Source of the DNA: an uncultured Bacilli bacterium
Lineage (GTDB): Bacteria > Bacillota_I > Bacilli_A > RF39 > UBA660
Length of the DNA stretch: 38,525 nucleotides
Direction of reading: 5' to 3'
NCBI GenBank assembly: GCA_944358735.1
Contig: CALVRT010000073.1
Coordinates: 1-38,525, forward strand
The position numbers and the translations under genes were made by a program. The notes beneath the pieces are model-generated. The model did no database searches and was not told the DNA's origin. It worked only from the letters and a program-made list of their open reading frames with translations. Below, in pieces: positions 1-38,525 of the stretch (within the stretch, counting starts at the first letter, position 1; the number at the start of each line of letters is the position of its first letter).

Positions 1-1
1 A

Positions 2-283
2 GAAAATGTGGTTGATGCTAATACACCATTTAGATTAATGAGTAAGAAATCTCTTGCTGATTGTATAAAATTAATTCCAAAGGACTTTAATTTATCTAAT
101 GTGGTTTTAGCGGTTGCATATCAAAAAAAGGGATATAAAGTTAAATATCTTCCGGTAACTTTTAGGCCAAGACAAGGTGGGGTAAATTCGATTAATTTAA
201 AAAAGATTAGTGGCATTGGTAAAAAAGCTTTAAAAGATTTTAAAGTTATAAATCAAAATTTTAAGAAAGCAGGATTAAAATGA
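2..283 (+). CDS. Glycosyltransferase family 2, C-terminal part (cut by window start)
   Basis: The reading frame is open from the first bases and ends at TGA 281-283, so only about the last 93 residues are visible. The visible part has the D-A-N-T-P-F-R-L-M stretch, the variable VVLAVAYQKKGYKVKYLPV segment and the F-R-P-R-Q-G-G-V-N-S motif found near the end of DPM1-like GT2 enzymes, which move a sugar from a nucleotide donor to polyprenyl phosphate. There is no C-terminal membrane pair, so it would be soluble or peripheral, unlike the GtrB-type GT2 at 30065. The next reading frame (a pseudogene) begins in the overlapping ATGA at 280. With the GtrA and GT-C genes downstream this suggests a three-component gtr-type set in which this enzyme makes the lipid-linked sugar. 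The sugar cannot be told. Confidence 0.8.
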   Translation, partial: ENVVDANTPFRLMSKKSLADCIKLIPKDFNLSNVVLAVAYQKKGYKVKYLPVTFRPRQGGVNSINLKKISGIGKKALKDFKVINQNFKKAGLK

Positions 284-873
284 AAAAATATTATAGTACA
301 ATATTAGTTGGTATTTCTTTATTTGTTATTACTTTTTTAATATGTATGTTAAGTAATTTAGATGTTTTTACGTTTAATGGAAGTTCGTAGGGAGATTCTA
401 GTGTATTTAAATATATTGGTTGGATGATAGCTGAAGGGCAAGTACCTTATTTAGATACTTTTGACCATAAAGGCTTGCTTATTTATATTATCAATTATAT
501 TGGTTATTTAATTTCGCCAAATAGAGGACTTTGGTTTCTTGAGCTTTTATTTATGTTTGTTTCGGTTTTGTTTTCGTATAAAATTGCCCGTAAATTTGTC
601 TCAAAACCCCTTTCCTTATTGATAACATTAATTGCTTTTGCGTCGTTATATGTTTATTTTGGCGCGGGAAATTATGTTGAAGAATATGCCTTACCTTTTC
701 AATTGGTCGCCCTTTATATATTTTTTGATTTTTTCTTATCGCCACAAAAATATATGAGTAGTGGTAACTATAAACCAAAATTAATAGTTATTCACCAAAA
801 ACTAGATGAATATCCTTCGATTGAAAAAACGTTGAAAGCATTTTTGAAAAATAATAATTATAAATTAGTTTAG
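280..873 (+). pseudogene. Decayed GT-C-type polytopic membrane glycosyltransferase
   Basis: One frame runs from ATG 280 (coupled to the upstream TGA) to TAG 871-873, interrupted by a single in-frame TAG at 388-390. On both sides of that stop the frame aligns with the intact gene at 1360-2871: the N-terminal signal-anchor helix, then PYLDTFDHKG against PYLDLFDQKG in the paralogue. A Trp would fit at the stop, so a TGG to TAG change is plausible. After about residue 160 the frame jumps straight from a membrane region (FFDFFLSPQKY) to a tail (KLIVIHQKLDEYPS) that matches the extreme C-terminal region of the paralogue, so roughly 300 codons of membrane domain are missing. Two independent lesions make a working product very unlikely. 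ATG 424 could restart translation, but that would still give a fragment of 149 residues. Confidence 0.85.
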
Positions 874-892
874 GATGGTGAGCTTGGTATTT

Positions 893-1324
893 ATGAAAGA
901 CAAGATTAGTTTAAATAATATGATATCAAAATACAAGTTTATTATTTTGTATGGAATATTTGGTGTACTTACAACTGTGATAAACATAGCTGCTTACGGC
1001 GTTTTATATGAAATTTTAAACATTTCGAATATTGTTAGTACTATTATTTCGTGGATTATTGCCGTTGTTTTTGCTTTTGTTACCAATAAGATTTGGGTTT
1101 TTGAAAGTAAATGTTTTGATAATAAGTTATTACTTTCAGAGTTGAAAAAATTCTTTGGTTGTCGGATTGCTACTGGAATTCTTGATTTAGGTATTATGTT
1201 TATTGGGGTTGATGTTTTAGGTGGTCCAGCGCTTATTTTAAAGACAATTTCTAATCTATTAGTTATTGTTTTAAACTATGTAATGAGTAAATTTATTGTA
1301 TTTGGAGAAAAAGGTAAAATTTAA
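893..1324 (+). CDS. GtrA-family membrane protein (lipid-linked sugar flippase)
   Basis: A protein of 143 residues with four predicted membrane helices, and the GtrA features YGIFGVLTTVINIAAY near the N-terminus, a central F-V-T-N-K-I-W-V-F motif after helix 2, and a C-terminal V-L-N-Y-V-M-S-K-F-I-V-F. Family members are thought to flip polyprenyl-phosphate-linked sugars across the membrane for GT-C-type transferases. I chose ATG 893 because GGTGAG at 877-882 sits 10 bases upstream; ATG 875 directly abuts the previous stop, lacks a good ribosome binding site and would add six residues. It lies between a GT2 and a GT-C gene, the usual order of a gtr set. Function is by family. Confidence 0.85.
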   Translation: MKDKISLNNMISKYKFIILYGIFGVLTTVINIAAYGVLYEILNISNIVSTIISWIIAVVFAFVTNKIWVFESKCFDNKLLLSELKKFFGCRIATGILDLGIMFIGVDVLGGPALILKTISNLLVIVLNYVMSKFIVFGEKGKI

Positions 1325-1359
1325 TAAAATTAATTATGTTAAAACCAGGAGGCTTTTTG

Positions 1360-2871
1360 ATGTTTAAAAAAAATTATAAGATGATTTTATTTTGTTTTTC
1401 TATATCTTTAATAGTTTTAATGTTTGTTTCGGCTAATTCGCCATTATATCCAATGAATTTCGCCCAAGATATTAATGCTTATTTTACCGTGGGAAAAGGC
1501 TGGATAAATGGGCTTATACCGTATTTAGATTTATTTGACCAAAAAGGACCGGTACTTTATTTGATATACGCTATTGGGGCACTAATTAGTAGTACATCTT
1601 TTATAGGAATATTTATTTTAGAAGTTGTTTCTTTTACTATCTTTTTGTTTTATATGCATAAAATTGTTAATTTATTTATTGATTATAAAAACAATTATTT
1701 AATTTTGCCAATTTTTGCAGTTTTTATTGGTATTTCATATCCTTTTAGTTCTGGCGGAACAGCTGAAGAATTTATATTACCATTTTTAGCTTTTTCTCTA
1801 TATTATTTATGTAGTTATTTTATAGGAAATGAACTTACAAAAAAACAATATTTTATTAATGGCTTATTTGCTGGTATAGTATTTATGATTAAACTAAATT
1901 TAGCTACTTTTTGGGCTTGCTTTATACTTTTTATATTTATCGATTTAATAATGAAAAAAGAAATGAAGAGCGCATTTCAAAATGCCCTTATATTTGTTTT
2001 AGCAATGCTTATACCATTTATTATTTTTAATATTTATTTTTTAGCTACCCGTGCTTTAAGTGATTTTTACGATGCTTATTTTTACTTTAACATTTTTGCC
2101 TATGGTTCTGATGCACCTTTAATAACAAAAATTGAAAATGCTTTAAATTGTTTTATGACTAGGTCAGCCACACTTAACTGGTTTGTAGTATTTTTCTGGT
2201 TTTTAACATTTAGTTTTATTAGAACACTTAATATTGCTAGAAAATATAAAATAATGTTTTACATGGCACTAATTTTTACAATAATTCTTGTTTATTTTTC
2301 TTCAAACTATGAGTATTATTTATTAGTACTTATGCCATTTTTAATATTTGCTTTTATCGATATTTTTAGATTTTTGAAAAAATATTTAAACAAGTTATTT
2401 ACGACTAAACTTTTTATAGTTTTATTAATTGTTTTGTATATTGTATTAGGTTGTTTGGCTTATAAAGGCACTAATTATAAACCAGCAAGATTTACAAAAT
2501 TAGAAGATTATGAAACTTATAAAATTATAGAAGAAATAAATAGTAGTGAGGATAAAAGCTTGCTTAATTATCGTTGCTTGGATACTGGGTTTTATTTTAT
2601 GACGAACTCGCTTCCAACCGAAAAATATTTCTTTAAATTAAATGTTAATGAAGAAGATTTCCCAGAATTATTTGAAAGTCAAAGAAACTGTATTAAAGAA
2701 AAATGCGTAAATTATGTTTTGATTTTAAATCCGAATGTTGAAAATAATCCTGAAGAACAAAAGTTACTAGCTGGAAATTATGAAAAAGTAATTGAGATAA
2801 CAGAAAAATTTGTTGATACCAAAGGTAATATGCGGGAGTTGCCGCTGTATTTATATAAAAGGATAGATTAA
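1360..2871 (+). CDS. GT-C-type polytopic membrane glycosyltransferase-like protein
   Basis: A protein of 503 residues with about ten hydrophobic helices and a soluble C-terminal tail of about 110 residues. The first outer loop carries an acidic Q-D-I-N-A-Y segment followed by PYLDLFDQKGP, the kind of early-loop acidic site expected of GT-C enzymes (ArnT/PMT/GtrII superfamily), which take sugars from polyprenyl phosphate. AGGAGG at 1347-1352, seven bases before ATG 1360, sets the start; an upstream in-frame ATG at 1336 would place this site inside the gene. It is the intact paralogue of the pseudogene at 280-873 and follows GtrA closely. Likely role: transfer of a sugar to a surface polymer outside the membrane. 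Acceptor and sugar are unknown. Confidence 0.7.
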   Translation: MFKKNYKMILFCFSISLIVLMFVSANSPLYPMNFAQDINAYFTVGKGWINGLIPYLDLFDQKGPVLYLIYAIGALISSTSFIGIFILEVVSFTIFLFYMHKIVNLFIDYKNNYLILPIFAVFIGISYPFSSGGTAEEFILPFLAFSLYYLCSYFIGNELTKKQYFINGLFAGIVFMIKLNLATFWACFILFIFIDLIMKKEMKSAFQNALIFVLAMLIPFIIFNIYFLATRALSDFYDAYFYFNIFAYGSDAPLITKIENALNCFMTRSATLNWFVVFFWFLTFSFIRTLNIARKYKIMFYMALIFTIILVYFSSNYEYYLLVLMPFLIFAFIDIFRFLKKYLNKLFTTKLFIVLLIVLYIVLGCLAYKGTNYKPARFTKLEDYETYKIIEEINSSEDKSLLNYRCLDTGFYFMTNSLPTEKYFFKLNVNEEDFPELFESQRNCIKEKCVNYVLILNPNVENNPEEQKLLAGNYEKVIEITEKFVDTKGNMRELPLYLYKRID

Positions 2872-2919
2872 ATAAAATTGTTAATTATTTGTAAAAAAGA
2901 ATAATATTATGGTTAAAAA

Positions 2920-2948
2920 TTGCTATAATATTATTTTTCTGATATAAT
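2920..2948 (+). promoter_or_regulatory. Sigma-A promoter of the lysozyme gene
   Basis: A -35 TTGCTA (2920-2925), a 17-base spacer and an extended -10 TGATATAAT (2940-2948) lie just upstream of AGGAGG and ATG 2976. The -35 region itself contains a second extended -10 look-alike (TGCTATAAT, 2921-2929), so two nested starts are possible. Confidence 0.7.
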
Positions 2949-2975
2949 TGTATTTGAAAATAGGAGGTAGGGTTA

Positions 2976-5510
2976 ATGAGTAAAAAGTTTTTATATTGTT
3001 TAATGTTTTTAATAGCCTTTTTTATGTTTAATATAGATGTAAATGCGGCTACAATATCTGATGGCATTTATTCAATTCAAAGTGCAATAGCTAATAAAGT
3101 TGTTGATGTTGATGACGCAAAGGCAAAAAATGGAACTAATGTCCAATTATATGCATCTAATAATACTAATGCTCAAAAATGGAAAGTTACCAATCTAGGT
3201 AATGATACATATGAAATAGCTAGTTTAGTTAATGAAAACTTTGTTTTAGACGTTGATAATGCTGGTAAGAAAAATGGAACGAACGTCCAAATATATAACC
3301 GCAATAATACCAACGCTCAAAAGTGGACTCTTAAATATGCCGGCGATGGTTATTATTATGTTATTTCTAAATGTAGCGGTCTATATTTAGATGTAGACAA
3401 TGCTGGTAGTGCTAATAAAACTAATATTCAAACATATAAAGGGAATGGTACTAAAGCACAAAAATTTAAGTTTATTGAGGTTTTAGAAGGTACACAGTCA
3501 ATTGAAGATGGTATATATTCAATTACAAGCTTTACAGATAGTAATTTAGCTTTAAGCGTTGAAGGGGAAGCTAATAAAAATGCTGAAATTGCCTTAAGTA
3601 ATAAAAGTGATGATTGGTCACAACTATGGCGAGTTAAATATCTTGGAAATGGTTATTATTCAATTGTTTCATATATGAACGAGAGTTTAGTTTTGGATGT
3701 TAAAGGAGGAAACGCAGCTAATGAGACTCGTCTTCAATTATATAGTTCAAATAATACAAACTCGCAAAAATGGATAGTCAAAGAAGTTGATGGTTATTAT
3801 AATATTGTTTCAGCTTTAGATAAAATGTATGTTGATATTAAAGACGGTAGCATTAAAGATAATAGCCCAATTCAAATTTATCACGGTAATGACACCAATG
3901 CTCAAAAGTTTACCTTTACCAAAGTTGAAACAGAGCAAATTGAAAATGGAATTTATACATTAAATAGCGCACTTGATAATTCTAAAGTTGTCAGTGTTAA
4001 TTCCGAAATTGCCTTAAATGGGGCAAATGTTAATTTACAAACAGATAGCAATAGAAATTCACAAAAATGGCATGTTGAGTATCTTGGTGATGGTTATTAT
4101 TCGCTAAAATCAGCAATGGATGACATTTATACATTAGATGTTGCTGGTGGAAGTTTAAGTAGCGGGACAAATGTTCAAATATATAAGTCCAATAATACAA
4201 ATTCGCAAAAATGGTATATAAAATCAGCTGGTGATGGATATTTTTACTTAATTTCTAAACTTAGCAACATGTATTTAGATGTCGATAATGCCGAGATAGC
4301 TGAGGGAACTAACATTCAAGTTTATAATGGTAATAAAAGTGATGCACAAAAATTTAAATTAACGCAAACAACAATCAATAATGATGATGTTGTAATCAAT
4401 CAGCCATATGAAGAAGGTTATTATACGATTGCGACTAAACTTAATACAAATAAAGTTTTAGATGCAGCTGGAGGCGAGAAGTCTAATGGCACTAATATTC
4501 AGCTCTATGATTATGATAATGTTGTCGCACAAATTTGGTATTTGAAAAAGTTAGAAGATGGCTATTATGCTATTATAAGTTCAATGAACCCAGAAATTGC
4601 TATAACGGCCGCAAGTAGTGATGTTAAAAATAATGTAAATGTTGAGCTTTCTAAATACACTGGCGCCGATACTCAAAAGTGGATTATAAAAGATTTAGGT
4701 GATGGATATGTATCAATTATTTCCAAAGCAAGTGGTTTAGTAGTTGACGTTGATAATGCAAATACAGCTAACAGAACAAATATTAAATTATATCAAAATA
4801 ATGGTAACGATGCTCAAAAGTATAAAATAACTGCACACACTAGTCAAAAAGTTTATAATGGTATAGATGTTTCATACCATCAAGGAACAATCGATTGGGG
4901 AAGCGTTGCACGTACAGGTATGGATTTTGTCATTATTAGAGCAGGGTTCGGCGGGGATTGGACTTACCAAGACGATAAGAAATTTTTAGAGTATGTGGCA
5001 GCTTGCGAAAAATATAATATTCCATATGGTTTATATTTATATTCTTATGCCAGTGAAATCGATAATAGTGAAACTAGCGCCCAGGCGGAAGCTAGACATA
5101 TGTTAAGACTTATTGACAAAATAGAAGAAAACAATTATTCACCAAATTTAGGTACTAAAGTTTTCATTGATATGGAAGATGAGAGTGTAGTTACTGCTGG
5201 TAAAGATAAGTTAACTGCCGTTTCTGATACTTTTTGTTCACAAATAGAAGCGAATGGTTATAGTTGCGGGATATATGCTAATAAAGATTGGCTTATTAAT
5301 AATTTAAATACTCAAGAACTTGCTAAAAAATATGAAATATGGTTAGCTGAATGGATTAATGCAGACAGTCCCTCTCATATTTATGCTAGAACTAAAAAGC
5401 CAACTTACAATTTAACCTCTTATAAGTATTGGCAATTTGCTTCTGATGGCAATATAAACGGTATAAATGGCCGGGTTGATATGGATTTAGGCTATGATAT
5501 ATTTGATTAA
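2976..5510 (+). CDS. Secreted GH25 muramidase with four beta-trefoil lectin domains
   Basis: 844 residues. A signal peptide covers about 1-24 (lysines, hydrophobic core, V-N-A before ATISDG). Twelve trefoil units follow in four groups of three: about 26-168, 176-318, 322-463 and 478-620. Each carries a QxW-like mark (A-Q-K-W, S-Q-K-W and so on), typical of ricin-B lectin folds. The GH25 catalytic domain is C-terminal (about 628-844), starting with GIDVSYHQG (Asp631) and with the acid pair in F-I-D-M-E-D (Asp732, Glu734). GH25 enzymes cleave the MurNAc-GlcNAc bond of peptidoglycan; the lectin part probably anchors the enzyme to wall glycan. There is no LPXTG sorting motif and no SLH domain. 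AGGAGG precedes ATG 2976, and it has its own promoter and terminator. Roles may include wall turnover or attack on competitors. Confidence 0.92.
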   Translation: MSKKFLYCLMFLIAFFMFNIDVNAATISDGIYSIQSAIANKVVDVDDAKAKNGTNVQLYASNNTNAQKWKVTNLGNDTYEIASLVNENFVLDVDNAGKKNGTNVQIYNRNNTNAQKWTLKYAGDGYYYVISKCSGLYLDVDNAGSANKTNIQTYKGNGTKAQKFKFIEVLEGTQSIEDGIYSITSFTDSNLALSVEGEANKNAEIALSNKSDDWSQLWRVKYLGNGYYSIVSYMNESLVLDVKGGNAANETRLQLYSSNNTNSQKWIVKEVDGYYNIVSALDKMYVDIKDGSIKDNSPIQIYHGNDTNAQKFTFTKVETEQIENGIYTLNSALDNSKVVSVNSEIALNGANVNLQTDSNRNSQKWHVEYLGDGYYSLKSAMDDIYTLDVAGGSLSSGTNVQIYKSNNTNSQKWYIKSAGDGYFYLISKLSNMYLDVDNAEIAEGTNIQVYNGNKSDAQKFKLTQTTINNDDVVINQPYEEGYYTIATKLNTNKVLDAAGGEKSNGTNIQLYDYDNVVAQIWYLKKLEDGYYAIISSMNPEIAITAASSDVKNNVNVELSKYTGADTQKWIIKDLGDGYVSIISKASGLVVDVDNANTANRTNIKLYQNNGNDAQKYKITAHTSQKVYNGIDVSYHQGTIDWGSVARTGMDFVIIRAGFGGDWTYQDDKKFLEYVAACEKYNIPYGLYLYSYASEIDNSETSAQAEARHMLRLIDKIEENNYSPNLGTKVFIDMEDESVVTAGKDKLTAVSDTFCSQIEANGYSCGIYANKDWLINNLNTQELAKKYEIWLAEWINADSPSHIYARTKKPTYNLTSYKYWQFASDGNINGINGRVDMDLGYDIFD
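3051..4833 (+). repeat. Twelve-unit lectin repeat array
   Basis: Coding repeat of about 45-50 residues per unit, each with D-V-(D)-N-A/G, G/T-N-(V/I)-Q-(L/I)-Y and a QxW-type signature. Units 1 and 2 of each trefoil normally end in Q-x-W, while unit 3 ends in Q-K-F or Q-K-Y in all four trefoils. This fixes the register and shows duplication at the level of whole trefoils. Confidence 0.85.
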
Positions 5511-5514
5511 AAGT

Positions 5515-5550
5515 TCGATAAACAAACGATAAATTATCGGCTTTTTTTCT
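5515..5550 (+). terminator. Intrinsic terminator of the lysozyme gene
   Basis: TCGATAA (5515-5521) pairs with TTATCGG (5534-5540); an alternative inner stem is CGATA (5527-5531) with TATCG (5535-5539). A run of T follows at 5542-5548. It lies right after the TAA and before the promoter of the capsule locus. Confidence 0.65.
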
Positions 5551-5570
5551 TTGTTAAATGGCGAATAATG

Positions 5571-5600
5571 TTGCAGTTTAGTTTATTCCTATGATATAAT
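5571..5600 (+). promoter_or_regulatory. Promoter at the head of the capsule locus
   Basis: TTGCAG (5571-5576), an 18-base spacer and extended -10 TGATATAAT (5592-5600). The -10 overlaps an in-frame ATG at 5599, which therefore cannot be the start of the flippase; the start used here is ATG 5623. Confidence 0.65.
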
Positions 5601-5622
5601 GAATAATAAGTTGGTGATAGAA

Positions 5623-7170
5623 ATGCGAACAATAAATTCACTTAAAAATGTCCTTGGCAACTTTGCCAATAATTTACTTTTAAATTTACTTCGTTTTGTT
5701 TCGAGAATTATTTTTGTAAAAGTATTAAGTGATGTTTATTTAGGGGTAAATGGACTACTTTCAAATGTTTTAGGTTTGCTTGCTTTAAGTGAGCTTGGAA
5801 TTTCAACTGCAATCAGTTATAGCTTGTATAAACCTTTAGCTGATAAGGAAACAAGTAAAATAAAATTATTAATGCGCTTTTATCAAAAGGCTTATAGAAT
5901 AATTGCTTTAATTGTTTTAGTTCTTGGAATAATATTGATACCATTTTTACCTTGGTTTATTAAAGATACATCAGGAATTGAAAATTTAACCTTTATATAT
6001 TTAATTTTTCTTGGTAATATGGTTATTACTTATTTATTCTCTTATAAAAGAACACTTATTACAGCCGACCAGCGTAATTATAAAATTATGCCAATGATAA
6101 TGCTTTCCAATTTGTTGTTAACGATTTCCCAAATAGCCGTATTACTATTGTTTAAAAATTATATTATATATTTATTAATGCAATCAGTTTTTACAGTTGT
6201 AGAAAACTTATTAGTTAATCACGTTATTAATAAGGAATATCCTTATTTAAAAGAAAAGGTTAACGAAAAATTGCCAAAAGAAGAATTAAAAACAATTGCA
6301 ACCAATATCAAAGCTCTTATGTATCATAAGGCTGGCTCTTATGTCTTAACAGCTTCTGATAATATAATTATTTCAAAATTTATTGGTATTGTAACTGTTG
6401 GGGTATATTCTAACTATGTTTTAATCGTTAATATGATAAATTCATTTATTACGGTATTAATTAATAATGTTACGGCCTCATTTGGTAATTTAATTGCCAA
6501 AGAAGACGGAGAAAAGAGTTTAAAAGTCTTTAATGAAATGAATTTAATTTGCTTTATTTTATATGGAGTAGCTTCGGTTTGTTTTGTTAATTTATTTACT
6601 CCGTTTATTGAACTTTGCTTTGGTGAAAAGTTTGTTTTACCAATTATTGTCGTACTACTTATATCTGTTAATAATTTTCTAGTTGGTTTAAATCTCGCAC
6701 CAATAACAATCCAATCAGCAGCTGGGCTTTATAATAACGATAGATATGTACCAATAATTCAATCAATTGTTAACATTGTTATCAGCGTTGCTTTAGTTTT
6801 CCCACTTGGTATTGCTGGGGTATTGCTTGGAACGTTAATTAGTCAATTTATTCCAATTATTGTTAAACCAGTTATTGCTTATCGTCACGTCTTTAACGAA
6901 AATGTAATGCTTTACTTTAAAAATTTAGCAAAACAATTATTATTATTATTTATGGCTATTGGCTTAAGCTTCGGTTTAACAACTTTAATTGGTTCACATG
7001 GCTATATTTTAGACTTTGCTATTGGTTTAGTTATCAGTTTAGTTATAACTTTGCCAGTTATGTATTTAGGCTACCGGAGAACTAGGGAGTTTAAAGATTT
7101 AAAAGGACGTATTTTATTTATGATTGATAAAATTAAAAATAGTAGGAGGAAAGCTGAAAACAATGGGTAA
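5623..7170 (+). CDS. wzx: Wzx-type polysaccharide flippase
   Basis: 515 residues, hydrophobic throughout, with about 12-14 membrane helices in the pattern of the MOP/PST polysaccharide exporter family. Typical marks are an amphipathic N-terminus leading into FVKVLSDVYLGVNGLLSNVL, then SELGISTAISYSLYKPLADK with helices 1-2, and a central TASDNIIISKFIGIVTVGVYSNYV segment. Wzx moves undecaprenyl-pyrophosphate-linked repeat units from the inner to the outer leaflet for Wzy. ATG 5623 is preceded by GGTGAT (5613-5618); an upstream ATG at 5599 overlaps the -10 box. It is the first gene of the locus and overlaps the following GT14 gene by eight bases. Confidence 0.9.
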   Translation: MRTINSLKNVLGNFANNLLLNLLRFVSRIIFVKVLSDVYLGVNGLLSNVLGLLALSELGISTAISYSLYKPLADKETSKIKLLMRFYQKAYRIIALIVLVLGIILIPFLPWFIKDTSGIENLTFIYLIFLGNMVITYLFSYKRTLITADQRNYKIMPMIMLSNLLLTISQIAVLLLFKNYIIYLLMQSVFTVVENLLVNHVINKEYPYLKEKVNEKLPKEELKTIATNIKALMYHKAGSYVLTASDNIIISKFIGIVTVGVYSNYVLIVNMINSFITVLINNVTASFGNLIAKEDGEKSLKVFNEMNLICFILYGVASVCFVNLFTPFIELCFGEKFVLPIIVVLLISVNNFLVGLNLAPITIQSAAGLYNNDRYVPIIQSIVNIVISVALVFPLGIAGVLLGTLISQFIPIIVKPVIAYRHVFNENVMLYFKNLAKQLLLLFMAIGLSFGLTTLIGSHGYILDFAIGLVISLVITLPVMYLGYRRTREFKDLKGRILFMIDKIKNSRRKAENNG

Positions 7171-8071
7171 ACATAAATGTAAACAAGCTTATCTTATTAT
7201 CGCTCATAGCGAATTTGATATTTTAGAAAAACAACTTAAGTTATTAGATGATGAAAACACTGATATATATTTACATATTGATAAAAAAGTAAAAGACTTT
7301 GATTTTAATCATTTTGAAAAAATAGTAAAAAAATCTAAATTATTTTTTACCGAAAGACTTGACGTTAGATGGGGCAGTTTTAAACAAATAGAATGCGAAT
7401 ATTTACTATTTAAAACCGCCAGTAAAAATAATTATGATTACTATCATTTACTTTCTGGTATCGATATGCCGCTTGTAAGTCAAAAAGAAGTTCAAGAGTT
7501 TTTTGATAAGCATCAAGGTAAAGAGTTTGTCTGCTTTGATAATCATACTTTAATTAGTCCTAGTGCTTTAAGCCGCGTAAAATACTATCATTTCTTTGTT
7601 CCTTGGGCTCGCAGTCAAAATAAATTTAAACGCAAATTCTTCCATATATTTCATTTTCATAGTGTTAAATTTCAGCAAAAAATTGGTGTTAATCGGTTAA
7701 AGAAAGTAAATTATATCTTTCGAAAGGGCGCTAATTGGGTTAGCGTAACAAATGATTTTGTTAAATATTTACTTTCCAAAGAAAAAGAAATAAAAAAAAT
7801 ATTTCGCTTTAGCTACTGCGCTGATGAATTGTTTGTTCAAACAGTTCTTTATAATAGTGAATTTTATAAAAATGTTTATAGCAAGAAAAATGACGATTAT
7901 TTAGGTATTAAGAGGTATATTGATTGGAAGCGCGGTGAACCTTATACTTTTAAAATAGAAGATTATGATTTACTTGTTAATAGTGGATGCTTTTGGGCTA
8001 GAAAATTCTCAAACAAAGTAGATAAAGAAATAATTGAAAAACTATATGAAAAAGGGATGAAAAATGAGTAA
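7163..8071 (+). CDS. Glycosyltransferase family 14 (core-2/I-branching type)
   Basis: 302 residues. The N-terminus AYLIIAHSEFDILEKQLKLL with D-I-Y-L-H-I-D-K-K, the central L-L-S-G-I-D-M-P-L and the late S-Y-C-A-D-E-L-F-V-Q-T motif (acidic Asp-Glu) are hallmarks of the GT14/branching-enzyme fold. Bacterial members transfer sugars such as xylose or GlcNAc to make branches. There is no membrane helix, so it acts on the cytoplasmic face. The start is ATG 7163, with AGGAGG at 7144-7149, a rather long 13-base spacing; ATG 7124 lies upstream in frame inside the flippase gene and lacks a ribosome binding site. It overlaps the flippase gene (8 bases) and the GT2 gene (8 bases), so translation is probably coupled. 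Donor and acceptor are not predictable. Confidence 0.85.
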   Translation: MGKHKCKQAYLIIAHSEFDILEKQLKLLDDENTDIYLHIDKKVKDFDFNHFEKIVKKSKLFFTERLDVRWGSFKQIECEYLLFKTASKNNYDYYHLLSGIDMPLVSQKEVQEFFDKHQGKEFVCFDNHTLISPSALSRVKYYHFFVPWARSQNKFKRKFFHIFHFHSVKFQQKIGVNRLKKVNYIFRKGANWVSVTNDFVKYLLSKEKEIKKIFRFSYCADELFVQTVLYNSEFYKNVYSKKNDDYLGIKRYIDWKRGEPYTFKIEDYDLLVNSGCFWARKFSNKVDKEIIEKLYEKGMKNE

Positions 8072-9005
8072 AGTAAGTATAATAGTTCCGGTATATAATT
8101 CTGAAAAATATTTAAAAAAATGCCTAGATAGTTTAACTAGGCAAACCCTTAAAGATATTGAAATTATTTTAGTAAATGATGGTAGTACTGATAAAAGCCT
8201 AGAAATTATAAATAGTTATTTAAAGGATAAAAGAATTAAATTATTTAATAAAGAAAATGGTGGCCAAGCTTCGGCTCGGAATATGGGCCTAAAAAAGGCT
8301 ACTAGTGACTATATTATGTTTATTGACAGTGATGATTATGTAGAGCTAGATATGTGCGAAAAATTATACGAAATTATTTCTAAAGGTTATAATATTGTTT
8401 GCACAGATTACTATATAACTAATGGAAAAGATAAATATTCAAAGATTTTGGATAATAAATTATCTGGTGAAATTACGGTCAAGGAATATATATTTAGTGG
8501 TGCTGGCCCTTGTAATAAAATATATGAAACTGCTTTTTTAAAAAACAATAATTTTAAATTCCCTGAAGGAATTATATATGAAGATTTAGCGATTATTCCA
8601 GCGTTAGCAAAATATGAACCTAAAGTATATTATTTAAATACTGCATTTTTACATTATGTCCATCACGAAGGGTCAACGATGCGAGTTAAAGAATATAAAA
8701 CAAAATATGAAGATATTTTTAAGGCAAGTCAAATTTTATATAATGGTTTAATTAATACAAAATATAAAGCTGAACTTGAATATTTATTTATATATCATTT
8801 GCTTTATTTAGGTTCTCTTAATTTTTATCAATATGAAAAATATAAACAAATTGATAAAATAGCTAATTTTATGCGAGAAAGATTTCCTAAATGGTCTAAA
8901 AATAAATATTTAGTTAAGAACACTAAAAAAGAAAAATTATTAATGACGTTATTCTATCATAAAAAATATAAGTTAATTAAATTAGGACAAAAATTAAAGA
9001 GGTGA
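8064..9005 (+). CDS. Glycosyltransferase family 2
   Basis: 313 residues with a complete GT-A domain in the N-terminal two thirds: VSIIVPVYNSEKYL (4-17), VNDGSTDKS, the N-G-G-Q-A-S-A-R-N turn, and the DxD-like metal site in F-I-D-S-D-D-Y-V. The C-terminal part (about 210-313) is helical and rich in Tyr and Lys, like the other two capsule GT2 enzymes at 20667 and 23778. It is a soluble cytoplasmic enzyme adding one sugar to the lipid-linked repeat unit. AAAGGGA lies before ATG 8064, and the gene overlaps its neighbour upstream. The sugar is unknown. Confidence 0.9.
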   Translation: MSKVSIIVPVYNSEKYLKKCLDSLTRQTLKDIEIILVNDGSTDKSLEIINSYLKDKRIKLFNKENGGQASARNMGLKKATSDYIMFIDSDDYVELDMCEKLYEIISKGYNIVCTDYYITNGKDKYSKILDNKLSGEITVKEYIFSGAGPCNKIYETAFLKNNNFKFPEGIIYEDLAIIPALAKYEPKVYYLNTAFLHYVHHEGSTMRVKEYKTKYEDIFKASQILYNGLINTKYKAELEYLFIYHLLYLGSLNFYQYEKYKQIDKIANFMRERFPKWSKNKYLVKNTKKEKLLMTLFYHKKYKLIKLGQKLKR

Positions 9006-9010
9006 AACAA

Positions 9011-10507
9011 ATGAAAAGAGATAAAATCATTAAAGTTTTAATTACAATTCTTTTGTTACAACTACCATTTTTAGATATGTTTAGAACTACGGCTTTTAAG
9101 GATATTGAAATATTTGGAATTACGATAATTGAGCTCGTTAACATTATGTGGATTGGCATTGCTCTTATTCTAACTTTAACAAAAGTGAAATTAAAAGAAA
9201 TAATTAAACTTGGTATTTATTTATTAGTTGTTGGAATTTATATTTATTTGCATTATCAAAATATTATTAAATTTGATACTAATATTTTCCCTGATGCTAA
9301 TTTTAATTTTATTACCGAAACATTTTATATTTTAAGAGTATATGTTTTACCACTTATGCTTTTATATGTGCTTTTACATAATAAAGATATCTTTAATAAA
9401 GAGTACTATTTTAAAATAGTTAAATGGATAATTGGCATTATATCATTTAGTATAATCGCTTTAAATATTTTAAAACTTTCTTATATTTCTTATAGTTCTA
9501 CTCATAATCACGTTTTATATAATATGTTTGATTATTTCTTATATCAAGGTGATTATAAGCAACTAGCATCTCGTGGTTTCTTTGATTCTGCTAACGAACT
9601 TTCAGCCATTTTATTTATGCTTATGCCAATTAATATTTACTTACTTTATAAAGAAGGTAAAAAGTCCAATGTTGTTTTATATGTAGGACAGTTTTTAGCA
9701 ATGGTTTTACTAGGCACAAGGACTGCTGGCTATGGCGCCGCTATTATTAGTGTAGCTGCCTTTGCTTGCTACGGTATTGTAATTTTAATCAAAAAGGAAA
9801 AAATTAATAAATGGTTTTTAACGACATTTAGTATTGCCGCTTTAGCTTGCAGTGCTTATATGTGTATTTCACCATTTATGTTTGGCAGAATAAATGACGG
9901 AAATTATAGTTTTGCTGTTCAAAACCAAGTGGCGTATACTGATTTAGAAAATGTTGATAGTCAAGATATAGATGCCTTAATAAATAAATATAAATATGAA
10001 TATTTAATCAACGATTATTTCTTAGAAATATATCCAGTTAGTGGAGATACGGAGTTCTGGCTTAACTGTGCGAAGCGAGATAAGGCTTTAAATAACGATA
10101 GCCGGCAAATGAAGACCGATATTTTAAATAGAATTATGCAGCGTAATAATAATGATAATGATAAAATATTTGGCCTTGGTTATACTCTTAATTTTATTGA
10201 TTTAGAACGTGATTATTATTATCAGTACTATTTATTTGGTATCGCTGGATTACTTTTATTCATTGGCCCATATTTCTATTTATTAATTAAAAATATCGTT
10301 ATTGCACTTAAAAACTTTAAGAAAAATGTCTCTTTAAAAACAGTTTTATGTTTTATGAGCCCAATGCTTGGTATGATAATTGCTTATTATTCAGGTCACG
10401 TCTTTGGCTGGGTTAGTCCAATGATGTATTTAGTAATGTTCTTTGGATTACTGACTTATGTCGTTTATGAAAATAGTAAAGGGAAGGTGAAGAAAAATGA
10501 AAAATAA
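9011..10507 (+). CDS. wzy: Wzy-type polysaccharide polymerase (O-antigen ligase-like)
   Basis: 498 residues with about ten to twelve membrane helices. A large extracellular loop (about residues 300-390) lies between late helices. ASRGFFDSANELSAILFML followed by M-V-L-L-G-T-R-T-A-G-Y-G matches the membrane-embedded motif of O-antigen ligase/polymerase-like proteins. In the Wzx/Wzy pathway this protein joins flipped repeat units into polymer outside the membrane. It is the only such gene in the locus. ATG 9011 has GAGGTG at 9000-9005 before it; a GTG at 9002 would start inside that site. It overlaps the next gene by 11 bases. Confidence 0.8.
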   Translation: MKRDKIIKVLITILLLQLPFLDMFRTTAFKDIEIFGITIIELVNIMWIGIALILTLTKVKLKEIIKLGIYLLVVGIYIYLHYQNIIKFDTNIFPDANFNFITETFYILRVYVLPLMLLYVLLHNKDIFNKEYYFKIVKWIIGIISFSIIALNILKLSYISYSSTHNHVLYNMFDYFLYQGDYKQLASRGFFDSANELSAILFMLMPINIYLLYKEGKKSNVVLYVGQFLAMVLLGTRTAGYGAAIISVAAFACYGIVILIKKEKINKWFLTTFSIAALACSAYMCISPFMFGRINDGNYSFAVQNQVAYTDLENVDSQDIDALINKYKYEYLINDYFLEIYPVSGDTEFWLNCAKRDKALNNDSRQMKTDILNRIMQRNNNDNDKIFGLGYTLNFIDLERDYYYQYYLFGIAGLLLFIGPYFYLLIKNIVIALKNFKKNVSLKTVLCFMSPMLGMIIAYYSGHVFGWVSPMMYLVMFFGLLTYVVYENSKGKVKKNEK

Positions 10508-11975
10508 AATATTATTATTTATTGTTATATTTAGTGTAGCAAATATTTTCACTTTCCCAGCTTTTACCGTCACTCACGGCCTTGATAGTTACTGCACTGT
10601 TTATAATGGCTATAGTGATACAGCGCTTTGGTTTGCGCAAAATGGAAGAGTTATAACCGCTTTATTTTATTATTTGTTTGACTTTATAAATTTACCAATG
10701 GATTCTCTTGGCTTTGTTTCCGCTTTTCTAGCTAATATTTTCTTAACTTTGGCGATAATGAGAATTTATAAAGTTATTAAAGGAAATATTAATCTTAAAA
10801 ATTTCTTTTGGGAAGCTTTACTTTTAATTAGTATTTTCTTACTTTTTTATAATCCATTAATGATTGAATTATATATGGTTGATGAAACCTTTGTTATGTG
10901 TCTAGGCATTTTATGTATAACGTTAGCAGCCGATTTTATAAATAGATTAGGTATAAAAAATTATTTATTAGCTTTATTATTTATGATTATTGGCGTTATA
11001 TGTTATCAAGGAATTGCTTGTTACTTATTTATTTTAGTTATATTGTTTGCTAGTACTAAAATGGTTAATAATGATAAAAAAGATGTTATAGTTTTATGGC
11101 AAAAAATTGGCCTTTCTCTTTTAAGTTATCTTATTGCTTTTGCAGCAATGTATGGTATTTTGCAGCTAGTGTTAGCTGTAACAGGGGAGGTTACAACTAA
11201 ACTTGGAAATATTGATTTAATTGCTAATACAGTTCATATTTTTACAAATTTAATTCCAGAAGCAATGCAGAATTTCTTTGGTTTCATTAATAAAAATTTA
11301 TATTACGGTTTATGTATAATTGTTTTATTAATTACTGTTTTTGGTATCGTTAAAAATAATGGTAAAAAGATTAATATTATGTTAGTGCTTTTATTAATAA
11401 TTGCTGCTATTATCGCACCTTTTGGGCCTAATTTCGTAATGAGTACTGACCAAAATTATACGGCGGCGCGTATGACTTTAACGCTTATGACTATTCCAAG
11501 TATTTTAATGATTTTAACGGTTATAAGGTTAAAATTTGATATTAAGTATTTTGTTTATGGTTTGCTTGCGGTAATGATTATAATCTTTGCTATTTTTGCT
11601 AGACAGTTTATTGTTAATACAAAAATTGATTTAAAACGTTATAAAGCTGATACTAATTATTTAAATCAAATCTATTCGGCTTTAGATTATTATCAAAATA
11701 AAAACGATGTTAAAATAAAGACAGTATACTGGGCTAAAGACACGGATGTTGCTTATTACTATGAGTTTGGTTATCCTAACGGGGCTAATATTAGAGTGCC
11801 AGCAGTAGACTGGGCAATGGAATGCGCATTTAATGTTTATAGTAGTAATAAATACGAATATAAACCAATGAACAAAGAAAAGTATGATGAGTACTTTAAA
11901 GATAAAAATTATACAGAATTTGATGAAAAAAGTATCGTTATTAAAGGGAATAAAGCTTATGTACTTTTATATTAG
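10497..11975 (+). CDS. GtrII-family membrane glucosyltransferase-like protein
   Basis: 492 residues, about ten helices and a soluble C-terminal tail of about 115 residues. The first outer loop, T-H-G-L-D-S-Y (acidic), then NGRVITALFYYLFDF is typical of the GtrII-type GT-C family, which adds a side-chain sugar from a polyprenyl-phosphate donor on the outer face. Donor supply could come from a GT2 such as that at 30065. AAGGTGAAG precedes ATG 10497, which lies inside the end of the polymerase gene. Family placement rests on the N-terminal loop and overall layout; substrate is unknown. Confidence 0.75.
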   Translation: MKNKILLFIVIFSVANIFTFPAFTVTHGLDSYCTVYNGYSDTALWFAQNGRVITALFYYLFDFINLPMDSLGFVSAFLANIFLTLAIMRIYKVIKGNINLKNFFWEALLLISIFLLFYNPLMIELYMVDETFVMCLGILCITLAADFINRLGIKNYLLALLFMIIGVICYQGIACYLFILVILFASTKMVNNDKKDVIVLWQKIGLSLLSYLIAFAAMYGILQLVLAVTGEVTTKLGNIDLIANTVHIFTNLIPEAMQNFFGFINKNLYYGLCIIVLLITVFGIVKNNGKKINIMLVLLLIIAAIIAPFGPNFVMSTDQNYTAARMTLTLMTIPSILMILTVIRLKFDIKYFVYGLLAVMIIIFAIFARQFIVNTKIDLKRYKADTNYLNQIYSALDYYQNKNDVKIKTVYWAKDTDVAYYYEFGYPNGANIRVPAVDWAMECAFNVYSSNKYEYKPMNKEKYDEYFKDKNYTEFDEKSIVIKGNKAYVLLY

Positions 11976-11987
11976 GAAGTGAGACAA

Positions 11988-12464
11988 ATGAAAAAAAAGA
12001 AAGTAATGTTTATTGCTAGTACTGGAGGTCATTTGAATGAATTATTTCAGTTAAGGCCATTATTTAATCATTATGATTATCATATTGTTACCGAAAAAAC
12101 AGATTCCAATATTTCTTTAAAAAAGGAATATAAAGATAAAATCAATTTTGTTATTTATGGGACTAAAGACCATAAATTTACCTATTTATTTAAATTATTT
12201 TTAAACTGCTGGATTGAACTATTTATTTTTATTAAAACAAGACCTAAATATATTGTAACTACAGGAGCGCATATTGCCGGGCCAATGTGCTGCCTTGGTA
12301 AAATATTTGGAAGTAAAGTAATCTTTATTGAAACGTTTGCTAATAGTCATAGTAAAACAATTACTGGTAAACTTGTTTATAAGTTTGCTGACCTATTTAT
12401 TGTGCAGTGGGAAAGTATGCTAAAACTTTATCCTAATGCCGTGTATTGGGGGAGTGTCTATTGA
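11988..12464 (+). CDS. Alg14-like glycosyltransferase membrane subunit (PssD/EpsE type)
   Basis: 158 residues with ASTGGHLNELFQLRPLF near the N-terminus, a central membrane-associated stretch and T-T-G-A-H-I-A-G-P, all typical of the Alg14/PssD/CpsF family. These proteins anchor and activate a separate catalytic Alg13-like subunit, which here is the very next gene, to form one glycosyltransferase that usually adds the second sugar to the lipid carrier. ATG 11988 follows AGGAAGTGAG; a GTG at 11979 would sit in the ribosome binding site. Its stop TGA (12462-12464) shares bases with the TTG start of the partner, a layout suited to equal production of the two subunits. Confidence 0.9.
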   Translation: MKKKKVMFIASTGGHLNELFQLRPLFNHYDYHIVTEKTDSNISLKKEYKDKINFVIYGTKDHKFTYLFKLFLNCWIELFIFIKTRPKYIVTTGAHIAGPMCCLGKIFGSKVIFIETFANSHSKTITGKLVYKFADLFIVQWESMLKLYPNAVYWGSVY

Positions 12465-12940
12465 TTTTTGTAACCTTAGGAACACAAGATAAAAATTTTA
12501 CGAGATTGCTTGACGCTGTACAAAAACAAATAGATTTAGGTAATATAAAAGAAAAAGTTATTGTTCAATCCGGTTATACAAAATACGAAAGTAAAGATAT
12601 GGAAATTCACGACTTACTAACGATGGCTGATTTTAATAAATATATGGATAAATGTGATTTGTTAATTACACATGGTGGTGTAGGGTCAATTAATGATGCT
12701 TTAAGGCGTGGTAAAAAAATTATTGCGGCGCCAAGGTTAAAAAAATATAAGGAGCATACCAATGACCATCAATTACAAATCATTGATACTTTTAGTAAAC
12801 AAGGATATATTTTAGCTTTATATGACTTTGATAAATTAGATGAAGTTTTAGAAAAAGCCAAAACTTTTAAACCCAAGAAATTAAAAAGTAATACGAAAAA
12901 CTTTATCAATAATTTAAAAAATTATATCGATAATCATTAG
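12461..12940 (+). CDS. Alg13-like glycosyltransferase catalytic subunit (PssE/EpsF type)
   Basis: 159 residues, a GT28 C-terminal-type domain: start I-F-V-T-L-G-T-Q-D, the nucleotide-sugar site HGGVGSINDALRRGKKIIAAPR and H-T-N-D-H-Q at the end of it. It pairs with the Alg14-like protein upstream. I chose TTG 12461 because family members begin exactly at M-I-F-V-T-x-G-T and because GGGGGAG (12448-12454) sits six bases upstream; the longer TTG at 12446 would precede that site. The start overlaps the upstream stop as TTGA. The gene ends in TAG at 12938-12940, confirming TAG as a normal stop here. Confidence 0.9.
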   Translation: MIFVTLGTQDKNFTRLLDAVQKQIDLGNIKEKVIVQSGYTKYESKDMEIHDLLTMADFNKYMDKCDLLITHGGVGSINDALRRGKKIIAAPRLKKYKEHTNDHQLQIIDTFSKQGYILALYDFDKLDEVLEKAKTFKPKKLKSNTKNFINNLKNYIDNH

Positions 12941-12945
12941 ATGCG

Positions 12946-12954
12946 TGTTATAAT
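12946..12954 (+). promoter_or_regulatory. Possible internal promoter (extended -10) before the acyltransferase
   Basis: TGTTATAAT begins five bases after the TAG of the Alg13-like gene and ends 19 bases before ATG 12974. No clear -35 box is visible. The spacing resembles that of other promoters in this window with very short leaders. Confidence 0.45.
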
Positions 12955-12973
12955 AGATGGTGAGGTGGGCTGT

Positions 12974-14005
12974 ATGCCGGAAACTAAAAAAAGAATTTTA
13001 TATTATGACAACTTAAAATTTATCTTAATTCTTTTGGTAGTTATTGGTCACGTTATTGAACGCCAAGTAGATATTAGCTATATGAATGGAATATATTTAT
13101 TTATATATACTTTTCATATGCCCCTTTTTATATTTATAACTGGTTTTTTAGCTAAAAAACTAGAAGACAAAGATGGTAATTTTAGACTTTATAAAGTTAT
13201 TAATTATGTTTTATTATATTTAATATTTAAAATATCTTTATTTTTATTTAGTAAATTTATCTTGCATCAAGATATTGAATTTTATCTTTTTACGGAAAGA
13301 GAAGCTCCGTGGTATATTTTAGCTTGTGCTTTTTGGTTATCGCTCACTTACTTAACAAAAAACGTTAAACCGAAATGTATGCTTATTTTTAGTGTTATTT
13401 TAGCTTTAGTAATCGGTTATGATTTCTTTGTGGAAGATGTGTTTGTTTTATCAAGAACTATTGTTTTTTATCCATTTTTCTTACTTGGATTTTACTTATC
13501 TAAAGAAAAATTAAATAATTTTGTAAATATTATTCATCAAAGGAAATATCAATTAATATCTTTTGTTTGTTTAACTGGCTTATTAGTTTTTATGATAATA
13601 TTTGCTAGTAAAATTGGATTTATAAAAAACTTCTTATTTGGCGCCGTACCATATTATTTTGTAACGCCATTTGATACATCCCTTATTTATCCTGCTTTTA
13701 GATTATTATTTCTTGTTCTAGCGGTTATTGTATCAATTATGGTAATGGCCTTAGTTCCGCGAAGAGAAATGTTTTTTACAAGGTTAGGCACTAGAACCTT
13801 ACAAATATATGTCTTGCATTTATTCTTTATATATTTGATATTTTATACTAGAATAGGCACTTATTTGGCGGATATCTTTGAAGGTTACTGGCCGTTATTA
13901 ACAATATTAGGAGGGGCTTTATTAACATTTATATTATCATTTAAATTTATCGAGAAACCATTTAATAAAATAATGGATTTGAGGTATAAAAAAATCTTTA
14001 AATGA
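12974..14005 (+). CDS. Acyltransferase family 3 membrane protein
   Basis: 343 residues and about ten helices. The N-terminal RILYYDNLKFILILLVVIGH and the F-H-M-P-L-F-I-F-I-T-G-F-L motif are diagnostic of the acyltransferase-3/OafA-WecH family; the GH of V-I-G-H holds the likely catalytic histidine. Such enzymes usually O-acetylate capsule or wall sugars. ATG 12974 has GAGGTGG just upstream (12962-12968); an ATG at 12941 directly after the previous stop would place a -10 box and the ribosome binding site inside the gene. It may have its own promoter in addition to read-through. Acceptor unknown. Confidence 0.85.
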   Translation: MPETKKRILYYDNLKFILILLVVIGHVIERQVDISYMNGIYLFIYTFHMPLFIFITGFLAKKLEDKDGNFRLYKVINYVLLYLIFKISLFLFSKFILHQDIEFYLFTEREAPWYILACAFWLSLTYLTKNVKPKCMLIFSVILALVIGYDFFVEDVFVLSRTIVFYPFFLLGFYLSKEKLNNFVNIIHQRKYQLISFVCLTGLLVFMIIFASKIGFIKNFLFGAVPYYFVTPFDTSLIYPAFRLLFLVLAVIVSIMVMALVPRREMFFTRLGTRTLQIYVLHLFFIYLIFYTRIGTYLADIFEGYWPLLTILGGALLTFILSFKFIEKPFNKIMDLRYKKIFK

Positions 14006-14027
14006 TTTAATAGAGAGAGGTAGTTGT

Positions 14028-14789
14028 ATGAATTATGCAGCAATATTAGCTGGAGGGGTTGGTACAAGGGTTAATTCTATAGATTATCCCAAACAATTTT
14101 ACACTATCGATGGGAAACCCGTTATTATATATACAACTGAAAAATTAGTTAATTCAAGTTTAATTGACCTTGTTTATATTGCTGTCATCGAAGATTATTA
14201 TGATTATATGATGGCACTTTTGGAGGAATATAATTTAACTGAAAAAACAGTTTTAATTACTGGTGGAAAAACTAGAATGGATACAATTGATAAAGTTGTT
14301 GAAGCAATTTTACAGAAAAACATTACCGATGATGATGTTATATTGATTCACGATGCTGTAAGACCTTTTATTACGAATAAAATTATTGAGGATAGTATTG
14401 AAGGTGCCAAAAAGTATGGGGCTACGGTGGCTACTATACCAGCCACTGATACTATCGTTTCATCGGTAGATGATAATGTGGTTAGTTTTATTCCTAACAG
14501 AAGAGAACTTTACTGTGGTCAGTCGCCGGATACTTTTAATTTAAAACGTTTTATTGAGATGGAAGGTAATTTAACAGAAGAACAAAAGAATTTAGTTACT
14601 GGCACTTCTCAAGTATGTACATTAAACGGTCAAGAAATCCATATGATTCCTGGTGACCCAATTAATTTTAAAATTACTACAGATTTTGATTTGTTAATAG
14701 CTGAAAATATTATTGCAGGAGGGTATAATGAAAAAGATGATAACAATTCCGTCAAAAGTAAAAGTTTTAAACTTAAAGGCCATAAATAA
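14028..14789 (+). CDS. tarI: D-ribitol-5-phosphate cytidylyltransferase (TarI)
   Basis: 253 residues of the IspD/TarI cytidylyltransferase family: LAGGVGTR (7-14) and YPKQF (20-24) form the CTP loop, H-D-A-V-R-P-F (108-114) and the late P-G-D-P-I-N-F-K-I-T-T-D-F-D segment complete the site. IspD and TarI are hard to tell apart by motif, but the next gene is TarJ, which supplies ribitol 5-phosphate, so TarI is the better call: CTP + ribitol-5-P gives CDP-ribitol. GAGAGAGG precedes ATG 14028. The last 20 residues, after the core, overlap the start of tarJ by 62 bases in another frame and look like a non-conserved tail. Confidence 0.87.
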   Translation: MNYAAILAGGVGTRVNSIDYPKQFYTIDGKPVIIYTTEKLVNSSLIDLVYIAVIEDYYDYMMALLEEYNLTEKTVLITGGKTRMDTIDKVVEAILQKNITDDDVILIHDAVRPFITNKIIEDSIEGAKKYGATVATIPATDTIVSSVDDNVVSFIPNRRELYCGQSPDTFNLKRFIEMEGNLTEEQKNLVTGTSQVCTLNGQEIHMIPGDPINFKITTDFDLLIAENIIAGGYNEKDDNNSVKSKSFKLKGHK

Positions 14790-15801
14790 TTTGGTTTATG
14801 AAGATATTGATGTTAAGGCTTTAGAACCCGGAACGGTCCTAGTAAAGGTTATGGCTTGTGGGATATGTTCTAGTGACATTGAAAGAGTATTTGTAAATGG
14901 AACTTATCATTTTCCAACCGTTATTGGTCACGAATTTTCTGGCCGAATTGTTGCGGTTTACGATGATGAAAATGCTGATTTATTAGGTAAAAAAGCGGCA
15001 ATTTTTCCTCTTTTGCCTTGTAAAAAATGTGATGCGTGCAAGGAAGAAAACTATGCCCTTTGCAGTAATTATAATTATTTTGGCTCAAGATGTGACGGTG
15101 GCTTTAGCCAATATCTAGTAGTTCCTATATGGAATTTAGTTCTTTTTGATAACATTAGTTATGAAGAAGCAGCAATGTGTGAGCCAGCCGCAGTTGCCTT
15201 ACATGCGGTTAGAAAAGCGAATATTACTAAAGACGATACTGTTTTACTAGTTGGTACGGGTACAATTGCTTTTTTAATTGGTTTATTTTGTCAAAGTGTT
15301 GGCGCTAAAGTTATAATGGCTGGTCGCCGAAAAGAAAGCTTAAAAATGGCTGAAGACTATGGTTTTATTCCAATTGTAAATGATGATAATGTAAAACAAA
15401 ATTTAAAAAATGTTATTGGAAAAGAAAATGTTGATACTGTTTTTGAAGTGGTTGGTAGTAACTCTGCTATTAACAGTGCTTTGAGTTTAGCTTTAAAAAA
15501 AGCTATATTAGTTGGTAACCCGAAGGAAGATGTTTTACTAGAAAAAAATAATTATTGGCGTATTTTGAGAAAAGAACTTCAAGTAATTGGTTCTTGGAAT
15601 TCTAATTTTGGTTCTCAAAAAAATGACTGGCAAGATGTATTACAAATGTTAGATAACAAGAAAGTTAGTTTTAATAATTTAATAACCAAAGTTTATGATA
15701 TGAAAGATTACAAAGAAGCTTTTAATTTAGTAAAAAGTGCCGCTTTAACTTTTAAAGTAATTTTAAGACCAAATGGGGTGGATAGCGATGAAAAAAGGTA
15801 A
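14728..15801 (+). CDS. tarJ: Ribulose-5-phosphate reductase (TarJ), zinc-dependent alcohol dehydrogenase family
   Basis: 357 residues of the medium-chain dehydrogenase family. Catalytic zinc ligands: Cys44 in A-C-G-I-C-S-S-D and His68-Glu69 in I-G-H-E-F-S-G. Structural zinc: four cysteines at 98, 101, 104 and 112. Cofactor fold: LLVGTGTIAFLIGLF (near 170-185). TarJ reduces D-ribulose 5-phosphate to D-ribitol 5-phosphate with NADPH for TarI. AGGAGGG at 14717-14723 lies five bases before ATG 14728, inside tarI, so the two are translationally coupled. It overlaps the epimerase gene by 14 bases. Together with tarI this gives a full route from ribulose 5-phosphate to CDP-ribitol. Confidence 0.88.
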   Translation: MKKMITIPSKVKVLNLKAINNLVYEDIDVKALEPGTVLVKVMACGICSSDIERVFVNGTYHFPTVIGHEFSGRIVAVYDDENADLLGKKAAIFPLLPCKKCDACKEENYALCSNYNYFGSRCDGGFSQYLVVPIWNLVLFDNISYEEAAMCEPAAVALHAVRKANITKDDTVLLVGTGTIAFLIGLFCQSVGAKVIMAGRRKESLKMAEDYGFIPIVNDDNVKQNLKNVIGKENVDTVFEVVGSNSAINSALSLALKKAILVGNPKEDVLLEKNNYWRILRKELQVIGSWNSNFGSQKNDWQDVLQMLDNKKVSFNNLITKVYDMKDYKEAFNLVKSAALTFKVILRPNGVDSDEKR

Positions 15802-16468
15802 AATATCCGCTTCGATGATGTGCGCTGATTTAGATAAAATATTTTATTATTTAGCTGAATTTAAAAAAGCTAATTTAGATTTTTTGCATATTGATGTTAT
15901 GGATGGTAGTTTTGTTCCTAATTTAGCGCTTGGAACTGATTATGTACGTTCTTTAAGAAGAAGCACTGATGTTCCTTTTGATTTTCATTTTTTAGTCAAT
16001 GAACCATTAACTAAAATGGCTTGGTTTGATATTCGTCCAGGAGACCAAGTAGCTTTTCATTTTGAAAATAATCAAAAAGTAAATGATTGTATTGAGTATG
16101 TAAAAGAAAAGAAAGCCAAAGTTTTTATTGCTATTAATCCAGAAACTGATTTTCATTTATTGGATGCTTATTTAGATAAAATAGATGGTGTTTTAGTAAT
16201 GATGGTAAGTCCTGGTTTTGCCGGCCAAAAAATGTTACCATTTACGGTTAATAAGGTAGGACAATTACATGAATATTTACTAAAAAATAAATATACTAAT
16301 ATTGAAATTGAAGTTGATGGTAATATTTCTATCGAAAAAGCGAAAGCATTATATCAAAAGGGTGCTAGAATCTTTGTAGCTGGTTCTTCTAGTTTATTTA
16401 AAAATAGTGAGGCTTCACTTTCAGAGACAATTGAGCAAATGCATAAAGTTATTGGCTGGCAAGAGTAG
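15788..16468 (+). CDS. rpe: Ribulose-phosphate 3-epimerase-like protein
   Basis: 226 residues, a TIM-barrel of the ribulose-phosphate/allulose-6-phosphate 3-epimerase family. Metal and acid-base residues are visible: H-I-D-V-M-D-G (His and Asp), D-F-H-F-L-V (His) and I-E-V-D-G-N-I (Asp), plus the phosphate loop G-F-A-G-Q-K. Rpe interconverts xylulose 5-phosphate and ribulose 5-phosphate. Its place inside the tarI-tarJ-licD row suggests it feeds ribulose 5-phosphate to TarJ rather than serving central metabolism. GGGGTGGAT lies before ATG 15788, inside the end of tarJ; a GTG at 15779 would overlap that site. It could instead act on another ketose phosphate. Confidence 0.8.
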   Translation: MKKGKISASMMCADLDKIFYYLAEFKKANLDFLHIDVMDGSFVPNLALGTDYVRSLRRSTDVPFDFHFLVNEPLTKMAWFDIRPGDQVAFHFENNQKVNDCIEYVKEKKAKVFIAINPETDFHLLDAYLDKIDGVLVMMVSPGFAGQKMLPFTVNKVGQLHEYLLKNKYTNIEIEVDGNISIEKAKALYQKGARIFVAGSSSLFKNSEASLSETIEQMHKVIGWQE

Positions 16469-16478
16469 GGGTGATTTG

Positions 16479-17306
16479 ATGAATAATAATGAAACTTTAA
16501 AAAAATTACATTCAGTTGAAGTTGAAATTTTAGATGAAATCGTTAGAGTATGTGAAAAAAACAATATTAATTATTTTTTATGTGGCGGTACTTTATTAGG
16601 CGCGATTAGACATAAAGGCTTTATTCCTTGGGATGATGATATGGATATCGCAATGTTTAGAGAAGACTATAATAAGTTTATTGAAATTGCTCCGAAAGAA
16701 TTAAATAAAAAATACTGTTTAGATTGTTATCAAACTAATAAAAATTGTTATTTTCCATTTTTAAAAGTTCGAAAAAACAATACTTTATTAGATGAAGCCT
16801 TGGTAAGCCATTTGGATACTAATAAAGGTATTTTTGTCGACATTTTCCCTTTAGAAAAAATTGAAAATCCATATTCTAAAAAATTAAGAATCGATGCGTT
16901 ACTAATAAAAAACATTTGGGATGTTATTTTATATAAATATAAAATAGTTAAAGATATAAAGGGTTGTCGCCATCCTTTTTTAGCCAGATTATTAAATATA
17001 TATAGTTTAGATAAACTAAAACAAAAGCAATTAAAATTATTAGAAAAACAAAATAACTCTGAAGCTACTACCGTTTGTAGTTTAATTGGGGCTTATGATT
17101 ACCGAAAAGAAATATATGATTTAAAGGAGTTAATTCCAGCCAGTGAAGTTACCTTTGAAAATAAAAAATATAAAACATTTAAAAATTATGATTACTATTT
17201 AACTAAATTGTATGGTAATTATATGGAACTTCCACCTAAAGATAAAAGAGTTAATCATATGCCAAAACAAATTATATTTGATTTAAAGAGTAAAAATAAA
17301 CAATAA
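16479..17306 (+). CDS. licD: LicD-family phosphotransferase
   Basis: 275 residues with GGTLLGAIRHKGFIPWDDD (36-54) ending in D-D-D-M-D, the nucleotidyltransferase-fold metal motif of LicD, fukutin and FKRP. Family members transfer phosphocholine (bacterial LicD) or ribitol phosphate (fukutin, FKRP) from a CDP-activated donor onto a sugar. No choline kinase or choline cytidylyltransferase is seen, while tarI and tarJ stand immediately upstream, so transfer of ribitol phosphate from CDP-ribitol is the best inference. GGGGTGATTTG precedes ATG 16479, ten bases after the epimerase stop. No membrane helix is present; it acts in the cytoplasm on the lipid-linked repeat unit. Confidence 0.85.
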   Translation: MNNNETLKKLHSVEVEILDEIVRVCEKNNINYFLCGGTLLGAIRHKGFIPWDDDMDIAMFREDYNKFIEIAPKELNKKYCLDCYQTNKNCYFPFLKVRKNNTLLDEALVSHLDTNKGIFVDIFPLEKIENPYSKKLRIDALLIKNIWDVILYKYKIVKDIKGCRHPFLARLLNIYSLDKLKQKQLKLLEKQNNSEATTVCSLIGAYDYRKEIYDLKELIPASEVTFENKKYKTFKNYDYYLTKLYGNYMELPPKDKRVNHMPKQIIFDLKSKNKQ

Positions 17307-17343
17307 TTATTAATTTAATATAGTTGTAGTAAGTGGTGAGAAA

Positions 17344-19014
17344 ATGAAGAAATATTGGAAAAAAATAAATAAACATTATTTAATTTTATTTTTAGTTGCA
17401 ATTATTTTATTTGCTTCATATGGTAATGGCTATGATATGAGGCACGATGCGGTTTTTCATTTTGCTAATTTAATGGGGTATATTAGTAATTTTGAAATTT
17501 TTAATATTAGTAAAATTGTTGATATTGTTGCAAGTGGTTTTGGCTATGGCACAGGGATTTTTTATCCACCGCTCGCTCATCATACCATAGTATATATTTA
17601 TGAGTTTTTAAATATTTTTAATTTAAATATATTTGCGGCTGTTAAAGCGGGGTATTTTTTAAGTTTCCTATTATCAGGAATATTTATGTATGTTTTTGTA
17701 AGCAAAGTATTTAAAAATAAAAATGCGGCCCTTTTATCAGCTATTTTCTATATGCTTTTCCCGTATCATATTTTAGATATATTCTTTAGAGATGCTATGT
17801 CAGAATCGTTTATTTTTATCTTTATACCATTAATCTTTTTGGGACTTTATTATTTATTTAACAATGATAAAAAGAATTTTTTACTATGTTTTGTTCTTGG
17901 CTATACGGGAGCAATTTTATCTCATTTAGTATTATCTATTTATTTAACGTTCTTTGTAATTTTATTTTTGTTATTTAACATTAAAAAAGTCTTTACCAAA
18001 AAGAATATTTTAAATTTGTGTTTAGCTTCAGTTTTGATATTAATTTTTGTTTCCCCATTTATTATTCCGATGGCTCAACATATGTTAAAAGGTGACTATA
18101 TGGTATTTTATCCTTATCATATGTTTAATAAATGGTCTGTGGAAAGTACGGCAGTTACATTAAAAACAATTACAGAAATTCCTGAAAGTGGTAATTATAT
18201 CGCTTCTTATATTTATTTTACCGTCGATTTTGTAGCTTTATTCTGTTTTATTTGTGTACTTGTAAATTTTAAAAAGGTAAAAGAAAATAAATTTGCTTTA
18301 AGTTTTATAATATTGACATTTGTCTGCGCCTTTATGTTATCGCCATTATTTCCTTGGGATAAAATGCCTAACTTTTTACTTAATATTCAGTTTGTCTGGC
18401 GAATTTTTACGTTTTTGGCCTTCTTTATGAGTGTGGTGGCTGGACTTGTAATTTTACAATTCAAAAACAATCAAAAAATAATAATGACGCTTTTAGCTTT
18501 TTTAACAATCATTTTTGGCTTATATATGGTTAATACTAAAAATTTTACGTCTATTTCATTAGATGAATATGACTTAAGTACTTTAGGTTTAGGTTGGCAA
18601 AAAGAATATTTACCGCGCAAAGCTTATAACAATTATGATTATTTTCAAAATCGTGAGCATGATATAGTTTTCATAGACGGTGAAGGTAAAGTAAATGATA
18701 TTAAAGAAAAAGTTCCAGAACTTACTTTTGATATTAAAACTAAAGGTGCAACTATAGAATTACCACGATTATATTATTTTGGTTATAAGGTTACTTTAGA
18801 TGGTAAAAAACTTGATTATAAAGAAAGTGAAAATGGTTTTATTCAAATAGATATTCCAAATTCTGGAACTGTAGAAGTAGTTTATGAAGGTACTCTAGCT
18901 TATCAAATTAGTCATTATGCCAGTTTGGTTATATTTATAATTTATATTGGTTATTTACTTAATTTACATCAAAAAATATTTAAAAGGAGAACAAAAGATG
19001 AAAAGAGTAGTTAG
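17344..19014 (+). CDS. Large polytopic membrane protein, GT-C/YfhO-like (paralogue of 24745-26436)
   Basis: 556 residues with about 11-12 helices. Short acidic first loop M-R-H-D-A-V-F-H followed by GFGYGTGIFYPPLAHH resembles the early loops of GT-C-type enzymes and of the membrane family annotated as 6-pyruvoyl-tetrahydropterin synthase-related. A soluble segment of about 90 residues (E-L-T-F-D-I-K-T-K through G-T-V-E-V-V-Y) looks like a small beta domain before the last helix, as in YfhO-like proteins. GGTGAG precedes ATG 17344. Probably a polyprenyl-phosphate-dependent sugar transferase acting on the outer face; no catalytic assignment can be proved. It shares layout and long stretches with the protein at 24745. 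Confidence 0.65.
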   Translation: MKKYWKKINKHYLILFLVAIILFASYGNGYDMRHDAVFHFANLMGYISNFEIFNISKIVDIVASGFGYGTGIFYPPLAHHTIVYIYEFLNIFNLNIFAAVKAGYFLSFLLSGIFMYVFVSKVFKNKNAALLSAIFYMLFPYHILDIFFRDAMSESFIFIFIPLIFLGLYYLFNNDKKNFLLCFVLGYTGAILSHLVLSIYLTFFVILFLLFNIKKVFTKKNILNLCLASVLILIFVSPFIIPMAQHMLKGDYMVFYPYHMFNKWSVESTAVTLKTITEIPESGNYIASYIYFTVDFVALFCFICVLVNFKKVKENKFALSFIILTFVCAFMLSPLFPWDKMPNFLLNIQFVWRIFTFLAFFMSVVAGLVILQFKNNQKIIMTLLAFLTIIFGLYMVNTKNFTSISLDEYDLSTLGLGWQKEYLPRKAYNNYDYFQNREHDIVFIDGEGKVNDIKEKVPELTFDIKTKGATIELPRLYYFGYKVTLDGKKLDYKESENGFIQIDIPNSGTVEVVYEGTLAYQISHYASLVIFIIYIGYLLNLHQKIFKRRTKDEKSS

Positions 19015-20587
19015 TTTAAACGATAAGTCGCAAATTATTTGTAAAATTATATTATTTATTTCTATAATCGCTTTAAGTTTATTTTGGTGTGCAAGCTGTG
19101 AAAAAGAAATAATGATAATTGGTGCTGTTTTAGCCACTTTTATTTCTTTATATTTGATTAAATTTAAGTTTAAAGATATATTTGTCAAAATAGATAGTTT
19201 ATATTTGTTAATTTCCTTTTTAATTAGCAATTACATTGCTAGGAATTATTATAATTTTCATCTTGACGGTCATGCTGGTGATTTCTTTGCTTTTCCACAT
19301 TGGCCTTTAATTATTTTAACTATTTTTTCAACTTTCGCTTTAACTATTTTTATCTATTTAGGGTTAAAAAAATTAGTTCCATTATTAAAAAAATTTATTA
19401 AAAGCTTAACAAAATTCGAAAGATGGTATCTTATTATTACTTTTATAGGGGCATTTATCTTAACTTATATAATTTATAATATAACTACAGCTTTTTATTA
19501 TTCACCAATAGCTAATTATGATATTCTTTATACATCAGATAGTGCAGCATTGCTTAAAGGAGATGCGTTTTTCAATATCAATATGGTTGAGAATGATTTA
19601 AGGCAACCTTTATTTGGACTATTTGCTTTACCATTTGCTTTTTTAGCCAAAGTTTTATGCGACATATTTTTCTTTGTAGCTAATGGCTATGCGGTTTTCT
19701 TAACGACCATTCAAATAAGTTTGCTTGCCATTACAGTGCTTATGCTTATGAGATTACTTAAACTTAACGATAAACAAAAGTTAAACTATATACTTCTTTA
19801 TTTTTCAGCTTTTAGTACAATAATGTTTTCCTTTATTATGGAACAATATATAATTGGTTTGTTTTATTTGATATTAATGATATATGTTTATTATCAAAGT
19901 AAAGTAGAAGTTAATTATACATATATTGCTTCGGTTGGTACATTATTAACTTCTGGTATCTGTCTGCCTTTTATTTCTAAAACTAAAAAAATAAAAATTT
20001 GGTTTAAAAATGCTTTAAAATGTGCTTTAGTATTTTTTATAGTGATGATTATTGCCGGCCAGTTTTCTGAAATAGTAGGTGTAGTGGATAACCTAAAATC
20101 ATTACTTAATTATAGCGGTGAGAAGGTTACATTTATAGAGCGATTTGAGCAGTTTTTAGCCTTTATTCAAAGCATCTTTTTAGGTCCTGATACAAGAGTA
20201 ATTCAAAATACTGGATACTTAAGTTTACTTTTGGAAAAAGTAAATGGTTTTAGTATATTTGGTATTATTATTTTAGTTATTTGTTTGATAAGTTTAATTT
20301 TAAATAGAAAAAATAAAATGGCAAAAGTTTCTGGCCTTTGGATATTATTCTCATTTGTCTTACTTTGTGTAGTAGGCTGGGGAACCGCTGAAAACGGGCT
20401 TATATTATATTCGTTATATTTTTCTTGGGCTTACATAATTTTAATATATTTATTTATTGATAAGATAGTTAAAAACGAACTAATTAAGCGAATAATTATT
20501 ATTGTCCTATGCATAAGTATGTTTGCTTTCAATATTCCGGCTTTTTTAGAAATTGCTAAATTTGGAATTGTTAACTATCCCGCGTAA
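18998..20587 (+). CDS. Polytopic membrane protein, possible GT-C-type transferase
   Basis: 529 residues, about 12 hydrophobic helices, no soluble domain of note. A loop after about residue 150 contains YDILYTSDSAALLKGDAFF and N-D-L-R-Q-P-L-F-G, acidic and polar residues between helices that recall a GT-C first loop, but here it lies after four or five helices. I do not recognise the family with confidence. AGGAG (18985-18989) is eight bases before ATG 18998, inside the end of the preceding gene; an in-frame upstream ATG at 18947 has no ribosome binding site and is rejected. A hairpin terminator follows the stop. Its place at the end of the first capsule unit suggests envelope-polymer work. 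Confidence 0.6.
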   Translation: MKRVVSLNDKSQIICKIILFISIIALSLFWCASCEKEIMIIGAVLATFISLYLIKFKFKDIFVKIDSLYLLISFLISNYIARNYYNFHLDGHAGDFFAFPHWPLIILTIFSTFALTIFIYLGLKKLVPLLKKFIKSLTKFERWYLIITFIGAFILTYIIYNITTAFYYSPIANYDILYTSDSAALLKGDAFFNINMVENDLRQPLFGLFALPFAFLAKVLCDIFFFVANGYAVFLTTIQISLLAITVLMLMRLLKLNDKQKLNYILLYFSAFSTIMFSFIMEQYIIGLFYLILMIYVYYQSKVEVNYTYIASVGTLLTSGICLPFISKTKKIKIWFKNALKCALVFFIVMIIAGQFSEIVGVVDNLKSLLNYSGEKVTFIERFEQFLAFIQSIFLGPDTRVIQNTGYLSLLLEKVNGFSIFGIIILVICLISLILNRKNKMAKVSGLWILFSFVLLCVVGWGTAENGLILYSLYFSWAYIILIYLFIDKIVKNELIKRIIIIVLCISMFAFNIPAFLEIAKFGIVNYPA

Positions 20588-20595
20588 TATTATCC

Positions 20596-20625
20596 GTCTT
20601 AAAGACTTTATTCTTTAAGACTTTT
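20596..20625 (+). terminator. Hairpin terminator inside the polysaccharide locus
   Basis: GTCTTAAAG (20596-20604) pairs perfectly with CTTTAAGAC (20613-20621) over an eight-base loop, followed by only four T. It probably gives partial termination between the two halves of the locus. Confidence 0.65.
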
Positions 20626-20629
20626 CGTG

Positions 20630-20635
20630 TATAAT
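20630..20635 (+). promoter_or_regulatory. -10 box of a promoter for the second half of the locus
   Basis: TATAAT directly after the hairpin at 20596-20625. No convincing -35 is visible: it would fall within the hairpin loop. Transcription would start near 20642, leaving a leader of about 25 bases before ATG 20667. Confidence 0.5.
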
Positions 20636-20666
20636 GTATTTAGAGAAATATAGAGGGAGTGAGATA

Positions 20667-21611
20667 ATGCCTAAAGTAAGTGTGATTGTTCCAGTTTATA
20701 ATGTTGAAGATTATTTAAAAAAATGTTTAGATAGTCTAATTAGCCAAACATTTAGTGATTTTGAGGTTATTATCGTTAATGATGGAAGCCCTGATAATAG
20801 TCAAAAAATTATTGATAAATATACGAAAAAATATGTTAATTTTAAAGGTTTTATTAAAGAGAATGGTGGTTTATCTGATGCGCGTAATTATGGTATAAAA
20901 AAGGCTAAAGGTGATTTTGTTGCTTTAGTTGATAGTGATGATTATGTAGCTAATGATTTTTTAGAAAAAATGTATAATAAAGCTATAAAAGATAATTTAG
21001 ATATTGTGGTTTGTGATACTGTAAATGTTTATGAAGATGGAAGAAAACAATTAATTAAATCTGATTTACATTATAGTAATAGTAATATTAAAAACTATTT
21101 ACTCGCTCCACCGACGGGTTGTATTCGGTTGTATAAAAGAAATTTATTATTAAAAGAAGAATTTAAAAAAGGTATATTATATGAAGATTTAGAATTAGTG
21201 CCAGGTTTAGTTTTACAAACAAAAAAAGTTGGTTTTTTAGAAGAAGGATTGTATTATTATTTACAACGTTCTGGTTCAATTATGAAACAAGTTAAATTTA
21301 ATGAAAAGCTTTTAGATATTTTTAAAGTTTTAGATGTTAATTATCAAAAATTAACGAAAAAATATTCACTTGAAGTAGAGTATTTATACATAACTAATTT
21401 ACTTAGGACCACAACTTTGAGATTTTTAGAGTATAAAAACACGAAAAAATATCTAAAACAAATAAACGATATTATGACTAAAAGATTTCCTAATTGGATG
21501 GAAAACATTTATTTTAAAAAGTCTAGTAAAAAACTACAATTAGCGTGTAAACTCGCATATAAAAAGCATTATTTTCTATTAAGAATAATAAAGAAAATAA
21601 CTAATAAATAG
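20667..21611 (+). CDS. Glycosyltransferase family 2
   Basis: 314 residues. N-terminal GT-A domain with KVSVIVPVYNVEDYLKKCL, V-N-D-G-S-P-D-N-S, N-G-G-L-S-D-A-R-N and the metal site V-D-S-D-D-Y-V; helical C-terminal 100 residues. The sequence is close to the GT2 at 23778, sharing the unusual S-P-D-N-S-Q-K form of the loop, so the two are probably recent duplicates with different acceptors. GGGAGTGAGAT lies before ATG 20667; an ATG at 20634 overlaps the -10 box and is rejected. First gene of the second transcription unit. Confidence 0.9.
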   Translation: MPKVSVIVPVYNVEDYLKKCLDSLISQTFSDFEVIIVNDGSPDNSQKIIDKYTKKYVNFKGFIKENGGLSDARNYGIKKAKGDFVALVDSDDYVANDFLEKMYNKAIKDNLDIVVCDTVNVYEDGRKQLIKSDLHYSNSNIKNYLLAPPTGCIRLYKRNLLLKEEFKKGILYEDLELVPGLVLQTKKVGFLEEGLYYYLQRSGSIMKQVKFNEKLLDIFKVLDVNYQKLTKKYSLEVEYLYITNLLRTTTLRFLEYKNTKKYLKQINDIMTKRFPNWMENIYFKKSSKKLQLACKLAYKKHYFLLRIIKKITNK

Positions 21612-21619
21612 GTGGTAAT

Positions 21620-22759
21620 ATGAAAAAAATTTTATTTTTACAAATAAAAGGTAATTCTTTAGGTGGCGTTTGGTTTGTTAATAAATCTTTAGGTGAAGAA
21701 TTTATCAAAAGAGGCTATCATACTGAAGTATTAGCTATTCGAAATAATCATCCTGGTATAGAAATTAAGGATACACCGTTAATGGTTACAACGATAAATA
21801 AAATAGATGCTTGGGAGATAGTTCACCGGAGAGATGTCCTTAACACTTTAAAAAAAAGTAGTTTTTTCAAAACTTTAAAAGCATATTTTAAAGATAAAAG
21901 AAAGCTTAAAGAAGATTATAAACAAATGAAAAAATTTATAAAAAATTATAATCCTGATTATATTATTGCTTCGCATTATCAAACTTTATTTGGTGTGCCT
22001 AAAGAATATTTATCAAAAACTATTTTTGTTCAGCATTCTAGTTTCGACTATTTATTAATGGATAAATTTAATGTTCAAACATTAAAAAAATTAAATCAAA
22101 GACTATTTAAATTGTGCTGGCTTTGTGAATCAGCAATGAACCGAGCGATAGAATTTGGTTTTACAAATAATACTTATATTTATAATCCTAATAAATTTAC
22201 AATCAAAAAAAGAGCAGATGTTGTAAAAAATAAAAAAATAGTGGTGGTTACGAGAATTCACCCTGAAAAACGAATAGATTTAATGATTAAAATGGTGGCT
22301 GAAGTATTAACTGATTTTCCAACTTGGACATTTGAAATATATGGAACAGGGACTTTTAATGATAAAACTAAACAAATACTTGAAACAAGTAAGCAGATAT
22401 TTTATAGAGGTATTACCGATAATCCTTTAAATGTTTTATTAACATCATCTTTATCCTTAAATACATCTATTTATGAAGGATTTTCTTTAAGCATTATTGA
22501 AGGTTTTTCTTGTGGTCTTCCAGTAATTGCATTTGATTTTGGTGAGTCAGCTAAAGAACAAATTATTGATGATTATAATGGATATGTTATTCCTAAAGAT
22601 GATATTAATGCTTTTAAAAATTGTTTGAAAGAAATTTTAACAAATCCTCAAAAATTAGAAGAGTTATCTAAAAATGCCAAATTATTTTCTAAACAATTTG
22701 AAGTTTCTAAAGTTGTAGATAAATGGGAAGCACTATTTAGAGAAATGGATAAAATGTAA
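21620..22759 (+). CDS. Glycosyltransferase family 4 (GT-B fold)
   Basis: 379 residues. Two Rossmann-like halves: the N-terminal acceptor half has K-G-N-S-L-G-G-V-W, and the C-terminal nucleotide-sugar half has VVVTRIHPEKRIDLMI (208-223), Y-G-T-G and the retaining E-x7-E motif, Y-E-G-F-S-L-S-I-I-E (Glu286, Glu294). It is a cytoplasmic retaining transferase that adds one sugar to the repeat unit. AGGTGGTAAT precedes ATG 21620, eight bases after the preceding stop. The sugar is unknown. Confidence 0.88.
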   Translation: MKKILFLQIKGNSLGGVWFVNKSLGEEFIKRGYHTEVLAIRNNHPGIEIKDTPLMVTTINKIDAWEIVHRRDVLNTLKKSSFFKTLKAYFKDKRKLKEDYKQMKKFIKNYNPDYIIASHYQTLFGVPKEYLSKTIFVQHSSFDYLLMDKFNVQTLKKLNQRLFKLCWLCESAMNRAIEFGFTNNTYIYNPNKFTIKKRADVVKNKKIVVVTRIHPEKRIDLMIKMVAEVLTDFPTWTFEIYGTGTFNDKTKQILETSKQIFYRGITDNPLNVLLTSSLSLNTSIYEGFSLSIIEGFSCGLPVIAFDFGESAKEQIIDDYNGYVIPKDDINAFKNCLKEILTNPQKLEELSKNAKLFSKQFEVSKVVDKWEALFREMDKM

Positions 22760-22773
22760 GGGCGTGGTTAGCA

Positions 22774-23766
22774 ATGGATAAAATTGATTTTGTTATTTTA
22801 TGGGTCGACGGTAACGACCAAACTTGGCTCAATGAAAAAAATAAATATAGTAAAGCAAAAGTTGATAGTGACGAAAAAAAATACCGCGATTATGATATTT
22901 TAAAGTATTGGTTTCGCGCTGTCGAAAAATATACACCGTGGGTCAATAAAATTCATTTTGTAACATATGGACATTTACCAAGATGGCTAGATTTAAATAA
23001 TCCAAAGTTAAACGTTGTTAAACACGAAGATTTTATTCCAAGAGAATATTTACCAACTTTTAATTCTCACACTATAGAACTTAATATCCATAGAATTAAG
23101 AATTTGGCGGATAAATTTGTTTATTTTAATGATGATATGTTTATCTTAAAAGAGTTAACTCCTGAATATTTTTTTAAAAATAATTTGCCATGTGATATTT
23201 GGGAGGAAGATATCTTAATTTTAGATAAAACCTCTGATTTGAATTTTGCACATATTTTAGTTAATGATTTAAAGGTTATAAATAAAAATTTTGATAAACA
23301 TAAGTGTATTAAGAAAAACTTTTTCAAATGGTTTAATTTTAAATATGGTAAAGGTTTATTAAAAAATATATTATTAGGTTTTTGGGGAAATATTGCTGGT
23401 TTTTATAATTATCATATGCCAAACGCCTATTTAAAGGAGACATTTGTTAAGGTGTGGCTTAAAGAACAGCAAATTATGCATAATTCTTGTTTAACAAAGT
23501 TTCGCGATGATAATGATGTTAATCAGTACGTTATGAGTCTATGGCAAATATATTCAGGACAGTTCATACCTAAATCTCATAAAAAATTTGGCCGTATCTT
23601 TACGTTAAATGATAATAATACTAAACTTTATAATTTTTTAAAAAATCCTGACCGACCAATGGTTTGTATTAATGATGGTGATGTTCAAAATTTTGATAAA
23701 GTTAAAAATGAATTATGTACTTTATTGGAACAAAAATTTCCAGAAAAAAGTAGCTTTGAAAAATAG
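22774..23766 (+). CDS. Stealth-family sugar-phosphate transferase
   Basis: 330 residues with all four Stealth regions in order: CR1 IDFVILWVDGNDQTW (3-17); CR2 from R-D-Y-D-I-L-K-Y-W through IHFVTYGHLPRWL to K-F-V-Y-F-N-D-D-M-F-I; CR3 around W-L-K-E-Q-Q-I-M-H-N-S; and CR4 near M-V-C-I-N-D-G-D-V. Stealth proteins, related to the GlcNAc-1-phosphotransferase catalytic core, join sugars through phosphodiester bonds, usually hexose or GlcNAc 1-phosphate in capsules. The locus therefore probably makes a polymer or branch with a sugar-phosphate link besides any LicD product. GGGCGTGG lies before ATG 22774. Confidence 0.9.
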   Translation: MDKIDFVILWVDGNDQTWLNEKNKYSKAKVDSDEKKYRDYDILKYWFRAVEKYTPWVNKIHFVTYGHLPRWLDLNNPKLNVVKHEDFIPREYLPTFNSHTIELNIHRIKNLADKFVYFNDDMFILKELTPEYFFKNNLPCDIWEEDILILDKTSDLNFAHILVNDLKVINKNFDKHKCIKKNFFKWFNFKYGKGLLKNILLGFWGNIAGFYNYHMPNAYLKETFVKVWLKEQQIMHNSCLTKFRDDNDVNQYVMSLWQIYSGQFIPKSHKKFGRIFTLNDNNTKLYNFLKNPDRPMVCINDGDVQNFDKVKNELCTLLEQKFPEKSSFEK

Positions 23767-23777
23767 GAGTGATAAAT

Positions 23778-24740
23778 ATGCCTAAAATTAGTGTAATAGT
23801 ACCAGTTTATAATGTCGAAAAATATATAGATAAATGTTTGGACTCTTTAGCCAAACAAACATTTGAAGATATTGAAATAATTATTGTAAATGATGGAAGC
23901 CCTGATAATAGCCAAAAAGTCATTGATAACTATGTTAAAAAATATTCAAACTTTAAAAGTTATATTAAAGAAAACGGTGGACAAGCTTCGGCTAGAAATT
24001 ATGGCTTAAAAAAGGCAAGTGGTGAATATATTGGTTTTGTTGATAGTGATGACTATGTAGAAAACAATATGTTTGAAAAATTATATAATAAAGCTAAAAG
24101 TCAGGACTTTGATGTAGTCGCTTGTGATACTAATTTAATTCAAAATGGCCAAACTATGATTATTTCATCGTTAGTTGAAAAAGATATAAATACTAAAGAA
24201 GAAATGAAAAAACAAATGATTAATTTTTATCCTGTAGTTTGGAATAAAATATATAAACGTGAGTTATTTAATAAAGAAACTTATTTTAAGGAAGGCGTAT
24301 TGTTTGAAGATGTTGAAATTCTTTACAAACTATTTCCTTACATAAAAAAAATGGGAACAGTTAAAGAACCTTTAATAAATTATGTTCAAAGAGAAAACTC
24401 AACCGTCAATACATTTGATAACCGGTTATATGATTATATAGATAATTGGAACGGACTTATAGACTTTTATCAAAAACATAATTTATATGATGAATATAAG
24501 GAAGAACTGGAATATTGTTATGTTAGATATGTGTATGCTACTTTTATTAAAGGAGTTTCTAATTTTCCTTATGCGAAATTTAAAAAAGCTGTAGATACAG
24601 CTATAAATAATGTTAAAAGTCATTTCCCTAATTATAAGCAAAACAAATATTTTGATAGAAGTCCTAAAAGTAAATATTTACTTAATTTTAACAAATTAAT
24701 GGCAAAAATATTATATTATAAAATGAAATTAAGTAGGTGA
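23778..24740 (+). CDS. Glycosyltransferase family 2
   Basis: 320 residues. Motifs: KISVIVPVYNVEKYIDKCL at the N-terminus, V-N-D-G-S-P-D-N-S, N-G-G-Q-A-S-A-R-N and V-D-S-D-D-Y-V. Closest in the window to the GT2 at 20667, with a share of features (Q-A-S-A-R-N) with that at 8064. The helical C-terminal third is rich in Tyr, Lys and Asn. AGGAGTGAT precedes ATG 23778; a GTG at 23769 overlaps that site. Directly after the Stealth gene and four bases before a GT-C-like gene. Confidence 0.9.
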   Translation: MPKISVIVPVYNVEKYIDKCLDSLAKQTFEDIEIIIVNDGSPDNSQKVIDNYVKKYSNFKSYIKENGGQASARNYGLKKASGEYIGFVDSDDYVENNMFEKLYNKAKSQDFDVVACDTNLIQNGQTMIISSLVEKDINTKEEMKKQMINFYPVVWNKIYKRELFNKETYFKEGVLFEDVEILYKLFPYIKKMGTVKEPLINYVQRENSTVNTFDNRLYDYIDNWNGLIDFYQKHNLYDEYKEELEYCYVRYVYATFIKGVSNFPYAKFKKAVDTAINNVKSHFPNYKQNKYFDRSPKSKYLLNFNKLMAKILYYKMKLSR

Positions 24741-24744
24741 CATT

Positions 24745-26436
24745 ATGAAAAACATATGGAATAAAATCGATAAAAAAATATTAATAATTTTATTTGTAGC
24801 AATATGTATTTTCGCATCTAATTTGTTTGATGGTTATTATAAAGGTTCTGACACTACTTTCCATCTTTCTCACTTATTAGCGTATGCTTCTAATTTTAGT
24901 TTTGCTGATTTATTTGGTGGAGATATTTTACCAAAAGTAGCCAATGACTTTGGTTATGGGACAAGGCTTTTTTATGCACCACTTGGTTATAATATAGTTG
25001 TTTTGATATATTCTTTTATTAAATATTTCGGTTTTGGTATTATTTTGGCTATTAAACTATCTTATTTGTTAACATTATTTTTATCTGGCCTCTTTATGTA
25101 TTTGTTTGTTAATAAAGTCTTTAAGAATAAATGGGTAGGGTTATTAAGTGCAGTATTTTATATGAGTTTTCCGTATCATATGTTAGATATATTTTTCAGA
25201 GATGCAATCTCCGAAGTTTTCTTTTTTACTTTTATTCCTTTAATTTTCTTAGGATTAGAGTATTTATTTGAAAACAAAAATAAATATTTTTATATATGCT
25301 TTGTCAGTGGATATGTATTTTCTACTTGTTCCCATTTAGTATTATCTATTTATTTAACCGGTTTTGTTTTCTTATATTTGATTTTAAACTATAAGAAAGT
25401 ATTAAATAAAAAAGCAATTTTAAGTTTAATAATAAGCGCGGTTATAATTTTATTATTAGTATCACCATTTGTAATTCCACTTGCTGAACATATGCTAAAT
25501 GGTAACTATATGGTGTTTGAATATGGCTTTATGGCTACTAAAGAAAGCCTTGCCTCATTTACTTTGGATTTAGGAGATATATTTTATTTTCCGACCGAAG
25601 GTGATACTGCTTTTTATACATTTAGTTATGTTGTGGTTATCGCATTTATTGTTGTATTATTTTGTGGTTATCAAAAAATTGATAATAAAAGTAGTTATAT
25701 AAAATTTATAATTTTACTTTTTATAGGTCTTTTTATGGTAACAAGATTTTTCCCTTGGGATAAATTACCATCTTTCTTAATTAGTATTCAATTTCCTTAT
25801 CGTATTGAAGTTTTCATTTGTTTCTTTATGAGCATTTTAGCTGCTTTAATTGTTTTATTGGTAAAAAGAAACAATCAAAAAATTATAGTAACAATATTAT
25901 CTTGTATTTCGGTAATTTTTGCTATTTACTTGGTTAATCTTCATAATTATGATGAAATTGATTTAAAAAAAGTTCAAACTAGTGGAATTGGCGAAACTTG
26001 GGGGCTTGAATATTTACCAGCCAAGGCTTACTATAACCGGGATTATATATTAGAACGTAATAATAAAATTAAAATCATCAACGGTGAGGCAAAAATAGAT
26101 AACTATGTTAATGAAACTCCAGAACTTTCCTTTGATATTGAAACAGAGAAAGCAACATTAGAATTACCAAGAATTTATTATCTTGGCTATGAAATTGAAC
26201 TAGATGGCAAGAAAATTAATTATTATGAAAATGATAATGGTTTTATACAGATTGATGTTAATAATTCTGGCACGGTAACTTTAAAATATGTTGGAACTAC
26301 TGGACACAAAATAGCTTTATGTCTTTTTACATTCGCTATTGTAATAATTATTGGCTATTTTGTATTTACCAGGAAAAAAGAAATTATTTTAAATAAATTA
26401 AATAATAAACGTCATAGAAGAAATGCTAAAAAATAG
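24745..26436 (+). CDS. Large polytopic membrane protein, GT-C/YfhO-like (paralogue of 17344-19014)
   Basis: 563 residues, about 11-12 helices, then a beta-rich segment (E-L-S-F-D-I-E-T-E to G-T-V-T-L-K-Y) and a final helix with a basic tail (H-R-R-N-A-K-K). The first loop has G-S-D-T-T-F-H and then DFGYGTRLFYAPLGYN; the same segments in the same order occur in the protein at 17344, as do FPYHMLDIFFRDAISEVFFF and the F-P-W-D-K loop. This looks like a duplicated enzyme with a different specificity. Likely a lipid-linked-sugar transferase on the outer face. GGTGAC is before ATG 24745. It is the last gene of the second unit. Confidence 0.65.
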   Translation: MKNIWNKIDKKILIILFVAICIFASNLFDGYYKGSDTTFHLSHLLAYASNFSFADLFGGDILPKVANDFGYGTRLFYAPLGYNIVVLIYSFIKYFGFGIILAIKLSYLLTLFLSGLFMYLFVNKVFKNKWVGLLSAVFYMSFPYHMLDIFFRDAISEVFFFTFIPLIFLGLEYLFENKNKYFYICFVSGYVFSTCSHLVLSIYLTGFVFLYLILNYKKVLNKKAILSLIISAVIILLLVSPFVIPLAEHMLNGNYMVFEYGFMATKESLASFTLDLGDIFYFPTEGDTAFYTFSYVVVIAFIVVLFCGYQKIDNKSSYIKFIILLFIGLFMVTRFFPWDKLPSFLISIQFPYRIEVFICFFMSILAALIVLLVKRNNQKIIVTILSCISVIFAIYLVNLHNYDEIDLKKVQTSGIGETWGLEYLPAKAYYNRDYILERNNKIKIINGEAKIDNYVNETPELSFDIETEKATLELPRIYYLGYEIELDGKKINYYENDNGFIQIDVNNSGTVTLKYVGTTGHKIALCLFTFAIVIIIGYFVFTRKKEIILNKLNNKRHRRNAKK

Positions 26437-26463
26437 TATTTTTTCTTTTTTGACAATAGAAAT

Positions 26464-26493
26464 TTGTAATTTAAAGTTATTTTATGGTAGAAT
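26464..26493 (+). promoter_or_regulatory. Promoter of the SGNH-like gene
   Basis: TTGTAA (26464-26469), an 18-base spacer and extended -10 TGGTAGAAT (26485-26493). A better -35 match, TTGACA at 26450-26455, has no -10 at the right distance. Confidence 0.55.
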
Positions 26494-26513
26494 AATTAAA
26501 GTGGTGATTTAGT

Positions 26514-27329
26514 ATGAGTGGATACATTATTTTATTTGTATTACTAATAATTTTATTATTTGCTATTTATATATTTGATTATAAACAAAATAAAAAAATA
26601 TTTAGAAGCAAAAAAATAATTATCATTTTTGTTGTTTTAATGTTACCAGTGTTTTCTTTCTTTACGGTGATGGCCGACCCCGAAGAAGATAACACTATAA
26701 ATACAGACGAGAATCCTTTGATATCAGTATATGATACTTCTTCAGTTGAAATTAAAAAACTATCTTTAAACAAGGTAGTAATTGTTGGTGATTCACGAAT
26801 GGAATATATCGAAAATAAAGAAGATGAGCTTGATATTCCGAGCAATTTTATCTTTGATGCGAAAAGTGGAGCCAAAATTAAATGGACAGAAGAAAATGGA
26901 ATTCCTACTTTAAATGACATTTTAGAAAAGAAAAATAAAGATACTTATTATCATGTCTTATTTAATATGGGCGTTAATGATTTAAATGATAATATTGATA
27001 TAAAAGAGCAAGCAGAAAAATATTTTAATCTTTATAAAGAAGTTATTACGAGTAACGATAATGTTCAGTTTTATTTACTTTCTGTAAATCCTATTGATGA
27101 AGATGTTATTAACGATAATTTTAAAACTAATATTAGAACTAATGCTAAAATCGAAGAATTTAATTACTATTTAAAAAGAGCCATGATAAATAGTGATTTA
27201 TCTAATATTAAGTACTGCGATTCTTATAATAATTTAGAGTTTAATTTACCTGATGGCCTTCATTATGATACTAAAACAGACCAGAAAATTATTGATTATA
27301 TTGCTAATAAATGTATTGATTTTAAATAA
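26514..27329 (+). CDS. Membrane-anchored SGNH/GDSL hydrolase-like protein
   Basis: 271 residues. Two N-terminal helices (about 3-22 and 34-54) are followed by an outward-facing domain. SGNH blocks are clear: V-I-V-G-D-S-R with Ser94, N-M-G-V-N-D with Asn155, and L-P-D-G-L-H-Y with the Asp247-His250 catalytic pair. Such domains are esterases or acyltransferases; a partner of membrane acyltransferases in O-acetylation of polysaccharide is a fair guess, given the acyltransferase at 12974. GTGGTGAT is before ATG 26514. It has its own promoter and terminator, so it may be regulated apart from the capsule genes. Confidence 0.8.
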   Translation: MSGYIILFVLLIILLFAIYIFDYKQNKKIFRSKKIIIIFVVLMLPVFSFFTVMADPEEDNTINTDENPLISVYDTSSVEIKKLSLNKVVIVGDSRMEYIENKEDELDIPSNFIFDAKSGAKIKWTEENGIPTLNDILEKKNKDTYYHVLFNMGVNDLNDNIDIKEQAEKYFNLYKEVITSNDNVQFYLLSVNPIDEDVINDNFKTNIRTNAKIEEFNYYLKRAMINSDLSNIKYCDSYNNLEFNLPDGLHYDTKTDQKIIDYIANKCIDFK

Positions 27330-27365
27330 TTGTATAAACTATTATGTTTTATACAATTTTATTTT
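27328..27365 (+). terminator. Intrinsic terminator after the SGNH-like gene
   Basis: An 11-bp perfect stem, AATTGTATAAA (27328-27338) with TTTATACAATT (27348-27358), and a T-rich tail. It overlaps the TAA stop. Confidence 0.8.
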
Positions 27366-27376
27366 ATAATTTATTA

Positions 27377-27400
27377 TTTTGTGATATAATCATCACAAAA
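27377..27400 (+). promoter_or_regulatory. Perfect 9+6+9 palindrome over the -10 box of the Fic-type gene (candidate operator)
   Basis: TTTTGTGAT (27377-27385) and ATCACAAAA (27392-27400) are exact inverted copies around ATAATC. The extended -10 TGATATAAT (27382-27390) is inside, and GGTGAT follows just downstream. A protein bound here would block transcription; a hairpin in RNA is less likely because transcription would start near its right edge. Confidence 0.7.
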
Positions 27401-27411
27401 GGTGATAAAAC

Positions 27412-28062
27412 GTGAAGAATAAATATCATATAACTAAAGAGGATAATATCTTTTTTGCCAAACAGAAACTCGTTGATAATATTTATAAAAGTGCGAATTT
27501 AGAAGGTATTAAAATAAGCTTGGCCGACGTTTATTCATTTATGAGTAACGTTAATGCTGGCAACATTTCCGTGGATGAAATGCTTAAATTAAAAGGTTTA
27601 AAAGATACCTGGGAGTATGTTATAAAGCATATAGATGATGAGCTAACAATAAATTATATAAAGAAAATTCACTTTGAAGTTTGTAAAGGGCAAAATATTA
27701 TACCACTTGGTGAATTTAGGGATAAGGGAGTAGGCATAATGGGAACTAATTGGCGGCCTAAATTACCTAGTGAGTGTGACTATGAAAGTGAACTTAAAGA
27801 AATACTTTCTATTCCTGGTGAATTAGATAGATGTATTAGTATATTTTGTTGGATACAGAGAAATCAAATGTTTTTGGACGGTAATAAACGCGTGGCAAAT
27901 TTAATTGCTAATAAGGAAATGATTAAATATGGTCAAGGAATTCTGGCCGTACCAGTAGAAAAAATTGGTGAATATTTAATTAAACTTATCCATTATTATG
28001 AGACAAATGATATGACAGATTTAAAAAAATGGATTTATGATAACTGTATTGATGGCATATAA
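27412..28062 (+). CDS. Fic-domain protein with Gln in place of the catalytic His
   Basis: 216 residues. The Fic loop is at 152-160 and reads Q-M-F-L-D-G-N-K-R, where active Fic proteins have H-x-F-x-(D/E)-G-N. The anchoring Phe, Asp, Gly, Asn and Arg are all kept, so the nucleotide site is likely intact, but the general base is Gln152. An inhibitory-helix motif, S-A-N-L-E-G (27-32), fits (S/T)-x3-E-(G/N) and puts it with N-terminally self-inhibited Fic proteins. Fic enzymes normally transfer AMP or another phosphate moiety to a target hydroxyl. Here that activity is doubtful. Start GTG 27412 follows AAAGGTGAT; the promoter carries a palindrome. No antitoxin partner is beside it. Confidence 0.8.
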   Translation: MKNKYHITKEDNIFFAKQKLVDNIYKSANLEGIKISLADVYSFMSNVNAGNISVDEMLKLKGLKDTWEYVIKHIDDELTINYIKKIHFEVCKGQNIIPLGEFRDKGVGIMGTNWRPKLPSECDYESELKEILSIPGELDRCISIFCWIQRNQMFLDGNKRVANLIANKEMIKYGQGILAVPVEKIGEYLIKLIHYYETNDMTDLKKWIYDNCIDGI

Positions 28063-28093
28063 AAATACAAGTCTATTAAAACTTGTATTTTTT
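28061..28093. terminator. Bidirectional terminator between the Fic-type gene and the minus-strand small gene
   Basis: AAAAATACAAGT (28061-28072) pairs with ACTTGTATTTTT (28081-28092), 12 perfect base pairs around an eight-base loop, with T runs on both strands. It overlaps both converging stop codons. Confidence 0.85.
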
Positions 28094-28184
28094 AGTTTAC
28101 GCCCCAAACAATAGACGCAATAAAGAAACATACGACTACAATAAGCATAATCCATACAAAAACTTTCTGGACTTTTTCATTCAT
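28092..28184 (-). CDS. 30-residue single-helix membrane peptide (DUF4044-like)
   Basis: On the minus strand, ATG (28184-28182) to TAA (28094-28092) encodes 30 residues: a short charged start (M-N-E-K-V-Q-K), one membrane helix (VFVWIMLIVVVCFFIASIVW) and G-V-N at the end. AGGTGAT lies just upstream of the ATG, a promoter-like -10 TATAAT is at 28210-28205, and the stop sits in a bidirectional terminator, so it looks like a complete small transcription unit. The short length, the K-V-x-V-W-I-M-L start of the helix and the layout fit the tiny DUF4044-type proteins of Bacillota; their role is unknown to me. Confidence 0.75.
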   Translation of the reverse strand: MNEKVQKVFVWIMLIVVVCFFIASIVWGVN

Positions 28185-28204
28185 AGTAATCACCTCTAGT
28201 CTTA

Positions 28205-28258
28205 ATTATATACTATTTTTTAAAATTTTGGAATATATTTTTAGTATTTTAATATAAT
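28205..28258. promoter_or_regulatory. Divergent promoters sharing one -35 region
   Basis: Minus strand: -10 TATAAT (28210-28205) with -35 TTCCAA (28233-28228), 17-base spacer, for the 30-residue gene. Plus strand: -35 TTGGAA (28228-28233), 19-base spacer, -10 TATAAT (28253-28258), for spoIIM. The same six bases serve as the weak -35 in both directions. Confidence 0.5.
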
Positions 28259-28277
28259 TGATTAGAGGAGAAAAGAT

Positions 28278-28910
28278 ATGAAAAAATATTTGGACAAGTT
28301 AATTCGTAATATTCGCATTAATAAAAATTTATTCATTTTTTTACTAATCATTGTAATTATTGGTGTTACCACAGGAGCTTTATTTACAGCTATAATTAGT
28401 ACTAGTGATAAAGAACTAGTTGTTAGTTATTTAAATGATTTTTTTACTAATATTAAAGAAGGAAAACTCGTTTATGATAATTCACTTATAAATGCCCTAA
28501 TTTTAACGGTAGGGCTTGCAATAGCAATATGGTTACTTGGTGTATCAGTTATTGGTTTTGTCGTAGTTATCGTTATATTATTTATGAAAGCTTTTGTTTT
28601 AGGTTTTTCAGTCGGTAGTATTATTGCAACCTTTAAATTAAAAGGAATTTTAATGGCTTTTATTTATTGTTTCCCTCATCTAGTAATAAACATCTTAATA
28701 TTTATGCTTATATCCGCTTTTGCGCTTATAATGTCTTTTAAAATAATAAATAGTATTACTAGTAAAAAACCACTTGACTTTAAACATTATATGAATAGAT
28801 ACTTCATAGTTTTAGTTTTTTCAGTAATAATTTTGTTTTTTACTTCATTATATGAAATATACGCACTCCCTAAAGTGATAAACTTTGTAATGAACATCCT
28901 AAAATGGTAG
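28278..28910 (+). CDS. spoIIM: SpoIIM-family membrane protein
   Basis: 210 residues, five to six membrane helices. Marks of the family: a short basic N-terminus before helix 1, F-T-A-I-I-S-T-S (where many members have the soluble loop), the membrane motif FMKAFVLGFSVGSIIATFKL and FPHLVINILIF. In spore formers SpoIIM joins SpoIID and SpoIIP to drive engulfment by peptidoglycan breakdown; relatives outside sporulation are common, so the gene alone does not prove the host sporulates. AGAGGAG is before ATG 28278. It is transcribed away from the 30-residue gene and ends in a terminator hairpin that includes its stop codon. Confidence 0.88.
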   Translation: MKKYLDKLIRNIRINKNLFIFLLIIVIIGVTTGALFTAIISTSDKELVVSYLNDFFTNIKEGKLVYDNSLINALILTVGLAIAIWLLGVSVIGFVVVIVILFMKAFVLGFSVGSIIATFKLKGILMAFIYCFPHLVINILIFMLISAFALIMSFKIINSITSKKPLDFKHYMNRYFIVLVFSVIILFFTSLYEIYALPKVINFVMNILKW

Positions 28911-28928
28911 ATTTTCTACCGTTTTTTT
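28904..28928 (+). terminator. Intrinsic terminator of spoIIM
   Basis: GGTAGA (28906-28911) pairs with TCTACC (28915-28920) around TTT, followed by GTTTTTTT. The stem includes the TAG stop of spoIIM. Confidence 0.85.
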
Positions 28929-28936
28929 GATAAAAT
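28928..28936 (+). promoter_or_regulatory. Extended -10 of the mnmA promoter
   Basis: TGATAAAAT begins at the end of the T run of the spoIIM terminator. No good -35 is visible. It lies 16 bases upstream of ATG 28953, leaving a very short leader. Confidence 0.5.
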
Positions 28937-28952
28937 ATTATATGGTGGTTAT

Positions 28953-30053
28953 ATGAAGGTTATTGTCGGTATGAGTGGTGGCGTCGATAGTAGTGTAGCA
29001 GCGCTTCTACTTTTAAAACAAGGCTATGAAGTTGAAGGATTATTTATGCGAAACTGGGACACCAGTTTAAATGGTGATTTTTTAGGCAATCCTGATTTAA
29101 ATAATGATATTTGTCCGCAGGAACAAGATTATAATGATGCTTTAAAAGTTTGTGAAAAATTAAATATCAAACTTCATAGAATTGATTTTGTTAAAGAATA
29201 CTGGGATTATGTTTTTACTTATTTTTTAGATGAACTAAAAAAAGGAAGAACACCTAATCCTGATATAATGTGCAACAAATATATAAAATTTGATATGTTT
29301 GCGAAAGAAGCCAAAAAATTAGGTGCGGATTACATTGCTACCGGTCATTATGCGAAAATAAAAGATGGTAAATTATATAAAGCCGTAGATAAAAATAAAG
29401 ACCAAACTTACTTCTTATCACAAGTTTCTAAAAAGCAATTTGAAAATGTTTTATTTCCACTAGGAGAACTCACTAAACCAGAAGTTAGAAAAATAGCTGA
29501 AGAAAATGATTTAATTACGGCGAGAAAAAAAGATTCAACCGGTATTTGCTTTATCGGTGAACGTAATTTCAAACATTTTTTAGAAAATTATTTACCTAAT
29601 CAACCTGGCAATATCGTAAATATTGAAACTAATAAAACATTAGGTAAACACGAAGGGCTTATGTATTATACTATCGGTCAAAGACGCGGTTTAAATATTG
29701 GCGGGACTAGTGATAGATTATTTGTCGTTGGTAAAGATTTAGATAACAATATTTTATATGTTGCTGAAGGCGATGAAAATAAATATTTATTAAGTACAAA
29801 GGCTTTAATAGAAGAAGTTAACTTACTTGATGAATTACCAAAAAAATGTACGGCCAAATTTAGATACCGTCAGCAAGATAATGATATTGAAACAGAAATT
29901 ATCGATGATACTCATATTTTAGTTAAATATCCGCAAGGTATTAAAGCTGTAACTCCTGGACAAGCTTGCGTTCTTTATAATAAAGATGAGTGTCTAGGTG
30001 GTGGAATTATTAAAGAAGTTTACAATGAAAACGGAAAAATAGAGTATTTATAG
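28953..30053 (+). CDS. mnmA: tRNA-specific 2-thiouridylase MnmA
   Basis: 366 residues, full length. PP-loop S-G-G-V-D-S-S (8-14) for ATP; catalytic Cys107 in [10 protein letters not shown]; second Cys199 in T-G-I-C-F-I-G-E-R; the C-terminal beta-barrel with [11 protein letters not shown] and Q-A-C-V-L-Y. MnmA puts sulfur on C2 of the wobble uridine in tRNA for Lys, Glu and Gln, using a persulfide from a cysteine desulfurase. It is a housekeeping gene, ATG 28953 after GGTGGTTAT. The envelope gene cluster follows 11 bases downstream, so it may be the first gene of that operon. Confidence 0.97.
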
Positions 30054-30064
30054 GAGATGGATTT

Positions 30065-30997
30065 ATGAAAATAAGTATTATTGTTCCTTGTTATAACGAA
30101 GAAGAAATGATTGAACTATATTATAAAGAAATGCAAAAAGTTATGAAAAAACTGGAAAAAACTGAATTTGAACTAATTTTCATTAATGATGGAAGTACAG
30201 ATAAAACTTTAGACATTTTAAGAAAATTAAGTAAAAATAAAGATGTAAGATATATTTCTTTTTCAAGAAACTTTGGTAAAGAAGCCGGGATATATGCTGG
30301 GCTTAAATATGCAACTGGAGACTATGTCGGTCTTATGGATGTCGACCTTCAAGACCCGCCAGAAATGCTTATCGAGATGTACAATACTTTGGAAGAAAAA
30401 GAATATGACTGTGTGGCTACTAGACGCGTTAGTAGAGAAGGAGAGCCACCAATTAGAAGTTTTTTTGCGAGACTTTATTATAAAATAATTAATAAAATTT
30501 CTAAAACTGAAATAGTTGATGGAGCAAGAGACTTTCGGTTAATGACTAGACAAATGGTTGATTCTATTTTAGAAGTTACAGAATATAATCGTTTTTCTAA
30601 AGGCATTTTTAGCTGGGTTGGTTATAAAACTAAATGGCTTGAGTATAAAAACGTGGAAAGAGTCGCTGGCACTTCTAAATGGTCCTTTTGGAAATTATTC
30701 TTATATTCTTTAGAAAGTATTGTGGCCTTTTCTACTGTTCCGCTAACAATAGCTTCAGTCTTTGGTATTTTATTTTGTTTAGTTGCCTTCATAATTATCG
30801 TCTTTATTGTAATTAGAACACTTGTTTTTGGCGACCCAACTAGCGGCTGGCCTAGTATGGTATGTATAATGTTCTTTATTGGTGGTGTACAGCTTCTTTG
30901 TACTGGTATTTTAGGTCAGTATTTATCAAAAACATATTTAGAAGTAAAACATCGTCCGATATATATTGTAAAGGAAACCGAAGAAGATAATGGTTAA
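30065..30997 (+). CDS. GtrB-like polyprenyl-phosphate glycosyltransferase (GT2 with two C-terminal helices)
   Basis: 310 residues. GT2 domain with ISIIVPCYNEEEMIELYY, I-N-D-G-S-T-D-K-T, R-N-F-G-K-E-A and the metal site M-D-V-D-L-Q-D-P-P; then two helices (about 228-260 and 272-296), the layout of GtrB, CsbB and YkcC. Family role: make polyprenyl-phosphate glucose or GlcNAc on the inner face, to be flipped and used by GT-C enzymes outside. Candidate users are the GtrII-like and other membrane transferases in this window. AGGAGAT is before ATG 30065. Next to it are phosphoglycerol transferases, an arrangement that suggests sugar decoration of a glycerol-phosphate polymer such as lipoteichoic acid. 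Confidence 0.9.
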   Translation: MKISIIVPCYNEEEMIELYYKEMQKVMKKLEKTEFELIFINDGSTDKTLDILRKLSKNKDVRYISFSRNFGKEAGIYAGLKYATGDYVGLMDVDLQDPPEMLIEMYNTLEEKEYDCVATRRVSREGEPPIRSFFARLYYKIINKISKTEIVDGARDFRLMTRQMVDSILEVTEYNRFSKGIFSWVGYKTKWLEYKNVERVAGTSKWSFWKLFLYSLESIVAFSTVPLTIASVFGILFCLVAFIIIVFIVIRTLVFGDPTSGWPSMVCIMFFIGGVQLLCTGILGQYLSKTYLEVKHRPIYIVKETEEDNG

Positions 30998-31015
30998 TAA
31001 GGGAGGTAACGGGAA

Positions 31016-31372
31016 ATGCTTGTAATTATTGCCTTATTTGGTCCAAGTATAATAGGATTAAAATTTTTAGATTATTTTGTAAAGCTAAATAAGAAAAATA
31101 CTATTTATTATTTTGTAATATTATTAACAATTTCTGTAACGCTTAATAATATTATTTCTTATTTATTTTTCAATATCGCTGATGTAATTTATCATTTAAA
31201 TATTTTACCAATTTATTTTGGTAAATATGTATTTATTTCTTTAATGATTAACATTGTATTAGCTGTAATTTTAAGTATTATTATTAAGGGTGTTAGTTTA
31301 AAAATCGAGGTTGAAAATGTTGAAAAAAATAAAAAAAGTACTAAATCAATTAAAAAAGATAAAAATAAGTAA
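31016..31372 (+). CDS. Small three-helix membrane protein, copy 1 of a duplicated module
   Basis: 118 residues. Three membrane helices (about 1-18, 26-51, 65-90) and a Lys-rich cytoplasmic tail (K-K-D-K-N-K). I do not recognise the family. AGGGAGGT precedes ATG 31016. Its tail overlaps the start of the OpgB-like gene by 56 bases in the +1 frame. The same gene pair recurs at 32952-34980, where the small protein has the same start pattern (I-I-A-x-x-x-P-S-x-x-G-x-K-x-x-D-Y). Constant pairing suggests a subunit or regulator of the phosphoglycerol transferase. Confidence 0.75.
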   Translation: MLVIIALFGPSIIGLKFLDYFVKLNKKNTIYYFVILLTISVTLNNIISYLFFNIADVIYHLNILPIYFGKYVFISLMINIVLAVILSIIIKGVSLKIEVENVEKNKKSTKSIKKDKNK

Positions 31373-32939
31373 GATTTTATTTTATTTAATTTTAACACTT
31401 TCATTAATATTAGTATTTGTGTGTCTTTATATTCAGGAAAGTTTTTACAATGTTACAGTTGAGCAGTTAATTTATAGTATTAGAACTGCAACTGGAACTA
31501 GCGATAGTATGATAATGGGTGGCGTAGTTTATGTGATGCCAAGAGTAATATTTATCTATCTAATTTTACTGGTTCTTAAAGTCTTATGGAAACATTTTGT
31601 AAAAATTAAAAGCCAAATGAATATAAAAATTAAGAATAAAATTTTTACTATTTCTTTGATTAACCCTCTTAATAATATAATTAAACTTATTTTAAGTTTT
31701 CTAGTTTTATTTTTTAGTATTTATTATGTTTATATCAGTCTTGGGGTAAAAGATTATTTATCACTTAATCAAAAAGGTACTTTTATAGAGGATAATTATG
31801 TTAATCCTGAAGATGTAAAAATCACAGCACCAGAGAAAAAACAAAATTTAATTTATATTTATGTCGAATCTTTAGAAACAAGTTTATTTTCTAATGAAAA
31901 CGGTGGTGATTTCCAAACATCAGTTATTCCTAATTTAGAAAAGTTAGCTAGTGATAATATAAATTTTAGTAATACTGATGTTTTAGGTGGATATTATGTC
32001 CCGTATGGAACAAATTGGACGGTCGCAGGTATTGTTGGCTCGACAGCAGGAATCCCTTTAAAAGTTCCAGCAATTGATGCTGATTTATATTCAGGTTATG
32101 GAGAATTTTTGCCCGGTGCTTATACTTTAGGCGAGGTGCTAGAAGATAATGGATATCATAATTATATGATGTTAGGTTCTGATGCAACATTCGGTGGTCG
32201 TGGAGATTATTTTAAATATCATGGGAATTATGAAGTTTATGATTATAATTATGCTATAAAACAACACTGGATTGATAAAGATTACCATGTTTGGTGGGGT
32301 TACGAAGATAAAAAATTATTTAAATTTGCGAAAGCTAAATTGTTAGAAATATCAGAAAATGATGAACCATTTAATTTTACAATGTTGACAGCTGATACAC
32401 ACGCTACTGATGGATATTTAGATGCTTCTTGTGATACGCCATTTGATGAACAATATTTAAATACTTTTCATTGTGCTGATAAAATGCTCTCTGATTTTAT
32501 TGACTGGCTTAAAGAGCAAGACTTTTATGAAGATACAACGATTGTTATAACTGGAGACCATTTAACGATGCAAAAAGATTATATGAATTTATATAATACA
32601 CCTGATAATGCGCCATATTATGAGAGAAAAGTATTTAATACATTTATCAATTCTAAAGTAAAGACTGATAACTATCATAATATAAACTTTACTACTTTTG
32701 ATATATATCCAACAACTTTGGCAGCGTTAGGTTTTGAAATAGATGGCAATCGCCTTGGATTTGGTTATAATTTATTTGCTAAACAAAATACTTTAGTTAA
32801 TGAATTAGGGATAAATGAGCTGGATACTGAATTAAGCAAAGTTTCTGATTTTTACAATGATTATATACTTGGTGATACTTATAATAAAATGAAAAATATA
32901 GAAATGGAAGGACAATTAGAAGAAAAAAATAAGAATTAG
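31317..32939 (+). CDS. OpgB/LtaS-type phosphoglycerol transferase, copy 1
   Basis: 540 residues. Three N-terminal helices (about 19-38, 74-92, 122-143) and an outward sulfatase/alkaline-phosphatase-fold domain from about 175. Active-site features: Y-V-E-S-L-E (Glu184), the nucleophile region Y-G-T-N-W-T-V-A-G (Thr235) followed by G-S-T-A-G-I-P-L as in OpgB, T-A-D-T-H-A-T-D-G, and T-G-D-H-L-T-M (Asp414, His415). Such enzymes take glycerol phosphate from phosphatidylglycerol or polymer onto glycans. The G-I-P-L form is closer to OpgB (decorating a glycan) than to LtaS (building lipoteichoic acid). ATG 31317 follows GAGG and lies inside the preceding gene. Confidence 0.85.
   Translation: MLKKIKKVLNQLKKIKISKILFYLILTLSLILVFVCLYIQESFYNVTVEQLIYSIRTATGTSDSMIMGGVVYVMPRVIFIYLILLVLKVLWKHFVKIKSQMNIKIKNKIFTISLINPLNNIIKLILSFLVLFFSIYYVYISLGVKDYLSLNQKGTFIEDNYVNPEDVKITAPEKKQNLIYIYVESLETSLFSNENGGDFQTSVIPNLEKLASDNINFSNTDVLGGYYVPYGTNWTVAGIVGSTAGIPLKVPAIDADLYSGYGEFLPGAYTLGEVLEDNGYHNYMMLGSDATFGGRGDYFKYHGNYEVYDYNYAIKQHWIDKDYHVWWGYEDKKLFKFAKAKLLEISENDEPFNFTMLTADTHATDGYLDASCDTPFDEQYLNTFHCADKMLSDFIDWLKEQDFYEDTTIVITGDHLTMQKDYMNLYNTPDNAPYYERKVFNTFINSKVKTDNYHNINFTTFDIYPTTLAALGFEIDGNRLGFGYNLFAKQNTLVNELGINELDTELSKVSDFYNDYILGDTYNKMKNIEMEGQLEEKNKN
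31821..31876 (+). repeat. Near-identical DNA segment shared with 33855-33912
   Basis: The stretch encoding I-T-A-P-E-K-K-Q-N-L-I-Y-I-Y-V-E-S-L-E is almost unchanged at the DNA level in the second module, including synonymous positions. This supports a recent duplication or gene conversion. Confidence 0.7.
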
Positions 32940-32951
32940 GGAGGTTTTGGT

Positions 32952-33395
32952 ATGTTTGCAATAATTGCGATACTGCTACCCAGTTTTTTGGGAATAAAAT
33001 TAATGGATTACTTATTAAAAGGTTTAAAATTAAAGGATTTGATTTTATATTATGGAATTTTAGTTTTACTTACACAAAGTATTAATAATGTTTTAGTAAA
33101 GTATTATTATAATCTTGATGATAATTTATGGAATTCTTTAAATATCGGTACTGATTTTTTCAGTATATACATTTTAGTTTCAATAGTTATAAATATTTTG
33201 TTAGTTTTAATATTAGTTGTTTTAATAAAAAATATTAAATTTGAAGTAGAGGTTGAAGAATATGCGGGAAAGAGTAAAAACAATGAAACAAGCATTACGA
33301 AAAACAAACATGTTTTTATTAAAAAAGATAGTAAAAATTCTAAAGAGTTGTTTGCTAAAATTAAAAGACCTTTTAAGAAAAATAAAAATAAGTAA
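32952..33395 (+). CDS. Small three-helix membrane protein, copy 2 of a duplicated module
   Basis: 147 residues, paralogue of the protein at 31016: MFAIIAILLPSFLGIKLMDY at the start, three helices, F-E-V-E-V-E-E and a longer Lys-rich tail (ends K-K-N-K-N-K). GGGAGG is before ATG 32952. The tail is some 30 residues longer than in copy 1 and overlaps the next gene by 134 bases, again in the +1 frame. Function unknown; likely a partner of the transferase that follows. Confidence 0.75.
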   Translation: MFAIIAILLPSFLGIKLMDYLLKGLKLKDLILYYGILVLLTQSINNVLVKYYYNLDDNLWNSLNIGTDFFSIYILVSIVINILLVLILVVLIKNIKFEVEVEEYAGKSKNNETSITKNKHVFIKKDSKNSKELFAKIKRPFKKNKNK

Positions 33396-34980
33396 AATAT
33401 TAATTTTCTTGTTTTTAACTTTGACATTAATATGTTTATTCTTATATAACTATATAAATGAAAATTTTTATAATGTAACTATTGAACAATTATTATTTAG
33501 TGTACAAATGTCTGAAGGAACTAGTAATTCAGTTGTTATTGAAGGGGCTAAATATATTATTGCGAGAATAATTGCCGTATATTTAGTGCTATTTGTTATA
33601 TGTTTTATTATAAAAAAGATTAGAAAAAAACATACTAGTTTTAATCTTTATATAAGGAATAAAAAAATAAGAATATCATTAGTTCCTTTTTCTAACTTCT
33701 TTAAGGTATTAGCCTGTTTTGTTATTCTTTTAAGTAGCGTATATTATTGTGCAAGTGAATTTGAAGTATTTGCTTATTTTGGTACTAATACAACTGATGA
33801 TTCAAAGGACGGTGATTTCTTTGAAAATAATTATATTGACCCTAAAAAAGTTAAAATAACAGCACCAGAGAAGAAACAAAATTTAATTTACATTTATGTC
33901 GAATCTTTAGAATCATCAATGGTTACCGAAAAAAATAATGGAGCTTTTAAAAAGAAAGTTATTCCTAATTTAGAAAAAATCGCGAAAGATAATATTAATT
34001 TTAGTAACAATGATAAAATAGGTGGCGCGTATATGCCTTATGGAAACAGTTGGACAATCGCTGGAATGGTTGGTTCGACGTCAGGAATACCTTTAAAATT
34101 ATCATCAGTAGGAGGTAATGAATATTCGGGTTATGGAGAATTTTTACCAGGCGCTTATACTTTAGGTGATGTTTTAAATAAAAATGGTTATAATAATTAT
34201 TTATTTATTGGCTCTGATGCGGAATTTGGTGGCAGGAAAGACTATTTTACTTATCACGGGGATTATAATATTTATGATTATAATTACGCTATTAATCAAG
34301 GCCGGATTGATGAAGATTATTATGTATGGTGGGGTTATGAAGACAGAAAACTTTTTGATTTCGCTAAAGATACCCTTAAAGATATCTCTAAAGAAAACGA
34401 ACCATTTAATTTTACATTATTAACAACCGATACGCACTTTACCGATGGTTATATTGAAGAAGGTTGTGAAACACCATTTGATGAACAATATTTAAATGCT
34501 TATCATTGTTCAGATGAACTAATTAATAAGTTTATAAATTGGATAAAAAAACAAGATTTTTATGAAAATACAACCATTGTTATAACTGGAGACCATTTAA
34601 CAATGCAATCCAATATGCATCAAATGTTTGATATCAGCAATAAAGAAGATTATGAACGAACAATTTATAACGCTATTATTAATTCTAAAACAACAACCGA
34701 AACCACTAAAAACCGAATTTTTACAACTTATGATTTTTATCCGACTGTTTTAGCTTCTTTAGGCTTTAAAATAGAAGGAGATAGACTTGGTTTAGGTACT
34801 AATTTATTTTCGACAATGCCAACAATTGCTGAAGAACTTGGAATGGATAAATTAGATAAAGAATTAAAACAAAATTCTACTTATTATGAAGACTATTTAT
34901 TAAATAATTTAGAAGATAAATCAAATGCTAAAGTTGAGGCGTCTGCTAGTAATTCTCCGGTACCATCAAATAATTCATAA
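33262..34980 (+). CDS. OpgB/LtaS-type phosphoglycerol transferase, copy 2
   Basis: 572 residues, paralogue of the protein at 31317, with all catalytic parts kept: Y-V-E-S-L-E (Glu214), Y-G-N-S-W-T-I-A-G (Thr265), G-S-T-S-G-I-P-L, T-T-D-T-H-F-T-D-G and T-G-D-H-L-T-M (Asp444, His445). The N-terminus is about 25-30 residues longer and very basic before helix 1, and the C-terminus has a Ser/Pro/Asn-rich tail. ATG 33262 has AGAGG nine bases upstream; ATG 33283 or 33310 remain possible and would shorten the overlap with the upstream gene. Differences around the WT loop (T-N-W versus N-S-W) hint at different acceptors. Confidence 0.85.
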   Translation: MRERVKTMKQALRKTNMFLLKKIVKILKSCLLKLKDLLRKIKISKILIFLFLTLTLICLFLYNYINENFYNVTIEQLLFSVQMSEGTSNSVVIEGAKYIIARIIAVYLVLFVICFIIKKIRKKHTSFNLYIRNKKIRISLVPFSNFFKVLACFVILLSSVYYCASEFEVFAYFGTNTTDDSKDGDFFENNYIDPKKVKITAPEKKQNLIYIYVESLESSMVTEKNNGAFKKKVIPNLEKIAKDNINFSNNDKIGGAYMPYGNSWTIAGMVGSTSGIPLKLSSVGGNEYSGYGEFLPGAYTLGDVLNKNGYNNYLFIGSDAEFGGRKDYFTYHGDYNIYDYNYAINQGRIDEDYYVWWGYEDRKLFDFAKDTLKDISKENEPFNFTLLTTDTHFTDGYIEEGCETPFDEQYLNAYHCSDELINKFINWIKKQDFYENTTIVITGDHLTMQSNMHQMFDISNKEDYERTIYNAIINSKTTTETTKNRIFTTYDFYPTVLASLGFKIEGDRLGLGTNLFSTMPTIAEELGMDKLDKELKQNSTYYEDYLLNNLEDKSNAKVEASASNSPVPSNNS

Positions 34981-35018
34981 ATAGATTTATTATATTTAAA
35001 ATAGTAAGAGGGTGTATT

Positions 35019-35897
35019 ATGTTTGAAAAAATTAAAAATTATTTAAAATTAATTAGGGTTACACATTATATTAAAAATGCTTTAATATTTTTACCATTAT
35101 TTTTTGGGGGTTTTTATAAAGATATAAATAATATTTTTATTTGTATAATTGGTTTTATCTTATTTTCATTATCTGCATCAATTGTCTATGTCATTAATGA
35201 TATTTGCGATATTGAAAAGGACAAAAAACACGAAATTAAAAAGCATCGTCCGCTTGCATCTGGGGCAGTATCTAAAAAAGAAGCTTACACTATTATAGGA
35301 TTTTTAGTAATTATTATTTTAATAATCGGTTTATTGATGTTTAAATTAGGTATTAGTGTGCTTTCATTTGGCTTAATTGCTTTATATGTTGTAATTAATA
35401 TCTTATATAGTAAATGGCTAAAAAACATACCTCTTGTCGATATCGTAATTTTAGTCTCTGGCTTTTTAATTAGGGTATTCTATGGGGCGATTGTTATAGA
35501 TGCCGAAGTATCTAATTGGCTATATTTAACGATAATGTCAGCAGCCTTTTATATGGGATTTGGTAAAAGACGTAATGAAATTATAAAAAGCAAAGATAAT
35601 ACTAGAAAAGTTTTAAAATACTATAATAAAGAGTTTTTAGATAGAAATATGTACGTTTGTTTAACTTTAACGATTGTTTTTTATGCAATGTGGACAGTTG
35701 ACCCAAATGTTGTCGATATATTAAGATATAACTGGTTAATATGGACAGTGCCTCTTATAATGCTTATTTTATTTCAATATAGTTTAATTGTCGAAAAAGA
35801 TTCTTATGGTGACCCTGTTGATGTTATCCTTCACAGCAAACCATTACTTTTATTAGTATTATTTTATATAATTTGTATTTTTATCATATTTTTATAA
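35019..35897 (+). CDS. UbiA-family prenyltransferase, like decaprenyl-phosphate phosphoribosyltransferase
   Basis: 292 residues, eight or nine helices. The first UbiA motif is V-I-N-D-I-C-D-I-E-K-D-K-K-H (Asn60, Asp61, Asp64, Asp68), followed by K-K-H-R-P-L-A-S-G, and the second region is LVDIVILVSGFLIRVFYGA. The H-R-P-L-A-S-G step and lack of quinone-type features point to the subgroup that moves 5-phosphoribose from PRPP to polyprenyl phosphate. In mycobacteria that product leads to arabinose donors; no epimerase (DprE1/DprE2) or PAP2 phosphatase is seen here. AGAGGGTG lies before ATG 35019, 38 bases after the OpgB-like gene. Likely supplies a lipid-linked pentose for envelope glycan. Confidence 0.82.
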   Translation: MFEKIKNYLKLIRVTHYIKNALIFLPLFFGGFYKDINNIFICIIGFILFSLSASIVYVINDICDIEKDKKHEIKKHRPLASGAVSKKEAYTIIGFLVIIILIIGLLMFKLGISVLSFGLIALYVVINILYSKWLKNIPLVDIVILVSGFLIRVFYGAIVIDAEVSNWLYLTIMSAAFYMGFGKRRNEIIKSKDNTRKVLKYYNKEFLDRNMYVCLTLTIVFYAMWTVDPNVVDILRYNWLIWTVPLIMLILFQYSLIVEKDSYGDPVDVILHSKPLLLLVLFYIICIFIIFL

Positions 35898-35903
35898 CTT
35901 AAA

Positions 35904-35935
35904 ATAGGGGAGAGTGCTAGCACATCTTCCCCTAT
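35904..35935. other. Strong hairpin after the UbiA-like gene
   Basis: ATAGGGG (35904-35910) pairs with CCCCTAT (35929-35935), then AGA with TCT (one bulged T), and the top is the exact palindrome GTGCTAGCAC (35914-35923). There is no T run, so this is not a standard intrinsic terminator; it may still stop or protect transcripts, or be a protein site upstream of the next promoter. Confidence 0.6.
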
Positions 35936-35970
35936 ACCTTCACAAGACTAGACATTTATTATACTTTTAC

Positions 35971-35998
35971 TTGACATTTTAGTTCTTTGTGATAAAAT
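35971..35998 (+). promoter_or_regulatory. Strong sigma-A promoter of the HTH gene
   Basis: TTGACA (35971-35976), 16-base spacer, extended -10 TGATAAAAT (35990-35998), then AGGAGG and ATG 36018. Confidence 0.8.
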
Positions 35999-36017
35999 TA
36001 GAGTAGGAGGTTTAGCA

Positions 36018-36791
36018 ATGGAAAGATTAAACGAAATTTTAAAGGAATTAGGTATTTCAAAAGTAAAATTAGCTAAATGTTTAGGCGTTTCTAGGCAAAT
36101 GATTTATAATTATTTAGAACTTGATGATATCAATAAATGGCCTAAAGATAAAAAAGTTATTTTATTTAATTTGTTAGGAATTAAATCAGCTGATGAACTT
36201 GATAATCTTAAAGTTAATACTGATTATATTATGGCTGTCGAAACAAGAATTAATAATTTATTTGAAAATACCCAGAAAAATTCCGAAATAGCTGATAGTA
36301 ATATTATTTTTTCAGGACTAAACGAAAAAAGTCGGACATTACTAAAATCAATCATAAACGAACTTAAAGATAGTCTTAGTGACGAAAACGATGAAGACGC
36401 TTATAATAACGCTGTATATTTATATAATTATTTAAAAGCTATGGATGGTCATCAAGAATTTAAATATATTCTTGCATATATATCTAAAGTAGCTTGTAAA
36501 ACTAAACCTGACGAGTTTGTCTATGACAAGGAAAAACAATATATTTTAGAAGCTATATTATATTTAAGTATGACTTTATATAAAAATAAAAGTTATAGCG
36601 AGTCTAAAATAATTGCAGCTCACAAAAGGTTTGTCGAAGAAATTCAAGAAAAAACAGAAGTTTATAATAGTCGTACTTGGGAACTTAACAGAACTAAATT
36701 AAAAGCAATGCAAGAACTAGGTATTACTGAAGTAACGACGGCTAATTTATCTGAATTTTTAGCTAAAGTTGATGAATTATCTCGTCAATAA
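36018..36791 (+). CDS. XRE-like helix-turn-helix protein with a helical C-terminal domain
   Basis: 257 residues. The helix-turn-helix is at about 6-35 (L-K-E-L-G-I-S-K-V-K-L-A-K-C-L-G-V-S-R-Q), followed by a Y-L-E-L segment and an all-helical part rich in acidic and Lys residues up to 257. No membrane helix or enzyme motif is seen. It probably binds DNA; target unknown, perhaps its own promoter or the two genes downstream, which have separate promoters. AGGAGG before ATG 36018. The helical part could serve dimerisation or sensing. Confidence 0.75.
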   Translation: MERLNEILKELGISKVKLAKCLGVSRQMIYNYLELDDINKWPKDKKVILFNLLGIKSADELDNLKVNTDYIMAVETRINNLFENTQKNSEIADSNIIFSGLNEKSRTLLKSIINELKDSLSDENDEDAYNNAVYLYNYLKAMDGHQEFKYILAYISKVACKTKPDEFVYDKEKQYILEAILYLSMTLYKNKSYSESKIIAAHKRFVEEIQEKTEVYNSRTWELNRTKLKAMQELGITEVTTANLSEFLAKVDELSRQ

Positions 36792-36840
36792 TTAAATAAA
36801 TAAAATTCCGATAATATATATTATGTTAACTTGCGTATTA

Positions 36841-36867
36841 AACATCTTTATATAAGGTGTTTTTTAT
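36841..36867 (+). terminator. Intrinsic terminator after the HTH gene
   Basis: AACATCTT (36841-36848) pairs with AAGGTGTT (36854-36861), one G-U pair, five-base loop, followed by T-rich sequence. Confidence 0.75.
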
Positions 36868-36929
36868 TTCCCATTAATGACTAGTCTTTTTACCCTATTT
36901 ATGTTATTATTTTATTGGAGGTTGATTTT

Positions 36930-37352
36930 ATGAATCGTAATGAATACTTAAACGAGCAAAATGCTAAATATTTAGATTGCTGCGCTAATTTAATGTATTT
37001 TTATTTAAAAAGTTCAAATGAAACTATTCTTCTTAATGATGTTCTTTCTGGTATGGATGGTGATATTAATGAAAATAAGGTTATTCTTAATCGAATATTA
37101 AAAGGATTAAATAAAATCCCTATTTTAGGCAAAGTAAAGTTATCATATATGGATTATGTAAAGTTAAATGATATAATTAAAAATGAAAAAGCATATAAAT
37201 TTAATATATTTCCTTACGTTATTTCAATTATAACTTTATTAGCTACTGTTTTAGGTACTTTAGTAGTTATTATGATTCCAAGTTTTATTTATGTAATTGC
37301 TATTATATTTTTATTCATCTTTTTGTACTTTGTATTTAATTGGGTTAAGTAA
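36930..37352 (+). CDS. Small membrane protein with two C-terminal helices, unknown function
   Basis: 140 residues. The first 90 or so are soluble and contain no motif I know (N-R-N-E-Y-L-N-E-Q-N-A-K-Y at the start, M-D-G-D-I-N-E-N-K in the middle); two close helices follow (about 93-115 and 118-138), so the protein is anchored by a C-terminal hairpin with the soluble part in the cytoplasm. GGAGG at 36917-36921 is eight bases before ATG 36930; an in-frame TTG at 36915 overlaps that site. A weak extended -10 (TGTTATTAT, 36902-36910) lies upstream. It sits between an HTH gene and an amidoligase-type gene. Confidence 0.65.
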   Translation: MNRNEYLNEQNAKYLDCCANLMYFYLKSSNETILLNDVLSGMDGDINENKVILNRILKGLNKIPILGKVKLSYMDYVKLNDIIKNEKAYKFNIFPYVISIITLLATVLGTLVVIMIPSFIYVIAIIFLFIFLYFVFNWVK

Positions 37353-37353
37353 T

Positions 37354-37381
37354 TTGACAAAAACCAATACTTGAGTATAAT
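37354..37381 (+). promoter_or_regulatory. Strong sigma-A promoter of the amidoligase-type gene
   Basis: Consensus TTGACA (37354-37359) and TATAAT (37376-37381) with a 16-base spacer, directly after the stop of the preceding gene. Confidence 0.85.
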
Positions 37382-37405
37382 AAAGGCTTGAAAAGGGGGT
37401 ATAAT

Positions 37406-38392
37406 ATGTTTTTACAAACTTTATCTCATAATGAACTTAATGATTTGTTGGAATATTTAAAAACTTATAAGCTTCAATATAAAAATAAAGTTAATTTACC
37501 GGAAAATTTAACATTTGGTATTGAAATCGAGGGTGTTGGTAAATGGTTTGACAGTTTTAGTGAAAAAATATCGGATGAAGGATGGAAAATAGCTGATGAT
37601 ATATCTTTATTAGATGCCGGCGATGAAGCTATCTCCCCTATTTTAAGAAACGAACCCAAAAGCTGGGGAAGCATAAAATATATGTGTGAACTATTAAAAA
37701 ATAATGGGATTTATATTAGTGATAGATGTGCCGGACATATTCATTATGGACATGATGGCTTAATTGACGAAGATTCGGAAAAATTATTTAACATTATGAA
37801 ATTATGGGCCGCTTATGAAAGCGTCATTTATAAATATAGTGCTGGAAATTTTGCAACTTTGCGAGATTCTATATGGGAATATGCCAAACCATATGCGAAA
37901 CATATTAAGAAATTGGTTGAAAATATGGGAAATAACGAGTTTGATTATAAAACTATGATATATTTAATTTGTAAAGGTCGCCATTATGGAGTTAATATCG
38001 AAAATTTATGGAATGCTTTTGCTTCAAAAAACTTACCAAAAACAGTTAATAATACAATTGAGGTTCGAGTGCCTAACGGAACATTAAATCCGGTTATTTG
38101 GCAAAATAATATTAGATTTTTTGGAAATTTATTTACTTGTGCTACAGAAGCAAAATTTGATGATGAGAGAATTAAATATATAATCCAAAAATTACCGTTT
38201 AGCGAATATAATGTTAATAGAAAAAGTGACTTTTCATTTTATAAGCATATTAATTTACCATTAGCTTTAGAGCTTGCCGATACTATTTTTACTGATGATG
38301 ATGATAAATACAGCTTTTTGGCGCAGTATTTATATGGTGATAATGTATTTGAAAATCCCCAAGAAAAAGAGAAAACTTTAGTAATGCACTAA
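37406..38392 (+). CDS. Amidoligase-family protein (COOH-NH2 ligase fold)
   Basis: 328 residues. Motifs of the amidoligase branch of the glutamine-synthetase/ATP-grasp-like COOH-NH2 ligases: L-T-F-G-I-E-I-E-G (about 36-44), G-D-E-A-I-S-P-I-L (Glu74), C-A-G-H-I-H-Y-G (His111, His113) and late N-T-I-E-V-R-V-P-N-G-T-L. Family members are predicted to form amide or isopeptide bonds in peptide-like products or wall parts using ATP. No membrane helix or signal is present. AGGGGGT lies before ATG 37406; TTG 37388 overlaps the region before that site. It has its own consensus promoter and a terminator overlapping its stop. Substrate is unknown. Confidence 0.8.
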   Translation: MFLQTLSHNELNDLLEYLKTYKLQYKNKVNLPENLTFGIEIEGVGKWFDSFSEKISDEGWKIADDISLLDAGDEAISPILRNEPKSWGSIKYMCELLKNNGIYISDRCAGHIHYGHDGLIDEDSEKLFNIMKLWAAYESVIYKYSAGNFATLRDSIWEYAKPYAKHIKKLVENMGNNEFDYKTMIYLICKGRHYGVNIENLWNAFASKNLPKTVNNTIEVRVPNGTLNPVIWQNNIRFFGNLFTCATEAKFDDERIKYIIQKLPFSEYNVNRKSDFSFYKHINLPLALELADTIFTDDDDKYSFLAQYLYGDNVFENPQEKEKTLVMH

Positions 38393-38401
38393 AGTTTTTT
38401 T
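38372..38401 (+). terminator. Intrinsic terminator of the amidoligase-type gene
   Basis: AAAACTTTAGT (38372-38382) pairs with ACTAAAGTTTT (38388-38398), 11 perfect pairs, five-base loop, seven T. The hairpin covers the last codons and the TAA stop. Confidence 0.85.
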
Positions 38402-38435
38402 ATGCCTTCGCATATCTTTAAATAAGGAGGAACTT

Positions 38436-38525
38436 ATGAATAACATAATAATGGCTTTTATTTTAACCAGTATTGCTGGTTTATCTACCCTACTCGGTTC
38501 TTTGTTTGTTTTTTACAAAGGGAAT
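38436..38525 (+). CDS. ZIP-family metal transporter, N-terminal part (cut by window end)
   Basis: AAGGAGG (38424-38430) and ATG 38436 open a frame that runs off the window after 30 codons. The visible part is one membrane helix with S-I-A-G-L-S-T-L-L-G-S-L-F-V-F-Y, the first-helix pattern of ZIP (ZupT-like) zinc transporters, which bring divalent metals into the cytoplasm. No metal-site residues are visible yet, as they lie in later helices. Confidence 0.75.
   Translation, partial: MNNIIMAFILTSIAGLSTLLGSLFVFYKGN

What the first reader, a model, noticed from the sequence alone, without database searches (positions are those of the whole stretch)
31016..34980. Tandem module: small membrane protein overlapping an OpgB-type transferase in the +1 frame, twice
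The pair occurs twice in a row, each time with the transferase starting inside the tail of the small protein in the same relative frame (56 and 134 bases shared). Long coding overlap kept after duplication implies tight coupling of translation and a functional complex. The family of the small protein is unknown to me. Together with GtrB, a UbiA-type enzyme and mnmA at its head, this may be an undescribed extracellular glycerol-phosphate decoration system.
Basis: partly seen in the sequence, partly recalled or inferred. Interest (0 to 1): 0.65.

Follow-up and report, generated by a model that had tools for sequence, protein, structure and literature searches.

The report
Unnamed membrane partner of phosphoglycerol transferases
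Twice in a row this bacterium has a tiny unnamed membrane-protein gene overlapping the gene for an enzyme that probably puts phosphate-linked glycerol on surface sugars; in relatives the two genes stay overlapped or become one protein, so they probably work as one machine, though its purpose is untested.

Summary
Two tandem modules each hold a ~120-150 aa three-helix membrane protein whose tail overlaps (+1 frame; 56 and 134 nt) an OpgB/LtaS-superfamily transferase. The duplication predates the split of three species. The small protein has no Pfam or NCBIfam family. I found 34 separate small-transferase pairs in the same bacterial family. In the 33 with a readable transferase start, the genes always overlap (4-134 nt). 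No separate small gene lacked its transferase. The same domain is fused N-terminally to OpgB-type enzymes (G006 and, more distantly, G438), to LtaS-type enzymes (four genomes) and to one other polytopic protein. This supports an accessory membrane subunit acting in a complex with the transferase. It is optional: OpgB-type enzymes without it occur in 7 of 19 genomes, scattered on the tree. The +1 frame is the ordinary phase of long overlaps here, and a normal Shine-Dalgarno plus start codon lies inside the small gene, so frameshifting is not needed; such long overlaps also fit classical termination-reinitiation poorly. The proposed system with gtrB, ubiA and mnmA is not supported beyond the close lineage. 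Glycerol phosphate as substrate is probable by homology, untested. No prior description was found in the searched library.

The parts
31001..31007 (+). Shine-Dalgarno of small gene 1 (GGGAGGT)
   Evidence: sequence
31016..31372 (+). small gene 1: 118 aa, three predicted transmembrane helices, Lys-rich cytosolic tail
   Evidence: ORF, AlphaFold2 helices 2-22, 26-51, 61-116, family alignments A3/A6
31307..31311 (+). internal Shine-Dalgarno GAGGT of opgB-type gene 1, written by the codons of the small protein's IEVE motif
   Evidence: equivalent sites in most relatives
31317..31372 (+). coding overlap 1, 56 nt (53 nt if TTG 31320 is the start, as in L001 and L002)
31317..32939 (+). OpgB-type phosphoglycerol transferase 1: Lys-rich head, three transmembrane helices, extracellular sulfatase-fold domain
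   Evidence: PF00884 E 1.6e-20; phosphoglycerol transferase I E 3.8e-55, below curated cut-off; Foldseek LtaP/LtaS/GacH
32939..32945 (+). Shine-Dalgarno of small gene 2 (GGGAGGT), touching the stop codon of opgB-type gene 1
   Evidence: sequence
32952..33395 (+). small gene 2: 147 aa, paralogue of small gene 1 with a longer tail
33249..33253 (+). internal Shine-Dalgarno GAGGT of opgB-type gene 2, 8 nt before its ATG
33262..33395 (+). coding overlap 2, 134 nt
   Evidence: 131 and 134 nt in L001 and L002
33262..34980 (+). OpgB-type phosphoglycerol transferase 2
   Evidence: PF00884 E 6e-21; 55% identical to copy 1
30065..30997 (+). GtrB/PgfS-like polyprenyl-phosphate glycosyltransferase; linked only in the close lineage
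   Evidence: NCBIfam PgfS E 3.8e-99, below cut-off; L001, L002
35019..35897 (+). UbiA-family prenyltransferase, decaprenyl-phosphate phosphoribosyltransferase-like; downstream in L002 too

Best explanation
The small gene encodes a dedicated three-helix membrane accessory subunit of an OpgB-type transferase, and the two act as one membrane complex. Shown: duplicated, co-inherited, always overlapping genes; natural fusions in the topologically sensible order; conserved predicted architecture. Inferred: its C-terminal tail and the enzyme's N-terminal head are both cytosolic, so the fusion joint and the overlap lie on the same side of the membrane. The short conserved segment (FxxxFxxKY) at the outer end of helix 3 would face the same side as the enzyme's extracellular catalytic domain, where it could position the acceptor glycan or the phosphatidylglycerol donor, or hold the enzyme in the right oligomer or place. 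The enzyme most likely transfers glycerol phosphate from phosphatidylglycerol to a surface glycan. Overlapping the genes, with the enzyme's ribosome-binding site inside the small gene, keeps their synthesis together. The two window copies are an old duplication and probably two enzyme-partner pairs of differing specificity.
For: 34 separate small-transferase pairs found; 32 overlap by 11-134 nt in +1 and one by 4 nt, with one (L050) lacking a readable start. Every confident separate small hit among 386 genomes of the family lies directly before an OpgB-type gene. A model built only from separate small proteins finds the domain at the N-terminus of L112 (1e-20), L116 (6e-18), L120 (2e-8), L165 (1e-7) and L122 (2e-6), while ordinary LtaS proteins of the same bacteria score nothing there. 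In L116, L120 and L122 the domain precedes an LtaS-type enzyme. OpgB fusions: L048 and the single-contig genome G438. AlphaFold2: three helices, pLDDT 77. Closely overlapping pairs often encode complex subunits (PMC10666635).
Against: No interaction or activity has been measured. Seven of 19 genomes with OpgB-type enzymes lack any detectable small protein, and the lack is scattered on the tree (at least 6 changes), so it is not essential to the fold or catalysis. With the separate-only model the L048 and G438 fusion domains score 1e-4 and 2e-5, close to the best background hit (2.3e-4), so those two rest partly on position; L048 could also hide an assembly indel. The LtaS fusions already carry the enzyme's own helices, so the module does not simply complete a missing membrane part. 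Foldseek gives no fold relative for the small protein.
Confidence: 0.66

Rival explanations
1. Plain operon compaction: the overlap is tolerated because both overlapping tails are Lys-rich and weakly constrained in an AT-rich genome; the small protein is merely co-regulated and does something independent.
For: In the overlap the enzyme frame is less constrained than elsewhere (46% versus 28% amino-acid differences); overlap length varies from 4 to 134 nt; other genes in these loci also overlap, mostly by less than 29 nt.
Against: The small gene was never found without its transferase and is fused to enzymes of the same superfamily in several genomes; compaction explains the overlap but not the fusions.
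Confidence: 0.17
2. The two genes make a fused protein by +1 frameshifting or polymerase slippage in the A-rich overlap, as well as separate products.
For: Constant +1 phase in 32 of 34 pairs; A-rich overlaps; natural fusions exist.
Against: Most pairs have a normal start codon with a Shine-Dalgarno 4-12 nt upstream inside the small gene; no shared slippery motif is seen by eye in the 34 overlaps; the +1 phase is the usual one for other long overlaps here.
Confidence: 0.04
3. The small protein is a GacJ-like (DUF2304) helper of the neighbouring GtrB glycosyltransferase, as in GacI-GacJ.
For: It follows gtrB directly in the window; similar size and three-helix topology; GacJ enhances GacI (PMC8327497).
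Against: No DUF2304 match; profile-profile probability 0.6%; in most relatives gtrB is not adjacent while the transferase always is.
Confidence: 0.03
4. The pair is a complex as proposed, but the group moved is not glycerol phosphate, for example phosphoethanolamine or another phospholipid head group.
For: The same fold includes MCR-1/EptA-type phosphoethanolamine transferases, and no family cut-off for OpgB is reached.
Against: Best family matches are phosphoglycerol transferase I and OpgB (1e-43 to 1e-56), then LtaS; the fold search ranks Listeria LtaP first and LtaS proteins near the top.
Confidence: 0.1

Closest known systems
OpgB (MdoB), phosphoglycerol transferase I of Enterobacteria
   Same: Best family match of both transferases; membrane helices before an extracellular sulfatase-fold domain.
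   Different: Match lies far below the curated cut-off; no small partner subunit is described for OpgB in the papers searched; host is a Gram-positive lineage without periplasmic glucans (own knowledge).
GacH, glycerol-phosphate transferase of streptococcal group A carbohydrate
   Same: Same fold (6dgm, 5u9z); uses phosphatidylglycerol to decorate a wall glycan, in a cluster with a GtrB-like enzyme (PMC12282279).
   Different: GacH has a 395-residue membrane domain in one chain; here the enzyme has three helices and a separate three-helix partner.
LtaS / LtaP lipoteichoic acid synthases
   Same: Same catalytic superfamily; four LtaS-type relatives carry the small domain at their N-terminus.
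   Different: Window enzymes match OpgB better than LtaS; the genome has a separate ordinary LtaS without the small domain.
GacI-GacJ (GtrB-type synthase plus DUF2304 membrane protein)
   Same: A small membrane protein enhancing a partner enzyme in wall-glycan synthesis (PMC8327497).
   Different: Not homologous by profile comparison; partner is the transferase, not GtrB.
MspA of Staphylococcus aureus
   Same: Small membrane protein reported to bind LTA enzymes including LtaS (PMC11323550).
   Different: Both termini predicted outside the membrane; acts mainly through signal peptidase SpsB; the passages read report no overlap with or fusion to ltaS.

Membership tests
Sulfatase / alkaline phosphatase superfamily (PF00884) | Sulfatase domain over the gathering cut-off | tested here: met
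   74.1 and 75.5 bits against a cut-off of 25
OpgB phosphoglycerol transferase | NCBIfam equivalog match over cut-off | tested here: not met
   148-190 bits against cut-offs of 572-574, though by far the best matches
OpgB phosphoglycerol transferase | Metal-site and nucleophile region equivalents: ESLE, G-x-x-W-T-[IV]-A-G, GDH | tested here: inconclusive
   ESLE and GDH positions align with LtaS and these motifs are conserved in six proteins; the nucleophile assignment is from memory of the family
OpgB phosphoglycerol transferase | Transfers glycerol phosphate from phosphatidylglycerol | not testable with these tools
   needs enzyme assay or glycan analysis
LtaS | Five N-terminal membrane helices and NCBIfam LtaS match over cut-off | tested here: not met
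   33-41 bits against cut-off 970; three helices in the model (low confidence)
DUF2304 / GacJ | Match of the small protein to PF10066 or profile similarity | tested here: not met
   no Pfam match; hhalign probability 0.6%
Any named Pfam or NCBIfam family (small protein) | Match over curated cut-off | tested here: not met
   17 members scanned; only weak scattered matches, best E 5e-4, to unrelated membrane families

The most novel reading that the evidence does not exclude
The small protein is an undescribed interchangeable membrane module of the OpgB/LtaS superfamily, used as a separate overlapping subunit, as an N-terminal fusion on OpgB-type and LtaS-type enzymes and on at least one other polytopic envelope protein, that selects or presents the acceptor glycan, so that swapping modules changes which surface polymer is decorated.
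Probability: 0.27. Interest if true: 0.62.

Novelty: new variant of a known kind. Interest (0 to 1): 0.46.

Why it matters
OpgB, GacH and LtaS enzymes are treated as single-chain transferases. A conserved accessory subunit, seen both split and fused, would give a handle on an open question: how enzymes that work outside the cell pick one surface polymer from several. It would also name a protein family that current annotation leaves as hypothetical.

Tried and rejected
DUF2304/GacJ homology: rejected by profile comparison. Frameshift or slippage fusion product: no shared slippery site seen, normal internal start and Shine-Dalgarno in most pairs. Significance of the +1 frame: rejected, same phase in 18 of 20 other long overlaps. 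Conserved gene system around the pair: 70 neighbours of 22 loci gave 100 Pfam families, none in more than 3 neighbours. Fold search with the small protein: nothing. Dual-coding constraint: third positions of the enzyme frame vary less in the overlap (0.28 versus 0.41) and second positions more (0.26 versus 0.12), as expected if both frames are used, but the overlap is not more conserved overall, so it is suggestive only. The genome-contig scan with a single protein found just two loci. A scan of viral contigs with the small alignment could not be run. Class and phylum searches found no convincing separate small gene outside the host family.

Full report
What is there. The window belongs to a 1.39 Mb genome (G000, 88% complete) whose nearest named records are uncultured Bacilli MAGs. 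At 31016-34980 there are two tandem modules, each a small membrane-protein gene followed by a transferase gene that starts inside it. Overlaps are 56 nt (53 if TTG 31320 is used, as its orthologues seem to, having no ATG there) and 134 nt, both with the transferase in the +1 frame. The small proteins are 35% identical to each other and the transferases 55%. Both small genes have a strong Shine-Dalgarno.

The transferases. Both carry a sulfatase-superfamily domain (PF00884). Their best NCBIfam models are phosphoglycerol transferase I and OpgB (E 1e-43 to 1e-56, under the strict cut-offs), ahead of LtaS. A model of copy 1, of low confidence (pLDDT 57), shows three membrane helices and then the extracellular domain; Foldseek ranks Listeria LtaP first and lists LtaS and GacH. 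ESLE and GDH align with LtaS and are conserved among six proteins. The genome also has one ordinary LtaS.

The small protein. No Pfam or NCBIfam family reaches a cut-off in any of 17 members. AlphaFold2 predicts three long helices (2-22, 26-51, 61-116; pLDDT 77). The positive-inside rule puts the Lys-rich linker and tail in the cytosol and the conserved FxxxFxxKY segment at the outer end of helix 3 (inference). No solved structure resembles it.

Distribution. In 98 genomes of the host family, nearly one per genus, OpgB-type genes occur in 19 (those with E below 1e-80). In 12 of these the small protein is adjacent or fused, in 7 it was not detected. Across 386 genomes of the family, confident separate small hits always sit directly before an OpgB-type gene. 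Of 34 pairs examined, 32 overlap by 11-134 nt in the +1 frame, one by 4 nt, and one (L050) has no readable transferase start. Outside the family no convincing separate small gene was found in samples of 395 class and 295 phylum genomes, which overlap each other.

Fusions. In G006 one 605-residue protein joins the small domain to an OpgB-type enzyme. In G438, a single-contig genome of another family, an OpgB-type protein carries a similar N-terminal domain; G461 has a close relative whose reading frame is interrupted within that domain, and G143 has an extension of like size that the model does not recognise. In G467, G636, G478 and G008 the small domain precedes an LtaS-type enzyme; for the first three the LtaS homology was mapped, for G008 it is judged from length and context. 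In G084 it precedes an unidentified polytopic protein cut by the contig end. As a control, a model made only from separate small proteins still finds the G084, G467, G636, G008 and G478 domains at 1e-20 to 2e-6 and always at the N-terminus. G438 (2e-5) and G006 (1e-4) are weaker and near the best background hit (2e-4), which lies inside another protein. Ordinary LtaS proteins do not score.

Evolution. A tree of 56 OpgB-type sequences puts each window copy with its own orthologues in L001 and L002 (both clades 100), so the duplication is older than these three species. Enzymes without the small protein are scattered (at least 6 changes forced by well-supported branches). Tandem opgB-type duplications without a second small gene exist in L056 and L114.

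The overlap. Long overlaps are special to this pair (12 of 21 at least 29 nt, against 1 of 193 other pairs); the +1 phase is not. In most pairs the transferase's Shine-Dalgarno (GAGGT or AAGGA) lies in codons of the small protein's conserved tail motif (IEV, VKE). Termination-reinitiation acts near -8 to +10 nt (PMC10666635); relatives with overlaps near 4-20 nt may come close to this, but at 56 or 134 nt direct initiation at the internal site during translation of the small gene is more likely. No frameshift is needed.

Surroundings. mnmA is a tRNA-modification gene. gtrB and ubiA accompany the modules only in the close lineage, and neighbours elsewhere are diverse. The window does lie beside a large polysaccharide cluster with ribitol-phosphate-type genes, and in L060 an OpgB-type domain is fused to an O-antigen-ligase-like domain and a WecG/TagA domain, which favours a surface glycan as acceptor.

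Conclusion. The best reading is a dedicated, optional accessory membrane subunit of OpgB-type transferases. Complex formation is strongly suggested by adjacency, overlap and fusion; its biochemical role and the transferred group are inferred. Literature searches found no description of such a subunit, but only open-licence papers were searchable.

Noticed in passing
window 5599-17306: Large surface-polysaccharide cluster: Wzx-type flippase, several glycosyltransferases, O-antigen ligase, GtrII, Alg14/Alg13-like pair, and IspD/TarI-like, alcohol dehydrogenase (TarJ-like), ribulose-phosphate epimerase and LicD genes, suggesting a CDP-ribitol route.
   Followed up: partly
window 2976-5510: 844-aa protein with about ten ricin-type lectin stretches and a C-terminal GH25 muramidase domain.
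   Followed up: no
L060:6855-10475: 1207-aa ORF joining O-antigen-ligase-like, WecG/TagA/CpsF and OpgB-type domains in one chain.
   Followed up: partly
L112:2-1255: Small domain fused to a polytopic protein with no Pfam match, cut by the contig end.
   Followed up: partly
L055:7287-8255: Glycerol-3-phosphate dehydrogenase (GpsA) directly upstream of an OpgB-type gene that lacks the small gene.
   Followed up: no
window 27412-28062 and 37388-38392: Fic-domain protein and amidoligase-family protein flanking the region.
   Followed up: no
window 875-1324: GtrA/DPMS-type small membrane protein at the left end of the window.
   Followed up: no
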